64,000 nt of DNA from NCBI RefSeq assembly GCF_040448675.1, contig NZ_CP159289.1:2108001-2172000 (forward strand), read 5' to 3'. The first letter of the stretch is position 1. The number at the start of each line of letters is the position of its first letter. The stretch is from Dyadobacter sp. 676 (GTDB lineage Bacteria > Bacteroidota > Bacteroidia > Cytophagales > Spirosomataceae). The position numbers were made by a program, and so were the translations under genes. Shown here one piece after another: positions 1 through 64,000 of the stretch. Below the pieces are notes generated by a model. The model saw only the letters and a program-made list of their open reading frames with translations. It searched no databases and had not been told where the DNA came from.

Positions 1-1524
1 GACAAAATCGCTACCGGCGATATCGAGATCCGCGTATCGGAACTCAGCATTCTGAACCCCGCCAAACTGCCCCCATTCCTGATCGAAGATGAAACCGACG
101 GCGGCGACGATATCCGCATGAAGTACCGCTACCTCGACCTGCGCAGGAACGTGGTGCGTAAAAACCTGCAATTGCGCCATCAAGTGGCACGCCATACCCG
201 CGCTTACCTCGATAATCTGAATTTCATCGAGGTCGAAACGCCGGTCCTGATCAAATCCACGCCGGAAGGTGCCCGCGATTTCGTGGTGCCCAGCCGTATG
301 AACCCCGGTGAGTTTTACGCATTGCCGCAATCGCCGCAGACCTTCAAACAGCTTCTGATGGTGGCCGGCTTCGACCGCTATTATCAGATCGTGAAGTGTT
401 TCCGCGACGAGGACCTGCGCGCCGACCGTCAGCCCGAGTTTACGCAGATCGACTGTGAAATGTCGTTTGTAACCCAGGAAGACGTTTTGAATACCTTCGA
501 AGGCATGATCCGCGAGCTTTTCAGCAAAGTCAAGGGGATCGATCTGCCGGAAGTGCCGCGTATGACTTACGCCGACGCGATGCGTCTGTACGGTTCGGAC
601 AAACCGGATATACGCTTTGATATGCAATTTGTGGAGCTGAAAGGCGAAGAGCGAGACCTCACCTCCGGAAAAGGTTTCGGTGTGTTCGACGATGCCGGCC
701 TTGTTGTAGGTATCTGCGCCCCAGGCTGCGCCGCTTATACGAGAAAGCAGATCGACGAACTGACCGACTGGATCAAACGTCCTCAGATCGGTGCGAAGGG
801 CCTGGTATATGTCCGTTACAACACCGATGAATCAATCAAATCGTCCGTAGACAAATTTTATACGGAAGAAGAGCTTAAAAAATGGGTTGAAGCGTTTGAT
901 GCAAAGCCGGGTGATCTTTTGCTGATCCTGTCGGGACAAGGCGATAAAACACGCAAGCAGCTCAATGAGTTGCGGCTCGAAATGGGCTCACGCCTGGGCC
1001 TGCGCAATCCGGACGAATATCGGGTGTTGTGGGTGGTCGATTTCCCGTTACTGGAATTCGGCGAAGAAGAAAACCGCTGGTTTGCAATGCACCACCCGTT
1101 CACCAGCCCCAAACCGGAGGATATCGAGTTGCTGGATAAAAATTTGGGCCTGGTACGGGCCAATGCATACGATATGGTGATCAACGGCGTTGAAGTGGGC
1201 GGAGGTTCCGTGCGGATTTTTGAAAAAGAGCTGCAACGAAAAATGTTCGAAATCCTCGGATTTTCAGCGGAAGAGGCGCAGGAACAATTCGGTTTCCTGA
1301 TGAATGCATTTGAATTCGGCGCTCCTCCTCATGCGGGGATTGCATTCGGTTTCGACAGGCTTTGCTCTATATTCGGCGGTGCCGATTCCATCCGGGATTT
1401 TATTGCATTCCCTAAAAACAATTCGGGTCGCGATGTGATGATCGATTCGCCTTCGCCTATCTCCGAAGCACAGCTGAAAGAGCTTGCAATACAGGTAGAG
1501 GGCGTCAATTCCGGATCAAAATGA
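1..1524 (+). CDS. aspS: Aspartyl-tRNA synthetase, 5' end outside the window
   Basis: Charges tRNA-Asp with aspartate in the cytoplasm. The frame is open from base 1, so the N-terminal anticodon-binding OB domain lies mostly upstream; the visible part starts at its edge and enters the class II catalytic core. Class II motif 2 is seen as [18 protein letters not shown] (bases about 400-455) and motif 3 as [13 protein letters not shown] near 1336-1374. The insert between them fits the bacterial-type GAD domain. The C-terminus [15 protein letters not shown] is typical of bacterial AspRS. It ends 120 bases before the polysaccharide locus and is probably a separate transcription unit. Identification is secure. 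Confidence 0.97.
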
Positions 1525-1563
1525 TCACGGTCCGCCGGATAATTTAAATAAAATAAGATTTTG

Positions 1564-1571
1564 TAGATTTG
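1564..1571 (+). promoter_or_regulatory. Bacteroidota -7 box upstream of the polysaccharide export gene
   Basis: TAGATTTG matches the Bacteroidota -7 consensus TAnnTTTG and lies 76 bases before the ATG at 1647. I see no clean TTG at the -33 position (the upstream sequence is AT-rich), so this is a half-supported promoter. It overlaps a possible TTG start at 1569, which is one reason to place the gene start downstream. Confidence 0.35.
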
Positions 1572-1646
1572 CCCCGAGCTTACTTAAATTTAACCCCAGG
1601 GCCTTCCGCGAACGGAAAGCTGCTGACTGTAATTAAACTACACTGC

Positions 1647-4070
1647 ATGCATTATCAATCCTTTCTAAGAAATTATTTCAGGAATGCCTTTATGTTGTTG
1701 CTCCTCCTGGCCAGCATCGGGGTTTTTGCTCAGAACAATACTTCTCCTCAGCTTCCAACCGCGGATCCGACGCAACCTAAGATCGATCCGACCCAGGTGA
1801 CCAATCAGCAGGCCGTCGATTTTTATAATCAGGCAAAGTCGGCGGGTATGTCCGATATGGACATCGAAAGGGCCGCGCTGCAAAGGGGCTATACACTGGA
1901 TCAGATATCGGCGATGCGCAAACGGCTGCAACAAAAACCGAACGAAAAGCAGACCGACGATCCCAACCGTGACGAGCTCGACGAAACGAGAGAACAGGAC
2001 GAGCTCGACGAGCTGGACGATGAAGCGAACAACGAACGCGACTCCACTAATGCGCGCCGTTCGAGAAACCGTCGGCTGAGCCGCACTTTCGGATCCGCAT
2101 TCTTTGCACGGGCATCTTCTACATTCGAGCCCAACCTCCGCATTGCAACGCCCCGGAATTATATTCTCGGACCGGAAGATGAAATCGTCGTTGATATTTA
2201 CGGCAATGCAGTGGATAACTTCCGTATGAAAATCAGCCCGGAAGGAACCGTGAAAATGCTGAACCTGGCGCCGGTTTATGTAAATGGCTTAACCATCGAA
2301 CAGGCGAGCGAACGCATCGTGAACCGCTTGCGGCAGGCCTACTCCACGCTGAACCGTCCGGGATCGGGCACGTATTCTTCCATTACGTTGGGCAATGTCC
2401 GCAGTATCCGCGTGATGATCACCGGTGAAGCCGCCCGTCCGGGTACTTACACGGTTTCGTCACTTGCTACGGCTTTCAATGCGCTTTCGCTGTCGGGCGG
2501 CCCGAGTTTCAACGGTTCTTACCGGAACATCGAAGTGATCCGGAACAACAACGTCATCAAAAGAATCGACCTTTACCGCTTCCTGGTGGATGCCGATCTC
2601 CGGGACAATATCGCACTTCAGGATCAGGACATTATCCTGATCCGGCCTTTCGAGACCCGCATCGAGTTAAATGGCCAGGTGAAACGTCCGGGTATTTTCG
2701 AAGCGAAACAGGGAGAAAGCCTGATGAGCTTAATCCGTTATGCGGGCGGCTTCACGCCGGAAGCCTACACGAAAACGCTCACCTACCAACGCAATACCGG
2801 CACCAATTATATAATCGGCAGCATCGACTCCGTTCAGATCGAATCCTTCACTCCCAAAAACGGGGACATTTTCAATGTAAAGCGAATCCTGGATGTTGTC
2901 ACTAACCAGGTTGAAGTGCGTGGCGCGGTAACCCTGCCCGGCGCCTATGCATTGGAAGAACGTTGCAATACGGTTTTGAAACTGATTCAGATGGCACAGG
3001 GTATCAGCCCCCGCGCGTTTCTGAACAGGGCCATCCTGGAAAGATCGAGCGGTGAAACCCAGACGGGCATCGTGGCGATAGACCTCCGCAAACTGATTAA
3101 CGGGGAAATTGAAGATATCCCATTGCTCCCGGGGGACATTCTGACGATCAAATCCGTGGAGGATCTCAAGGAATTCACGTTCCTGACAATTTCCGGGTCG
3201 GTAATCAATCCGGGTAACTACTACTATTATAAAGACATTACCATCGCCGACCTTATATTCCAGGCCGGCGGTTACACCGAAGGTGGTATCCCCTACCGTA
3301 TCGAGGTATCGCGTAGGGTAAAAAATGATACACTCGACCTGCCTGCTTCACAGAACGTCCGCATTTTCACGATAGACGTAGCTGATAACCTGGTACTCAA
3401 TCCCGAAGACCAGAAATTTAAATTGCAGCCGCAGGACATCGTCGTGGTGCGTAAATCGCCGCGTTACGAAGCGCAGAAGTCTGTTACCGTCATCGGCGAG
3501 GTTAAATATCCCGGCAATTACACCATTATTAATAATTTCGAGCGCATTTCCGACCTTTTCTCCAAAGTAGGCGGGCTTCGGCCGGAGGCGTACTTGCCCG
3601 GTGCGAGGTTTTATCGTGGCCAGGAATTGATCGCGGTCGATATCGAAGCGATTATCAGGAAGCCTTCGCTGTCGGCCAACCTGTTGCTTATGCATGGCGA
3701 CACGCTTATTATCCCACGCCGACTGGAAACGGTGCGGATCCAGGGTGGTGTGCACAATCCGTCGGTCATGAACTTTGACCCCAAGTTTAGCTACGACGAC
3801 TATATCTCCCAGGCAGGCGGTTACACCGAGCAGGGCTGGAAAAAACGCGTATATGTGTCCTATCCCAACGGTCGGACACACCGTACTAAAAATTTCCTGT
3901 TTTTCAGATCTTTCCCGAAAGTTGAACCCGGCGCTGTCGTTACCGTTCCGGTGAAGGTAGCAGAACCGGAACGTCAGAGAACGCCGGGTGAACGTATTGC
4001 CCTGTTCTCTTTCATCGCATCGATGGTAAGTACACTCACACTAGCTGCAATTACCCTGAGCAGAAATTAA
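1647..4070 (+). CDS. SLBB-domain polysaccharide export protein (Wza-like outer membrane channel)
   Basis: Predicted outer-membrane export channel for capsule or exopolysaccharide. I start it at ATG 1647, which gives a clean signal peptide (basic start, MLLLLLASIG, cleavage near VFAQ); the frame is open back to TTG 1569, but that start would overlap a promoter box. Total 807 residues, long for this family. Residues about 90-135 form an acidic, charged linker. The Poly_export domain begins near residue 172 (YILGPEDEIVVD) and is followed by a series of SLBB beta-grasp repeats (motifs such as VTGEV/KRPG and AGGFTPEAY). The last ~25 residues are one hydrophobic segment, as in Bacteroidota Wza/GumB relatives. 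No lipobox Cys is visible. The Wzz-like gene follows after 2 bases, so they are cotranscribed. Confidence 0.88.
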   Translation: MHYQSFLRNYFRNAFMLLLLLASIGVFAQNNTSPQLPTADPTQPKIDPTQVTNQQAVDFYNQAKSAGMSDMDIERAALQRGYTLDQISAMRKRLQQKPNEKQTDDPNRDELDETREQDELDELDDEANNERDSTNARRSRNRRLSRTFGSAFFARASSTFEPNLRIATPRNYILGPEDEIVVDIYGNAVDNFRMKISPEGTVKMLNLAPVYVNGLTIEQASERIVNRLRQAYSTLNRPGSGTYSSITLGNVRSIRVMITGEAARPGTYTVSSLATAFNALSLSGGPSFNGSYRNIEVIRNNNVIKRIDLYRFLVDADLRDNIALQDQDIILIRPFETRIELNGQVKRPGIFEAKQGESLMSLIRYAGGFTPEAYTKTLTYQRNTGTNYIIGSIDSVQIESFTPKNGDIFNVKRILDVVTNQVEVRGAVTLPGAYALEERCNTVLKLIQMAQGISPRAFLNRAILERSSGETQTGIVAIDLRKLINGEIEDIPLLPGDILTIKSVEDLKEFTFLTISGSVINPGNYYYYKDITIADLIFQAGGYTEGGIPYRIEVSRRVKNDTLDLPASQNVRIFTIDVADNLVLNPEDQKFKLQPQDIVVVRKSPRYEAQKSVTVIGEVKYPGNYTIINNFERISDLFSKVGGLRPEAYLPGARFYRGQELIAVDIEAIIRKPSLSANLLLMHGDTLIIPRRLETVRIQGGVHNPSVMNFDPKFSYDDYISQAGGYTEQGWKKRVYVSYPNGRTHRTKNFLFFRSFPKVEPGAVVTVPVKVAEPERQRTPGERIALFSFIASMVSTLTLAAITLSRN

Positions 4071-4072
4071 TC

Positions 4073-5155
4073 ATGATATCCTATCCAGAGAAAAAAGCCG
4101 AAGTAGCCGAGAGCACCGGGAGTACGTTCAATGCATCCGAAGTACGTTTTATCGATATTATCCTTTTTATAAGGAAGTACATTAAAATGTTAATTCTGGT
4201 CACGATCGCATCGGTGATAGGAGGTGTGCTGTACAGCTTCACACTTCCGAAAAAGTACGAGGCCAGGGTAAGCCTGCTGCCCGAATACGGCGGCCCCAAA
4301 AGAGGGTCATTCTCGCTGCTGGGTGCGGGGCTCACCGGCGACGGTGCGGAAAAGCTGCAACCCGAGCTTTACCCGACTATTATGCAGAGCTCGCCGTTTG
4401 GTGAATATCTTCTCAAACAGCCTGTGGTTGACCAGGAAAACAAATCTTACAAAACACTTCTGGACTTCATGCGGGCGCAGCAAAAGCCGGGCCTTCTGTC
4501 CCGCCTGTTCTCTTCGTCGCCGAAAGCACCCAAAAAGGAAATAAAGCTTAAAAAGGAGGGGATCCTCTCTTATTCTCTTCAGGAACAATCCCAGATCGCC
4601 GGGGCTATCGCATTACTCTCCGCGGAAGTAGACCCCAAAAGTGGCGTAATCGATATCAGCGCGGAAACTTTGGACCCGTTCGTTTCGGCAATCCTTGTTG
4701 AAGCGGCAGAAAAATACCTTGTCGACTATGTGGAAGATTACCGGTCGTCTAAGGCAAGTCAGCGCGAAGGCCTGCTGTCCGATCGCGTAAAAGAAGCCAA
4801 AGCCAGGCTCCGCACCGCCGAGTACGCACTTCAAAGTTATCGCGACCAGAACCGGAATATCTTTTCCAATACCGCTAAAATCGAAGAGCAGCGGTTGCAG
4901 GCAGAATACGTGTTGGCCGAGTCGCTGTACAGCGACCTCGTGAGAAGATACGAACAGGCCAAGGTGAATGTAAAAGAAGAACGTCCCGTTTTTAAAGTGC
5001 TTGAACCGGTGAAAGTTCCTTTGCTCAAAAGCAGCCCCAAACGCTTGCGAATCGGCTTGATCTCCGGCTTCCTCGGGGGCTTTTTTACCATATTATATAT
5101 CCTCCTCTTTAAAGAAAAAGTAATACAAAAGATCGTGTCAGGTGCAAACCGGTAG
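4073..5155 (+). CDS. Wzz/GumC-type chain-length determinant
   Basis: Inner-membrane polysaccharide co-polymerase that sets chain length and works with the export channel encoded 2 bases upstream. 360 residues. A short cytoplasmic N-terminus precedes TM1 at about 39-58 (MLILVTIASVIGGVLYSF). A periplasmic region with a long coiled-coil stretch (about 215-305, rich in E, R, A, Q) follows, then TM2 near 325-347 (IGLISGFLGGFFTILYILLF). The Wzz-family proline-rich sequence before TM2 is seen as PLLKSSPKR. There is no C-terminal BY-kinase domain, so any kinase/phosphatase control would be encoded elsewhere. Start is ATG 4073. Confidence 0.85.
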   Translation: MISYPEKKAEVAESTGSTFNASEVRFIDIILFIRKYIKMLILVTIASVIGGVLYSFTLPKKYEARVSLLPEYGGPKRGSFSLLGAGLTGDGAEKLQPELYPTIMQSSPFGEYLLKQPVVDQENKSYKTLLDFMRAQQKPGLLSRLFSSSPKAPKKEIKLKKEGILSYSLQEQSQIAGAIALLSAEVDPKSGVIDISAETLDPFVSAILVEAAEKYLVDYVEDYRSSKASQREGLLSDRVKEAKARLRTAEYALQSYRDQNRNIFSNTAKIEEQRLQAEYVLAESLYSDLVRRYEQAKVNVKEERPVFKVLEPVKVPLLKSSPKRLRIGLISGFLGGFFTILYILLFKEKVIQKIVSGANR

Positions 5156-5206
5156 GGTTGCCTGCGATCTTTACGGATGTCATAACCATTTAGCAAATCA
5201 TAAGCA

Positions 5207-5980
5207 ATGAAAGTTGTATTACTAGCAGGAGGCTTAGGCACACGCTTATCAGAAGAGACTGTTGTAAAACCCAAGCCGATGGTGGAGGTTGGCGGCAGCC
5301 CCATTCTTTGGCATATTATGAAGATTTATTCTTCACATGGATTCAATGAATTTGTTGTTTGCCTCGGTTATAAGGGTTATGTGATCAAGGAATATTTCGC
5401 CAACTATTTCCTTCACCAATCGGACGTTACCTTCGATATGTCCGATAACAAAATGGAAATCCACAATTCACAAGCGGAGCCCTGGAAAGTTACGCTGGTA
5501 GATACCGGCCAGGACACCATGACCGGCGGCCGTGTGAAAAGAGTCGCCAAATACCTGAACAACGAACCATTCATGCTGACCTACGGCGACGGCGTGGGAG
5601 CTATCGATGTCAAGGAACTCGTCCGGTTCCACCAGGAAAACAACAAGCTACTCACAGTAACCGCGGTGCAGCCTTCCGGGCGGTTCGGAGCATTGAATAT
5701 TACCGACAGAAACAAGGTCGAATCGTTCCTCGAAAAGCCCAAAGGCGACGGAGCGTGGATCAACGGCGGATTCTTTGTGTGCCAGCCCGAAGTTATCGAC
5801 TACATTACCAACGACACCACCGTGTTCGAGAAAGAGCCTTTGGAAAATATTGCACGGGACGGAAAAATGGTCGCGTTCAGACACCAGGGTTTTTGGAAAC
5901 CGATGGATACGCTTCGCGACAAGCAGGAACTCGAAAATTTGTGGCAGTCGGGTAACGCTCCCTGGAAAAACTGGAATTAA
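5207..5980 (+). CDS. rfbF: Glucose-1-phosphate cytidylyltransferase
   Basis: Makes CDP-glucose from glucose-1-phosphate and CTP, the first step of CDP-6-deoxyhexose synthesis in the cytoplasm. 257 residues, the usual size for RfbF. The N-terminal nucleotidyltransferase signature LLAGGLGTRLSEET (residues 5-18) and the following KPKPMVEVGG are intact. The characteristic VQPSGRFGAL and EKPKGDGAWINGGFFV segments of this family are present in the middle. Six bases separate it from the CDP-glucose 4,6-dehydratase gene, the standard pairing. Confidence 0.95.
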   Translation: MKVVLLAGGLGTRLSEETVVKPKPMVEVGGSPILWHIMKIYSSHGFNEFVVCLGYKGYVIKEYFANYFLHQSDVTFDMSDNKMEIHNSQAEPWKVTLVDTGQDTMTGGRVKRVAKYLNNEPFMLTYGDGVGAIDVKELVRFHQENNKLLTVTAVQPSGRFGALNITDRNKVESFLEKPKGDGAWINGGFFVCQPEVIDYITNDTTVFEKEPLENIARDGKMVAFRHQGFWKPMDTLRDKQELENLWQSGNAPWKNWN

Positions 5981-5985
5981 AAAAT

Positions 5986-7065
5986 ATGGATTTACAACAC
6001 TTGACACATTACTATAAAGACAAAAAGGTGTTCCTGACCGGTCATACGGGCTTCAAGGGTTCGTGGCTCCTGCAATGGCTTCACTCACTCGGTGCGATCG
6101 TTAAAGGATACTCACTGGCCCCCGAGAACAAATCCGACCTGTATTACCTCATCAACGGCGACACGCTTTGTGAATCGATGATCGGCGACGTAAGGGACAG
6201 TGAAACAGTAATTGAAGCGATCGCCTCTTTCCAACCCGATTTCGTTTTCCATTTGGCAGCCCAGCCGCTCGTGAGACTTTCATATGAGATTCCATCCGAA
6301 ACTTTCTCGGTGAACGCAGTAGGCACAGCCAATGTGCTGGACGGTGTGCGCAGGCTCGAAAAACCTTGCGCGGTTGTGCTCATTACCACCGATAAGGTCT
6401 ACGAAAACAAAGAATGGCATTACCCTTACCGCGAGATCGACCGGCTGGGCGGATACGATCCGTACAGTGCGAGCAAGGCGTGCGCGGAGTTGATCATCGG
6501 TTCTTACAGAAATTCATTTTTCCGTCCTTCCGACTATTCCAAACACCGTAAGTCCGTCGCCAGCGCGCGGGCGGGGAATGTAATCGGTGGCGGCGATTGG
6601 GCGAAAGACAGGATTATCCCCGATATCGTCCGGGCGCTCGCCCAGGATAGCCCTATTATCGTTAGAAATCCTGCATCGGTACGGCCGTGGCAGCATGTAC
6701 TCGAACCGTTGGGCGGTTACCTCCATCTGGCGACAAAAATGGTCGATGACCCCGTGAAATATGCCGATTCCTGGAATTTCGGTCCGCTGCCGGAAGACAA
6801 CCTTACGGTGGAAGAACTGGTGAAAATCGCCGTTCGCAACTGGGGAAGCGGCTCCTACGAAGCCAGGGCATTGGCCAATCAGCCGCATGAAGCCGGCCTG
6901 CTCAAACTTGATATCAGCAAATCCATCCACGAATTGGGATGGAAGCCCAAATACAACGCCGAAACAGCTATCCGTAAAACTTTGGAATGGTATAAAACAT
7001 GCCACGTCTCTCCGCAGAATGCGGCTGCCGCATTGAAGGCTAATATTGAAGAATATGCATCGTAA
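5986..7065 (+). CDS. rfbG: CDP-glucose 4,6-dehydratase
   Basis: Extended short-chain dehydrogenase that turns CDP-glucose into CDP-4-keto-6-deoxyglucose. 359 residues, as in characterised RfbG proteins. Rossmann motif GHTGFKGSW at residues 19-27; the catalytic YxxxK is YSASK at 160-164, with TTDKVYENKEW just before it, a family hallmark. The next gene overlaps its 3' end by about 11 bases, so translation is probably coupled. Together with rfbF it commits this locus to a CDP-6-deoxy sugar. Confidence 0.95.
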   Translation: MDLQHLTHYYKDKKVFLTGHTGFKGSWLLQWLHSLGAIVKGYSLAPENKSDLYYLINGDTLCESMIGDVRDSETVIEAIASFQPDFVFHLAAQPLVRLSYEIPSETFSVNAVGTANVLDGVRRLEKPCAVVLITTDKVYENKEWHYPYREIDRLGGYDPYSASKACAELIIGSYRNSFFRPSDYSKHRKSVASARAGNVIGGGDWAKDRIIPDIVRALAQDSPIIVRNPASVRPWQHVLEPLGGYLHLATKMVDDPVKYADSWNFGPLPEDNLTVEELVKIAVRNWGSGSYEARALANQPHEAGLLKLDISKSIHELGWKPKYNAETAIRKTLEWYKTCHVSPQNAAAALKANIEEYAS

Positions 7066-7942
7066 AACCGCAGTTATCGGCAGTGAGTCGTTCCTTGCCC
7101 GCTATGTGGTGGCCAAACTTCAATCCAGTCACAGCGTCTGCGGATATAGCAGAAGCAATCATTCCGGAATACCCGTCCACGTTCCATTCGATTATCCGTC
7201 GGTTAAGCTGGATTTCCCTGCATTGCTTGACTTCGACAACATCGTTTACTGCGCGGGGAGCGGCATTCAGGCCAACAAATCAGATGATTTTGTTTTCGAA
7301 CTGAATACTTATCTCCCGATAGAGCTCGCCAATTTCCTGAAAAAGAACGGGTTCCAGGGTAAACTGGTCACTTTTGGCTCTTATGCGGAGATCGGGAACA
7401 ATTCGGAGGAAAAACATTTCACCGAGCAGGAAATTGTAGCGTCGCTATTGTCTTCGCCCAATGACTATGGTATTTCCAAAAGGCTCCTTACCCGCTTTTT
7501 CCAAAGTGCCAGGCTGGATTTCGGCTTTTATCATCTCATTCTGCCAACCATTTACGGTCCGGGAGAAAACCCGAAGCGGCTGCTGCCTTATCTGGTACAT
7601 TCAATCGCAAGGGGCGAAACGCCCGTTTTGACGAGCGGTAACCAAACCCGGCAATACGTCCATGTCCGCGACGTAGCCGACCTGATCAGCCTGTTCCTGG
7701 ATTCCGACGCGCCATCCGGGATTTATAATGTACCCTGCGTGGAAACAATGCTCGTGAAAGACATCGTTTCACTGGTATATGAAACCATGAATGCCACACG
7801 CCCGCGCGAAGAGGAAAGGCTGAAACGATACGACGAGTCGATGAAGTTCCTGGCATTGGATCCGACAAAAACGCGTAACATCTTTCCCGAATGGCGGCCA
7901 CGGATCGCGATTAATGAGAGTTTGCAGGAGTACAATGCATAA
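7055..7942 (+). CDS. NAD-dependent epimerase/dehydratase, probable CDP-4-keto-6-deoxyhexose reductase
   Basis: Extended SDR of 295 residues counted from ATG 7055; a TTG at 7046 in the same frame is possible but less likely. It overlaps the end of rfbG. The glycine motif is degenerate (VIGSESFLARYV instead of GxxGxxG), but YxxxK is present as YGISK (138-142), followed by the substrate-pocket sequence LPTIYGPGENPKRLLPYL. Size and context resemble RfbJ-type CDP-abequose synthases, which reduce C4 of a CDP-keto sugar. No RfbH-type 3-dehydrase is seen here, so the product may be a 6-deoxy rather than a 3,6-dideoxy sugar. The exact reaction is inference. Confidence 0.75.
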   Translation: MHRKTAVIGSESFLARYVVAKLQSSHSVCGYSRSNHSGIPVHVPFDYPSVKLDFPALLDFDNIVYCAGSGIQANKSDDFVFELNTYLPIELANFLKKNGFQGKLVTFGSYAEIGNNSEEKHFTEQEIVASLLSSPNDYGISKRLLTRFFQSARLDFGFYHLILPTIYGPGENPKRLLPYLVHSIARGETPVLTSGNQTRQYVHVRDVADLISLFLDSDAPSGIYNVPCVETMLVKDIVSLVYETMNATRPREEERLKRYDESMKFLALDPTKTRNIFPEWRPRIAINESLQEYNA

Positions 7943-7993
7943 TCCCCCCCACCTTTTAAAGATAAACACACTTAACACCCGATCGATCAAGAT

Positions 7994-8911
7994 ATGCTAA
8001 CTATTCTCATTCCTACCTATAACCGGATGGAATTTCTCATAAAAAACCTCGAAATTCTGTCGGAAATTATCCCGGCAGGCGGTTTTACTGAGGAAGTTAG
8101 CCTTATCGTTTCGGACAATTGTTCCACCGACAATACATACCACGAAGTTAAGAGGTTTAAGGACGAGGCTAAAATAGGAATAACGTTACACCGGCAGGAC
8201 ACCAACATCGGGCTGAAAGCCAATGCATTGTTCGTTCTCGAAAAGAGTACAACGGATTATGTGATGTACCTCGGTGACGACGATTTCATCGACGCCGGCT
8301 ATTTGGCTACCTGCATGAAGCTCATCAGGAAGGACGCCAAAACGACCGTCATCGTTCCTAACTATGTGCCCGTGTCTGTCGATAACGAGCTCGTTGCCGA
8401 TTCAAGGGATCTTATCGGGCCGGTGCAGAGATTTGAGCCGGGATTTGATTCTATCCTGAAATATTCCTGGAAAGGTCATCAGATCAGCGGCATCGTCCTG
8501 AAACGCGAAGGGCTGCACGACGCGTACATGAAATATGGTGTTGATAACATTTATCCGTTCGTGTTTTTCGTATCGTACTCAGGCCTTAACGGCGTGGGAT
8601 ACCTCATCAAAGACAATCCCGTACGCGTGACGCAGCCGGTCAAGAAGAAAGATTGGGGTTACGGCGACGACGGGCTCGTCGGCGAGATTTTCGACAATTA
8701 CAAAAAACTGCCCGTTTCATCCATTCAACGGTTCCGATTGGAAACTACATTGCTTTACATACAGAACTGGCGACTTTTGATGTACCGGAAGTTCGGGGCG
8801 AAAGTGTTCTGGAAAGCGGTGTGTAAAATAGGTTATGGAAAAAGTTCGAGTATGTTATTTTCGCTGTTTTTTCCTGTTTTGCTGGTGCTGATTAAATTGA
8901 AAAGAAAATAG
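7994..8911 (+). CDS. Family 2 glycosyltransferase
   Basis: Inverting GT-A fold transferase that adds a sugar to the lipid-linked repeat unit on the cytoplasmic face. 305 residues. N-terminal LTILIPTYNRMEFL is the GT2 opening; SDNCSTDNT follows near residue 38; the metal-binding acidic cluster is LGDDDF at about 93-98. The C-terminal third is basic and hydrophobic, ending in a likely membrane-associating segment (SMLFSLFFPVLLVLIKLKRK). Donor and acceptor cannot be read from sequence. The flippase gene follows after 7 bases. Confidence 0.85.
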   Translation: MLTILIPTYNRMEFLIKNLEILSEIIPAGGFTEEVSLIVSDNCSTDNTYHEVKRFKDEAKIGITLHRQDTNIGLKANALFVLEKSTTDYVMYLGDDDFIDAGYLATCMKLIRKDAKTTVIVPNYVPVSVDNELVADSRDLIGPVQRFEPGFDSILKYSWKGHQISGIVLKREGLHDAYMKYGVDNIYPFVFFVSYSGLNGVGYLIKDNPVRVTQPVKKKDWGYGDDGLVGEIFDNYKKLPVSSIQRFRLETTLLYIQNWRLLMYRKFGAKVFWKAVCKIGYGKSSSMLFSLFFPVLLVLIKLKRK

Positions 8912-8918
8912 GAGGAAT

Positions 8919-10370
8919 ATGCAGGTTCAGCAAGAGATCAAGAAAGGGGCAATCACTGTGTTCATCACGAAGTACAGTGGCATTGTCATTGGTCTTATTG
9001 TAAATTCAATATTAGCCAGGCTTCTTTCACCTTCGGAGTTTGGTGTAGTGGGCGTTATCACCGTTTTCATAGCGTTTTTCAACATTCTCAGTGATATCGG
9101 CCTTGGCGTGGCTATCGTCCAGAACCAGGATCTTGGGAAAAAGGACATATCGGACATATTCAAGCTCAGCTTTTTCCTGAGCGTGATGCTTGCCGTTTGC
9201 TTCGCGGGGTTGTCTTACGCCATTGCCTGGTTCTACCAGAACGATATTTACCTGATTATCAGCAAGCTACTGGCGATTAACGTACTATTCAGCGCCTTAA
9301 CGGTCGTACCCAAAAACCTGCTCATTAAGGCGAAGGCATTCAAAACGATCGGTGCAGTGGAAGTGAGCGTATCGCTGGTTACCGGCGTGCTGGCTATTTT
9401 TATGGCGAATGCGGATTGGAGCTACTATGCGATCGTCTGGCGTTCTATCATATCCAGCATGGGCATTTTCTTCTTGTGCCTCTATTTCTCGGGGCTGAAA
9501 GTGCAGCGAGGCTTTTCATTGAAGGCCGCACGGAAAGTCGCACGGTACTCTATGAACCAGTTTGCGTTCAATTTTATCAATTACTTCTCACGAAACCTCG
9601 ATAACATATTGATCGGCAAGTATATGGGCAGCCAGAGCCTGGGGATTTACAACCAGGCCTACCAGCTCATGACCTACCCGATCTCGAACCTGACCCACGT
9701 AATAACGCCTGTGCTTCACCCCGTTCTGGCGCAATTCCAGCACAACGTGCAAGTGATTTTCACGGAGTACATGAAGGTGGTGAAAATCCTGGCAGCCATC
9801 GGTATCCCTATTTCGATATTCGTCTACTTCTCTTCCGACGAAATCATTTACCTGGTTTTAGGCGAGCGGTGGATGGAAGTAGTACCTATCCTGCGGGTGC
9901 TGAGCATTTCGATCTGGGTGCAAATGATTTCTTCCAGCGCCGGGGCGATATTTCAGGCTACGGGCAGGACCGACATACTTTTCAGGCTGGGTTTATCCTG
10001 CTCGGCGATCATGATCGTCGCCATTGTAACGGGAACATTAGTGTTCAAATCGCTGATTGTGACGGCCTACGCGTTGGTTATCGCGTTTTGGGTAAGTTTT
10101 GTACTGATATTTTTTGTGCTGCTGCATTACATATTCCGTCAGCCGGCTTCTGTCTTTTTCAGTGCAATCGCGAAACATTTCGGTCTGGCGCTGGCAATGA
10201 TCGCAGGATTATGGATCAACAGCCACCAGGCGGCTTTTCAGATCGTCGATGCCCAATCCGCGCTCATTTCACTAAGCATCAAAAGTGCCATTGCGTTCAT
10301 CATATTTTCACTGTTCAATATCAGTCTGATCAGAAAATACTTGCCAGGCGTCCCTAACCCGAAACTATAA
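8919..10370 (+). CDS. Wzx-type polysaccharide flippase (MOP superfamily)
   Basis: Polytopic inner-membrane protein of 483 residues with about 12-14 hydrophobic segments, predicted to flip the undecaprenyl-linked repeat unit to the periplasm. The conserved SLGIYNQAYQLMTYPISN segment (about 236-253) is typical of the WzxC-like branch. The N-terminal LARLLSPSEFGVVGV sequence is the usual MOP-family first loop. Its presence with a Wzy-like polymerase and a Wzz-like protein defines a Wzx/Wzy-dependent pathway rather than an ABC-transporter pathway. Confidence 0.88.
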   Translation: MQVQQEIKKGAITVFITKYSGIVIGLIVNSILARLLSPSEFGVVGVITVFIAFFNILSDIGLGVAIVQNQDLGKKDISDIFKLSFFLSVMLAVCFAGLSYAIAWFYQNDIYLIISKLLAINVLFSALTVVPKNLLIKAKAFKTIGAVEVSVSLVTGVLAIFMANADWSYYAIVWRSIISSMGIFFLCLYFSGLKVQRGFSLKAARKVARYSMNQFAFNFINYFSRNLDNILIGKYMGSQSLGIYNQAYQLMTYPISNLTHVITPVLHPVLAQFQHNVQVIFTEYMKVVKILAAIGIPISIFVYFSSDEIIYLVLGERWMEVVPILRVLSISIWVQMISSSAGAIFQATGRTDILFRLGLSCSAIMIVAIVTGTLVFKSLIVTAYALVIAFWVSFVLIFFVLLHYIFRQPASVFFSAIAKHFGLALAMIAGLWINSHQAAFQIVDAQSALISLSIKSAIAFIIFSLFNISLIRKYLPGVPNPKL

Positions 10371-10405
10371 CGCTCTATAAATTAAATCATTTAAATCAAT
10401 CTAAC

Positions 10406-11119
10406 ATGTACGAAAGAGAACCCGGTATTGAACGCCTGTACCCTTCAATTTTTGGAAGAATGGCAACCCGCTACTACTATCTGCGTCAGCTGCGGCAAGC
10501 GATCGAAGATGTGATCAGGGATTTTGTCGCCAAGAGTCCAAGGAAACTGGTATTGGCGGATTACGGCTGTGGCAACAAGCCTTACGAACCGCTGATCGCT
10601 CCTTTTGTAGAAAAATACATTGGCATCGATCTCGCTGTAAACAAGATCGCCGACATTCATATTTCACCGGAAGGACAAATCGAACTTCCTGAAAAAAGCC
10701 TCGACGTGGTGCTTTCAACGCAGGTTCTCGAACACGTAGTGAATCCCGGCGAATACCTTTCGGAAGCACACCGCGTGTTGAAAGACGACGGGCAGCTTAT
10801 TTTAAGTACCCACGGTTACTGGATGTTCCACCCCGACCCTACGGATTTCTGGCGATGGACTTCCACCGGGCTGCGAAAGGTGGTTACCGAGGCCGGATTC
10901 GAGGTAATTCATTTTAAAGGCATTATCGGCCGCTCGGCAATGGGCTTGCAGTTGTTTCAGGACGGTATCACGTTTGTAATACCAAGAATCGCCCGTCCGG
11001 TACTTGCGATGATCATTCAACCATTGATCATGCTGTTCGATAAGTTGCCGTCCCAGGCAGGAAAGGACCAGGATGCCTGTACATTCATTCTGGTAGCGAA
11101 GAAAAGAGTTAAACAATAA
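10406..11119 (+). CDS. Class I SAM-dependent methyltransferase
   Basis: 237 residues. SAM-binding motif I is seen at about residue 53 (YGCGNKPYEP), the acidic residue after beta-2 as GIDLA, and motif IV-V as STQVLEHVVNPGEYLSEAHRVL-type sequence (positions about 96-117), typical of Methyltransf_11. Placed between the flippase and glycosyltransferase genes, it probably methylates a sugar of the repeat unit or caps the chain; the substrate is not evident. The 69-base gap to the next gene holds no clear promoter. Confidence 0.8.
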   Translation: MYEREPGIERLYPSIFGRMATRYYYLRQLRQAIEDVIRDFVAKSPRKLVLADYGCGNKPYEPLIAPFVEKYIGIDLAVNKIADIHISPEGQIELPEKSLDVVLSTQVLEHVVNPGEYLSEAHRVLKDDGQLILSTHGYWMFHPDPTDFWRWTSTGLRKVVTEAGFEVIHFKGIIGRSAMGLQLFQDGITFVIPRIARPVLAMIIQPLIMLFDKLPSQAGKDQDACTFILVAKKRVKQ

Positions 11120-11188
11120 ATCCCACAGTCGTCAATGGAAAGCCGGCCCGGGCCGGTTACTTGCAAACATTGACGTTGATCGAATATA

Positions 11189-12340
11189 ATGAAGAGCGGC
11201 AGGCCGAAGATATTGACAATCAGCCACTATGGAAACTTATACGGGGCGAACAGGTCATTATTAGCATTGATTGGCAGCCTCCGGAACAGCGTCGACTGGC
11301 ACGTCGTTTGTCGCGAAAAGGGCGATTTTACCCGTGAACTGGAAAAAATCGGTATCAGTCACAGCGTAATCCCGCTGGCGTGGGATGTGTCGCCAAAAGG
11401 TACGGCAGACAAGCTACGCAGTGTGGTCAAATTCACGATGAATGTCGTACTGGCGCTTTATCTGAGTTTTTATGTCGTTACCCGGCGGGTGGGACTGATC
11501 CATTCCAACAGTTCCGTCATTTTTATCGGCGCGCTGGTGGCGTTCTTTACGGGGCGCCGGCATCTTTGGCATTTGCGCGAATTTGTGTATGAAGATTATA
11601 ATCTGAAGTACAATTTCGGCAGAACGGCTTTCCGTTTCTGGGCCGACAAGGCATGGACACTCATTTGTATCTCCAAAAGTATTTACAAAAAAAGGGTTGT
11701 CGAAACAGGCGTCACGACTCGTAGTGTGCTGATTTATAATGGGCTGGTATCTGATCCGCCCGTTAAGAGGACGGCAACCAGGAAAGACATCGTAACGTTA
11801 GGCGTTGTAGGCGTGATCGACCCCGCGAAAGACCAGTTGACTGCCATCAAAGCGGTGCATTTACTGAACACGAGGGGGTATCCTACCCGTTTGAAAATCG
11901 TGGGCGAAGTCGGTGCCGGGCCCTATTTTGAGACATTGGAAGATTACATCAAAGCCCATAAACTTGAAAATGCGGTTGATTTCACCGGATTTTCAAAGGA
12001 TGTGGATGCTATTTATAATTCCCTGGATATCACCCTCATGTGCTCTCAAAACGAAGCGATGGGGCGTGTAACGATCGAAAGTATGATGCGGGGAGTACCC
12101 GTGGTCGCCTACGATTCCGGAGGCAGCAGCGAGCTGATCGAACATGAAAGAACGGGCCTCTTGTTTAAAGGGGGCGAAGCCGTGCTGGCTGATCAGATCG
12201 TCCGTTTGCTGGAAGACCCTGATTTATACCGAAGGATATCCGAACAGGCGCAAGAACACGCCTCGGCTAATTTTACAGTTTCGCAGTACGCGAAGAATTT
12301 TTTTAATGAGGTTACCGCAGCGCTGGCAGTACCCGAATAG
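11189..12340 (+). CDS. Family 4 glycosyltransferase
   Basis: Retaining GT-B fold transferase, 383 residues. The N-terminal domain starts ILTISHYGNLYGANRSLLAL, the glycine-rich acceptor loop. The C-terminal donor-binding domain has the E-x7-E motif as E289-AMGRVTI-E297, followed by GVPVVAYDSGGSSELI. Substrate unknown. Start ATG 11189. Confidence 0.85.
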   Translation: MKSGRPKILTISHYGNLYGANRSLLALIGSLRNSVDWHVVCREKGDFTRELEKIGISHSVIPLAWDVSPKGTADKLRSVVKFTMNVVLALYLSFYVVTRRVGLIHSNSSVIFIGALVAFFTGRRHLWHLREFVYEDYNLKYNFGRTAFRFWADKAWTLICISKSIYKKRVVETGVTTRSVLIYNGLVSDPPVKRTATRKDIVTLGVVGVIDPAKDQLTAIKAVHLLNTRGYPTRLKIVGEVGAGPYFETLEDYIKAHKLENAVDFTGFSKDVDAIYNSLDITLMCSQNEAMGRVTIESMMRGVPVVAYDSGGSSELIEHERTGLLFKGGEAVLADQIVRLLEDPDLYRRISEQAQEHASANFTVSQYAKNFFNEVTAALAVPE

Positions 12341-12349
12341 CAGAAGTAT

Positions 12350-13081
12350 ATGCAGTATCCCAAAATTTCGATTATTACAGTTGTCAGAAACGGCGAAAAA
12401 GATCTGGAAAATGCCATTAAGAGTGTCGTCAATCAGACTTATGGCAATATCGAGTACATTGTCCTGGACGGTCTCTCTACCGACGGAACTCTGGACATCA
12501 TCCGAAAATACGACGATCGGATCGCCCTTTGGAAAAGTGAAAGTGACCGAGGGATATTTGATGCTATGAACAAAGGCCTCGACCTCGCGACCGGCGACTG
12601 GGTCTATTTCCTCGGATGCGACGATGTGCTTGCCTCCCCGACCATCATCGAAGAAGTGGTCGCAGAGTTCACACGCCCCGATGGCATTTACTATGGCAAT
12701 ACTTATCTAAAAAAAAGTAACCAGATTTATACCGGTAAAGTCAGCAAATGGAACATCGCACTGCGGAACATTTCACACCAGGCCATTTTCTACCCGAAGT
12801 CCATTTATAAGGAAAAGAAGTATAACTTGGAATATAAATTAACCGCGGACCACATCTATAACCTGGAACTTTACAGCCGACATGCAGCGCAGTTTTTTTA
12901 TATGCCCAAACTGATTTCGTTATACAACGATCTCGGAATGAGCTCGGTTAACATCGACCACCTGCATAAAAAAACGATCGTGGGCGTGGTTTTTCAAAAT
13001 CTGGGAAGTGCCGTGGGTACCTATTACTGGTTCCGCGTAAAGGTTTCAAATTTTAAAAACAGCCTGAAAGGTGGGAAATGA
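12350..13081 (+). CDS. Family 2 glycosyltransferase
   Basis: GT-A fold transferase of 243 residues. The N-terminus reads ISIITVVRNGEKDLENAI; the donor-site sequence VLDGLSTDGT (about 37-46), SDRGIFDAMNKG (about 66-77) and LGCDD (89-93) are intact and match the WcaA-like subgroup common in Bacteroidota capsule loci. It starts 9 bases after the preceding GT4 gene and its stop overlaps the start of the polymerase gene. Confidence 0.85.
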   Translation: MQYPKISIITVVRNGEKDLENAIKSVVNQTYGNIEYIVLDGLSTDGTLDIIRKYDDRIALWKSESDRGIFDAMNKGLDLATGDWVYFLGCDDVLASPTIIEEVVAEFTRPDGIYYGNTYLKKSNQIYTGKVSKWNIALRNISHQAIFYPKSIYKEKKYNLEYKLTADHIYNLELYSRHAAQFFYMPKLISLYNDLGMSSVNIDHLHKKTIVGVVFQNLGSAVGTYYWFRVKVSNFKNSLKGGK

Positions 13082-14381
13082 GTTTTTCGTAAGGGCAATC
13101 CTGGATAACTGGCTTTACTTCGGGGCCATTTACGGGGGTTTCTTATGTTTTTACCTTCTCCTTTACCGCAAAATATATTGGGGCATTCTGGATCCGATGC
13201 TGATCACGGTGATCAATCTCGCCGGTGGGGCATTTTGTGTATACTTTCTGTACACCGACCAATCCCTGAAACCGATTTATGGCTGGTCGTTTCTAGGAAC
13301 GGAAGTAGCCTTGTTTCTTGGGCTGACACTCGCAACATACATTCCCGTGCTGAAACTCGGCGGCAACACCAACAAAGTTGAAATACTGCGATCCGAAGGC
13401 GTCAGTGAGTTCGATATCTTCTGTTTTGTCGTTTACGCCGCCTATGTGTGCGTAGAGATTGTCAATTTGAAAACGGTCGGGATCGTCTTGCTCAATGACG
13501 AAGAGAATCACGTTTCAGCCTACTCCGGCCATGGAATCGTGCGCGCATTTCTGCTCTCGTACCGCACGCTGGTAATCCTCGCGCTCTACTATAAAACCTT
13601 GTATTTGAAGAAAAAGCTGAACCTGTTCGAGCTGTTCATTTGCTTCGTTCTGCTGGTCGATATCGCGACGAGCGGATCGAAAGGGGCTGTCGCCGTCTTT
13701 TTCCTGATGTATTTCCTCATCAGCTACCCGATGGTTAATAAGGGAAGAATGGAGACAATCAAACTTTCATTGCCGCTAATGGTGGCCCTGGCGAGTTTTC
13801 CCGTCGCTATTGTGATGATTTCCGTGGGTGCGGATGTTACATCGGCTATTCAGCAGGTAGGTTTGCGGCTGATGGCCAGCGGCGACATTTTCCTGCTCGG
13901 TTATTTCGATGACGTGATGGACAGCATTCAGGAAACTTCGTTTTTCAAGTACGCCTTTTATCCGGGATGGGGAGCCATTCTGAAAAACCTGGGGTTCGAC
14001 ATTACCCCGCCCGAACCCGTTGGGGTAGATGTATTTGCATTTTATACCAACCGCCGGACTTCTGGTGCGAATGGGCGCTACAATTACCTGGCTTACCATT
14101 TCTTCGGGCTTTGGGGAGGGATTATCTACGCATTGGTTATCGGCCTGCTCGTAGGTTACCTGCGCAATACATTTAAGAACCTCAACCCAATGAACATGAA
14201 TTATTACGCATTTCTGTTCATGGTCGTACTGATCAGTTGTTCAACCCGCCTCATCGACGACATTTTGCTGTTCGGCAACACCAGTTTCTGGGCACTCCTC
14301 TTCCTGACCTTATCTTTCGTGATAGCCAAATTCCTGTACAAGGTGCTCCAAGTGGTCACCGGACTGAAATCGTATGCCTAA
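13071..14381 (+). CDS. Wzy-like O-antigen/capsule polymerase
   Basis: 436-residue integral membrane protein with about 10-12 hydrophobic segments and a large loop around residues 270-340, the layout of Wzy polymerases that join repeat units in the periplasm. Wzy proteins share little sequence, so the call rests on topology, size and position between glycosyltransferases in a locus that has Wzx and Wzz. The frame begins with GTG 13071, overlapping the previous gene by 11 bases; no in-frame ATG is close. Its end overlaps the next gene by 8 bases. Confidence 0.75.
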   Translation: MGNEFFVRAILDNWLYFGAIYGGFLCFYLLLYRKIYWGILDPMLITVINLAGGAFCVYFLYTDQSLKPIYGWSFLGTEVALFLGLTLATYIPVLKLGGNTNKVEILRSEGVSEFDIFCFVVYAAYVCVEIVNLKTVGIVLLNDEENHVSAYSGHGIVRAFLLSYRTLVILALYYKTLYLKKKLNLFELFICFVLLVDIATSGSKGAVAVFFLMYFLISYPMVNKGRMETIKLSLPLMVALASFPVAIVMISVGADVTSAIQQVGLRLMASGDIFLLGYFDDVMDSIQETSFFKYAFYPGWGAILKNLGFDITPPEPVGVDVFAFYTNRRTSGANGRYNYLAYHFFGLWGGIIYALVIGLLVGYLRNTFKNLNPMNMNYYAFLFMVVLISCSTRLIDDILLFGNTSFWALLFLTLSFVIAKFLYKVLQVVTGLKSYA

Positions 14382-15450
14382 CATTGTCTTTTTCATTTAT
14401 AATATCGCGGCAGTTGGTGGAACTGAGCGCGTTGCCTCCGTCATTATCAACGAATTAGCGAGAAAAGGTTATAATGTCCATGTGCTGGGCCTCTATGGCG
14501 ATCCGGAGAAGGTTTTCTTCCCCTATGAGCCAACTGTCAGGGTGACGAGCCTGCATATCGATAATCTGAAAGGAGTCCGGAAAATCCTGTATTCCCAACA
14601 CCGGATCCGGCAATTTGTGAACAGCAACCATATCGACACTTTCGTAACGGTTGAATCCATTATGGCTACCTATTCGGTGCCTTCGCTGGCGCTGACGGGC
14701 ATCCGGCACGTGGTGTGGGAGCATTTCAATTTCAAAGTCAGTCTGGGCATTGCCGCCCGGTCGCTCGCCCGGCAGCTTGCCTTGTGCTTCGCCGACCATA
14801 TCGTAACGCTTACAGCACGCGACAGGCAATTCTGGAACGAGGGTGCCTGGCGCCGTCGTGCGGAGCTTGTCCACATTCCCAACCCTATGTTCCTGGAAGA
14901 GAGAACGCCGTCCGAAAATCCGTCAAAAACGGTGATTTCCGTCGGCAGACTGACTTTTCAGAAAGGTTTCGATCTACTGATCGACACCTGGGCACGGGTA
15001 CCGGCAATCCTCCGGCAGGAGTGGAAACTGCTCATTATCGGTGACGGCGAGGATAAACCGCTGATCGAGAAGAAAGTAGCTGAGCTGGGAATTGGCCAAT
15101 CGGTGGAACTTGTCGGCGCGACGAAGGAGGTATTCAAGTATTTTGAAAATGCTTCCATTTATTGCCTGAGCTCGCGTTTCGAGGGCTTGCCGATGGTGCT
15201 TCTGGAAGCATTGGCATTCCATCTTCCGATCGTCGCTTTCGACTGCGACACAGGCCCCGGGGAACTGGTAGAAAATGGAAAGAACGGTATTTTGGTAGAA
15301 GCCGGAAATGTGCCCGCCCTGGCCCGCTCGCTCGCTTCCCTTATGCAGGACGACGAGCTGCGCGAGCGCATGAGACATTATCAATCGCAAAGGCTTGGAA
15401 CGCTCGAACTCGAAGGCATTATGGACCAGTGGTATAACATTTTGAAATAA
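14374..15450 (+). CDS. Family 4 glycosyltransferase
   Basis: GT-B fold transferase, 358 residues. N-terminal VFFIYNIAAVGGTERVAS is the acceptor-side glycine loop; ISVGRLTFQKGFDLLI marks the start of the donor domain; E-x7-E is E270-GLPMVLL-E278, followed by HLPIVAFDCDTGPGEL, the form seen in N-acetylgalactosamine/galactose-type GT4 enzymes (donor not proven). ATG 14374 overlaps the polymerase gene, so translation is likely coupled. Confidence 0.85.
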   Translation: MPNIVFFIYNIAAVGGTERVASVIINELARKGYNVHVLGLYGDPEKVFFPYEPTVRVTSLHIDNLKGVRKILYSQHRIRQFVNSNHIDTFVTVESIMATYSVPSLALTGIRHVVWEHFNFKVSLGIAARSLARQLALCFADHIVTLTARDRQFWNEGAWRRRAELVHIPNPMFLEERTPSENPSKTVISVGRLTFQKGFDLLIDTWARVPAILRQEWKLLIIGDGEDKPLIEKKVAELGIGQSVELVGATKEVFKYFENASIYCLSSRFEGLPMVLLEALAFHLPIVAFDCDTGPGELVENGKNGILVEAGNVPALARSLASLMQDDELRERMRHYQSQRLGTLELEGIMDQWYNILK

Positions 15451-15511
15451 ACTCAACACCGACGGACACACGCTTTGAAAACAAAAAAAACTACTCTATA
15501 TTCTCCACGAT

Positions 15512-16567
15512 GTGCAAATCGGCGGCGTTGAAGTAGCATTACTCTCGGCCATCCCCGACTTAAACCGGCGATTTGAGCTGAAAGTAATGGTATTGGGGCG
15601 CGTCGACGCGAATATGACCCGCCATTTGACAGCGGAAGAAAAAGCCTGCTTTGCTGAATTCGATTACAAATTAAGCCTGTATCCGCTGGTCGTTTTCAAA
15701 ATGGTCCGGTTCATATTGAACTTCGCACCCGACGTCATGATCTGCTCGCTTTGGCGTGCTTCGTTGCTCGGTGTTATCGCCAAAAAGCTCAGCCCGAAGC
15801 TACGGTTCGTGTCTTTCATACATAACACCGCATTTTTCCACCGCCTCGACCGTTTTTTCAGCCAGACAGCCATTCGCAATGCGGATACGATATTCACCGA
15901 TTCGGGGGCGACGGCGACATTTGTCTCGCAGCAATTCGGGCCATCGGTGCCTGTGCGCGTCATTTCATTTTTTACCAATCCGTCGCCTGAATTTAAAACA
16001 TCCCTCCCCTTCGATAACCGGGATATCCGCTTTATGTTTCTCGGGCGCATCAATGCGGTAAAAAACTTACCTTTGGCAGTCGATACGATCCGGTACCTTG
16101 CAGATAAAGGCCACAACGTTTCGCTGGATATTTTTGGCCGGGACGATGGAATGCTTGGTGCAGTTAAGGAACATATTCGTTCCAAATCCCTGGAAAACCG
16201 GGTTAAATTTAAAGGCGAGATAACCGGCAACCAGAAGCTCGATATGTTTGGAAAATATCATTTCCTGATTCAGTTGAGCACCAACGAGGGAATGGCGATG
16301 AGTGTCGCCGAAGCAATGCAGAACGGTCTGGTTTGCTTTGTGACGCCGGTGGGGGAAATTCCCAACTATGCCACTGACATGCATACGGCGATTTTTGCAG
16401 ATATTAGTACACCGGAAACGTTTGGTAATTCATTAAAAAAACTGGAATCGGTGATCGTCGATCCGGATCTTTACAACCGGATTTCGTCGGAGAGCTTCGC
16501 CGGCTTGAAGAGCGTCGGTACCTACTCGGAATCGCTCGTTGGGGGAATAGATGAAGTTTTGCAATGA
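15512..16567 (+). CDS. Family 4 glycosyltransferase with a damaged or unusual start
   Basis: GT-B fold transferase; E-x7-E near residues 259-267 (EGMAMSVAE). The first start codon in frame is GTG 15512, but the frame is open upstream to a stop at 15476-15478 and encodes LLYILHD directly before VQIGGVEVALL, the normal first beta strand of a GT4. No ATG, GTG or TTG lies in that stretch. The run at 15483-15490 is A8; with nine A residues, TTG 15475 would open a complete N-terminus (M-K-T-K-K-K-LLYILHD). So this copy is N-terminally short, starts at a non-standard codon, or carries a one-base error. Confidence 0.75.
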   Translation: MQIGGVEVALLSAIPDLNRRFELKVMVLGRVDANMTRHLTAEEKACFAEFDYKLSLYPLVVFKMVRFILNFAPDVMICSLWRASLLGVIAKKLSPKLRFVSFIHNTAFFHRLDRFFSQTAIRNADTIFTDSGATATFVSQQFGPSVPVRVISFFTNPSPEFKTSLPFDNRDIRFMFLGRINAVKNLPLAVDTIRYLADKGHNVSLDIFGRDDGMLGAVKEHIRSKSLENRVKFKGEITGNQKLDMFGKYHFLIQLSTNEGMAMSVAEAMQNGLVCFVTPVGEIPNYATDMHTAIFADISTPETFGNSLKKLESVIVDPDLYNRISSESFAGLKSVGTYSESLVGGIDEVLQ

Positions 16568-16633
16568 ATGCGGGCGACCGCCCGGTATCGCATTGAAAAG
16601 GGAAACGGTTCGAATGGAGTTGTTATTGAGATT

Positions 16634-17701
16634 ATGAAAATTTTACATGTCATCACGCTTGCGGAACTCGGTGGCGCCCAATCCGTGGTGATTAACCTGG
16701 CGCGGGAGTCGGTTAACGACGGCCATGAGGTAATGGTGGCGTCGTCGGAAGACGGCGAACTTTGGAAAGTTCTGCCATCGGGGGTAGCCCAGTGGAAAAT
16801 CAGCCCGCTGCAACGTTCCATCAGCCTGTCGAAGGAACATAAAGTGGTGAATGAACTACGCCGTGTTTACCGCATTTTTAAACCCGACGTAGTTCACCTG
16901 CATTCCTCCAAGATCGGCATCCTCGGGCGTCTCGCATTTCCGCGGAAGAAAATCGTCTATACCGTGCACGGTTTCGATTCTATCCGTGTGGCATTCAGGA
17001 AGTTTCTCCATCTCGAACGTTTGCTCCAGACCAGGGCCAAGCACATCGTAGGGGTAAGCAAATACGATTACCAGAACCTGTTGGGCGAGGGAATTAAAAA
17101 GAATGTGTCGTACATCTACAACGGCATTACCGATTACTCGGCGAGCATACCTGAAAATCAGAGCGAGAGCTACCGTCGGCTGGCCGAAACGATCCGGTCG
17201 AAAAATGGCTTCAAAGTCATGTGTATCGCACGCATTTCCCCGCAAAAGAAGTTCGAACTGTTCTGCGAGGTCGCCGGCCTACTGGAGGCGCACAATATCC
17301 ATTTCTTCTGGATAGGTAACAAGGACGAGATAACCGGTCTTCCGGCGAATGCGTACTGCCTTGGTGAGGCGGAGGACGCACACCGGCTCCTGAAATATGC
17401 GGATGTATTTATGCTGCCTTCCAATTACGAAGGAATGCCCATGTCCATTCTCGAAGCATTATGCTATGCGGTTCCGGTAATCGCCTCGGACGTAGGCGGT
17501 GTTGGCGAAGTGCTTAACGGGCTGAATGGCAAGGCAGTAGCCAACACCGCCAGGGAGTTCGCAGACCAGATCCTGCATTATGCCAACAACCCTGCCGAAC
17601 TGGCGAAGGCTAAAAACGAAGCCAGAAAGTCTTACGAGGAATACTTTACAGTGGGAGCCATGTACCGGATGTATCTGTCGTTGTACAAGTCGATTGCCTG
17701 A
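16634..17701 (+). CDS. Family 4 glycosyltransferase
   Basis: GT-B fold transferase, 355 residues from ATG 16634, where MKILHVITLAELGGAQSVV gives a textbook GT4 start; an in-frame ATG at 16568 would add 22 residues without family resemblance. Donor-domain motif is E266-GMPMSIL-E274 followed by AVPVIASDVGGVGEV. The overall pattern (KILHVIT, VHLHSSKIGILGR, TVHGFD) resembles WbnK/CapM-like transferases. It is the last transferase before a 336-base gap. Confidence 0.87.
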   Translation: MKILHVITLAELGGAQSVVINLARESVNDGHEVMVASSEDGELWKVLPSGVAQWKISPLQRSISLSKEHKVVNELRRVYRIFKPDVVHLHSSKIGILGRLAFPRKKIVYTVHGFDSIRVAFRKFLHLERLLQTRAKHIVGVSKYDYQNLLGEGIKKNVSYIYNGITDYSASIPENQSESYRRLAETIRSKNGFKVMCIARISPQKKFELFCEVAGLLEAHNIHFFWIGNKDEITGLPANAYCLGEAEDAHRLLKYADVFMLPSNYEGMPMSILEALCYAVPVIASDVGGVGEVLNGLNGKAVANTAREFADQILHYANNPAELAKAKNEARKSYEEYFTVGAMYRMYLSLYKSIA

Positions 17702-18037
17702 ACATTGCCGCGCAAACAAACGGCTTCCGACGGCATTATAAGAAATGTGATAATTCGGGACAAGCGGCGGAACCTGTCGGGGGCCGGAAAAAAAAGGAAA
17801 AATTCTTTACAGTAAAATAATATTTTGTGTCAAATCCTTACTTATATTTGCCCAAGTAGATTCATCCCTTCTCCACCAAATATTAATTTTTCGCAAAAAA
17901 CCCCTTCTCTGCCTAAAATTATATTTGATTTGACCGTATTTATAATTTCGTATTTAAAAAGTTTATTCCTAAACTTGTAGCTTTAACACACGTACAATCT
18001 TTTAATCACACTATTTTCTTAGTCTAAATACACACAT
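17702..18037 (+). promoter_or_regulatory. AT-rich intergenic region with candidate promoters for the initiating transferase
   Basis: No gene is seen in these 336 bases. Two copies of TATATTTG, matching the TAnnTTTG -7 box, lie at 17843-17850 and 17920-17927. The first has a TTTTG 15 bases upstream (short spacer); the second has no clear TTG. The gap suggests the initiating transferase and the Wzi genes form a separate transcription unit with a long leader. Confidence 0.35.
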
Positions 18038-19039
18038 ATGGGCAACACTTACGTAACTGACCGAAAGTACATCCATCGGCTTCTGAGCAAAACTGCCATT
18101 TCTGAGGAAGTCTTGATTGTCACCAGCTACGACTACTTTCTTCAAAAATATGATCTGGCTTTGCTCCTGAAAAAGTACAAGGAGATTATTCTGATTCCTC
18201 ACTCGGACAACGACGACTACCTTCTCAATCATACAGTAAGACCTTTACTCGACAGATTCGAAAAAATACACCTGGTTACCAATCCTCAATACGATCGCCG
18301 TAACCGCGTGATATACGAACTGGTTGTCCGGAAAAACAAATCGATCCGTATTACCACTGTTTACGATTTTTGCGAAAGGGATCTCAAGAAGGTCTATATT
18401 CCGGACGATGTCACCGAAATCAACCCCAACCTGCTAACAGTTCCCACATTCGGCAGGAGGGTCCGTTACCCTAAAAAAATCATCGACGTAACGATTTCAA
18501 TCATATTGTTCCTCCTGACGTTCCCGATCTGGATACTCAGCTATTTCCGGATCAAGTTCGAATCGCCGGGGCCGGTATTCTACTTCCAGGAACGCGTCGG
18601 AATGAATAACAAGCCTTTCAACTGTATCAAGTTCCGCTCCATGCGAGTGGATGCGGAGCAAAACGGGGCTTCGTTCTCGAAGAAAAACGATTCGAGGATA
18701 TTCGCTTACGGCTCGTTCATGCGCCTGACGCGTATCGATGAGCTGCCCCAGATCATCAACATTTTCAGACGCGACCTTTCGCTGATCGGCCCGCGCCCGG
18801 AGCGCCCCGTGTTTACCGAGACTTTCGACGAGATCATTCCCTACTATAATCTCCGTCATAATATCAAACCCGGGATTACGGGTTATGCGCAGGTCATGTA
18901 CTCTTACGGCGCTGGTGTTTACGATGCCCGTCATAAGTTGATGTATGACCTTTACTATATCAAAAACTGGAATTTATTCCTGGAATTGAAAATAATACTC
19001 CTTACTGCCGTCGTTATTTTCGGCAAGAAAGGCAGGTAA
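18038..19039 (+). CDS. Initiating sugar-phosphate transferase (polyprenyl-phosphate glycosyl-1-phosphate transferase)
   Basis: Transfers a sugar-1-phosphate to undecaprenyl phosphate to start the repeat unit at the inner membrane. 333 residues. The first ~140 are soluble-looking, with no membrane segment; one hydrophobic helix follows at about 148-170 (ISIILFLLTFPIWILSYF). The catalytic bacterial sugar transferase domain contains FYFQERVG, KFRSMRVDAE, RIDELPQIINIF and LSLIGPRPERP, then PGITGYAQV. All core motifs are intact. It lacks the four-helix N-terminus of WbaP-type enzymes, so it is a monotopic PglC-like core with an extra N-terminal domain. Confidence 0.9.
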   Translation: MGNTYVTDRKYIHRLLSKTAISEEVLIVTSYDYFLQKYDLALLLKKYKEIILIPHSDNDDYLLNHTVRPLLDRFEKIHLVTNPQYDRRNRVIYELVVRKNKSIRITTVYDFCERDLKKVYIPDDVTEINPNLLTVPTFGRRVRYPKKIIDVTISIILFLLTFPIWILSYFRIKFESPGPVFYFQERVGMNNKPFNCIKFRSMRVDAEQNGASFSKKNDSRIFAYGSFMRLTRIDELPQIINIFRRDLSLIGPRPERPVFTETFDEIIPYYNLRHNIKPGITGYAQVMYSYGAGVYDARHKLMYDLYYIKNWNLFLELKIILLTAVVIFGKKGR

Positions 19040-19078
19040 GCCCTCTGACACCTCGTTGAATTTCTTAATAGTCCTGGA

Positions 19079-20500
19079 ATGAGGAAAATCCTTTATGTGC
19101 TGCTGCTCTCGGCAGCACTTTGCGCTGAAAGTCACTCACAGGATTCAACCTTTTTCTATTCCGCCGGAATCAATGCGGCGGGCTCGACTTCCGGTGTCCC
19201 GCTATGGCTGCATGCCAATCAAAACGCAAGCATGCCCGAAAAAGGGTCGTTTGTGCAAGGTGCTGCCAGCTTTCACCGGATCTATAATCGCAACAATCCC
19301 CGTTTCTTCCAATGGTCGGGCGGAGCGGAACTCGTGGGTTACGCCGGGAAGAAATCCGATGTATTTTTTACCGATCTGTTTATCGCAGGCAAAGCAGGCC
19401 CGGTCGAGCTTAGCGTCGGGCAAAGAAAAGACTTCATGGGCCTGGGCGACAGCCTGCTTACAATGGGCGCGATCGCGATGTCGTCCAACTACCGCCCCTA
19501 CCCCAAAATCCAACTCTCTACCCCGAACTTTGTCAATCTGATTCCGGGGAACGATCTGATCTCTTTCAAATTTTCCTACGGTGACGGAATGCTCGGTTCC
19601 GGTGGAATCCACTATGGAAACGTAAGCAGCGTTCCCGACATTTACCTTCATCAGAAATCGCTGTACATCAAATTGGGAAAACATGCGCATCGCCTGAACC
19701 TCTTTGCGGGATTCAATCATCAGGCCATGTGGGGCGGAGAAGAAAAAATTTTTACGGGCGGTCTCAAAGCCTCCAAGGCTTATGAATATGTCGTTTTCGG
19801 GAAGCCATGGAAAGCCAGCCGCGTAGGCAACCACTTTGGAACGATCGACGTCGCCGCTGAATGGAAGGGAAAACAATGGGATATTTTCCTTTATCGTCAA
19901 ACCATCTACGAAGACGGGTCCCTGAAAAACCTTTCCACGATCTCCGACGGCCTGAGTGGTTTGAGGTTCAAACGAAAGAACAAAAACAGTGCATACCCGG
20001 GCTTCCGGTTTAACACGCTTCTGTTTGAGTTTCTTTATACGAAGAACCAGGGCGGAGCCGTATTCGATTACCTCGCCGGAATTTTCGGAAAAGACAATTA
20101 TTTCAACCACTACGTTTATAACCAGGGGTGGTCGTATAGGGGAAAAGGGCTGGGCACGCCGATGATCCCTTCGCAAAACATTACCCGTGACAAACTGTTT
20201 ACTTCGGAGACGCTTTTTACGGCGAACAACATGATTATCGCCTGGCATCTTGGAGCAGAAGCTTCGTGGAAAAAGCTGAACTTTCTGTTAAAAGGGAGTT
20301 TTTCCCAAAATTCCGGTACTTATGACGATCCGATCAACCCGTCCGTTAACCAAACGTCGCTCCTTTTTCGGATCGATACACCGCTTTTCGGAAAATCCAG
20401 TGATCTTTTCGGTTTAAGTTTAGCCTCCGACTTCGGCCAGTTATATACGCAAAACATGGCGGTGATGATCAGTTGGAGGAAATCGGGCTTTATCTGGTAA
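19079..20500 (+). CDS. Capsule assembly protein, Wzi family (copy 1)
   Basis: Outer-membrane beta-barrel lectin of the Wzi family, thought to anchor or organise surface polysaccharide. 473 residues with a signal peptide (MRKILYVLLLSAALCAESHSQ). Family features are the early GVPLWLHANQNASMPEKGS, GQRKDFMGLGD, FNHQAMWGG in the middle, and alternating beta strands ending SWRKSGFIW with a terminal aromatic, as expected for a barrel. First of three tandem paralogues. Confidence 0.85.
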   Translation: MRKILYVLLLSAALCAESHSQDSTFFYSAGINAAGSTSGVPLWLHANQNASMPEKGSFVQGAASFHRIYNRNNPRFFQWSGGAELVGYAGKKSDVFFTDLFIAGKAGPVELSVGQRKDFMGLGDSLLTMGAIAMSSNYRPYPKIQLSTPNFVNLIPGNDLISFKFSYGDGMLGSGGIHYGNVSSVPDIYLHQKSLYIKLGKHAHRLNLFAGFNHQAMWGGEEKIFTGGLKASKAYEYVVFGKPWKASRVGNHFGTIDVAAEWKGKQWDIFLYRQTIYEDGSLKNLSTISDGLSGLRFKRKNKNSAYPGFRFNTLLFEFLYTKNQGGAVFDYLAGIFGKDNYFNHYVYNQGWSYRGKGLGTPMIPSQNITRDKLFTSETLFTANNMIIAWHLGAEASWKKLNFLLKGSFSQNSGTYDDPINPSVNQTSLLFRIDTPLFGKSSDLFGLSLASDFGQLYTQNMAVMISWRKSGFIW

Positions 20501-20548
20501 CTTTAAACATTCTCATAACCCGACTGACCAATTTCTCTATTTTACTAA

Positions 20549-21991
20549 ATGTCGTTCCTGATTACCCATATACGAGTTTGCCTGACCCTTTATCTATTAC
20601 TCATCGTCTTCGAATTACAAGCCCAGGACTCTACGGTATACTATAAAGCGTCGATAACAGCCGCGGGAGCGACGGCCCGGACGCCCTTTTGGCAATATGC
20701 CAATCAATATGGCAGCATTCCGCTGAACGGCAATTTCGGGGTCGTGGACGCAGGCATATATAAAGTGTACAACCCGCATAACCCGAGGCTGCTTCAATGG
20801 AGCGCGGGTGTTCAGGGTATTGCCAGCTATGGCAAATCCGGAAATGTTTTTTTGTCCGACCTGTATGCGGCATTGAAAATCGGCAGAGTGGAAATTCTGG
20901 CGGGGCAAAAAAGAATGACGGCCGGGCTCGCCGACACTACGTTAACTTCGGGCCCGCTCGCGATGGCTGGGAATGCAAGGCCCTATCCGCGAATCCAGGT
21001 TGCCATTCAGGACTACTTTCCGCTTTATTTCACCAACAACTTCGTGGCGTTCAAGTTCACCTACTCCGACGGCTACCTTGGCGGCAGTGGGATCAATTAT
21101 GGAAGTGTGCCCCGTGTTGCAGATACCTATTTACACCAGAAACAGCTTTATTTCCGCCTCGGGAACAAATCGCACCAGTACCGGGTGCATATCGGGGCCA
21201 ACCATCAGGCTATCTGGGGCAGCGAGGATAAAATAATGCCGCTCTACAAACTGAATATGCTGAATGCATACTGGCACACCATTTCAGGCAAAACGCTGGA
21301 TTACAGGAAGGTAGGCAATCATTTCGGTACATTCGACATCGGCGGCGAATGGCATGGGAAAAACTGGAATTTCTTTCTGTATCGCCAGAATATCTATGAA
21401 ACCGGCTCGCTTTTCAGGGTTACCAACTTCGAAGACGGGCTGAATGGACTGAGCATGAAACGGACCAAGCCCCTGCCAAAAGGCTCGTCCTATTTCGCAT
21501 TCCATTCGTTTCTGCTGGAAGTGGTGGGGACGCATAATCAGGTCAACCGCTTTCCCGTATCGGAGCTGGTGCTGTTCGAAAAGGCAAACTACTTCAATAG
21601 CTACGTTTACCAGCGCGGATGGTCGTATTACGGCTCCGGTATAGGCACTCCATTGGCCCCTCCTTCGGCTGCTACGGACAGGGATTTGCCGCGAAATAAC
21701 TCGGAATTCACCAATAATAATCGATTCTGGGCGTTTCATACCGGAGCGACGGCAACCTGGTTACACCTGAAACTGGCATTCCGCGGCACGTACACCCGTA
21801 ATTCCGGGACGTTCCTGAGTCCTTTCGGAGGTGTAAAGCAGCAGGTATCCCTATTTCTCAGTGCTGAAAAAAACCTAAATATCTTGGGGAAGTGCAGTGT
21901 TTATTCCGCATTATCCTCCGATATTGGTGAATTGTATCCGAATACATATGGACTGATGATCGGGCTACGCAAAAGCGGCTTCCTCGATTAA
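20549..21991 (+). CDS. Capsule assembly protein, Wzi family (copy 2)
   Basis: 480 residues, paralogue of the preceding gene with the same order of motifs: TARTPFWQYANQYGSIP, GQKRMTAGLADTTLTSG, ANHQAIWGSEDK, and the end GLRKSGFLD. The N-terminus (LYLLLIVFELQAQ) is a signal peptide after a short basic stretch. It probably acts in the outer membrane with copies 1 and 3. It lies 48 bases after copy 1, with no visible terminator between them. Confidence 0.85.
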   Translation: MSFLITHIRVCLTLYLLLIVFELQAQDSTVYYKASITAAGATARTPFWQYANQYGSIPLNGNFGVVDAGIYKVYNPHNPRLLQWSAGVQGIASYGKSGNVFLSDLYAALKIGRVEILAGQKRMTAGLADTTLTSGPLAMAGNARPYPRIQVAIQDYFPLYFTNNFVAFKFTYSDGYLGGSGINYGSVPRVADTYLHQKQLYFRLGNKSHQYRVHIGANHQAIWGSEDKIMPLYKLNMLNAYWHTISGKTLDYRKVGNHFGTFDIGGEWHGKNWNFFLYRQNIYETGSLFRVTNFEDGLNGLSMKRTKPLPKGSSYFAFHSFLLEVVGTHNQVNRFPVSELVLFEKANYFNSYVYQRGWSYYGSGIGTPLAPPSAATDRDLPRNNSEFTNNNRFWAFHTGATATWLHLKLAFRGTYTRNSGTFLSPFGGVKQQVSLFLSAEKNLNILGKCSVYSALSSDIGELYPNTYGLMIGLRKSGFLD

Positions 21992-22047
21992 TTCCGTGTA
22001 TGGATAGAAGGCGTAGGTGTTCAATATGATAATAGAAAAGTTATACT

Positions 22048-22055
22048 TATTTTTG
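22048..22055 (+). promoter_or_regulatory. Candidate -7 box before Wzi copy 3
   Basis: TATTTTTG fits TAnnTTTG and lies 44 bases before ATG 22099 in a 107-base gap. A matching TTG about 20 bases upstream is not clear. Confidence 0.3.
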
Positions 22056-22098
22056 TTGGCTATTATACACATTATGGACAAAGCGTGAGGGCACACCT

Positions 22099-23584
22099 AT
22101 GAGAATTCTTTTATTCATATTATTAACAGTGCCCTTCATTGGTTTTTCCCAATCCGAGATCAAGGAACCTGTAATATATACCGACTCCACCACCAATTAT
22201 GTGGAATTTGCCGGAATGGGCAGTACCAACGGGTATACGCCGTTCTGGATCCAGTCGAACCAGTTCGGCATCGTACCGAAGACAGGACCCAACCTCAGCG
22301 CCCGCGCGGGATTGGAACACTCCTGGACCATTTCAGAAAACAAGACCCGCAACGAATGGCGCCTGGGTGCGGGTGTTGAAGCGGTTGGTAATTTTGTACA
22401 AACCAAAAATTTCCTGCTCCCCCAGGCGCACGTGACCTTGCGCTACAAAAACTGGGAGCTTTATGTCGGCCGTAAAAAACAGGCGCTCGGGCTGGCCGAT
22501 TCCACGATTGGCTCCGGCTCCTACGCGTGGTCGGGTAATGCGTTGCCTATCCCTAAAATTTACCTTGGAACCACTCGGTTCGTTCCCGTGCCGCTGACAA
22601 AAGGCTGGCTTTCTTTCCAGGCGTTTTATTCCGACGGGTTATTTGAAAACAACAGGCCGATTACCGAGAACCTGAAATTTCATCAAAAGGCATTCTATCT
22701 GCGCATCGGAAAAGCGCATTCGGCTCTGAAACTCTATGGGGGGCTTCAACCACCAGGTGCAATGGGGCGGGCGGCTCAAAAAGAACCTCGGCCTTACCGG
22801 CGAAGCTTTACAGATGCCTACCGGCTTCAAAAATTATGTTAATGCGGTAATCGGGTCCATCGGTGGCTCGGGCGACGACATTACATTCTTCGACAGCACC
22901 AGCCGGATCGGGAACCACCTTGGCTCGATCGACCTCGCGATGGAAGTCGAGACTTACGGCAGCAGTATTTTCCTTTACCGGCAGTTCATCTACGAAGATG
23001 GTTCGCTTTTCTACCTGACCGGCCTCAAAGACGGCTTGTACGGTGCCCGTGTCAAGCGAAAAAATTCCTACGGCGCCAATTTTGAGGTGAATGCGGTGGT
23101 ACTGGAATTTTTGTACACCAAAGACCAGGGCGGCGATGATTTCGTACTGGACAATGGCAAGAAACGCGGGCACGACAACTATTTCAACAACCAGCAGGTC
23201 CGCGATGGCTGGGGATATTACGACAGGACGATCGGCACGCCGTTCATCCCCCCCACTTCGCAGACCAAATGGAAATGGCCCAATTATGCCGACAATTTTA
23301 CGAGTAACAACCGCGTAGCGATGCTTCATCTGGGCTTCGAAGGGACATTGTTCCGCAGGGTGCAATGGATGGGTAAATTCTCCTTCTCGGAAAACAGCGG
23401 CGCCTACCTCGAACCGTTCCACGGATCGCCCAGGCAATTCTCGGGCATGCTCATGATGCAATCCAAGCTCGATGTCCTCGGCGGGCTGACGCTGAAAGGC
23501 GCCTATGCCGCGGATATAGGCGATTTATACCGCAAAACCTATGGATTTATGCTTGGAGTAAGAAAAGACTTCTCCTTCTACTGA
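22099..23584 (+). pseudogene. Capsule assembly protein, Wzi family (copy 3), split by one frameshift
   Basis: Two overlapping frames together give a Wzi-family protein of about 494 residues. The first (22099-22842) starts with a signal peptide (MRILLFILLTVPFIGFSQ) and carries the family N-terminus up to ALKLYGG; the second (open through 22736-23584) continues with GFNHQVQWGG to the barrel end GVRKDFSFY. The switch lies in a run of six G at 22738-22743; five G would restore one frame, matching the FNHQ..WG segment of both neighbours. Either a real disrupted or phase-variable gene or an assembly error; the rest of the coding sequence is undamaged. Confidence 0.8.
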
Positions 23585-23591
23585 TCCGATC

Positions 23592-23981
23592 TCACAAGTT
23601 ATTTCTGATTTTTTCGGCCAGCGCCGCCAATTCTTCCTGCGAGGTTTTTATCTTTTTACTAAAATCCGCATCCGCCATGCTGTTCAGCGGAAGCAGATGA
23701 ACGTGTGCATGGGGCACTTCCAGGCCAATTACGCTCACGCCGATCCGCAGGCAGGGCACCGTCTTCTCCAATGCGGGCACAATGCTTTTGGCAAACCGGA
23801 ACAGGCGGGTGTACAGCTCGTCGTCGAGATCGAAAAGATAATCCACTTCCTTCTTAGGGATAACCAGCGTATGCCCTTTTGTTATGGGGAAAGCGTCCAG
23901 AAATGCGAGAAAATCCGCTGTTTCCGCTATTTTGTGGCAAGGGATCTCGCCTGCTACGATTCTTGAAAATATAGATGCCAT
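23592..23981 (-). CDS. HIT family nucleotide-binding protein
   Basis: Histidine-triad hydrolase/transferase of 129 residues, acting on nucleoside phosphoramidates or related nucleotides in the cytoplasm. The N-terminus IFSRIVAGEIPCHKI and the triad HAHVHLLPL (about 90-98) are intact. Convergent with the Wzi gene, 7 bases between the stops. The Bacteroidota protein is commonly annotated simply as HIT family protein; its substrate is unknown. Confidence 0.92.
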   Translation of the reverse strand: MASIFSRIVAGEIPCHKIAETADFLAFLDAFPITKGHTLVIPKKEVDYLFDLDDELYTRLFRFAKSIVPALEKTVPCLRIGVSVIGLEVPHAHVHLLPLNSMADADFSKKIKTSQEELAALAEKIRNNL

Positions 23982-24015
23982 GTGGATATAATGTCGGATT
24001 ATTTTGAGTTACTCC

Positions 24016-24046
24016 CAAAAATAGGAGCCGTCAACTTTCGATCCAA
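24016..24046 (-). promoter_or_regulatory. Promoter of the HIT gene
   Basis: On the minus strand TTG (complement of 24044-24046) is followed after 20 bases by TATTTTTG (complement of 24016-24023), a good TTG-N20-TAnnTTTG match. It lies 35 bases upstream of the HIT start codon. Confidence 0.5.
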
Positions 24047-24054
24047 ATATGCCT

Positions 24055-24082
24055 TTGGAAACTCAAAAAGTACTTAATATTG
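24055..24082 (+). promoter_or_regulatory. Candidate promoter of the DUF1080 gene
   Basis: TTG at 24055-24057, a 17-base spacer and TAATATTG (one mismatch to TAnnTTTG) at 24075-24082, 27 bases before ATG 24109. It lies back to back with the HIT promoter. Confidence 0.35.
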
Positions 24083-24108
24083 TGGACTAAAACTTTAACA
24101 AGCGAAAC

Positions 24109-24813
24109 ATGAATTGTACAAAATGGAAGGCTTTCGGAAAAGCATCCGTTATCGCCCTGGCCTCCCTGGCCTTTTCAAACGACGCAGAAGCTCAAAAAGG
24201 AAAATGGGTTACCCTCTTCGACGGCAAAAGCCTGAATGGCTGGCATAGCTGGCAGCAGGATAAAGTGTTGCCGCAATGGAAAATCGAGGACGGCGCTGTG
24301 GTATTAACCGAAAAAGGTGGCAAAGACCTTGTTACCGACAAAGAATACGGCGATTTCGAGCTGGAACTCGAATGGAAAATCGCGGAAGGCGGTAATAGCG
24401 GGATCATTTACCATGTCGTAGAAGACAAAAAATACTGCTGCCCCTACTCGACCGGCCCGGAAATCCAGGTGCTGGACGATGTGAAGCATCCCGACGCAAA
24501 AGCAGGCAAAAACGGCAACCACAAAGCAGGCTCATTGTACGATATGCTGCCTCCAACCGACTTCTCGGCGGTAAAACCTGCCGGCGAATGGAACAAGGCG
24601 AGGATCGTCATCAAGGGTGGAAAAGGCGAAAGCTGGCTAAACGGTAAAAAAGTGGTGGAGTTCCCTACCCAGGGTGCTGAATGGAACAAACTCGTTGCCA
24701 ACAGCAAGTTCAAAACCTGGGAAGGCTTCGGTGCGGCTTCCAAAGGGAAAATCGCATTGCAAGACCACGGCGACAAGGTTTCTTACCGCAACATCCGCAT
24801 CAAGGAACTATAA
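24109..24813 (+). CDS. Exported DUF1080 (3-keto-disaccharide hydrolase-like) protein
   Basis: 234 residues with an N-terminal signal region (ASVIALASLAFSNDAEAQ). The mature part is one DUF1080 domain, a concanavalin-like beta sandwich: TLFDGKSLNGWHSW at about 37-50, then EWKIAEGGNSGIIYHV, ending KVSYRNIRIKEL. Some family members hydrolyse 3-keto-glycosides; activity here is not proven. Its stop overlaps by 6 bases the tail of the large helicase gene on the other strand. Confidence 0.88.
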   Translation: MNCTKWKAFGKASVIALASLAFSNDAEAQKGKWVTLFDGKSLNGWHSWQQDKVLPQWKIEDGAVVLTEKGGKDLVTDKEYGDFELELEWKIAEGGNSGIIYHVVEDKKYCCPYSTGPEIQVLDDVKHPDAKAGKNGNHKAGSLYDMLPPTDFSAVKPAGEWNKARIVIKGGKGESWLNGKKVVEFPTQGAEWNKLVANSKFKTWEGFGAASKGKIALQDHGDKVSYRNIRIKEL

Positions 24814-27800
24814 CAAATCGTTTTTCAGGTTTCCAGACCAATATTCCCGGCTGTAAACTCGCCTGAATGGCCAGTTTTTCAGCCGTAACAGAAGGGGCAG
24901 ATAAGCATGAGGCTCTTTGGATGATTTACTGTAATGATAAAGATCGTCATCCGTAAGTACCAAACCCTTGTAAGTCCCTTCTTCTTTTACCGTAATATCC
25001 CCGAATGGCAGCTCTTTCCGGAACGCCGGGTTCTGCCCGACCAGCCTTTCTTTCAACAGCCAATCGGAACGGAATTGGCCCGGAGTAAGTGGCCCGGGTA
25101 CAAAATTGCCTTCCGAAACCTGCAAGGCGTAATCCATATAGGCGCGCAGCAGCTTGGGGCCTTCATTCGCGGTGTTTTCCGTTTGCAGTTGAGAAGGCCA
25201 GAGGCTCGTTACAAAGTAGATTTTCTCCCGCGCCCGCGTCACGGCCACGTTCAGGCGATTCTCTCCGCCCTGCATATTCAATGTCCCGAATTGCATCGAA
25301 ATGCGCCCTTTTTCGTCGGGCGCGTAGCCCATTGAGAAAATGATCACGTCGCGCTCGTCGCCCTGTACGTTCTCGATATTCTTTACAAACAGGTTTTCCG
25401 GCACCATCACTTCTTTTTCCAATGCATCCTGAATGGCCGCCTGCTGGTAAAAGTTAAACGTTACTACCCCGATGCTCTTCCCGGTTCCGCTCAACTCGCG
25501 GATCAGTCGCAACACCTCTTTAACCTCAGCCGCATTGGTATTGTTTTTCCAGATTCCGTCCGTTTTAACGTACAGGATTCCCGGCTCCCGGTCGTTCACT
25601 TTATTGAAGTCCGGCAGCAGTTTCAGGCTTTGTTTGTAGAATTTTTTATTAGAAAAATCAATCAAATCCAGCGAAAGGCTTCTGTAATGACCTGTGAGCT
25701 GATAATGATCCAGCGATTGGCCGGCAAGGTCGAGCAACGATTCAATTTCGACGGCTACGGAATATTCTTCATCCTCCGTCCTGTCCTCGAACCGTACACG
25801 GTAAAGATCGCTCGGCGAAAGTTGCTTGCTATCGCCCGTAACGACCCATTGCTTCCCTCTGAATGCCGCCGGGAGGCTATATTCGGCGTAGCATTGCGAA
25901 GCCTCGTCAAAAATCACCAGGTCAAACAGGCCCTTTTCCATCGGAAATACCGCCGATACGGCCTCCGGCGAAGCCATCCAGCAAGGGATCAATGCAAACA
26001 CCTCATCCGCGTAGTTTTCCAACAATTTCCGGATCGGCCAGATCTTCCTTTTCTTGGTTACCTGATGCCCCAGCTCCCGGTAAGTCACGCGATTCCCCAG
26101 CCGGTTCTTTTCGACATCCTCATAAGTCGCTTCACGAAGCTTTATGTTGGTAATGTCGGCACTTAGTTTTTGCTTTAAAGTAATACTTCCCTGGATCTGA
26201 TCTTCCCATTGCTTCATTTTAAGCGACGACACCGATCGCAGTACGGGATATTTACTTTCAATATGCCCGATCCAGGCCAGCTTGACGCTATTTTCAAATA
26301 ATTCGACGACCTCCTCCGCGCTGGTCATACCAAGTTCTGCACCCTTTTCCAATGTAGCCTGCGTGGCGCCCCGCTGAGTTTCCGTCATTTCCTCCCACAA
26401 TCGGTCCATATCGGCCAGTGAATCGAAGTCATCGCGCAATGCATCGAGCAGGACAGCGCTATGTCCCGCCGGGTCGGTAACCAGCGCTGTGATTTGCTCC
26501 GGCAGAAGATAAGGCAGCATCGCCTGCTCCATGCGGTCCCATACCTGCAACCATTGTTTGAGTTGCTGAATGGTTTCCGCGAACCGGCTGATCTCTACAT
26601 TCGCAGATACCAGCTTGTGAAAAATACCTTTCCAAACACCTGCATCCATACGCGCCACGGCATCCGCCGCGCATTCCGCTGATCTGAAAAATGACAGGTA
26701 TGCCGCCGCACGGTCCTCGGAAAAGTCATCGATGAATGCCGGTTCAAACCCCAGGCTGTCATGCTGAAGCCAGGATTCCAGCTGCCTGCGATTCCTCAAA
26801 CGCTGTTCGAGCCGCATAAGATGTTCGAGCGACACCGTGAAGCCGTTGGCCGACGCCACCCGTTCTATTTCTTTCTTTTCTTTACTAAAAACATCCCAGA
26901 AGAACCCCGAAACAGCCGACCGCTTTGTTTCAAGCGACTTTTTGAGCATTAATTCGAATGCATTCAACTGCCCGGCCGGTAACGACAATTCGATGCCTCC
27001 CTCTGCTATAAAACCCTCCATGGCATCCACGGCCTGGCGCACCAATGCCAGCCGCTCGTGCGGGTTCGCAGGCGAGCCGGTGTATTTTCTGAGCAATTTC
27101 CACGAAAACGCGTCGCTTATCAGCCCCGAAATGTCGGCAAGCCGCTCGATAATTTCTTTTCGATTTTGGATATAGGCTGTGTCGAATGTCGTGCCCGTCA
27201 GACGACCTAATGCCGAAGCTTGCTTCTCAAACGCGCCCGGCCATTCGGAGAGCATATTTTCCATCGTGCGCAGCTCGGCCATTCCAAATGCAGCAAAACT
27301 CCTGCGTTTCCGCCAGGGATGCCCCGAACGGATCAGAAACGCATAATCGGAATAGGTTTTCAAATGTCTTTTGAAACTATCCCAGCTATCTATTTTAAAA
27401 TGCCGGTAGTAGGGCTGCATATCCACATGTGTAGCTTGTGGATCGCTCGTCAGATACAATTCTTTGATACTAACGCCGCATTCGTTTTCGTCAAACAATG
27501 CTGAGCGGAAGGTATCCAGCTCACTCACCGTTTTATCGATCGCACGGCTTTCGTGGGTAAATTGCCTTTCGAGAAAGACGGCATCCAGGCTGTAATTTTG
27601 CTGGCGATAAGCCTCCACTTGCTCTATCTGGGACGCTATCTGCGCATAAAGCGCCGATCTGTCGTTTTTGAAGTCGTGAATAAGCCCGGTGAAATTCTTC
27701 ATCCCTGTCGCGGCGAGCCGCTGGTAAACCACATCCAACGCGGCCCGCTTCTGGCATACCAATAAAACACGCTTGCCTTTGGAGGCGAAATCGGCGATGA

Positions 27801-28815
27801 GGTTACATATCAACTGAGATTTACCACTTCCCGGAGGTCCCTGCACGACTACCGACCGCCCGGATTTCACGGCAAGAATGATTTCCTCCTGCGACTCGTC
27901 GATAGCGAAAGGCGTAAGGATATCCTCCTCCCGGGTCTGCCGACCGTCGCGTTGCCGCGTCACTGACGGGACTTCATCATAATGCGCATCAGCACTCGCA
28001 TAATATTCCGCAAGGCCAACCAATGGAATCTGGAACCCGCTCTCTTCCGCCAGGTCAAGCAATCTGTTATAATCGGGAACGAGATAGGAGCCTGCTTGCG
28101 GAAAAATGCCCAGAACAGCCTCGGGATAAAGTTTCAGCTCGCCATTTCTTTCATTCGCAACCAGTTCGGAGCTTTTCTCCCCGCTGAATGCGACAAGCTT
28201 GTCTTCAAAAAGCTGCTGGTTAAAATTAATCCTGAACGGGGTTGTTTTCAACCATTCATACAGCTGGGTCCGGAATTCCAGGAAATCATCCGGAAAATCT
28301 TCGAACGATTTTTCGAGTATTTCATCCGAGATCGGAGATTCATTAAAATGCCCGTAGGCTAATGCAAAGCTCTGGTTTAATGCAACACCGCTATCGTCCC
28401 GCTCGAAAAGGCACCATTGCTCATGGTCCATCCGCAACGTCACCGGGAAAAAAAGCAAAGGCGCATGAATGGGCGTACCGTCGGAGAGCTTCCCTTTAAT
28501 GAAAGGGTATCCCACATAAAGATCGCGCGAGCCCCTTTCCTCTTCGATAAACCGCTCGGTACGGGAGATTTTGCGCAGCCGTCTGCTGGTTTCATTTACC
28601 TTTTCGAACCGCGGGTCGGCCACATCGCACAATGGGATACGAGCTTTTCCATGAATAACCTGTTTGAGCACCTCCACCGAAGGTTTTGACAACAGAAAAT
28701 CCGTATCGTGAAAATCCAGGAATTGTTCGGCAGACAAGTTCGTGAGTAACAGCGACTTGTTGCGGGTACTGAGATTAGTAAGTCGTTTTAGATAAGCTTT
28801 AAGAATCCGGCTCAT
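24808..28815 (-). CDS. Large superfamily 1 (UPF1/DNA2-like) helicase
   Basis: 1335-residue ATP-dependent nucleic-acid helicase-like protein. Residues 1-300 are an N-terminal DUF4011-like region. Q-motif-like DESQEE is followed by Walker A GPPGSGKS at 326-333. A long insertion (about 400-900, helical) precedes Walker B FDEASQ near 967 and motif III VTGDSKQLSPSD. Motifs V and VI are NIENVQGDERDVIIFS (about 1150) and LNVAVTRARE. The last ~130 residues are not recognised. All ATPase motifs look intact. Proteins like this occur both as housekeeping genes and near defence loci; its role here cannot be assigned. Tail-to-tail overlap with the DUF1080 gene. Confidence 0.85.
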   Translation of the reverse strand: MSRILKAYLKRLTNLSTRNKSLLLTNLSAEQFLDFHDTDFLLSKPSVEVLKQVIHGKARIPLCDVADPRFEKVNETSRRLRKISRTERFIEEERGSRDLYVGYPFIKGKLSDGTPIHAPLLFFPVTLRMDHEQWCLFERDDSGVALNQSFALAYGHFNESPISDEILEKSFEDFPDDFLEFRTQLYEWLKTTPFRINFNQQLFEDKLVAFSGEKSSELVANERNGELKLYPEAVLGIFPQAGSYLVPDYNRLLDLAEESGFQIPLVGLAEYYASADAHYDEVPSVTRQRDGRQTREEDILTPFAIDESQEEIILAVKSGRSVVVQGPPGSGKSQLICNLIADFASKGKRVLLVCQKRAALDVVYQRLAATGMKNFTGLIHDFKNDRSALYAQIASQIEQVEAYRQQNYSLDAVFLERQFTHESRAIDKTVSELDTFRSALFDENECGVSIKELYLTSDPQATHVDMQPYYRHFKIDSWDSFKRHLKTYSDYAFLIRSGHPWRKRRSFAAFGMAELRTMENMLSEWPGAFEKQASALGRLTGTTFDTAYIQNRKEIIERLADISGLISDAFSWKLLRKYTGSPANPHERLALVRQAVDAMEGFIAEGGIELSLPAGQLNAFELMLKKSLETKRSAVSGFFWDVFSKEKKEIERVASANGFTVSLEHLMRLEQRLRNRRQLESWLQHDSLGFEPAFIDDFSEDRAAAYLSFFRSAECAADAVARMDAGVWKGIFHKLVSANVEISRFAETIQQLKQWLQVWDRMEQAMLPYLLPEQITALVTDPAGHSAVLLDALRDDFDSLADMDRLWEEMTETQRGATQATLEKGAELGMTSAEEVVELFENSVKLAWIGHIESKYPVLRSVSSLKMKQWEDQIQGSITLKQKLSADITNIKLREATYEDVEKNRLGNRVTYRELGHQVTKKRKIWPIRKLLENYADEVFALIPCWMASPEAVSAVFPMEKGLFDLVIFDEASQCYAEYSLPAAFRGKQWVVTGDSKQLSPSDLYRVRFEDRTEDEEYSVAVEIESLLDLAGQSLDHYQLTGHYRSLSLDLIDFSNKKFYKQSLKLLPDFNKVNDREPGILYVKTDGIWKNNTNAAEVKEVLRLIRELSGTGKSIGVVTFNFYQQAAIQDALEKEVMVPENLFVKNIENVQGDERDVIIFSMGYAPDEKGRISMQFGTLNMQGGENRLNVAVTRAREKIYFVTSLWPSQLQTENTANEGPKLLRAYMDYALQVSEGNFVPGPLTPGQFRSDWLLKERLVGQNPAFRKELPFGDITVKEEGTYKGLVLTDDDLYHYSKSSKEPHAYLPLLLRLKNWPFRRVYSREYWSGNLKNDLL

Positions 28816-28839
28816 AGGTACTCAAACGCTGCCCGATGC

Positions 28840-29913
28840 CTAACTATTGGATAAGACCTCGTCCCCGACTTCCTTTTTCTCCGGAATAACGAGCGATGCG
28901 AGTATGCTCACGGCCAGAATTCCCAGGATCACGTAGAGCGAATACACCGTTTTGAACCCGATAGATTCGAGGTAATGATGTGCGAGCATTTTGCCACCGA
29001 TAAAAACCAGCAGCACCCCCAAACCATATTTCAGGAAGCGGAACAAGCCCATAATGTTGCTTAAGAAAAAGAACATCGACCGTAACCCCATGATCGCGAA
29101 GATGTTCGAAAAGAAAACCACGTAAGGATCTTTTGTTACCGAGAACACCGCCGGTACTGAATCGACTGCGAAAATAAGATCGGTAAACTCCACGATAAGC
29201 ACCACCACAAAAAGCGGAGTAACCAGCCATTTCCCCTTTTTCAGCACGAAGAAATGCTCACGCACGTAACGCGGGAACACAGGCAGGTATTTGGAAGCGA
29301 ACTTGACAACCGGGTGTTTCGCAGGGTCGATTTTCTCCTCCTCTCCTCCTTCGAAAAATATCTTTCCTCCCTGGTATACCAAAAGGAGACCGAACAGGTA
29401 AATAATCCATTCGAAACGCTGCATCAGCGCCGAGCCCACGAAAATGAATATAAAACGCATCACGATTGCGCCCAAGACGCCCCAGAACAGCACTTTTTTA
29501 AAGTACTTGGGCCGTACACCGAAGGAGGAGAAAATCAGGATAATGACAAAAATATTATCGACCGAGAGGGCATATTCCAGCAAATAACCCGTAATGAATT
29601 CCAGCGACATGTTTTTCCGGTAGATTTCGAGACTTTCGTGGAAATCGCCTGGTATCAGCCGGAGATGCGGCGCGTACTTGTTCTTGATCGCTTCCAGCTC
29701 GGCATAATTGTCCATTCCATGCACAAGGTCGCCGTGTGTATTGATGACCAGATAAAATGCCAGCGCCAGCGCGATCCATGCGACGGTCCAGGCTGCCGCT
29801 TCCCCAAACTTGACCACATGGTCCTTTTTGTTGAAAACACCCAGATCAAGCAGCAGCATGACACTGATCACCAGAATAAAACCTCCAAAAAACAGCACTT
29901 CGTTGGAAAACAT
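28840..29913 (-). CDS. TerC/Alx family membrane protein
   Basis: Integral membrane protein of 357 residues counted from the ATG ending at 29913 (a TTG two codons upstream is also open). About 8-9 membrane segments. Conserved family motifs are YALSVDNIFVI and EFTDLIFAVDSVPAVF, with the paired Asp residues expected in metal-binding TerC/Alx proteins, linked to tellurite resistance or manganese export. A charged cytoplasmic loop (EGGEEEKIDPAKHP) lies near the middle. I looked upstream for a yybP-ykoY manganese riboswitch and saw no convincing one. It ends 24 bases before the helicase start. Confidence 0.9.
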   Translation of the reverse strand: MFSNEVLFFGGFILVISVMLLLDLGVFNKKDHVVKFGEAAAWTVAWIALALAFYLVINTHGDLVHGMDNYAELEAIKNKYAPHLRLIPGDFHESLEIYRKNMSLEFITGYLLEYALSVDNIFVIILIFSSFGVRPKYFKKVLFWGVLGAIVMRFIFIFVGSALMQRFEWIIYLFGLLLVYQGGKIFFEGGEEEKIDPAKHPVVKFASKYLPVFPRYVREHFFVLKKGKWLVTPLFVVVLIVEFTDLIFAVDSVPAVFSVTKDPYVVFFSNIFAIMGLRSMFFFLSNIMGLFRFLKYGLGVLLVFIGGKMLAHHYLESIGFKTVYSLYVILGILAVSILASLVIPEKKEVGDEVLSNS

Positions 29914-30225
29914 GAACAAGCAAATTTAGTTTTTGAATCGGCGGGCCTGAATATACCAAAATCGAGCCAGGCCGGCCCTTGCAGCCTACGCGGCTCAAAG
30001 GAGGCAAAGGTAAGGAAAATATGAAGTGGATAGGTTAAATCTGACGGGCGGTAAATAGGCCCGACCGGACGTCATTTTTAGAAGGACAAACAACCCGGAA
30101 CGGAAAAGTCCCTCAAACTCCCCTCTGCGCAGTTTTCCAACGAAAAAAATTCGGATGGGATCGATTGATTTACAATTTGTTAATCTTTTTGTAAAAATTT
30201 TTCATCAAATATTTCGTCCAAAAGC
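29914..30225. other. Intergenic region between terC and tRNA-Gly
   Basis: AT-rich toward the tRNA. It should hold the minus-strand terC promoter, which I could not place confidently. No gene is supported; open frames that cross it run antisense through terC. Confidence 0.5.
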
Positions 30226-30256
30226 TTGCGTCAAATACCAGGCCTCCCTACATTTG
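30226..30256 (+). promoter_or_regulatory. tRNA-Gly promoter
   Basis: TTG at 30226-30228, 20-base spacer, TACATTTG at 30249-30256: a perfect match to the Bacteroidota TTG-N19-21-TAnnTTTG pattern, 34 bases upstream of the mature tRNA. Confidence 0.65.
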
Positions 30257-30290
30257 CACCACGATAACCGACAACGGTTAAGCGAAATAC

Positions 30291-30363
30291 GCGAAAGTAG
30301 CTCAGCTGGTAGAGCGCGACCTTGCCAAGGTCGAGGTCGCGGGTTCGAACCCCGTCTTTCGCT
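30291..30363 (+). tRNA. tRNA-Gly (anticodon GCC)
   Basis: 73 bases. Acceptor GCGAAAG pairs with CTTTCGC, discriminator T; D-arm GCTCAGCTGGTAGAGC; anticodon stem CGACC/GGTCG around loop TTGCCAA, anticodon GCC; T-arm GCGGGTTCGAACCCCGT. CCA is not encoded. Confidence 0.97.
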
Positions 30364-30375
30364 CAGGGAAAGAAA

Positions 30376-30399
30376 AGCACCGGAAACGGTGCTTTTTTT
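30376..30399 (+). terminator. Intrinsic terminator after tRNA-Gly
   Basis: Stem AGCACCG (30376-30382) and CGGTGCT (30387-30393) around a GAAA tetraloop, followed directly by a T run. It lies between the two tRNA genes, so tRNA-Leu needs its own promoter or readthrough. Confidence 0.8.
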
Positions 30400-30428
30400 C
30401 TCTTACTGGTACCGGAACCTGGTTTTTA

Positions 30429-30514
30429 GCCGGGGTGGTGGAACTGGTAGACACGCAGGACTTAAAATCCTGTGAGCCGAAACGCTCGTACGGGTTCGAT
30501 TCCCGTCCCCGGTA
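30429..30514 (+). tRNA. tRNA-Leu (anticodon TAA)
   Basis: 86 bases with a long variable arm. Acceptor GCCGGGG pairs with CCCCGGT, discriminator A; anticodon stem CAGGA/TCCTG around loop CTTAAAA, anticodon TAA; T-arm ACGGGTTCGATTCCCGT. Everything downstream looks accessory, so its 3' end is a likely integration site. Confidence 0.96.
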
Positions 30515-30876
30515 CTAAACGGGACTTTGGCGAGAAATCGTCCGAAGTTCCGTTTTTTATTTTAGCTAAATCGCTGTTTATCTGATAGATAAACGAAGCA
30601 ACTTCGTTGACTTTTCCGGTTCGATAGCCGTTTTCTGAAAATATGAGCTTTTCAGGGAATATCGAACCAATGATTTCCCGCTTCAATTTGATATCCGCTC
30701 CGGTATAGGTCTTATCAAGCCTGAAAAGCACGGCTAGCACCTTTTCAATCATCTTTTCCAGCCCCTGAACACCTCCTGCATTGTTTGTCAACTCGGTTAA
30801 TCTTGCTTCCAATCTCAGCAGTTTGTCTTCAATCTCGGTTTTGATCGTTCTGTAATCTTTGGGATCGATATCTGAG
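30462..30876 (-). pseudogene. C-terminal remnant of a serine site-specific recombinase
   Basis: Minus-strand frame whose sequence from base 30876 downward (DIDPKDYRTIKTE, then EDKLLRLEARLTEL, then GSIFPEKLIF and NEVASFIYQIN) matches the C-terminal coiled-coil end of large serine recombinases found in Bacteroidota mobile elements. The catalytic N-terminus is missing: the frame is cut exactly at the left end of the IS21 element. The last residues (VPGTGIEPVRAF) are tRNA-Leu read antisense, so the true stop is uncertain. The position suggests it once integrated an element at tRNA-Leu. Confidence 0.6.
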
Positions 30877-31059
30877 TGGAAAATTCGGTGAAATTGACCA
30901 CCCCATTTCAGTTTAAACTGACCACCTGTTCCGGCTGAAATTGACCACCCCGTTTCGGAGCAAACTGACCACCTGTTTCGGAGGAAACTGACCACCCTGT
31001 CAAGCAGAAAAATGCTGTAGAATCACCCATATTTTTGGCGGATACCAACCGTGGAAAGT

Positions 31060-32610
31060 ATGGCTAATTCGACTATCAGCATGAATAAGATAAGACAGAT
31101 CCTAAGGATGTACAGTCAAGGGCGCAGCAAGCTTTTTATTGCTGAGCAAACGGGCGTTTCCCGCAATACGGCCAAGAAGTACATGGCTACTTTTGAAGCG
31201 AGCGGTCTGACTTTCGAGCAGATCAACGGCCTGAACGATAAAGAGCTGGACGAGTTTTTCGGTGCAGTTAGACAGATGCCGCCGCAGGATAGGCTGTTGA
31301 ACTTACAGCGCTGTTTTCCCCGGATAGATAAAGAGCTCAAAAAAACCGGCGAGACACGTTATTCGCTCTGGGAGAGCTACAAAAAGGAATTCCCTGACGG
31401 TTTTGGCTATACCCAGTTCTGCTTCCACCTGGCTCAGTGGAAGGCCCGGGTAAATCCTGTTATGCACCAGGACCATAAAGCGGGCGATAAATTCTATATC
31501 GATTTTGCCGGTGTAAAGCTGAGCTTCGTAAACAGGGAGACTGGCGAAGTAATTGAGGTTGAAGTCTTTATTGCCATCCTGGGCGCCAGCCAGCTCACCT
31601 ATGTGGAAGCGGTCATGAGCCAGCAAAAAGAAGATCTGATCCTGGCTTGTGAGAATGCTTTTCATTACATCGGTGGCGTTCCGGCAGCCGTAGTCCCGGA
31701 TAATCTCAAGGCGGCCGTCACCAAAAGCAACCGGTATGAACCTACCCTGAACGAGACTTTTGAGGACTTTGCCAACCATTACGGGACCACCATATTACCC
31801 ACCAGGGCTTACCGGCCACGCGATAAGGCGTTGGTCGAAGGGGCTGTTAAAATCGTTTACAGCCGGATCTATGCGCCTTTAAGAAAGCAGGTTTTTAACT
31901 CACTATCCGAGCTAAACGCAGCCATATGGGCGGCCCTGGAAGTCCATAATAATCAGCTCCTACGCGGTCGCAATTACAGCCGCAGGCTTCAGTTCGAAGA
32001 GATCGAGCGAGGCGCACTCTCTCCGCTGCCGCTGCTCCGCTACGAGTTCAAAAAGCAGTCACATGCGACCGTGATGAAAAACGGGCACGTGAACCTGAGC
32101 ATCGACAAGCACTATTACAGCGTCCCGTACCGGTTCATCGGCAAGAAGGTCAAATTGCTGTTCTCGGGCACGTTGGTCGAGATTTACTACCGTTATGAGC
32201 GCATAGCCCTGCATCAGCGTGTCAAAAGCCCCTACAATTACTCGACCGATAAAGAGCACCTGGCCAGCACGCACCGCTTTTTGACCGAATGGACCCCGGA
32301 TAAGTTCGTCGAATGGGCTTCTTCGATCCACGATGACGTAAGGCTTTATATCCTTAAAATACTGGACCGTAAGCAGCATCCCGAGCAGGCCTACCGCTCT
32401 TGCATCGGCATCTTGTCCTTCGCAAAAAAGGCCGGCGAACAACGGCTGATCAGCGCATGCCAGCGCGCGTTGAGCTATGGTATTTATAACTACAAAATCA
32501 TCCAGATGATATTGGAAAAGAAGATGGACCAGTACGAGGACAGCCTGTTCGCCGACGAGCTGCCGATGCCTAACCACGACAATATCAGGGGTGAAGAATA
32601 TTATCAGTAA
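31060..32610 (+). CDS. istA: IS21-family transposase IstA
   Basis: 516 residues from ATG 31060; GTG 31051 is also in frame. N-terminal HTH (QGRSKLFIAEQTGVSRNTAKKY) precedes a DDE integrase core: FYIDFAGVKLSF, VPDNLKAAV, then KALVEGAVKIVY. It catalyses cut and strand transfer of the element together with IstB. No internal damage is visible, so it may still be active. 20 bases before istB. Confidence 0.92.
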   Translation: MANSTISMNKIRQILRMYSQGRSKLFIAEQTGVSRNTAKKYMATFEASGLTFEQINGLNDKELDEFFGAVRQMPPQDRLLNLQRCFPRIDKELKKTGETRYSLWESYKKEFPDGFGYTQFCFHLAQWKARVNPVMHQDHKAGDKFYIDFAGVKLSFVNRETGEVIEVEVFIAILGASQLTYVEAVMSQQKEDLILACENAFHYIGGVPAAVVPDNLKAAVTKSNRYEPTLNETFEDFANHYGTTILPTRAYRPRDKALVEGAVKIVYSRIYAPLRKQVFNSLSELNAAIWAALEVHNNQLLRGRNYSRRLQFEEIERGALSPLPLLRYEFKKQSHATVMKNGHVNLSIDKHYYSVPYRFIGKKVKLLFSGTLVEIYYRYERIALHQRVKSPYNYSTDKEHLASTHRFLTEWTPDKFVEWASSIHDDVRLYILKILDRKQHPEQAYRSCIGILSFAKKAGEQRLISACQRALSYGIYNYKIIQMILEKKMDQYEDSLFADELPMPNHDNIRGEEYYQ

Positions 32611-32630
32611 CCTTTTAAACAATCTATACA

Positions 32631-33380
32631 ATGAACAATGACACCTTGGAGAAGCTGCGCAAGCTTAAATTTTATGGCATGTTCCATGCCTTCAAAACCA
32701 GCCTGGAAAGCGGAAAAACCAATGATTATACGGCAGATGAGCTATTAGGGTACCTTGTGGACGCCGAGTGGGACGATCGCAACAACCGCCGCGTAGAGCG
32801 GCAGATCTACCAGGCCCGGTTCCGTTATAAGGCCGTCGTCGAAAATATCCATTACCATGCCGATCGCAGTCTGGACCGTAACCAGGTCATGCGCCTGGCT
32901 GATTGCTCTTTTATCACCCGCAATGAGAACCTGCTGATCACCGGCAGCACCGGGATCGGCAAAAGCTATGTGGCAACTGCCATCGGCCATCAAGCCTGCA
33001 TCCAGGGGTACCGCGTACTTTACGCGAGTACCCCAAAACTGTTCGCCCGCTTGAAAATGGCCAAGGCTGACGGCTCTTATATCAAGGAAATCGCCAGGAT
33101 CGAACGGCAGCACCTGTTGGTGCTCGATGACTTCGGTATCCAGCCCTTCGATGCACAGAGCAGGGCCGCCCTGATGGAGATCATCGAAGACCGGCACGGA
33201 AAAGCATCGTTGATTATTACTTCGCAGTTGCCCGTCAGCAAATGGCATGAAGTGATCGGAGAAAAAACCATTGCCGACGCTATCCTGGACCGCATTGTTC
33301 ACGACGCGCACCGCATAGAACTGAGAGGGGAATCGATGAGAAGAAAGAAAAAAATAGAGCCCGAAAACAGCTACCAATAA
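32631..33380 (+). CDS. istB: IS21-family helper ATPase IstB
   Basis: 249 residues, DnaC/DnaA-like AAA+ ATPase that selects target DNA for IstA. Walker A GSTGIGKS at 105-112 and Walker B LLVLDDFG at about 161-168 are intact, as is the ITSQLPVSKWHEVIGE sensor region. It follows istA as usual for the family. Confidence 0.93.
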   Translation: MNNDTLEKLRKLKFYGMFHAFKTSLESGKTNDYTADELLGYLVDAEWDDRNNRRVERQIYQARFRYKAVVENIHYHADRSLDRNQVMRLADCSFITRNENLLITGSTGIGKSYVATAIGHQACIQGYRVLYASTPKLFARLKMAKADGSYIKEIARIERQHLLVLDDFGIQPFDAQSRAALMEIIEDRHGKASLIITSQLPVSKWHEVIGEKTIADAILDRIVHDAHRIELRGESMRRKKKIEPENSYQ

Positions 33381-33500
33381 TACGACCTTAATTAACTAAT
33401 TTTGAAACTGCTTCTGCAGCTTTTTTCTGCTACCGGCCGCCAGACAATTAGGTGGTCAATTTGCCACGGAATCAGGTGGTCAACTTCTCCGAAATACCCA

Positions 33501-34462
33501 TATAATGCGCGAATAGCTGCAATGAAGAAGGCTATTGGCGGGCTCGACGTAATGGTTGACTATTATCATGGTGGAAGTCTGGCAGCCTGGGTAAAAGAAC
33601 ATCCCTCAATTATTTTATGGGTTCGTGAACGTTCTAAGCGTCCAATTTTTGGGTGGAAATCTTATGATGACTGGACAGCAAATCTAGGAAAGGATGGACG
33701 TTATATCATTGACGACAATCACAGGATTATTGACAAACGAACAAGAAAAGGCACCGAGCTTGACATTGAAAGTGGAATTTCCGAGATCAGAGACTCTCTC
33801 GCTCAACCGGGAAATTACCTTAGACTCACCGGGCTATCGGGAGTAGGTAAAACAAGGCTTGCACAGGCGCTCTTCGATGAAAAGATTGGAGGCAAATTCT
33901 TGAATCAATCTCAGGTCATTTACACTGATATTTCATATGATCCCACGCCGAGTCCGCAAAATATTGCCGAACAACTTGTGGCCGGTAAATATCAAGCTGT
34001 GCTAGTTATCGATAATTGCTCCCCCCAACTTCATAGGGCACTTGTAGAAAAGCTAAAAGTTCAATCACATTCGGTGAGTTTACTCACCATCGAATACGAC
34101 GTCGCTGACGATCAGCCAGATGAGACAGGCGTTTTTCATCTAGAACCTTCAAGCGACCAGGTTATAAAAAAATTGGTTTTAAGGCGAGTTCCCGAAATTG
34201 GTGAGTTGGCGGCATGGAAAGTCGCCGAGTTTTCAGGTGGCAATGCACGCGTCGCACTTGCATTGGCTAAAAGTTTAACACCAGGCGAATCAATAGGCCA
34301 TCTTCAAGATAATGCCCTTTTCGACAGACTATTCAACCAGAGAAATTCTGAAAACAATGGTTTGAAGAATTCTGCCGAAGTATTGTCGCTGGTTTATTCC
34401 TACGACGTGGAGAACACTGAGGCCGAAAACTCTGAACTTGGCACCCTTAGTCTCTTAAGTTC
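33501..34462 (+). pseudogene. STAND-like P-loop NTPase, N-terminal part (both ends cut by ISs)
   Basis: In-frame fragment of about 321 residues. It runs straight out of the right end of the IS21 element with no start of its own, so the true N-terminus is lost. Walker A is GLSGVGKT (about 111-118 of the fragment), Walker B is VLVIDNC near 170, and FSGGNARVALALAKSL looks like a STAND winged-helix/arm region. It stops in the IS3 element at 34463. Removing bases 34463-35701 joins it in frame with 35702-38165, giving at least 1141 residues. I recognise the family only as large bacterial STAND-like ATPases, many of them defence-associated. Confidence 0.75.
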
Positions 34463-34511
34463 TGAAATACTCCCGGTTTGCTGGACAGCCGACGGATGAA
34501 ATTAAGTTTAA

Positions 34512-35357
34512 TTAGGATGCTTTTGCATTGATCTGGAAAAACAATTCATCGGGAATGTACCCGGTTCCTGTGTGTTTGCGTCGACGGTTGTAAAATTCCA
34601 CATATGCTTTTACTCCCCGATACAAATCCATCCCGCCATTTGGAGGATTTAAGTATATGTACTCTTGTTTGAGCGACCTCCAAAATCTTTCGATGAAAAC
34701 ATTGTCTAGGGCCCGTCCTTTTCCGTCCATAGAAATTTGTATCCCTTTCTCTAAGAGCGGCTTAATAAAACCCTGACTTGTGAATTGGCTACCCTGGTCG
34801 GTATTGAATATTTCGGGCTTTCCCTGTGTACGGATCGTATCCAAAAGCGTTTCCCGGCACCATTCCATACTCATTGTATTGGAGATACTCCATCCCACAA
34901 TTCGACGGCTGTAAACGTCAATAATGGCGAACATGTACATAAATCCTCTGAACATTGGAATATAAGATATATCGGCTTGCCAGACCTGATTGGGGCGCTC
35001 AATCTTCAACCCCTTCAGCAAATATGGATATTTGTAATCTGTTGGTTTGGATTTGCTTAGATTGCGCTTGGGATAAATTGTGCGCAAATTCATAAGTCTA
35101 TAAAGTCTTCTCACCCGCTTCACACCAACAGGATATCCCAGTCCGATCAGGTAATCACGCATGCGTTCTACGCCATAAAACGGGCACTCTAGAAACTGGC
35201 GATCAATGGCCTTCATCAATCGCTGGTTTAACAGAGACTGACCTCTCGGCCTAAAGTAATAGCTACTACGCTGTAAACCAATCAATTTGCACTGTGCCGA
35301 GACGCTTAGCTCAGGGTACTCAGGGGAAACAAGTCCGCGTTTCTCCATAACACTCAT
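34512..35357 (-). CDS. IS3-family transposase OrfB (DDE domain)
   Basis: 281 residues. HTH_21 segment, then the rve core: VWQADISYIPM (first Asp), IFNTDQGSQFTS (second Asp), NVFIERFWRSLKQEYIY (Glu). It starts with an ATGA overlap on the OrfA stop, suggesting coupled translation rather than a programmed frameshift. Intact. Confidence 0.93.
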   Translation of the reverse strand: MSVMEKRGLVSPEYPELSVSAQCKLIGLQRSSYYFRPRGQSLLNQRLMKAIDRQFLECPFYGVERMRDYLIGLGYPVGVKRVRRLYRLMNLRTIYPKRNLSKSKPTDYKYPYLLKGLKIERPNQVWQADISYIPMFRGFMYMFAIIDVYSRRIVGWSISNTMSMEWCRETLLDTIRTQGKPEIFNTDQGSQFTSQGFIKPLLEKGIQISMDGKGRALDNVFIERFWRSLKQEYIYLNPPNGGMDLYRGVKAYVEFYNRRRKHTGTGYIPDELFFQINAKAS

Positions 35358-35641
35358 TTCCCCAAGACCTTTTTTAAAAAATCGACTTGGACTTGAAGTT
35401 CACCGATTTTAGAATACAATTCCTTCTCTTTTGTGTTTTCGGATTCATTACCAGTGGTGGGTGCCTCTTTACTGAAAACTAATTCAGCCTTTTCCAGAAA
35501 CTCTCGCTTCCAGGCAGCTATCTGTGTTGGATGAATCTCGTACTTGGAGGCCAATTCCTGCACGGTCTGAACCTCTTTAATCGCTTCAATAGCCACTTTG
35601 GCTTTGAAGCTCGCACTGAATTTTCTACGTTCCTTTTTCAT
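35354..35641 (-). CDS. IS3-family transposase OrfA (HTH)
   Basis: 95 residues. N-terminal HTH_Tnp_1 domain (FSASFKAKVAIEAIKE ... ELASKYEIHPTQIAAWKREF) and a C-terminal leucine-zipper-like coiled coil (ELYSKIGELQVQVDFLKKVL). DNA-binding partner of OrfB. Confidence 0.92.
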   Translation of the reverse strand: MKKERRKFSASFKAKVAIEAIKEVQTVQELASKYEIHPTQIAAWKREFLEKAELVFSKEAPTTGNESENTKEKELYSKIGELQVQVDFLKKVLGK

Positions 35642-35701
35642 AGTCAGCTACTAAGTTAGAAATTTAAGCAGCTGTCCAGATTTCTGGGAGTATTATAGTT
35701 C

Positions 35702-38165
35702 AATACCCGCATCAGTCCTTTATCACCACACCGTCGATCTCAGAAATCGCGACCTTGTTCAGGCAAGGGGAAAATATCGAGCTGTACTTCCCCATGCGAT
35801 CGCCAATAGATTGGCAATCGCGGGCCTAGAACGACTGACAAATTTCTCCATCAATAGACATTTGCTGCTGAAGGGCAATGAACGCCTCATTCTGTCATTT
35901 ACTAGACGGCTGAGTTACATACCTGATAGCGAACAAGCTCAAAGTATTGTTGAAGATTGGCTGGCGCCCGGAAGCGGATGGATGAAAGACGTCAGCAATT
36001 TGAATGAATTTGGGATGTCAGTATTTGAAAACCTGGCAACAATTCTTCCGGAAACTGCATTATGTGCGATGGAAAGAGCAAATATCTTATTACCAGAAAA
36101 ATTTGCGAGCCGAGAAAATAGATACTTTGCGCGGTTTGTCCGCCTTTTGCGACATATTGCGTATCACGAACATCTGTTTTTGCGGAGCGCAAATCTCATT
36201 GCAGCGTTTGCGCTGACTGAGAGGGTTGGCGAGAATTATGATCCGATCCGTAGACAACTAAGCGATATGTTCCGTATAATTATGTCAGGGACGTATGCCT
36301 CCCTAGAAGTGCGTTTACAGGTCGTTAGCAGTCTCTGGGCATCTAATATTGCCAACAAACAACAGCTTGCCACCGACCTAATTGACGCTGCACTGGAAGC
36401 ATGGCACTTTCAAACTCATCACAATCCGACTTTCGGCTCGCGATCGCGGGACTATGGAGCACAATCCCGACAACCAGTCGAAATTGAAAGCTGGTTTACA
36501 CGAGTAACTGAGCTTTGTATACGAATGTTCAATGACGATACGCCCTTCAAAACTACACTAAAAAACATACTAGCGTCAAAGCTTCGGGGACTCTGGACTA
36601 AAGCTCGTCAGTTTGATTTGGTTGAATCGATTTGCGAGCAAATGACGCGCGATGCGTTCTGGCCTAACGGGTGGTTTCGAGTGAGGTCAATTCTGAAATT
36701 CGATTTAAACAAGCTGGATACTGACGTACAGCAAAGGTTAATAAGCCTAGAGAAATCTCTGAAACCACAGAATTTATATGACAAGCTAGTTGCATACTTT
36801 CTTTCAGAGGCGAAGGGCATGGATATTTCCATGGCATTGCTTGGTGATCATAGAGATAACTTCAAAGAGCTGTTAAGAAGTTATGAAAACCTGGGAAATG
36901 AGCTGGTTAGCGATCATCAAACCTGCGAGAAGATCATTTCAACGTTGCTATGCTCGAATAATGATAGCCTATTTCATCTGGGTAGAGGAATGTACGAGGG
37001 AGCGAGTGACAAAAGAAAAACTCTGGAATTTTTGCTGCGCGCATTTTCAATCCTGCCCATTGACCAGCGTAAACCAATTATATTGAAAGGATGGATTAAC
37101 TGTGTACAAAGGGAGAATGATAGATGCGCAGATGAGATATTAGAGCAAATACTTGATAATGAAGAGCTAAAAAGCCTATTTGTCCCATTACAAGCAGCAA
37201 TTCCAATCAGTAACGATGGGATAAGGTTACTTAGGAAAGCATTGGATAAGTTCGAACTACATTCAAAGGAATTTTCGTCCCTTTCTTATTCACTTTCCTA
37301 CTCGAATATATCTTCTGATGTTCTTTGCGATGTTCTTAAAAGTATCCTGGACCGCCCATATGGACGAGACGCTGCATTTGAAATTTTATATTATAAATGT
37401 CATGTCGCAAAATCCGGATCTGAAAATAATCTCACGGAAAATCTAACTGCTATTGGTAGACAACTTCTGTTGAGTTTAGATTTGGATAGAGAGCTGAAAT
37501 CTGAAGACAACTATAAAATTGGGGTGATGGTGTCCTTATGCCTTGTCGGAGAAAGCGCCTTTGGTGCTGCCAGCGAGTTCACCCTTCGACTGATGCGGTT
37601 AATAAGAGGTCGTTACATCTTTCCTGACGACCTTGACGGAATCCTGAGAGAATTAGTTAAAGTTCAGCCAATATGTTTGCTTAATTCCCTATTAGAAAAA
37701 GGTATTCCAAGCGAATATGTTAAATGGATTGATTTTCATAAGAATTTCGAGAAGTATGATGCTTATTTGTCTACTTTGCCAGACGACGTGCTTCTTAACT
37801 GGTGCGAGGAAGATCCCGTGGAACGATATACGCTCATTGCAGGCGCAATTATGAGTTATGAGGGAAGCGAGGAAACTGGTAAACTTGCATGGAAGCCGAT
37901 TTTCTGGAAATTGGTAGAGCGGGCCCCAAGTCTTACGGAACTACTAGACCAAGTTGAGGACACGCTGAGGCCGTCAGTGGTCTATGGCTCTCGCGCCAAC
38001 GCTTACCAAGCCAGGCTCGCATTGTTCACGGAACTTATCGGCACTCCGAATGCTCAGCTACGTAAATGGGCGCAATCAAGGTATAACCAATGGACTGAGG
38101 AAATAGATTCGGCCAGGAAATCTGAGCAAGAGCGTGACCGAACTCGAAATGAAAGTTTTGAGTAA
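35702..38165 (+). pseudogene. STAND-like P-loop NTPase, C-terminal part
   Basis: Continuation of the ATPase cut by the IS3 element. The frame is open from the right target duplication, reading IPASVLYHHTVDLRNRDLVQ, then VLPHAIANRLA, with the first Met only at 35811. About 820 residues, mostly alpha-helical and without transmembrane segments, resembling a long helical-repeat sensor domain (for example FENLATILPETALCAMERA and a C-terminal EWA-type repeat, LRKWAQSRYNQW). AT-richer than the chromosomal genes at the left. With the left part, the layout is P-loop NTPase plus large repeat domain, typical of STAND sensors. Confidence 0.72.
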
Positions 38166-38739
38166 TGGTTAAAGCGTGGGATTGCGCATCTGTAAACTGC
38201 CATTCCGCCTTGCACATACTGCTCTGTTGTGTCTTTTGCACTCGTGATGACGAACCTGACTCGATCCAGAGAGATTTAAATAACATCAGATATTGTGCTA
38301 AAAGGTGGCATTCATGTTCTTACTATCTTTATAATTTTTTGTCGCTATATTCATAAATTTCGAGTTCAGCGTTAAAACCGATACCACACTTTTACTAGAA
38401 GTACAGTACGCCACGCCGAAGCAAGGGCCTATCGAGAGATATTCGTTTCCGAAGATGTGACTGCTAAGCAACTTTCGATTTTAAAGAGCTAATTTTCTTC
38501 TTCGACTTTCTCTTAGAAATTGGACAGATGACTCTCCGAACAATATGATTGAAAAATTGAGAAAAAAATCAGGGCACACCAAAATATGTTACCCTCATCA
38601 ACAATGATGATGGTGTATTTAATTTTACTTCCAACATTGAAATTGCCAGGCTGTCAAGTTAAACAACTATTACTTAACGATTACTTAACGGATACCTAGT
38701 CAGCGGGAAGAAATACGTTTTACGCTCTCTTCTGGTCAA
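38166..38739. other. Intergenic region after the STAND gene, decayed
   Basis: 574 bases, AT-rich, no supported gene. A short open stretch around 38550-38661 reads like protein (KYVTLINNDDGVFNFTSNI, ending IARLSS) but has no start codon of its own; it may be the tail of a lost gene. No terminator or promoter could be placed. Confidence 0.4.
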
Positions 38740-38970
38740 CTACTTATTGACTTCACACCATGCTCCAATTGTAATTTTTCCGGCACTAGAAATTAGCAAA
38801 ACAATTATTGGGGCTAATATTGGAGCTGCGACTCCGACAACCGGTGCAATCGCTATTGTGAGAGAGGAAACTATAAAAACTTGTGCAGTTGTTCCATGCT
38901 TAAGGAGTGCTTCGCGTTCTTTTTTATACGCTTTGTCTCCACAAAGAAACTTATGCAATTCCTTTTTTAT
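38740..38970 (-). pseudogene. Small membrane protein, 5' end cut by IS66
   Basis: Minus-strand frame open from the IS66 left end (38970) to a stop at 38740: about 76 residues reading IKKELHKFLCGDKAYKKERE, then a hydrophobic stretch (about 30-65) and the end ITIGAWCEVNK. There is no ATG inside; the TTG at 38958 is the first alternative start. The amphipathic, lysine-rich front and hydrophobic back look like real protein. Function unknown. The start was probably removed by the IS66 event. Confidence 0.45.
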
Positions 38971-39042
38971 GTATCCGGCCTATCAAGTGCATATTTTTTA
39001 GCAGCGGCCGCCTGATTACTTTTGGCAAAAACATAACGCATT

Positions 39043-39321
39043 ATGGATCAGTCAGAAGAAATGTTCAAATTAGTGAGACAATGGCGTAAAAGTGGCCTGA
39101 GCCAAAGTGAATTCTGCAAGTTGCACGGCATGACAGTAGCTAAATTTGGCTATTGGGTCGGAAAGGAAAAGTTGGTTGAAAAAGCGACGGGTTTTGTTCG
39201 TATATCCGCCCAGCGTTCGGCCATGGACAATGCTTATGAAGTCATTTATCCAAATGGCGTGCAGGTAAATTATCAGGGCGGTGATCTGACGGTGCTCTCT
39301 GAGTTGATCCGGCTTTACTAA
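39043..39321 (+). CDS. tnpA: IS66 accessory protein TnpA
   Basis: 92 residues. N-terminal HTH (MFKLVRQWRKSGLSQSEFC, then KLHGMTVAKFGYWVGKEK) typical of the small IS66 OrfA. Its stop overlaps the tnpB start. Confidence 0.85.
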   Translation: MDQSEEMFKLVRQWRKSGLSQSEFCKLHGMTVAKFGYWVGKEKLVEKATGFVRISAQRSAMDNAYEVIYPNGVQVNYQGGDLTVLSELIRLY

Positions 39322-39665
39322 TGTTTAGTCTGGGTTCATCCCACCAATATTATCTGTACCGAGGCGATTGCGATATGCGTAAAGGTTTTGATGGACTCTG
39401 TGGCCTGGTGGATTCCGAGTTAGGTAGAGTGGCCACCAGTGGCGAAGTTTTTATCTTTCTTAACCGAAGACGGACCCATCTTAAAATGCTGCATTGGGAG
39501 CCGGGAGGCTTTGTACTTTATTATAAAAGACTGGAAAGTGGCACCTTTCCCTCCCCTAAAAAACAGGCAACCGGAAGTATTTCTTGGAGCGAACTGGTGC
39601 TGATGATCGAAGGAATCCAGGTACTGAAAAGCAGTCGTAGAAAGCGTTTTATTTTACAGCAATAA
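39321..39665 (+). CDS. tnpB: IS66 Orf2-like protein TnpB
   Basis: 114 residues, full-length for the family. YRGDCDMRKGFDGLCGLV and the block RRTHLKMLHWEPGGFVLYYK are the standard IS66 Orf2 signatures. Required for transposition in studied IS66 elements, with an unclear molecular role. Confidence 0.93.
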   Translation: MFSLGSSHQYYLYRGDCDMRKGFDGLCGLVDSELGRVATSGEVFIFLNRRRTHLKMLHWEPGGFVLYYKRLESGTFPSPKKQATGSISWSELVLMIEGIQVLKSSRRKRFILQQ

Positions 39666-39709
39666 GTGCTTTTGCTAGCTTTAAAGGCTGTTTTTCCGTA
39701 CTTTTAAGT

Positions 39710-41218
39710 ATGCAAAATGCCCCGCTGGAAACGCTGGATAAAGACCAATTGCTCGCTCTTTTAAAAGAACGGGATCAGCAGATATCGGGTTTAACCCAGC
39801 AGAACGCATACCTGGAATCTCAGGTAGAGATGTACAAACGGATGCAGTTCGGTCAAAAGCGTGAACGCTTTGAAGGAGATCCGGCCCAGATTGCGCTTCC
39901 CTTTGAAGCTCCTAGCGAACAGGCTGCTGCACAAGAAGAAATTCTGCATGAAAAAATCAGCTACATCCGTAAAAGGCCAAACCATAAGGGCCGTGCAGCA
40001 CTGCCTTCTCATTTACCCGTCGAAGAGATCGAGATTTATCCTGCCGGTGATCTTTCTGAAATGGTATGTATCGGCAAGGAAGTTACTGAAGAGCTGGATT
40101 ACGAACCCGCACGCTTTTTGATCAAAAGATATATACGCTATAAATATGCACCCAAAAATGGTGAAGGGGTCAGAATCGGTCAACTTCCCGAGCGGGTCAT
40201 CGACAAAGGAATACCATCTGCGGGACTGCTGGCTAGCATTTTAACCGATAAATACCAAGACCACCTTCCACTTTACCGGCAGAAGCAGCGTTTTGCCAGG
40301 GAAAATATCCAGATCGCATCTTCAACACTTGAAGGATGGACCAAAGAAGCGCTGATCAAGCTGGAACCGCTTTATGAGCAACTGGTCTTTGATATGAAAT
40401 CGAAGGGCTATTGGCAGGTGGATGAAAGTCCGATTAAAGTACTGGAAACTGACAAGAAAGGCGCTTGCCATCAGGGATACTATTGGGTCTACCACAGCCC
40501 TTTGGATGATGTCGTTCTCTTTGATTACCAACCGACAAGAGGCTCAGCAGGAGCGAAGACGATGTTGGAAAGCTTTAAGGGCTATCTACAGACGGACGGC
40601 TACGCAGTTTATGAAAAGCATGGGAAGCGGAAAGATGTTATCCATCTTGCTTGCTGGGCGCATGCGCGTCGGGAATTTGAACGGGCCCTGGACAACGACA
40701 AAACCAGGGCGCAAAAAGCACTATCGATGATCCAGCAACTGTACGCTGTGGAGCGGAAAGCCCGCCAACTGATGCTGGATGCTGTTGAAATCAAAGAGCT
40801 GCGGCTAACAGAATCCCTTCCAGTTATCAACGAGCTGGGCAAATGGATCTTCGAACAAATTAAAAGTACGCTCCCAAAAAGCCAGATCGGAAAGGCGATG
40901 CAGTACAGTTACGGCCGTTGGGATGCACTCAGTGCCTACTTATACGACGGAAATCTGTTGATCGATAATAATCAAATTGAAAATTCTATACGCCCGTTGG
41001 CCCTGGGCCGGAAAAACTATTTATTCGCTGGCTCACACGAAGCAGCACAGCGGGCTGCTATGATCTACTCCTTCTTTGCTATCTGCAAAAAACACAACGT
41101 CAATCCCTACAATTGGCTAAAAAACACTCTACTAAACATCTCCACAATCAATCATAAAAACATCACTGACCTGTATCCGCAACACTTTAACAAGGTTCAC
41201 CAATTAACAAATACGTAG
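39710..41218 (+). CDS. tnpC: IS66-family transposase TnpC
   Basis: 502 residues. N-terminal leucine-rich coiled coil (LLALLKERDQQISGLTQQ), a zinc-finger-like region, then a DDE core: WQVDESPIKVLE, LQTDGYAVYE, and NNQIENSIRPLALGRKNYLF with the final Glu. The C-terminal IS66_C sequence (YSFFAICKKHNVNPYNWL) is present. Intact. Confidence 0.93.
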   Translation: MQNAPLETLDKDQLLALLKERDQQISGLTQQNAYLESQVEMYKRMQFGQKRERFEGDPAQIALPFEAPSEQAAAQEEILHEKISYIRKRPNHKGRAALPSHLPVEEIEIYPAGDLSEMVCIGKEVTEELDYEPARFLIKRYIRYKYAPKNGEGVRIGQLPERVIDKGIPSAGLLASILTDKYQDHLPLYRQKQRFARENIQIASSTLEGWTKEALIKLEPLYEQLVFDMKSKGYWQVDESPIKVLETDKKGACHQGYYWVYHSPLDDVVLFDYQPTRGSAGAKTMLESFKGYLQTDGYAVYEKHGKRKDVIHLACWAHARREFERALDNDKTRAQKALSMIQQLYAVERKARQLMLDAVEIKELRLTESLPVINELGKWIFEQIKSTLPKSQIGKAMQYSYGRWDALSAYLYDGNLLIDNNQIENSIRPLALGRKNYLFAGSHEAAQRAAMIYSFFAICKKHNVNPYNWLKNTLLNISTINHKNITDLYPQHFNKVHQLTNT

Positions 41219-41234
41219 TTGATAGGCCGGATAC

Positions 41235-43032
41235 AGAGCAGTTGCTTAAAAATCCAAGCGGTGTATTGCTGATTACTCCCGAGTCGTTGGAAGCAATGTT
41301 GGTAAACGCCCCCCACAATGCTAGGAAACTCTTTGGTGCAGTCGATTACATTGTGATTGACGAGATCCACTCGTTTTTAGGGGCCGATCGCGGAATACAG
41401 CTCAGATCGATTCTTGCTCGACTTAAACCGTTCAATACTTCCCAAGCATTGGTAGTAGGGCTTTCTGCCACCATAGGAGATTATGCGCAGGCAAAAAACA
41501 TGACTGGGGATGAGGCAAATACGAAAGTTCTGTTGGACAAGTCTGCAAAAGAAATTGATGTCAGGCTCAGGTACTATGCGTCAGATGGAGCAGAACTGCC
41601 AGTCGACCTTCTGAAAAATCTTTATTCAGAAACTAAGGATCACAAGGTCTTGATCTTTCCAAATAGCCGAAGTCGCTGTGAGGAAGTTGCAGTGAAATTG
41701 AAGAAACTTTCTGACAGGGTTAAGGGACATCCGTACTATTTCTCTCATCATTCATCAATTCATAAAGAGCTTAGGGAGTATATCGAAACGTTTGCAAAGA
41801 CGAATGTCAGATACCCGTTTGCCATTGCCTGTACATCGACATTGGAGCTTGGCATTGACATTGGATCAGTGGACATGGTTGTGCAGATTGACTCAGTTCA
41901 ATCGATTTCTTCGCTTGTGCAAAGGCTCGGACGGAGTGGGCGTCGGGAGGGCGAGAAAAGCAGACTTCTCTTTTATGCGACAAAGCCATGGTCACTATTG
42001 CAGACGTTGGCATGCCTTGACCTATTTGAGGAAGGTTATATTGAATCTTTAAGGCAAGTATCCAAGCCCTATGATATTCTGCTTCATCAGACGCTTGCCT
42101 ACGTTAAGCAGTTTTCAGAATGCAGTTTTAAAAAGCTGTGGGAAAACGTCCGGGATAATCATGCTTTCGCAGATATTAGTGAAAATGAGTTGAAACACAT
42201 TGTCGATTGGCTGTTAAAAACAAACATGTTGGAGCAAATCAATGGGCAGCTGATCATCGGCGTGGATGGTGAATATATTGTAAATTCCAAGGACTTCTAC
42301 ACAGTTTTCAAAACCGAACCGGCCTACAAAATTCTCCACAAGGAAAAGGCTATCGGAGAGATGCCATTTAGTCAGCAGTTGGCGATCGATGAGAATATTT
42401 TACTGGCGGCCAGAATCTGGAAAATTATTGATATTGACCGCAAGGCGACCAAAATTAGCGTTGTTCCAGCAAGCGATGGTAGAAAGCCGGTGTTCTCAGG
42501 GGATGCCGGTGTCGTCCATTCGAAGATTCGAGAAAGAATGCTGGAAGTCCTATTTGAAAAATCTCAACCCGGGGGTATGGATGACGAGACCTCAGAGGCA
42601 CTAAGGCAATTAAGAAAGGAGTTTTCAGGGTTTACCATAGAATGTCTGGACGATGACAGGCCGGTCCTGTATAAAGACAATGAGGTTAAGCTATACGCAT
42701 TTCAAAGTACACTTGTAAACCGGACGTTGGCCTTCTTTTTTCGGAAACTGGATTTGGACTTCTCATACGATGATTCAGACACCAGCTTCACCTTTCGGGA
42801 GCTGTCCCAAGACTTAAAAAGTATATTCCAGTTGTCTGTTGGCCTTTTCGCTAATCTCCGGGTTCATATCGCAAATGACCTATCGGCAAACCCATCTTTA
42901 ATCACATTCTCGAAGTGGGGAGAGTATTTGCCGATTAATTTTCAAGTAGAACTCTTGATTAGCAAGTACTATGATTTCGAAAACGCACTGGCGTTTCTGC
43001 AACGGGTAAACCTTGTACGAATACGACTATAA
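41235..43032 (+). pseudogene. Lhr-like DEAD/DEAH helicase, 5' truncated by IS66
   Basis: About 598 residues of a superfamily 2 helicase. The frame begins inside the IS66 right end (TEQLLKNPSGVLLITPESLEA), so motif I (Walker A) and everything before it is gone. Motif II is VIDEIHSF, motif III GLSATIG, then motifs IV-VI ending VQRLGRSGRREG; a winged-helix and Lhr-type C-terminal region follow. Lacking the P-loop it cannot be an active helicase. Lhr-like helicases act in DNA repair or, in accessory islands, in defence systems; which applies here is unknown. The first available start is TTG 41242. Confidence 0.75.
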
Positions 43033-43683
43033 AGGTTGGCTATATGGTGCATGCGTGGTATCCTATCGTCTTCTATGCGGTTTAATTTAACAAGCAACAA
43101 AAAAGCTAACCGTTCCCCAAGACACGAAGATTGTAACAACTTGGCTTGAGTCAATGAAAAAATTGGTAACTTGTAACGTGATATTGGTCAAATATCTTCA
43201 TAATCGATCATTTCATCTGGTAACCTATCCGGTAACCTGGGAATTGAAGTCAAAGATATTACTGTTTCTGAGACAGTTAGGCGATAGAAATGATTCCAGC
43301 GGGACAACAGATAGTACACCAAAGGGCGCTTTTTTCGTTCTAAGAACTCATTATTGCGAGTTCTTAGAAAGATAAGCATATCAGTCCGATCCAATTTAGG
43401 TCAAAACATCTGGTAACCTTTTCGGTAACCTGCCTTGCCTCATTATTCTTCGCCCTAAGAAGCAATGCAACATTGTTATCCCGATTGTCTCTTTCGACTA
43501 TCCAACTTAAATTAAAACATAAATGGGCGTTGACTGTTCCCTACCGCAAATACATATTCGCATGAAAAATGGTATTAGTATTTCCGCGGTTACTATATTC
43601 GAAATTCTGTTACTGCTACTTTACTTAGCCCAATCAAAAAATCTTGCACTGGATAGCATGGGAGCTAATATGGGCAGACAAAA
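43033..43683. other. Intergenic region with paired GGTAACC repeats
   Basis: No supported gene. It holds two near-identical sites, each with two GGTAACC copies 12 bases apart: 43219 and 43231, then 43412 and 43424. Both are preceded by CATCT. A looser copy (GGTAACTTGTAACG) lies near 43164. The short frames here are probably by-products of these repeats. Confidence 0.55.
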
Positions 43684-43795
43684 TTGGGAAAGAGCACTGC
43701 ATGGGCGTTGAAGGCGGCAGAGGCCGATCCTTCTGGGAAATATTGGCGCTATTTGAATGCAGCTGAAGCCTTACCCTAATGAGGACAGTGCACGT

Positions 43796-44593
43796 TTAGA
43801 CTTTATCCATTTCTAGTTTCTTGACAAACGTTGCCGGTGCTAAGCCAGCCAGTGCTTGATGCGGATGAAATCGATTGTAATCTTCCATCCATTCGTCAGA
43901 CAAAATACGAACCTGTTCAAGGGATTCAAATAAATAGGCATCTAAGACATCCTCGCGATAAGTGCGGTTCAATCTTTCCACATACCCATTTTGCATCGGT
44001 TTTCCTGGCTGAATATAGTGGATTGCGATGCCTTTATCTTCACACCATTGCCTGAATTTATCTGCTAGAAATTCAGGCCCATTGTCAACCCGAATTTGTT
44101 CGGGGTATGGTCTGACTAATGCTATTAGTTCCAAAACATCGATTACTTTCTGAGCAGGAAGTGAAAAATCTGCATGTGCTGCAAGTACTTCTCTGCTGCA
44201 ATCATCCAGAATTGTCAGCACTCGGATCTTACGTTTATTCACCAGCGCATCAGAGACAAAGTCCATGCTCCAACTCTTGTTTGGCTCACTGGGTACCTGT
44301 AAGGGCTGCTTGATTCGAGCTGGTAAACGCCGTTTGTGACGACGGCGATGCTTCAAATTTAGCAGTCGGTAAACTCTTAGAACCCTTTTGCGGTTCCACA
44401 CTAAACCCTCATTGCGAAGTTTCCCATAGTAGTCGTCAAAGCCTCTTGTCGGGTAGGCTTCCGCATATGCTCGTAATTTTTCAATCACTGGCTGATCATC
44501 TTTTCTGCTACGGTAGTACCACTTAGATCGATGTAACCCAACTACCCGGCAAGCCCTGCCAACGGATACTTTTTCTTCAACAGCCCACCCCAC
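43796..44593 (-). CDS. IS3-family transposase OrfB, probably made as an OrfAB fusion
   Basis: 265 residues from the first Met; the frame is open upstream to the OrfA slippery site. DDE core: WSMDFVSDAL (Asp), IRVDNGPEFLADKF (Asp), NGYVERLNRTYREDVL (Glu). At the end of orfA the minus strand has GAAAAAAAGC, a classic A-AAA-AAG heptamer; a -1 shift there reads KKAVEPCRQKELVGWAVEE directly into this domain. Confidence 0.9.
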   Translation of the reverse strand: MGWAVEEKVSVGRACRVVGLHRSKWYYRSRKDDQPVIEKLRAYAEAYPTRGFDDYYGKLRNEGLVWNRKRVLRVYRLLNLKHRRRHKRRLPARIKQPLQVPSEPNKSWSMDFVSDALVNKRKIRVLTILDDCSREVLAAHADFSLPAQKVIDVLELIALVRPYPEQIRVDNGPEFLADKFRQWCEDKGIAIHYIQPGKPMQNGYVERLNRTYREDVLDAYLFESLEQVRILSDEWMEDYNRFHPHQALAGLAPATFVKKLEMDKV

Positions 44594-44616
44594 AAGTTCC
44601 TTTTGTCGACAAGGCT

Positions 44617-44883
44617 CTACAGCTTTTTTTCGATGATGTCCTTTGCAAGTTTGTAATCCAGGCTTAGTTCCGCATACATCTGCTTCAATCGTCGATTTTC
44701 ATCCTGCAAAGCCTTCAGTTCTTTCAATTGCGCAGCTTCCATACCACTGTATCTTTTGCGCCAATTGAACAACGTTGCCTTGGAAATGCCGTATTCGCGG
44801 CAAACATCCATGGCTTCTCGGCCACCCTCATACTGTTTGAGGATCGCCACGATCTGGGTCTCTGAGTAGTTTTTCTTTTTCAT
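44617..44883 (-). CDS. IS3-family transposase OrfA
   Basis: 88 residues. HTH_Tnp_1 (YSETQIVAILKQYEGG, then CREYGISKATLFNWRKRY) and a coiled-coil end (LKALQDENRRLKQMYAEL). It stops just after the A7 run used for the -1 frameshift into OrfB, as in IS407/IS2-type elements. Confidence 0.92.
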   Translation of the reverse strand: MKKKNYSETQIVAILKQYEGGREAMDVCREYGISKATLFNWRKRYSGMEAAQLKELKALQDENRRLKQMYAELSLDYKLAKDIIEKKL

Positions 44884-45011
44884 GTGACAGTTAAAATTAG
44901 CTCATTTCGAGTCTAATCCTACACTGTCCTAAATTCGGGAAAGCCTACACAGCAACCTTCGCCAGTCGCAATCACACTGCCGATTTGGCCATCAAGTATG
45001 CAACATGGTAG

Positions 45012-45465
45012 TCGACTGTGAAATAGCGACCAATGCTGGTTTCGGAAGAAGTTTTAATTGGCTACGTAAAGATAGCCGGTGAATACAACTGATGGACAGG
45101 GTAGCTCAGCTAAAAGAAAAGGAGCGACAGAAGCGTATTCAGAAAAGTCTGCCTTTTCGAGACTACCAGCGCGAGCTGCTTGGTTAAACCGAAAATCATC
45201 TGGGTTCTCTGGTTAATATTTCATCTGTTGAGGAACTTTATAAAGCAATTCTATAAGACCATATGGGATGATGTGCACTTCTCATTGCAGATCATCCAAT
45301 TTTAAGAATTTTCTAGAACATCGTCACAGAACGGCATACAGTATTCGTTAAATCCATATGCTCTCAGATTGAATTAACTTTACGTTTTAGATCCGGACAG
45401 GCAAATGGCTGAAGTTAATGAAGGAAGTAAAGGTTTATAGTTAGTGCGCCAGGCTTCGGACTGTC
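45012..45465. other. Intergenic region, mostly empty
   Basis: One short frame stands out: ATG 45092 to stop 45187, 31 residues (MDRVAQLKEKERQKRIQK, then SLPFRDYQRELLG). It is charged and helical and could be a remnant or a tiny gene; confidence in it is low. Otherwise I see no gene, tRNA or repeat. Confidence 0.3.
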
Positions 45466-45515
45466 CCAAAAAGATTAGCCATCCGAGCAGTTTCTTGTCG
45501 GACAACTAATCTTTG
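45466..45515 (-). terminator. Terminator of the subtilisin/beta-barrel unit
   Basis: Two-tier hairpin: AAAGATTAG (45471-45479) pairs with CTAATCTTT (45507-45515), and inside it TCCGA (45483-45487) with TCGGA (45499-45503). On the minus strand the stem runs into a T5 tract. It lies 35 bases downstream of the beta-barrel gene's stop. Confidence 0.6.
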
Positions 45516-45549
45516 AACCACTTCTGGTTTACATTTTATAAAGTGCGAT

Positions 45550-46233
45550 TTAAAAGAGTCGATAAGTGATGTTCGCATTGACTCCTTGACGAAAAATGGA
45601 GGTCTTTACCAGGCTTGAATTCCCAAAATACTCTCCAGCGTCGCGTTTCATCGCTCTATAAATATTGCGGTCATAGCCAACTCCCAACGTCCATCTGGTA
45701 AATTTTATGCCAATTCCAAGGGAGGCTGTTGGAACAAGTCGTTGAAATCCGTACCCGTGCCAACGCGTTGTGTTCATATCTGAACGCACTGTGGTCGTGG
45801 CCATAAGGTAGTCAGCTCCAAGTTTAGCATCGACGAAAGGTTTTATTTTCGATGATGGGGCAGCGTAGACGCGTAATCCTGCTAAAAGGCCAACCCAATT
45901 CAATACTTCTCCTGTCTCTGTTCCAGAATAACTTCCGCAAGCACAAACAGGTCGCTCGTCTAGTCTGCTATTTTGATATGAAAGTTGGCCAGTAAACGAA
46001 ACAACTGGGGATATTTCTCTCTCAGTCCAAACTCCTAATCGTAAAACACGATTTGACTTAGGTTTAGTTGGTCGTCCAGGAATAACCTCTTGATCGCTAT
46101 ATTTTACATTGTATCGATCTAATCCATAACCGGCAGAAATACCAAAATCCCATTTCTTGGCAGGATTTTGACCAAACCCCCACAGCGGCAATATCAGAAG
46201 AAAGGATACGAAATGAATTGTCAATCTTTTCAT
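45550..46233 (-). CDS. Outer-membrane beta-barrel protein (porin-like)
   Basis: 227 residues with a signal peptide (HFVSFLLILPLWGFGQ). The mature part is a run of amphipathic strands with aromatic girdle residues (KWDFGISAGYGLDRYNV, then LSYQNSRLDERP), ending ANITYRLF with a C-terminal Phe, typical of small Bacteroidota beta-barrels. Probable outer-membrane location; function unknown. It lies 23 bases after the subtilisin gene on the same strand, so probably cotranscribed. Confidence 0.78.
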   Translation of the reverse strand: MKRLTIHFVSFLLILPLWGFGQNPAKKWDFGISAGYGLDRYNVKYSDQEVIPGRPTKPKSNRVLRLGVWTEREISPVVSFTGQLSYQNSRLDERPVCACGSYSGTETGEVLNWVGLLAGLRVYAAPSSKIKPFVDAKLGADYLMATTTVRSDMNTTRWHGYGFQRLVPTASLGIGIKFTRWTLGVGYDRNIYRAMKRDAGEYFGNSSLVKTSIFRQGVNANITYRLF

Positions 46234-46256
46234 AGCGTTCGATATTTAGTTTGTGA

Positions 46257-48648
46257 TTATTCTAATAAGATGCGTAGAGTTTCAACCTCCATCTTTGATC
46301 CCTCAGCCGGAATTCCCCGCAGATAGTAAGTACCTCTGGGTAAATCTGAAACTTTAAGCTTTATTTGATTTCCATTTTCAAACTGCTTCAAGACGAAAAT
46401 CTCTGACAGATTGACTGTTTTTACGTTTTTTTGGCTTTTTTCGTCAATGAGTTGAATTTCATTATGAAGATAATTCAAACTTTCTGTGTTTTCAAATTGA
46501 ATGGTCAATTCATCCGACGCTGGATTAGGGAAGGCCGTGAAACCAGCGCAACTCACCGCTTGGAATCCATGAAATTTTGTAATTGATCCGCACACATTAG
46601 AGGTTGTTAAACGAAATACCCCCTTTTCGCCTATCGCTTTAAAAGTAATGGACATATTCCCAAAGCCGGTCGACGACCATAGTAAACTTGCGGGCGTTGA
46701 AGAAATTTTCGTCCAGCTAGCGGATGTAGTACCGAAAAGTGTCGTCACAACATTTGTTGATGTCGGGTTTCCATTCCAGCAAATGGTGTTGGGGTAAGTA
46801 TCCTCTGACTCGACTAGCCCATATTGATTTCCATTACTGGTATAATACGAAAAGCCCATTGACGGGCCGCCTACCCAAACTTTCTTTCTCAATATTGTCG
46901 GGTTACACGAAGCCCCCCGGGATCGTTATTGTGGCTCTGATTTCAACTGAACCAACATAGCTGGCAAGGCGAGTTGCGGTACCTGAGGAATTGATCGATA
47001 AAGCGCTGCTGTTACTTGTTGACCAGGAAAACGTAGAACCTGACGGGAGAGATGAAAAAGCCGATAGAGAGTATGAGGCACTTGTACAGATAAAGTCGGC
47101 ACCAGTAATCGGGCCGCCGGCAGCTCGTTCAACTGCTTTTTGGATATTAAGTCGCCCAAATCCCATTTCGTTATTATGGGTAAGATCGGTAAACTTCGTA
47201 CTGTTTCCAAGGCTGTAAGTATAGCCACCAACCTTGTCCGCAGTCTCCGCAATAATGCGTTTCACTTGTAAATTCGTCAAGTTAGAGTTTATCGATAAGA
47301 TAAGCGCTGCCGTGCCTGCAACTATTGGAGCAGCGTACGACGTCGTATTGATCGAAGGGAGGTTTGTATAGCCACCAGTAACCGCAGTAGAGACTTGTGC
47401 TCCAGGCGACACAATATCTAGACTCCTTGTGGAATTCGTACCATAGTTGGAATCTGGATTTCTGGTATCGCTTGCAGTTGATGAACCAACCATAGTGACT
47501 GCCTGAATGTCGGCAGGTTGTACGTGTAGCGCAGAGCCAGCATTGCCGCTTGCAGCTGCAATAAAACATCCTTTACCACCGCGACCAGCTGTTGTAGCAT
47601 TATTTAGTGCGTTGTTAATCGCTGTATAGTAAGCGGTTCCGTTTGCGATAGTCCATGACATAACTATCACATCCGCATTTCTGGCAACGGCCTCAAAGAA
47701 GGATGCGGCCATATCCTTGTCAGTTATTGTTCCATTCGAATTATAGGTAAAACCTCTGATGGGAATAATTTTAGAATTGCTAGCTATACCTGCAACACCG
47801 ATGCCGTTGTTGCCTGTCGCAGCAGCGATACCCGCAACGATGGTTCCATGGGTTTCCCCCGCCGCGGATACTCCACCGTTGGTGCCCCCACCAGTCACGT
47901 CTGCACCAGGTAATAGATTCCCTGACAGATCCGCATGAGTAAGAAGTACTCCATCATCAATTACGGCGATCTTGATAGCAAAACATCCTGAAGTAACATC
48001 CCATGCTGCCGCGGCCTTAACAATCGGAAGTCCCCAGTTCGCGGAATATAGCGGGTCATTGGGCACACCGGCTGGTTTTACAAAACGCAAACAGTTTGGC
48101 TGTGAAAAATCGAATACCCCTGTCTCGTATAGTTTAGTGGCTACTTCGTTTGGGTCATCCATCACTGACTGCCCCGAGAGGTAGTATATATCTTTTTGAT
48201 ATGCATCAACCTCTTTGATTTCGAGCCCATTTTTTTTAAAGACATCTAGTGCATTTTGCTCTGTGAAGCCTTTTTTTAATTTTACAATCAACAAATCTGT
48301 GAATCCCGCAGCCTCTTCGCCAGACTCATTTACTAAAAGAGGGTGAGCTAGAACGACATTCTCGTGAGAACGAAGTGATGGTAGGGCCGACATTAATTCA
48401 TCTTTGCTAGCAAAAGTTAAAAATGCATAGTCTTTCTGATAACCCTCTATAATTTCCTTGACTCCATGAGCTAACTCAGATGGTTGAGAAAAGTTGTTTT
48501 TTGTGGCATCTTTAAACTTTACCAGCACCTTGGTCGAGCTGTACCAAAGTGGAAACTGGTCTTTATCTCGATGTATTATTAAATCTTGGGTATATCCGGA
48601 AGATATAAAAAAGAACAGAGCAAGAGCTGCCAAGAGGGCTTTCTTCAT
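46257..48648 (-). pseudogene. S8 family serine peptidase with T9SS sorting domain, split by one frameshift
   Basis: First frame (48648 down to 46903): signal peptide (LLAALALFFFISSGYTQ), propeptide, then the subtilisin domain with Asp in IAVIDDGVLLTHADL, His in GETHGTIVAGIAA and Ser in TTSYAAPIVAGTAALIL. Second frame (to 46257): LRKKVWVGGPSMGFSYY, then a T9SS type A C-terminal domain (AFPNPASDELTIQFEN). The switch is a run of six C at 46913-46918 (G on the coding strand); five would restore IPGASCNPTILRKKVWVGG and one protein of about 795 residues, exported to the cell surface by type IX secretion. As it stands the sorting signal is lost, so the protease would stay in the periplasm. Confidence 0.8.
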
Positions 48649-48942
48649 AGTAAATATAGTTTAAGTTGAAGAGTGATTTTTTTTAAATTCCACAATTGCA
48701 TTTATTTTCCAATGTCATGGAAGCTGTTATTGAACAGTTTCACCTTTTTGAAGACTAAGTATATGATTTCCACGCTAGCTGATGTCCATAGGACGCATAT
48801 GTAAGTAAGCCAAGACCTTCATTTATAGTATCAATTCGTCGTATGCACGCCTACGTCATTCTCAGGACGATGCACATACTGGTTTACACATCTACGCATT
48901 GTTATCCCAACCCTCCCAAAACGACTCTTCAAGGTCGCAACG
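48649..48942. other. Intergenic region upstream of the subtilisin gene
   Basis: No gene supported. It should contain the minus-strand promoter of the subtilisin gene; I could not find a clear TTG/TAnnTTTG pair. Confidence 0.4.
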
Positions 48943-48978
48943 AGCATGGCTTTCGCAGTCTTTCACGAAAGCCATGCT
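48943..48978 (-). terminator. Hairpin after the acetylesterase gene
   Basis: Perfect 13-bp stem AGCATGGCTTTCG (48943-48955) and CGAAAGCCATGCT (48966-48978) with a 10-base loop, 8 bases after the stop of the acetylesterase gene. No T tract follows on the minus strand, so it may act as an mRNA 3'-end stabiliser rather than a Rho-independent terminator. Confidence 0.4.
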
Positions 48979-48985
48979 TCAACCG

Positions 48986-50836
48986 TTATTGTTTATTTGG
49001 CGCGATTAACAACTTCTTAGTGTATGCAGTTTGCCCAATTGTCAAGCGACAAAACAGAATCGTGGTTGGCGAATGCGCTACTTTGATCGTGGGATAAACG
49101 TAATGGCCCTTGGCATGAGACGCGTTGGCAATCGTTTTGAGAATTCTACCTTGATTATCCACAATATCTATCTTTACAAGGCTTGCTTCCGGAACATCAA
49201 ATTCTATCGTAAAATCCTTTTCGATAGGATTAGGGAACATTTTGAAGCCGATACCCATTTCTGTATCCTCAAGTGTATTTTCGTCAACAACACCTTCTCG
49301 GCAGGAAGTACAATAGCTTGATCCGATGGCAATGCGTGCGGAAGCAGTCCAGTTGTTGCCCACTCTTTTAAAGCAACGGAGAACTGTGTGACTTGCAGGA
49401 GTTAGCGTGATCGAATTTGTCGTGCCGGTCGATGTCGCCGAGTTAATATTCGTCCCCCATCTGTACTCGCTTCCCCCGGGAGATGCTGTGATAGTCCTGC
49501 TACTTCCGCTTTTAGTTACGGTGACACTTGGAACCGCCCCAGCGGCAATCCTGTTGAACGCAGTGGTGGTAGTTTTATCAATTTGCTCCCGCCATTCGTT
49601 GGCTAATACCTGGAGACCTTGGGCGGTATTGTCCCTGAAATGTACATTGTCACTACCTCTGAAACTTGACGTAGGAAGCGGGAAGGTTTGAGGAGGTTGA
49701 ATGACTGCACTTTGTTGTACATCAGTGTTTCCTCCCAGAAAATTGCTGGTAGCAACATTATTCTGAGCGGTAAGAATATTTGCTGTAGTCGCCCCGGCAG
49801 TGTATGATACCTGTGAGATCATCCAGGAAAGACTTCCATTGAACGCAAGCCGAGATTTGCTTATTACGTCAGTCAAATAACTTTGATATGTGGCCACATC
49901 CTTGATCCCGCCAGGCGTTGGTCTGTCCGTGTCCGCCTCTCCCTGATGCCATAAAACAGCCCTAACCCCAAACATGGATGCATAATAGTTAAGTGCGTTC
50001 TTCAACGTCTGAAATGGCTGCCCTATAAAATAACTCGGATTTGGGCTGATACCGGTAAAATTAGCGCAGTATTGGGCTGGCGGACTGGTATAAAGGTCAT
50101 TCGTCGCCAGACCATTCGCAGACTCATACCAATTTCTGATTCCGCTACCGCTGTAAGCAGCATTGAAAAAAGCAACGGGCATCCCCCCGTTTGCATCAGA
50201 ATGACGCTTGCCAAACGCCGCCCAACACCAGCTATTATCGCCAGTGGGTGATATTCTATTGCCCTCCTGTAATTTCGAAAACGAAAAATACATGTTCGGA
50301 GGATAATTCATCAAGCATTGGTTATCTTCATTTACCGAAACAATCCATTCCGGAAACGAGGAGGTCACTGGCACGTCCCAAGTAGTTGCTCCTACCCCTT
50401 TTGCATTTGATTGCCCGGCAATCACAAATACATCTCCAACCCCAAAGCGACTGCTCCAAAATGAGGTTGGGTCCGGCGCCCCAGGCATTTGTCCCTCTAT
50501 ATCAATGTTATACCAGCCCTTACTAAGCACGACTTGCCGGTAAAAAAGTCCAGTAGCATCCAGCGCGACCACATCAGAACCTACAACGGCCCCAACAGCG
50601 CCGGTCGCAGATACAGATCGTATTGTATACGTCAAAGTACTCGGTAAGCTACCCCCAGTTAGCACCCACAATTGCCCGGCGATGGTAATAGTAGCCTGAT
50701 TGCTCGCATTACGTTGCGTCACGGAGTTCCAAACAGGCCAGGTGAGATCTAGCTGTGCGCCGCCTTGCGCCGCAGCATTATTCCGGCTAAAAATAGTTAA
50801 GCAGCAAACCAATATGATGGTAACAAAGATTTTCAT
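48986..50836 (-). CDS. Sialate O-acetylesterase-like SGNH protein with T9SS sorting domain
   Basis: 616 residues. Signal peptide (IILVCCLTIFSRNNAAAQ), an N-terminal beta-sandwich, then a SASA/DUF303 esterase domain: VFVIAGQSNAKGVG carries the nucleophile Ser (about residue 138), and AVLWHQGEADTD the conserved HQGE block. A cysteine-containing segment (SSYCTSCREG) leads to a T9SS type A domain (FKMFPNPIEKDFTIEFD). Predicted to be exported to the surface and to remove acetyl groups from sugars. Starts 4 bases after the upstream SGNH-like gene, so one operon. Confidence 0.82.
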   Translation of the reverse strand: MKIFVTIILVCCLTIFSRNNAAAQGGAQLDLTWPVWNSVTQRNASNQATITIAGQLWVLTGGSLPSTLTYTIRSVSATGAVGAVVGSDVVALDATGLFYRQVVLSKGWYNIDIEGQMPGAPDPTSFWSSRFGVGDVFVIAGQSNAKGVGATTWDVPVTSSFPEWIVSVNEDNQCLMNYPPNMYFSFSKLQEGNRISPTGDNSWCWAAFGKRHSDANGGMPVAFFNAAYSGSGIRNWYESANGLATNDLYTSPPAQYCANFTGISPNPSYFIGQPFQTLKNALNYYASMFGVRAVLWHQGEADTDRPTPGGIKDVATYQSYLTDVISKSRLAFNGSLSWMISQVSYTAGATTANILTAQNNVATSNFLGGNTDVQQSAVIQPPQTFPLPTSSFRGSDNVHFRDNTAQGLQVLANEWREQIDKTTTTAFNRIAAGAVPSVTVTKSGSSRTITASPGGSEYRWGTNINSATSTGTTNSITLTPASHTVLRCFKRVGNNWTASARIAIGSSYCTSCREGVVDENTLEDTEMGIGFKMFPNPIEKDFTIEFDVPEASLVKIDIVDNQGRILKTIANASHAKGHYVYPTIKVAHSPTTILFCRLTIGQTAYTKKLLIAPNKQ

Positions 50837-50840
50837 GGTT

Positions 50841-52353
50841 CTATCGGTTTAATGTTAGGTGGATCGTTTTGGCATATTCATCAACGTCAATGGCCGGAAC
50901 GTGGGCACTATATTTTTCAGCAATCGCCCTCAATACCTCATTTGCTATGACTGCATGACCTAACGTTGAAGGGTAGATGCCGTCCCACGAAAAGAAGTTC
51001 CCATCTCTGCCACCATCTATAATAAGACCTGCTGTCGTCTTGTATTGCCCCAAATGAACCTTATGATATATGTCTTCCAAATCCACGAGAGCAAGGTCAT
51101 ATTCGAGAGCCCATTTTTTTATCTTAGAATTGTAAATATTGACTGCCGTTGTATATTGAATTAGTTCTGTCCGACTCAAAGCATCAATATCATCAAATGT
51201 CCCTGCGAATACTCCACCCTTCTCAAACTTGCGGTAAGCTGCATCCACGGCAGGACTGGGTAGTAACCAAAAAGGCTCTGCCGGATCAATCTTTTGGATT
51301 CCTCCTGACGGCAATGCAATTGAGAGATCAATTGCACTGGCATTATGCCTGATATAGTCAGGAGTGTACCAATTATAGGCCGCCAAATCCTGAAAATGGG
51401 GAATGGTGAAGATAACGCCCTTTGCTCCTCCTTTGGTCAACAGTTTAATACCTCTTAATCCAACGTCTGTACCCGTTTCTAGATCGCCGATAAGGTCCGA
51501 TAACCCTATTTGTGCACGGCTTTTCAACACATGAAGGAAGCGTTCATGCATACCTTCCAACAGGAAAAAATTAAATTCGGACTTCTCCGTAATCAAATCA
51601 GCAAGTGTAGACTCGGCGTAACGATCTTGGGGTGTAAAACGCCACAAATACGGCATATAACTTGCCCATGATTTACCACTATTTAGACTTACCACTTTAT
51701 CGATCATCCAGGGCGCCCAAGTGTTATTCAATATTCCATCTAAACTAAGTCCGGGAGCTGAGAAATTATGAACTCTGCCATTATACGCACTTAGCATTGG
51801 CGGGTATCCTGCATGTTCATTTCTCACCGGCGCGAGGTTATTAGTCACACGTCGGAACTTAGGAAACGGGCTTACATCGTCAGGATCTGGTATTAAAAAG
51901 CCTGTCCCGTTAGCTTCTGTTTCACTGAAGGCCGGTGTAACGAAGTCCGCCATCCCCAACTGCTTGGCAACCAAATTAGGATAGGCGCTTAATTGACCCT
52001 GGCGGCTTAGTCCTCCATTCTGCACCCCAGCGGTTAGCCCGCCTCCTACCGCAATTAAGTGGATTTTCGCTCCGGAAGGCACCATTCTTCCGTATTCAGG
52101 TGTTGTCACAGGCATCGAGAGCCATGCTTTAAAATCCAATTCAGACTGGTAATTGACTAGACCCACAACTGACGCCTGGTTGTCCATTAAATGCAGGCGA
52201 GTGACATCTAACTTCTCCGCCTTCCGCGAAGTAGGCCTGGCTATTATAAGAGAATCCGAGTGTCCATCATCAAATATCCCGGCACTGGCGGGAATCGTAG
52301 AGCATCCGATCCACACTACAAGGGACCAGAATACTTTGTAGCCTAATTTTCAT
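50841..52353 (-). CDS. SGNH/GDSL-fold lipoprotein without the usual catalytic residues
   Basis: Resembles Bacteroidota SGNH proteins that read GDSLTAG or GNSLTAG in block I, but has AVGGGLTAGVQNGGL (Gly in place of the nucleophile Ser), and block V is WDGIYPSTLGHA (Tyr in place of the catalytic His). Other conserved parts are present (QLSAYPNLVAKQLGM, NNTWAPWMIDKV, YMPYLWRFTP). The open frame (50841-52316, GTG start, 491 residues) lacks a full signal peptide. ATG at 52351-52353 followed by AAA would read MKLGYKVFWSLVVWIGCS, a good lipoprotein signal, if the A4 run (52347-52350) had three A residues. Probably a surface lipoprotein with a binding rather than hydrolytic role (inference). Confidence 0.65.
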
Positions 52354-52795
52354 AATACGAAAGTTAAGTGAGTAGTGATTTAACCAGCATTCGCAAAGCA
52401 TACAGTTCCCTTCCAATCTCAAATGATTGTACAGGTCAGAAACATCAATTAAGAAGACGATGGGTGCTTTTACAGAATATAAAAAATGCGCAAGAAGAGA
52501 ATATTGATCAAGAAGGTGTAAATGGAATTTTTTGGCAACTCCCGGATCAAACATCCAATGCCTATAAATTTAGTTTCTATTTTTATAATTCAAAAAAAAA
52601 TTCTACTTTTTTTGAATTATAACCTCTGGGTTATTGTAAATATGGGTTATTGTAAACAGCGAACAGGCGTCTTAGAAATAAATATTTTAAAATACCGTGT
52701 TCAGTTGAACAACTAAATCGATGTGATTTATACGCAAAAATTGGTAAATTTGATTTGTTACAGTTCGGTCGAAGTCTTCATAACAGCGTTTTACT
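52354..52795. promoter_or_regulatory. Divergent intergenic region with hairpin, direct repeats and a -7 box
   Basis: Lies between the two divergent SGNH-like genes. From left to right: an AT-rich stretch; a 15-bp perfect inverted repeat TATAATTCAAAAAAA (52584-52598) / TTTTTTTGAATTATA (52607-52621); a 14-base direct repeat TGGGTTATTGTAAA at 52627 and 52643; and TAAATTTG at 52745-52752 (TAnnTTTG), 44 bases before ATG 52796. The -33 TTG is not clear. The repeats may bind a regulator of either gene. Confidence 0.5.
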
Positions 52796-54136
52796 ATGAG
52801 TCGATATAGTTTGCACCTTATGCTAGTTGTTATTGCATCAGTTTTACTCACTACCTGCTCGAACGAAAAAGTAAAGGTAGAACCACCAAAAGATGACGAG
52901 ACTGATACGATATTTCCACAGCCAGTTCAAAAAGCCTTTACAGATATTACTGCGGTTCACGCACTCCCAAATTTCAACAATCTTCTAGGTGGCTCTGCTA
53001 ATTATATAGTCGATTTACACATCGAAGACTGGCTCTCCGGGTCTGTGTCCGTTCCTGATTATGGACGAATGTTACCCAAGGCGGCTGCGTTACAAATGAT
53101 AGCCATAGGAGGGGGAATGACAGCTGGTGCTCAAAATGGTGGCCTGTATCGCCAAGGCCAATTGGGAGCTTACCCCAATCTGGTTGCCAAGCAGCTGGGT
53201 ATGGTGGATTTCATTACACCGGCCTTTGGCAAATCCGAAGCCAATGGGACAGGTTTTTTCCTGCTCACCGACAACGCCTTTCCCAGCTTTAACAAAGTCA
53301 CCAACAATTTGACGACTATCATTCCTGGAAGCTGAGGGCTATCCACCTGTCTTTGGACCTTTCGAAGGCAAAGTCAATAACTTTTCCGCGCCTTGGTTAA
53401 GTGCGGATAACATGACAGACGCCACGTGGGCCCCCTGGATGGTAGGGCGCACTTCAAATACGATGGGTGTTTCGTGGGCATTCGCACTTCCGTATTTGTG
53501 GCGGTTTACTCCGCGAAGCAAATATGCTGACTCCGGACTTCTTAGTCTCATCAAGAACGAGCAGCAGTTTAATTTTTTTTACTCGAACATGCTAGTGAAA
53601 CTTTCTACAACAGCATAAGATTGAAAAGTAAAAGGAACTTGACCATGCTTGACTTGGTTGGAGATATTGTTTCAAAGGTACCACGTGGATTGGCACTAAT
53701 TGCTAGCTTGTCCGAGGGTGGAAAGAAGGGTGTTGTTTTTACAATGCCGCAGTTTGAACATCTCGGTTTTGCTAATTGGGGTCTAGCTATTCTTAACGAC
53801 TCAGAATTGATCCAATATCGTGATGCGGTGAATATCTCCAATAAAGAGGTTCGGAGATGGGCACAGGAATATGACTTGGCGGTTGTAGATTTAGAAGCGC
53901 TTTATAAGGCGATTCATCGTAAAGAATATGTTTTACAAAATGGCTTGCTAATTGATAGCAGCATGAGAGGAAATTTTTTCTCTTCTGACGGTTTGTATCC
54001 AACCACACTTGGACAGGTCATCATTGCTAATGAGGTATTGAAATCGATAAATGAAAAATATGGAGCTGATGTTCCCCTTATCGATATTCCTTTATATGCT
54101 TCGAAAATTGGCCTAAACCTTAAAACAGGTCAATAG
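52796..54136 (+). pseudogene. Second SGNH/GDSL-fold lipoprotein, degraded
   Basis: Paralogue of the 50841-52353 gene. It begins with a lipoprotein signal (LMLVVIASVLLTTCSNE) and has AIGGGMTAGAQNGGLYRQGQ. The frame breaks after NNLTTII (stop 53335); a second frame gives EAEGYPPVFGPFEGKVNNFS, then WAPWMVG and YLWRFTP; a third resumes at LLEHASETFYNSIRLK through LVGDIVSKVP to the end SDGLYPTTLG. The second break is in T8 (53573-53580; nine T would restore FNFFLLEH). About 60 residues present in the paralogue before ELIQY are missing. Like the paralogue it lacks the block I Ser and block V His. A decaying duplicate. Confidence 0.72.
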
Positions 54137-54420
54137 AGAATAGAAAGCCATGTAAGGATGCTCTTGGGCGCGTGAAGCCATAGACCGAATGCAAATTAAG
54201 AACACGATGTCAATTTTATTAAACACAAGCGCTTTTCTGACGACTATAAGTTAGTTCTTGGTGGACATCAGAATTTCACTAAAACGACTATATCAAGCTC
54301 TAATTCAAAAGAACAAACGCAAACCACTCATAATTAACTAGTTAGTTGGTATATCAATCTTAGATCCTCAAGAAAATGGTTCGACATTTGTCCCGTTGTG
54401 GGTACTGATTTTAACTATTA
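54137..54420. other. Intergenic region at the boundary of the phage-like element
   Basis: AT-rich, no gene or convincing promoter seen. It ends at the terminator at 54421. Confidence 0.4.
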
Positions 54421-54456
54421 AAGAGCTGTAAATGAATAGTTTACAGCTCTTTTTTG
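54421..54456 (+). terminator. Strong intrinsic terminator
   Basis: Perfect 12-bp stem AAGAGCTGTAAA (54421-54432) / TTTACAGCTCTT (54440-54451) with loop TGAATAG, followed by a T tract. The A/T-rich flanks may let it work in both directions. It separates the SGNH pseudogene from the phage-like element. Confidence 0.75.
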
Positions 54457-54524
54457 CTTCAAACAGTTACGTATCAGTAACAAAAATTGCACAACTTTCG
54501 AGATTAGTACCTGAGCCCCGATAC

Positions 54525-54561
54525 GGTTTACCTTTTGGTTTACCTTATGTTCTGGTAAACC
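54525..54561. repeat. GGTTTACC repeat cluster
   Basis: GGTTTACC at 54525-54532 and 54537-54544 (12-base spacing, same as the GGTAACC pairs near 43.2 kb), then the inverted form GGTAAACC at 54554-54561. The layout suggests a recombinase or excisionase arm-type binding site at the edge of the element. Confidence 0.45.
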
Positions 54562-54611
54562 TTTTTCCTTTCCGTACTTCGCCACCTTTGTTTCCAAGTC
54601 GGTCACGACTG

Positions 54612-54627
54612 GGATTTGCGCAAATCC
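54612..54627. promoter_or_regulatory. 16-bp perfect palindrome, candidate operator
   Basis: GGATTTGCGCAAATCC is perfectly self-complementary and ends 26 bases before the start of the HTH gene. Its placement suits autoregulation by a dimeric regulator (inference). Confidence 0.45.
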
Positions 54628-54653
54628 ATTTTGTCACTTTAAACAAGTTGAAG

Positions 54654-54935
54654 ATGGGAAATCACATTGGACATCCGGCGGAGAATCTTCTATCTCTTCC
54701 ATACTGGGCAAAAAAGGTTTTGACCTTTGACGAGGCAGCCGAATACACGGGTCTTTCAAAATCATACCTATATAAACTTACGGCAAAGGGCGAAGTCCCT
54801 CACTTTAAGCCTCGGGCGAAGATGATCTACTTCAATCGCGAAGAATTGGAAACCTGGCTACTACAAGGCAAGGTTAAAAGCGCCGAAGAAATTGAGGCTA
54901 TCGCAGCCAGCAAAATACTTGCAAGAAAAAAATAA
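54654..54935 (+). CDS. Excisionase/AlpA-like HTH DNA-binding protein
   Basis: 93 residues from ATG 54654; the frame is open upstream to 54432 but that part reads through the repeats and terminator. MerR-like winged HTH: LTFDEAAEYTGLSKSYLYKL, then GEVPHFKPRAKMIYFNREEL, the HTH_17 pattern used by excisionases and by AlpA activators of satellites. First gene of the replication/packaging module, and a likely switch for excision or transcription. Confidence 0.8.
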   Translation: MGNHIGHPAENLLSLPYWAKKVLTFDEAAEYTGLSKSYLYKLTAKGEVPHFKPRAKMIYFNREELETWLLQGKVKSAEEIEAIAASKILARKK

Positions 54936-54951
54936 CCCCCGATAACAAATT

Positions 54952-55497
54952 ATGTCTGAGCCACATAACGTATCGGAGGCAAAGCACAAAGATACATCAC
55001 GCACTATTTACTCACAAACGAATTGGCTGGCAGATTTCAACCGCCGATGGATGGCCGAGCAAGCCGCCAAGTACCCAAACGTTCCATCCTACGCGCTTTC
55101 TGGAAAGAAGCACAAGGACAATACCGCCAATGCCTTGCAAAAGGCGATCATAGCTTGCCTTCAATTTGAGGGCCACCAAGCCGAACGTATATCCATTGAG
55201 GGCCGCGTTATCGACACACGCCAACGTGTTACTGATGGCATCGGACGCACCCGGACCATCGGTAGTGTTACACGGATCAAATCGAGCGCACAGAAGGGAA
55301 GCGCAGATGTGTCTGCTACGGTTTTCGGTCGCTCTGTAAAAATTGAGGTAAAGATCGGCGCCGATCGACAGAGCCAGGCGCAGAAGGATTACCAGCGAAG
55401 CATCGAATCGGCCGGCGGGGTTTACCTGATTGCCGACAGTTTCCAAACATTCTACGAGTGGTATCTGCAATTCCGGAAGGAGGTGGGCAATGAATAA
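54952..55497 (+). CDS. PD-(D/E)XK (VRR-NUC-like) nuclease
   Basis: 181 residues. The C-terminal half has the nuclease core: GSADVSATVFG (Asp, about 117-127), KIEVKIG (E-x-K, about 130-136), then QAQKDYQRSIESAGGVYLIA, where the Gln and Tyr follow the VRR-NUC pattern. Such enzymes in phages process recombination or replication intermediates. Overlaps the next gene start by 8 bases, so translationally coupled. Confidence 0.65.
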   Translation: MSEPHNVSEAKHKDTSRTIYSQTNWLADFNRRWMAEQAAKYPNVPSYALSGKKHKDNTANALQKAIIACLQFEGHQAERISIEGRVIDTRQRVTDGIGRTRTIGSVTRIKSSAQKGSADVSATVFGRSVKIEVKIGADRQSQAQKDYQRSIESAGGVYLIADSFQTFYEWYLQFRKEVGNE

Positions 55498-56471
55498 CGG
55501 AAATTCAATATTGGAAGCCATTCTTTCCGAACAAAAAGAACTGACCCAGCCAGCGCTTTCTGGAATGCTTCGTGTTCGATCCGCCAACCAGGTATTGAAA
55601 GAGTCGTCTGAAACGCCGGATCCCAAACAATACTATCCGCACATGATTGTCGAGGGTGAGATTACAATCTTGTTTGCCGACACGGGAATTGGGAAGTCGG
55701 TTATAGCGGTCCAGATTGGAGATTACATAGCTCGACAAGGAGTCCCTCTGCTGTATGTTGATTTGGAGCTATCTGACAAGCAATTTGAGAAGAGGTATCG
55801 AGACGATGGCGGAAGGTTGTACAGATTCCCTGACTGCTTTTATCGGGCCGACTTCACGCCAAGTTTTGAATACCCAAAAGGTGTTTCGTACGAAGATTAC
55901 TTCATAAAGTCCCTGCGAGAGGCGATCACGGCATGTGGGGCGAAAGTGGTGATCATTGATAACATGACGAAGCTATCCGCGGCGGATACCGACACGGCTA
56001 AGGCCACAATCCCGATAATGAATGAGGTTACGAAATTGAAACACGAAGGGCTCACTTTCTTGGCAATTGAGCATAACAAAAAAAGTTGACCCAACTAAGC
56101 CGATCAGTTCAAATGACCTTCAGGGCTCAAAATTCAAGTCCAATTTTGCGGACGCCGTTTTTACGATCGGCAGGAGTCATTCCGATAAAAATCTCAGGTA
56201 CGTGAAGCAGCTTAAAGTAAGGACTGCTGAAATGGTCTACGACACCGAAAATGTTAGAACATTTGATCTGAGAAAGGATGGCGGATTTCTACAGTTCGTC
56301 CCAATTGGCTACGGTAGCGAATACCAGTTCTTGAAACTTGATTCTGAGTCAATAAAAAAGGAGCGAAGGCAGCAGGCTATGGAAATGAAGGCTTCTGGAA
56401 AATCAAACGTAGATATCGCAAAAGAGCTGGGCGTTTCGGAAGGAGCTGTACGAAAGTGGCTAAAATCGTAA
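55490..56471 (+). pseudogene. RecA-like/RepA-type AAA ATPase with C-terminal HTH, split by one frameshift
   Basis: First frame from ATG 55490: Walker A ADTGIGKS (about 63-70), Walker B KVVIIDNMTKLS (about 150), ending AIEHNKKS at 56089. Second frame: VDPTKPISSNDLQGSKFKSN through to a C-terminal HTH (SNVDIAKELGVSEGAVRKWL). The switch is a run of seven A (56078-56084); six would give AIEHNKKVDPTKPIS and one protein of about 326 residues. The fold is that of hexameric replicative helicase-type ATPases (AAA_25/RepA), here probably the replication ATPase of the element. Otherwise undamaged. Confidence 0.7.
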
Positions 56472-56655
56472 AAATCGTACTAATCGTAAAAATCGTACTT
56501 CTCGAACGATTCGGAGCCAATAATGCATAAAAAATGTACGAAAGTTCGATTTAAGAGACCTAAACTGCATAACAAGCTATCTTCCAGGAAAATATAAATT
56601 AGTTGTCTTAACAACTATCATATTTCGTACTCGTACCACTCGTACTAATGTACGA
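56465..56655. repeat. Iteron-like TCGTA repeats, candidate origin or operator
   Basis: ATCGTA occurs at 56465, 56474, 56483 and 56492, an exact 9-base period, the first overlapping the ATPase stop codon. A second cluster has TCGTAC at 56625, 56631 and 56640 and the inverted GTACGA at 56650. Between them lie further TCGAACGA-like pieces. The region is AT-rich and sits between the ATPase and the primase-like gene, a usual place for a replication origin. Confidence 0.5.
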
Positions 56656-56681
56656 TTCGCACACTCAAAATATCGACGATC

Positions 56682-57983
56682 ATGCAAGCCACAACATTTC
56701 AATATCAGCTGAAACGATACAAAACCCCGTCGGATCGGGTCACCTGCCCAGCATGCGGAGCAAAGAAATCCTTCGCGCCCTACATTGATATCGAAACAGG
56801 TCAGGACTTGCCCGCGCAGTATGGCCGCTGTAACCGCGCCGATCAATGCGGCTACCATTTGAATCCATATAAAGACGGCTATGGCACGGCAGGTCAAAAA
56901 TCAGACGGGTTTGTTCCTGCGCCGATATCTAAGCCGAAGCCAACTACTCCGCCGGTTAATTTACCGAAGGAACTGCTGGTCGAGACATTGAAGAAAAGTC
57001 CGGGAAATCGGTTCACACAGCACTTGTTGAGACTGTTCCCGCAAGACGTTGTGAATCGACTGCGAAGCGAATACATGATTGGCGATCACGACGTATGGCC
57101 AGGATCGACAATGTTCTGGTTCGTGAACAAAGATCTTAATATTCGCGCCGGCCAGGTCAAGCAATTCGATGAAACCGGGCATACCGCAAAGAATTCCGAC
57201 GGCACAAGCCGCACGGTGTGGATTCACAAGCTCGTTCCAAAGGAGACCGAATGGCTCTCAGCGTACGAAACCCAGGATATGAGGGTAGACTGTCTTTTCG
57301 GCGAGCATTTGCTAAACCGTTACCCGGACCGCAAGATTGCCCTGTTTGAGTCACCGAAGACTGCAATCATCGCCACGCCGTTCTTTCCGGAAATGCTTTG
57401 TCTGGCCGTCGGCGCTCTTGATTATCTCACACCAGAGCGCGTCCAGGCATTGAGAGGTAAAACGGTGATCCTATATCCGGACTTGTCCAAAGAAGGCAAA
57501 GCATTCGCAAAGTGGTCAGAAAAGGCTGAGAGGTTGCGGCCCCTGGGCGACTTTAAGGTCAGCTCATTCCTGGAACAGATCGCCACCGACGAAGAGCGCG
57601 CGAAAGGCCTTGACATGGCCGATTATCTGGAAAGGATGGATTACAAACCACGCCCAACAGAGGATCAGCCAGTAGTCGATGATGTCGCGTTTTGCGGCGC
57701 TACTGCACAAACGTTGCCTACCCTGGTCGGTAAAGCGCCGGCGCCGGAAGCAAAACCCGAACCATTCGATATCGCAGAATACCGCGAGTGGTTTTCGACG
57801 AAGGAAATGCCAAAGTCGAAGATCATCCTGAACGATGCTGTGACCATTTACAACCTGGAAGCGTTCGTGAAAGGCCGACTGAACCACATCTCGGCATTTA
57901 CAGGCCAGAAAGATCAGGGTAACCGGCCACAGTTCATTCGGCAACTTAAATACATCCGCAAATACTTTCAAACTCTGCAATAG
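56682..57983 (+). CDS. DUF6371-type toprim/primase-like protein
   Basis: 433 residues. N-terminal zinc-finger pair CPACG (22-26) and RCNRADQCGYH (about 48-58), then a spacer and a toprim-like core: KIALFESPKTAIIA (Glu near 230), GALDYLTPERVQALRGK, VILYPDLSKEGKAFAKW with the conserved Asp. The tail (about 330-433) is not recognised. This layout is that of DUF6371 proteins, common in Bacteroidota phages and integrated elements and thought to act in DNA priming or replication. Confidence 0.72.
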   Translation: MQATTFQYQLKRYKTPSDRVTCPACGAKKSFAPYIDIETGQDLPAQYGRCNRADQCGYHLNPYKDGYGTAGQKSDGFVPAPISKPKPTTPPVNLPKELLVETLKKSPGNRFTQHLLRLFPQDVVNRLRSEYMIGDHDVWPGSTMFWFVNKDLNIRAGQVKQFDETGHTAKNSDGTSRTVWIHKLVPKETEWLSAYETQDMRVDCLFGEHLLNRYPDRKIALFESPKTAIIATPFFPEMLCLAVGALDYLTPERVQALRGKTVILYPDLSKEGKAFAKWSEKAERLRPLGDFKVSSFLEQIATDEERAKGLDMADYLERMDYKPRPTEDQPVVDDVAFCGATAQTLPTLVGKAPAPEAKPEPFDIAEYREWFSTKEMPKSKIILNDAVTIYNLEAFVKGRLNHISAFTGQKDQGNRPQFIRQLKYIRKYFQTLQ

Positions 57984-57984
57984 C

Positions 57985-58153
57985 ATGAAACCACCCCAAA
58001 ACCCCCCTTCCGGACCTCGAGGATACCGAAGACGAGATTTTCCAGTTTTTCGCCAACAATTACGACGAGTACATCAATGACCAATCAAACACACACGATT
58101 ATGCAAGAGAAGAACCCGACCAAACTAAGCGCCAAACAACTAAGGTTCGTTGA
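57985..58153 (+). pseudogene. Small acidic phage protein, frameshifted, overlapping terS
   Basis: From ATG 57985 the frame reads MKPPQNPPSG and stays open out of register; the coding-looking frame is LPDLEDTEDEIFQFFANNYD, then EYINDQSNTHDYAREEP, with stop at 58153. A run of six C (58002-58007) separates them; five would join them into about 55 residues. No family recognised. It overlaps the start of the terminase gene. Confidence 0.4.
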
Positions 58154-58904
58154 TGAATACCTGGTCGATTTCAACGCCACGGCGGCCGCAAAACGGGCCG
58201 GATACTCAGAGAAGACCGCAGCCGTGATCGGGCACGAAAACCTTAGAAAACCTTACATTTCAAAGCACATCTCCGAAAAGGTCTCCGCATTGGCAATGAG
58301 CTCGGAGGAAGCGCTTATCAGGATTTCTGAGTTTGCACGGTCCAGCCTAAATGAATACTTCACCATTCGGCAGCTCCCTTACACTCCGAAAGTTGAGAAA
58401 CGACTCGCGGAACTGATCGACGACCTCCGAAAAGAAATCGAGTTCGAAGATAAGTATGCGGCCGCTGCCGGGCTTAGTGACAAGGAACTCGAAACCCATC
58501 GTTCAGCTCAGCAGGACCGAAAACGCCAGATTGTCCGCTATGAAATCGAATTTGAGCAGAATCCGAATGCGACGAGAATTGTAGATGGACCTACCCAACT
58601 CATTGACGTACCCGAACTGGATATGGCCAAGCTTGTCGCTGACAAGGAAAAGGGTAAAATAAAATCGATCACCCCGACCCAATTCGGAACCAAGGTTGAG
58701 CTGTACGCGGCAGACGCAGCCCTGATCAACATTGCCAAGATTCTCGGCCTCTTTGAGAAGGATAACGCCTACAAACACGAGCACACTGGCAAGGATGGTG
58801 CTCCGCTACAAGCCCCGGTCACCTTCATAAGTGCCGACTCATTGACCCCGGAGCAACTTCAAGAATACATAAAAGCCGCCATAGGCGACACCAGCGAACT
58901 TTAA
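58077..58904 (+). CDS. Phage terminase small subunit
   Basis: 275 residues from ATG 58077; ATG 58101 (MQEKNPTKLSAKQLRF) is also likely because of the upstream overlap. The Terminase_2 HTH region KLSAKQLRFVDEYLV, then FNATAAAKRAGYSEKTA, binds the packaging site. The rest is helical and charged, with a C-terminal segment that would contact the large subunit. No large terminase gene follows within the window. Confidence 0.85.
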   Translation: MTNQTHTIMQEKNPTKLSAKQLRFVDEYLVDFNATAAAKRAGYSEKTAAVIGHENLRKPYISKHISEKVSALAMSSEEALIRISEFARSSLNEYFTIRQLPYTPKVEKRLAELIDDLRKEIEFEDKYAAAAGLSDKELETHRSAQQDRKRQIVRYEIEFEQNPNATRIVDGPTQLIDVPELDMAKLVADKEKGKIKSITPTQFGTKVELYAADAALINIAKILGLFEKDNAYKHEHTGKDGAPLQAPVTFISADSLTPEQLQEYIKAAIGDTSEL

Positions 58905-58926
58905 TAACCAATAAACAACCAATTCA

Positions 58927-59091
58927 ATGGAAAACAACCGAGAAAAAGAACTCGACCCCACAGAGAAAAAGAGGCTCAAAGAAGAGCGAGACCGGCTTAT
59001 CGACCGAATCATTGATCCGATTGTAACCGATCATCGTCACAGCGAGGCGACCCGCCTTGAAAACACACCCGGAGTAACATTTCACCAATAA
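58927..59091 (+). CDS. Small charged phage protein
   Basis: 54 residues, ATG 58927 to TAA 59091. Highly charged helix (KELDPTEKKRLKEERDRL, then IDRIIDPIV). The next gene ends with a similar sequence (ADRILDRIIW), so the two may be related. Function unknown. Confidence 0.5.
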   Translation: MENNREKELDPTEKKRLKEERDRLIDRIIDPIVTDHRHSEATRLENTPGVTFHQ

Positions 59092-59109
59092 ACCAAAAGC
59101 AATCAAGCA

Positions 59110-59373
59110 ATGGCAGATCAACAAGAACAATTCTCCTACGAGGAGTACAAAACCTACAAACGTGTAGCCAAAATACTGACAGAAGAAGGCGGAGAAACCG
59201 AAAGCCAGGGCTCCTCCGAATACATTAAAAATAAGTCCGAAAGCGACGATCCGGGCGAGGCCTACCGCGAGCGGCAAAGAAAGCTCCACGAAGAGCGAGA
59301 ACAAAAACGGTCCAGCATCACCGACGAGCAATTGAAGGAAGCTGATCGCATCCTTGACAGAATTATATGGTAA
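59110..59373 (+). CDS. Small charged phage protein
   Basis: 87 residues, strongly acidic and helical (YEEYKTYKRVAKILTEEGG, then YRERQRKLHEEREQKRS). No recognised domain. Its position between terS and head genes suggests a structural or packaging helper, but nothing in the sequence shows this. Confidence 0.55.
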   Translation: MADQQEQFSYEEYKTYKRVAKILTEEGGETESQGSSEYIKNKSESDDPGEAYRERQRKLHEEREQKRSSITDEQLKEADRILDRIIW

Positions 59374-59419
59374 GCACACCAGCCATTTAACTGATCTTCA
59401 AACACAATTCATTATCAAA

Positions 59420-60103
59420 ATGGACAAAAGCAAAGTGCTCATTTACGAGAATAAGGATTTAGCCAAAACTATCAATAACGAGTTGGACAATTATGTCGAC
59501 GCCTTAAATGAGGTGGTTGAAAAATACCCAGCCCTTGAACTTGGCGGAATAACGGAAGAAGTAACGGAGTTGATCCTGTCCCCGCTAGGAGGGAAAACAA
59601 TCGAAACGCAATATTGGAATACTCTGAAAGCGCAGCTTGATAAATCGGGCGTGACCAATAAAATTCTCCGTGATACGGTGTTAAGCGGGTCCAAAGAGCC
59701 GATCGAGGAGTTTAAGGCAGCGCATCGGAAGGCACAGACGCTTCCCCTCACGTACCGCGACACGCTCAAATATATCGTTTTTGACGGATCGAATTTCGGG
59801 CTAATCAAAGGCTACAAGGAGGAAGTTCTCGAACGGTACGCTAGAGAATATCTGACCGACAAAGGGGAGATCATGTTTTTTCAAGCTGCAAAGAACCTGG
59901 AGAAAGCGCTATCTGCGTTCCGCGAGGAGTTGAAGAAAGTTGAGGCCAACTATCGCATTTCCCGCACCCTTGGTTGTCTCGACTCAATCTTAAAGCCAAC
60001 GCCAAACGGTGATTGGGTCGCAGACCCGGAGAGGGCTATTTACTTCCGTAGATATGCGGTGCGAAATCAGTCCGCGGCCCCGTCGATGAAGCATACTTTG
60101 TAA
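59420..60103 (+). CDS. Hypothetical phage protein
   Basis: 227 residues from ATG 59420; an earlier in-frame ATG at 59354 overlaps the previous gene and adds 22 residues without clear merit. Helical, charged, no membrane segments. No family recognised. It occupies the position where a large terminase or portal gene would be expected but is far too small and has no Walker motif. Confidence 0.6.
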   Translation: MDKSKVLIYENKDLAKTINNELDNYVDALNEVVEKYPALELGGITEEVTELILSPLGGKTIETQYWNTLKAQLDKSGVTNKILRDTVLSGSKEPIEEFKAAHRKAQTLPLTYRDTLKYIVFDGSNFGLIKGYKEEVLERYAREYLTDKGEIMFFQAAKNLEKALSAFREELKKVEANYRISRTLGCLDSILKPTPNGDWVADPERAIYFRRYAVRNQSAAPSMKHTL

Positions 60104-60117
60104 GCAACAGTAATCAG

Positions 60118-60369
60118 GTGGCCCGGCAACTACTGGGCTGCCACAATCTCGTTCTCATGACACACTATCAAAGCCTCTTTATTGCTCAGCTTCACAGCTA
60201 CGGAGGGGTTTGCCTCGGTTTGTGGGCATCCGCCGGCCACTATTCGGGCCTACTTGACAAGGAACAGTTTGAGCTGGCCGTCGAGCGGATTCGTAACACA
60301 AGCCCGTTCAACCTCGGGAGCAATTTGACCGCCGAAATACTGGCAGAGGGCCCACAATGTTTAAATTAA
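60118..60369 (+). CDS. Small hypothetical phage protein, start uncertain
   Basis: 83 residues if started at GTG 60118, 70 if at ATG 60157 (MTHYQSLFIAQLHSYGG). The same frame is also protein-like upstream of 60118 (VDEAYFVSNSNQ), overlapping the previous gene's end, so the true start is unresolved. No known domain. Confidence 0.45.
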   Translation: MARQLLGCHNLVLMTHYQSLFIAQLHSYGGVCLGLWASAGHYSGLLDKEQFELAVERIRNTSPFNLGSNLTAEILAEGPQCLN

Positions 60370-60381
60370 TCACACACTGAC

Positions 60382-60780
60382 ATGAAGCCGTTCAAAATCG
60401 GGGAAGACTCCCCTACTATCTCATTCACGGTTCAAAAGAGCCGCTTCTCCCGCCTTTTCAGCGAGAAGCCAGATCGAACGTTTCTCTTTTCCCAGCCGTA
60501 TCTCGGCGGCCTGGGCCGCATTGGAACTATTCGCGACTTTTGGAATATCGAAAATGAAGACGATTCTCTTTTCCATCGCTGGAACAGGGCCCGCATCGTC
60601 GCTATTGCGGTTTTGCAGAACATTTTCGCGGTCCGCTTCCTGACATGGCCGTTTGCTTTATACCTACTTATCAAGCTTGACGCCGAGAGGCTCAGAAAAT
60701 TGGTAAAGGTCGTTCATTCTATCTCTGGCTACGCTGATTATGCCGACTCGGTCACCCTTCTCCGTATCCCAAAACAATGA
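60382..60780 (+). CDS. Hypothetical phage protein
   Basis: 132 residues, ATG 60382, overlapping the head-protein gene by 4 bases. One moderately hydrophobic segment near residues 70-95. Not recognised; probably a small phage structural or lysis-related protein, but no motif supports either. Confidence 0.5.
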   Translation: MKPFKIGEDSPTISFTVQKSRFSRLFSEKPDRTFLFSQPYLGGLGRIGTIRDFWNIENEDDSLFHRWNRARIVAIAVLQNIFAVRFLTWPFALYLLIKLDAERLRKLVKVVHSISGYADYADSVTLLRIPKQ

Positions 60781-61838
60781 CCAGGGAGCAACAATGGGCG
60801 CAGCAGCTCCGCAGATCGGAGGGCTACGCAAGGATCGTTGATGGTCTGTTTCAGGCGGCTATTAAAGAGGCCATTCGACTCGTTTTGTCCGGGAAATACG
60901 ATCCTGATAAACCGTTTCAGTTTAAAGACTTCCCCGGACTCACCCAGCGCGTGCGGAATCTTTTTGCCAAGCTGGCGAAGGACTTGCAAACAACCATTTC
61001 TACAGGCATCGAGCGTGAATGGCAACACGCAAACGCTGCCAATGACGAGTTGGTTGACCAAGTGCTGAAAACTTTCACGGTACCGCGACAGATCATGCAA
61101 ACATACCGAAATCGCAACCTTCAAGCGCTGGCGGCGTTCCAGCAGCGCAAAGTCGCCGGAATGAACCTGTCAAAGAGGGTCTGGAACCTAACAAAACAGT
61201 TTCAGGGGGAGCTCGAAATGGCCATTGATTTGGGGCTCGGTGAAGGACTGAACGCCCAGCAGCTCAGCCAAAGCGTACGGGCGTATCTGAATGAACCGGA
61301 CAAGCTGTTTCGGCGGGTTCGCGACAAGCGCGGACAGCTGCAACTGAGTAAAGCCGCAAGGAACTACCACCCGGGCAAGGGCGTCTACCGCTCTTCTTAC
61401 AAAAACGCCATGCGGCTCACCAGAACGGAGATCAACATGGCATACCGGGATTCAGACTACCAGCGATGGCAGTCTCTGGATTTCGTTGTCGGCTTTGAGG
61501 TAAAGCGCTCGAATAACAAGGTCGAGTGCGATCTGTGCGACTCATTCATCGGGAAGTATCCTAAAACGTACAAGTTTATCGGGAACCACCCTCACTGTCG
61601 GTGCGTATGCGTGCCGATTCTGGCCAGCAGAGCAGAGATTGAAGCGTTCCTGGACTCATCCAACACGGACGAACCGCAACCGCTTAAAAGCAAGTATGAG
61701 GTCGATAGGATGCCGAAGGGCTGGACTGACTGGATCAAGGGCAATACCAAGCGCGTCAACCTGATGAGTAACCCTCCCTACTTCATCAAAGACAATTTCA
61801 AGGGAGGTAGGATAGCGAACGGCTTAAAATTCATGTGA
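60777..61838 (+). CDS. Phage Mu F-like minor head protein
   Basis: 353 residues. The C-terminal Phage_Mu_F domain contains AMRLTRTEINMAYRDSDYQ and a Cys/His cluster (CDLCDSF at about 251-257, then GNHPHCRCVCVPI near 270), the usual hallmark of these head-morphogenesis proteins, which in Mu-like phages are packaged with the portal. The N-terminal half is helical. The gene is normally next to the portal gene, which is missing here. Confidence 0.85.
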   Translation: MTREQQWAQQLRRSEGYARIVDGLFQAAIKEAIRLVLSGKYDPDKPFQFKDFPGLTQRVRNLFAKLAKDLQTTISTGIEREWQHANAANDELVDQVLKTFTVPRQIMQTYRNRNLQALAAFQQRKVAGMNLSKRVWNLTKQFQGELEMAIDLGLGEGLNAQQLSQSVRAYLNEPDKLFRRVRDKRGQLQLSKAARNYHPGKGVYRSSYKNAMRLTRTEINMAYRDSDYQRWQSLDFVVGFEVKRSNNKVECDLCDSFIGKYPKTYKFIGNHPHCRCVCVPILASRAEIEAFLDSSNTDEPQPLKSKYEVDRMPKGWTDWIKGNTKRVNLMSNPPYFIKDNFKGGRIANGLKFM

Positions 61839-61839
61839 G

Positions 61840-62397
61840 ATGATCAAACCACGATTCAAACAGGCTGACATAACGAAGCACATCGCATCAAGGTTGGCGG
61901 TAATGGAGAAGGAGATTTTAACCAGGTTGCATGTTCTCGGACTTCAATGCGTCCAAATGGCCCGCGGATACGGGAACAACGACCCATCCGCTTTTCCCAT
62001 AAAATACGGCAGCTCCCCAAATCCGAAACCATTGCGTCAGCGATTGATATCTGCACGGGACCGGGAAAAGAACCCCGCCGTGAAGCCGCCCAAGTTCGGG
62101 GACTTCCTTGATCAAACCTCGAATCTTCGGCAGTCGATCAGCTATTTCATCATCAAGGATGGCAAAGTGATCGACGGGGATCTGGGGGATAAAGGCGTAA
62201 CAGTTGCCCACAATATCGCCCAGCAGCGGGCTCGAAATGTCCAAAAAGGTTACGGGCTCGTGGTGGTCGCCGGGCAAGATTACGCCGAATACGTTGAGGC
62301 CAACGGCTATGACGTGATCAGTTCAGCCGAGCAGTTCGCCAAAAAGCAAATGCCGCAGCTGCTTGCAGCAATGAAGAAGAGAATCAAATCAATTTAA
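61840..62397 (+). CDS. Phage virion morphogenesis (Mu gpG-like) protein
   Basis: 185 residues, one base after the Mu F gene. The pattern (LTRLHVLGLQCVQMARGY, DFLDQTSNLRQSISYFIIKDG, AEYVEANGYDVIS) fits gpG/HK97 gp10-like head-tail morphogenesis proteins. In canonical clusters protease, capsid and tail-tube genes come next; here a tape-measure-like gene does. Confidence 0.72.
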   Translation: MIKPRFKQADITKHIASRLAVMEKEILTRLHVLGLQCVQMARGYGNNDPSAFPIKYGSSPNPKPLRQRLISARDREKNPAVKPPKFGDFLDQTSNLRQSISYFIIKDGKVIDGDLGDKGVTVAHNIAQQRARNVQKGYGLVVVAGQDYAEYVEANGYDVISSAEQFAKKQMPQLLAAMKKRIKSI

Positions 62398-62418
62398 TAA
62401 CCTCTAAAATACCACACT

Positions 62419-64000
62419 ATGCGTAGTTCATCCGGAGCGATCGACTTCGACTCCTACCTTCACACTGACAATTATGCCCAGGGAATCAAACGTATTGAAA
62501 ACCTCACACGGGGCGTCACCAAGACCGTGACAACTGAGGCCGACCGAATGAATGCGACCTTTTCGAATTTGGGAAGGGTCGCCGCTGGTGCATTCGCAGG
62601 ACTTCAATTAGCGCAACTTCCGCAGCAGATCGTGCGTGTGCGGGGCGAGTTCCAACAACTCGAGATTTCGCTGAACACGATGCTGCAAAGCAAGTCGAAG
62701 GCAGACAATCTAACCCGCGAAATAATTCAGGCCGCAGCCACCACACCCTTTGGATTGAAGGATCTTTCTGCCGGTGCCAAACAACTTTTAGCCTATGGGT
62801 CTGCGGCAGAAACAGTTGTTGGCGAGATGCGAATGATTGGCGACATCGCAGCAGGTGTCTCCGCCCCTATAAGCGACCTAATCTACCTTTACGGCACTCT
62901 AAGAACGCAAGGCCGGGCGTACGCTGTGGATATCCGGCAATTCGCGGGACGCGGAATACCGATTTATGCGGAACTGGCCAAAGTTCTCAAAGTACAGGTA
63001 GACGAAGTAAATGCGCTTGTCGAAGCGGGGAAGGTCGGATTCCCGCAAGTAGAACAAGCATTCAAAAATATGACTTCGGCCGGCGGCATGTTCTATAATT
63101 TGACCGCGGAACAATCCAAATCTATTCCCGGCCTAATCGAACGTTTGAAGGATGGCATCGACATCGCCTTTAATGATATTGGGAAATCCAATCAAGGCCT
63201 TATCGAGAATATCATTACCGGGGCAACGACCGCGGTTGAACACTATCAGGATATCCTGGATGTTCTCAAAGTTGTTGTCGCCAGCTATGGTGCATACCGT
63301 GCCGCATTGATACTGACTACAGCCGCGCAGTCCTCTTCTTTAATACTTGGCGAGGTTCAGGCCTTTGTGGCACTTGCCCGCTCCATCAGGACGGCGGCCG
63401 ATGCACAGGCTCTTCTCAACTTGGTCGTACGCCAGAACCCGTATGTGATCGCCGCAACAGCGCTCGCCGCTCTGGTTACCGGGATCATTGTGTTCGGCAA
63501 AGAAACCGATGCTGCAACCGAAGCCAAGGAAAAGCTTGCCAATGCCGTTCGGGAAACTGAATCGGAAATCAACAAGGAGAAAGCAAGCATCGCCGTTTTG
63601 ACCCAGCAATTGAAGGATGAAACAAAAACCAGAGAGGAAAAGGGAAAGATTTTAAAGAAGCTCGTCGACTTGAATCCGGAAATCCTTTCGGGCATCACTT
63701 TGGAGAATGCAGCAACCGGTAGGGCAACGGAATTAATAAACGAATACATCAGGGCGAAGCGCGAGCAAATCCGGGTTGCACAGATCCAAGCCAAGATCGA
63801 GGCAGAGTTGCAAAACCAGCTCGACATTAAGTCAGGCAAGAAGGATGATGAGCTGAGAATGTCGTTCTTACCTACGGCAGGACTTGGAATGGCCGCAACC
63901 GCGGCTGGAATGGGCGGCGGCAGCTTCAACGCCAGCAAAGTTATTGCACAAGACCTGGAACAGGCGAAAACTGCGGCCATTGCAAAGTCCAAACAGGTAG
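62419..64000 (+). CDS. Phage tape-measure protein, 3' end outside the window
   Basis: Open frame from ATG 62419 to the window end: 527 visible residues, no stop. N-terminal part MRSSSGAIDFDSYLHTDN, then an alpha-helical TMP-like region (QQIVRVRGEFQQLEISLNTM, TTPFGLKDLSAGAKQLLAY), a hydrophobic stretch near 330-355 (NPYVIAATALAALVTGIIVF) and coiled coils (ETESEINKEKASIAVLTQQL). It would set tail length and span the tail tube. Confidence 0.82.
   Translation, partial: MRSSSGAIDFDSYLHTDNYAQGIKRIENLTRGVTKTVTTEADRMNATFSNLGRVAAGAFAGLQLAQLPQQIVRVRGEFQQLEISLNTMLQSKSKADNLTREIIQAAATTPFGLKDLSAGAKQLLAYGSAAETVVGEMRMIGDIAAGVSAPISDLIYLYGTLRTQGRAYAVDIRQFAGRGIPIYAELAKVLKVQVDEVNALVEAGKVGFPQVEQAFKNMTSAGGMFYNLTAEQSKSIPGLIERLKDGIDIAFNDIGKSNQGLIENIITGATTAVEHYQDILDVLKVVVASYGAYRAALILTTAAQSSSLILGEVQAFVALARSIRTAADAQALLNLVVRQNPYVIAATALAALVTGIIVFGKETDAATEAKEKLANAVRETESEINKEKASIAVLTQQLKDETKTREEKGKILKKLVDLNPEILSGITLENAATGRATELINEYIRAKREQIRVAQIQAKIEAELQNQLDIKSGKKDDELRMSFLPTAGLGMAATAAGMGGGSFNASKVIAQDLEQAKTAAIAKSKQV

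Follow-up and report, generated by a model that had tools for sequence, protein, structure and literature searches.

A very probably dead PD-Lambda-4_A-type defence gene in a tRNA-Leu island of Dyadobacter sp. 676, and the putative sensor architecture of its intact relatives

A stretch of 64,000 nucleotides from Dyadobacter sp. 676, termed the window below (positions 2,108,001 to 2,172,000 of contig NZ_CP159289.1), carries the remains of an anti-phage gene in an island that begins at a tRNA-Leu gene. The gene is a copy of PD-Lambda-4_A that is very probably dead: its front was lost at one mobile element, and the remainder was split by another. Taken as a whole, the evidence makes it probable that this is a dead PD-Lambda-4_A copy in a tRNA-Leu island, and that the intact relatives are self-contained, NLR-like anti-phage sensors with an effector domain at the front and a C-terminal FE tip that would serve as a docking peptide. 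The gene itself is ordinary and its family has already been named; the unexpected feature is the FE tip. The PD-lambda-4 system appears as a P-loop NTPase system in the table of a review (PMC10952713), which credits it to Vassallo et al. 2022, while the name PD-lambda-4 was not found in the searched text of the original study (PMC9519451). The PADLOC model for PD-Lambda-4 is PDLC03991.

On the forward strand of the window, the open frames 33402-34499 and 35811-38165 share one reading frame, in agreement with an earlier reading made from the sequence only, which had described two halves in one frame around an IS3 element. Piece one (33501-34462, + strand) corresponds to about residues 127-446 of the intact relative P0003 and encodes a linker and the NTPase core. 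Piece two (35702-38165, + strand) corresponds to about residues 447-1267 and encodes the end of the NTPase region and the helical repeats, closing with the C-terminal tip NESFE (38148-38162, +) and the stop codon (38163-38165, +). The Walker A motif GLSGVGKT (33831-33854, +) is intact, as had been claimed, and is invariant in the 58 rows of alignment A3. Further on lies the strand VLVIDNC (33999-34019, +), which we take to be Walker B-like; its N and C are invariant in A3 and its D is present in at least 90% of rows.

Both pieces match the PADLOC PD-Lambda-4_A model of 1283 amino acids, piece one with 327 bits over profile positions 133-449 and piece two (from 35811) with 338 bits over positions 501-1283. 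The intact P0003 scores 850 bits over positions 3-1283 of 1283, and its PADLOC matches at E up to 1 are to PD-Lambda-4_A models only. Pfam matches are weak and below cut-offs, and for the most part AAA-type. Since both pieces match one defence model and relatives cross the junction, the shared frame is not due to chance. By these profile matches, the split gene is a member of the already named PD-Lambda-4_A family.

P0003 (1267 aa, JGI source) shares 96% identity with piece one and 95% with piece two, and runs unbroken through the junction (alignment A1). The nearest uninterrupted relatives are about 95-97% identical to the pieces, and the nearest named ones come from Dyadobacter. In the species collection, 550 pattern matches were obtained, of which 339 encode a relative, and the best 80 of these were kept. 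The gene is a single ORF of 1056-1346 aa in 78 of the best 80 loci, and the two others end inside the match; L112 and L114, where contig ends leave the gene incomplete, were left out. Homologues spanning the junction, on which the sequence-only reading depended, are thus found both in P0003 and in 78 of the best 80 loci (of 339). The alternative of two separate genes is rejected, because the relatives form one ORF across the junction.

The element that separates the two pieces belongs to the IS3 family and occupies 34463-35697 (- strand; 1235 bases), with imperfect terminal repeats and two IS3-type ORFs, the larger of which matches NF033516 at 235 bits (cut-off 160). It is flanked by the target duplication GTTC, with the left copy at 34459-34462 and the right copy at 35698-35701, so that transposase, terminal inverted repeats and short duplication are all present. 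The genome holds nine full copies including that of the window, five of which tie for the top score. The sequence-only reading had seen a 5-base repeat, AGTTC. These letters do stand on both sides, but the base to the right of its IS3 boundary is A in all nine copies; the element is therefore drawn one base longer, with the A assigned to it, and the duplication is read as the 4-base GTTC. So drawn, the copies show a 3-4-base duplication in eight of nine cases, with none visible in L030 when the flanks are read by eye. The removal of 1239 bases proposed earlier still holds, as 1235 bases of element and one 4-base duplication make up that number. By arithmetic alone, subtracting it from the span 33501-38162 returns the at least 1141 codons that had been given.

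The front of the gene ends at an IS21-family element (30877-33500, + strand; left end to within one base), which encodes a transposase (31051-32610) and a second ORF (32631-33380) that by its position would be the helper ATPase. Three other full copies in the genome have duplications of 5-7 bases, and the copy in the window has none. To its left lies what remains of a large serine recombinase, named as such from the sequence of its relative: a C-terminal tail (30516-30876, - strand), which reads towards the tRNA-Leu gene; its ORF extends to 30462 and its front is missing at the IS21. In a related genome, G018, the end of an ORF of 538 aa matches the tail at 97% identity; this ORF has a resolvase-type start (by-eye reading) and overlaps a tRNA-Leu whose anticodon differs. 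In the plasmid search, the tail had no match. The tRNA-Leu (taa) of the window (30429-30515, +) marks the left island edge. To the right of the IS21, the split gene begins at P0003 residue 127, and the first 126 residues are absent at the locus. As judged from the aligned relatives, at least the recombinase front and a gene front of 126 codons are gone at this joint.

An 88-base direct repeat, 97.7% identical, connects window positions 30493-30580 with G000:C1:2188017-2188104, about 49.5 kb to the right. It comprises the end of the tRNA-Leu and the adjoining end of the recombinase, which suggests that the far edge of the island lies near G000:C1:2188017.

How the front was lost can be judged from the two flanks together. 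If the IS21 had entered by simple insertion, no DNA would have been lost and the gene front would be located elsewhere. The element is indeed complete and has the same ends as the other copies. Against this, the window copy has no target duplication, the recombinase tail on its left has a 97% identical relative that is an ORF of 538 aa, and no second match to the N-terminal domain was found in the single-contig genome (7.28 Mb, completeness 95.3), in a search run without a positive control whose sister search found N-termini in the relatives. Simple insertion is accordingly considered highly improbable. The missing duplication and the recombinase tail on the other flank make deletion or rearrangement at the IS21 the likely course. 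The earlier statement that the IS21 cuts off the N-terminus therefore stands in that the front is absent there, but a deletion or rearrangement, with a decapitated recombinase on the other side, replaces the plain cut. Loss of the gene is also likely to be recent, as had been proposed: sister copies of both the IS3 and the IS21 elsewhere in the genome are identical at a rounded 100%, neither piece contains a stop, and changes at conserved columns are similar on both sides (4 vs 3; the count left out eight aligned residues at the start of piece one, which derive from the IS21 end). The same lack of stops and of excess changes at conserved columns might be read to mean that the remaining pieces are still useful, with a piece or a nuclease-free protein expressed as a regulator or decoy; the relative P0004 of Dyadobacter chenhuakuii is likewise recorded without about its first 133 residues. 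However, if both insertions are recent, the absence of decay says little, the IS3 separates the NTPase core from the remainder, and P0004 may have a wrong start or be another broken copy. Retained usefulness is thus very unlikely, and a dead copy remains the preferred reading. Nor is the suggested revival by precise IS3 excision supported: with the N-terminal 126 residues missing from the locus and no match to them found elsewhere in the genome, the protein would still lack its effector even if the IS3 were cleanly removed. IS3-type elements are also not known for frequent precise excision.

Other genes surround this locus. A SngC/BrxHI-like helicase gene (41242-43032, +) without about 117 N-terminal residues starts directly behind an IS66 element (ORFs 39043-41218); together with the split gene, this makes at least two broken defence-type genes on the island. 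Outside the island edge, a DUF4011/SF1 helicase of 1335 aa (24808-28815, -) is one open frame, and it is related to defence proteins of the PDC-S37, ProA and Hhe kinds, with scores under the NCBIfam cut-offs. A run of ORFs at 54432-62397 has the look of a prophage by eye.

The intact relatives show the architecture that is broken in the window copy. In a fold search, the modelled core resembles STAND/NLR NTPases, and both Walker A and Walker B are present in an AAA-like core, which agrees with the earlier description of a STAND-like NTPase. Alignments to Apaf-1 and NLRC4 extend to model residue 500, a span that may include a winged-helix domain after the NTPase. The core is followed by a long helical region: the P0004 model is almost all-helical beyond residue 345, with two short strands near 1034-1045, so that the long helical C-terminal part noted before is borne out. 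In Foldseek, 6mfv ranked at the top and HEAT-repeat proteins came next, and a further fold search of the P0004 model covered residues 50-388 only. In the model, the C-terminal part is a helical array, and a sensing role for it is plausible. The earlier label of a sensor ATPase in a defence-type system is right in kind, and the gene belongs to a defence family in PADLOC.

The front of the intact relatives has features of a nuclease. Residues D52, G54, D56, Q79 and K81, all within the first 126 residues, are the same in every one of the 50 aligned rows. In the model, D56 directly precedes the predicted strand 57-60, and Q79 and K81 lie inside the predicted strand 75-81; the D...QxK pattern of the PD-(D/E)XK motif thus falls on the expected strands, in intact relatives only. 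No Pfam nuclease family matches this domain with support and no solved structure recognises it by sequence, and for this reason the domain is described here as a putative PD-(D/E)XK-like nuclease, its activity presumed from the motif. The fold-search list is filled by NTPase matches, and N-terminal residues 1-158 are barely covered in it. A remnant of 66 residues with a TAA at G035:C12:1187791-1187988 (L010, L019) is 86% identical to P0003 residues 46-111; by this alignment, it is a fossil of the N-terminal domain that is missing from the window copy.

In plasmids of Enterobacter roggenkampii and Lelliottia, an alpha/beta-hydrolase (DUF676, Abhydrolase_6) replaces the nuclease-like front on the same body. 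A search from the Lelliottia protein listed 105 further proteins (P0124-P0228). Their length is for the most part about 1350-1390 aa, and most of those with a named source come from gammaproteobacteria; nuclease-type proteins rank below. Of these, 104 were examined, with P0227 left out by length, and GxSxG is present in 77 of the 104 proteins ranked with the Lelliottia protein, not in all. Judged by motif and domain matches, there are two effector types, nuclease-like or alpha/beta-hydrolase, on one body, the hydrolase occurring in a gammaproteobacterial branch.

The opposite end of the protein is nearly invariant. FE or FEW closes 77 of 78 genome proteins (from the best 80 of 339), the exception being L097, which stops one base before a contig end; the same loci contain 533 other ORFs with a length of 150 aa or more, and none of them ends in this way. 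When the 78 proteins are aligned with P0003, F1266 and E1267 are present in all 78 rows with letters there, although these proteins form 17 single-linkage clusters at 50% identity and are thus not 78 independent cases. Over the 250 residues preceding the tip, the commonest residue averages 0.40-0.45 per block, and the stretch of 32 residues that leads up to the final five is rich in E and R (33% vs 15% in whole proteins). FE or FEW also ends 118 of 120 proteins among the matches listed for the split gene (not P0092 or P0115). In the set ranked with the Lelliottia protein, FE lies within the last four residues in 98 of 104, and a W frequently closes the chain. The distant relative L018 has a different end. 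In the P0004 model, DSSP assigns helix up to residue 1134 while the last seven residues (1129-1135) have pLDDT below 50, so that the drawn helix and the low confidence of the model disagree. That so little variation is seen in a tip which the monomer model renders poorly suggests a docking role, either in cis or from one subunit to another. We tentatively propose, as a possibility that is still the less favoured one, that the tip [R/S/T/K]FE(W) on its charged helix is a conserved docking peptide of the whole NLR-like family, kept despite effector exchange. It might form a built-in latch that holds the sensor off or joins subunits on firing, in which case the switch could be a phage or host protein that releases the tip or binds to it.

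The family is patchily distributed. Among related genomes, 8 of 98 others carry a relative, one of these as a remnant only. Plasmid relatives occur in 42 records, 18 of which cover at least 80% of the query. No phage-borne relative was found among 50,697 records with P0020 as query, DNA searches of E. coli with two queries found none with either, and no credible relative by sequence was found among solved structures. The suffix _A presumably implies one or more further components beside gene A. In a comparison of eight stretches, a protein of 233-246 aa of no known family, with a hydrophobic front by eye, directly precedes the intact gene in three (L012 10743-11483, L013 11486-12187 and L016 11217-11918), and a convergent NTP-transferase/HEPN protein lies downstream in three (L012 6002-6868, L015 6675-7601 and L016 6437-7381; Pfam for L012 and L016). 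As conserved partners, both were rejected, since neither recurs as a group around the gene in the 78 wider loci. The neighbours in these loci (from the best 80 of 339) contain no wide group, and 50 of them searched against PADLOC share no family common to two. The upstream protein has no match in the Dyadobacter sp. 676 genome, in a search run without a positive control.

Together, these features are consistent with the following course of action in intact relatives. The helical repeats would recognise something made during infection, the NTPase would exchange nucleotide, and the protein would oligomerise. The oligomer would gather the N-terminal PD-(D/E)XK-type nuclease domains, or the alpha/beta-hydrolase domains in the other branch, and the gathered effectors would cut DNA or otherwise stop infection. 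The FE tip, as a docking peptide, would hold the resting state or join subunits. The NTPase class is also shared with regulators, and two Dyadobacter relatives (P0011 and P0015) are named 'Restriction endonuclease' by their source; the intact relatives might accordingly be STAND-type regulators or modification-dependent restriction enzymes instead of infection sensors. The match to a defence model, the different effector on the same body, the patchy occurrence with plasmid relatives, and matches of individual neighbours to restriction and other defence models in PADLOC all argue against this, and we regard it as unlikely. An NLR-like infection sensor remains the preferred reading.

This locus offers a clear example of defence-gene loss at insertion sequences, with the island recombinase broken at the same IS21 joint. 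The family combines two effector types on one body, occurrence in many phyla, no fixed partner gene and a nearly invariant tip. The features of the tip and of the effector give concrete mutants for asking how PD-Lambda-4-type proteins are held off or triggered.

As compared through its PADLOC model, PD-Lambda-4 (PDLC03991) shares with the intact relatives a whole-length match and a P-loop NTPase, whereas the Dyadobacter copy is broken and no partner gene is seen. Avs (AVAST) proteins consist of a nuclease or other effector, a STAND NTPase and a repeat sensor. This order of parts is also that of the PD-Lambda-4_A relatives. PADLOC includes Avs models, and none of them was listed for P0003 with E up to 1. 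In NLR-like sensors it is typical that effectors are exchanged while the body of NTPase and sensor stays constant. The STAND/NLR proteins Apaf-1, CED-4, NLRC4 and 6mfv have in common with the PD-Lambda-4_A relatives the fold of the NTPase core and a helical, sensor-like part, at 10-13% identity in their alignment rows, and they differ at the N-terminus, where the PD-Lambda-4_A relatives have a PD-(D/E)XK-type or hydrolase domain instead.
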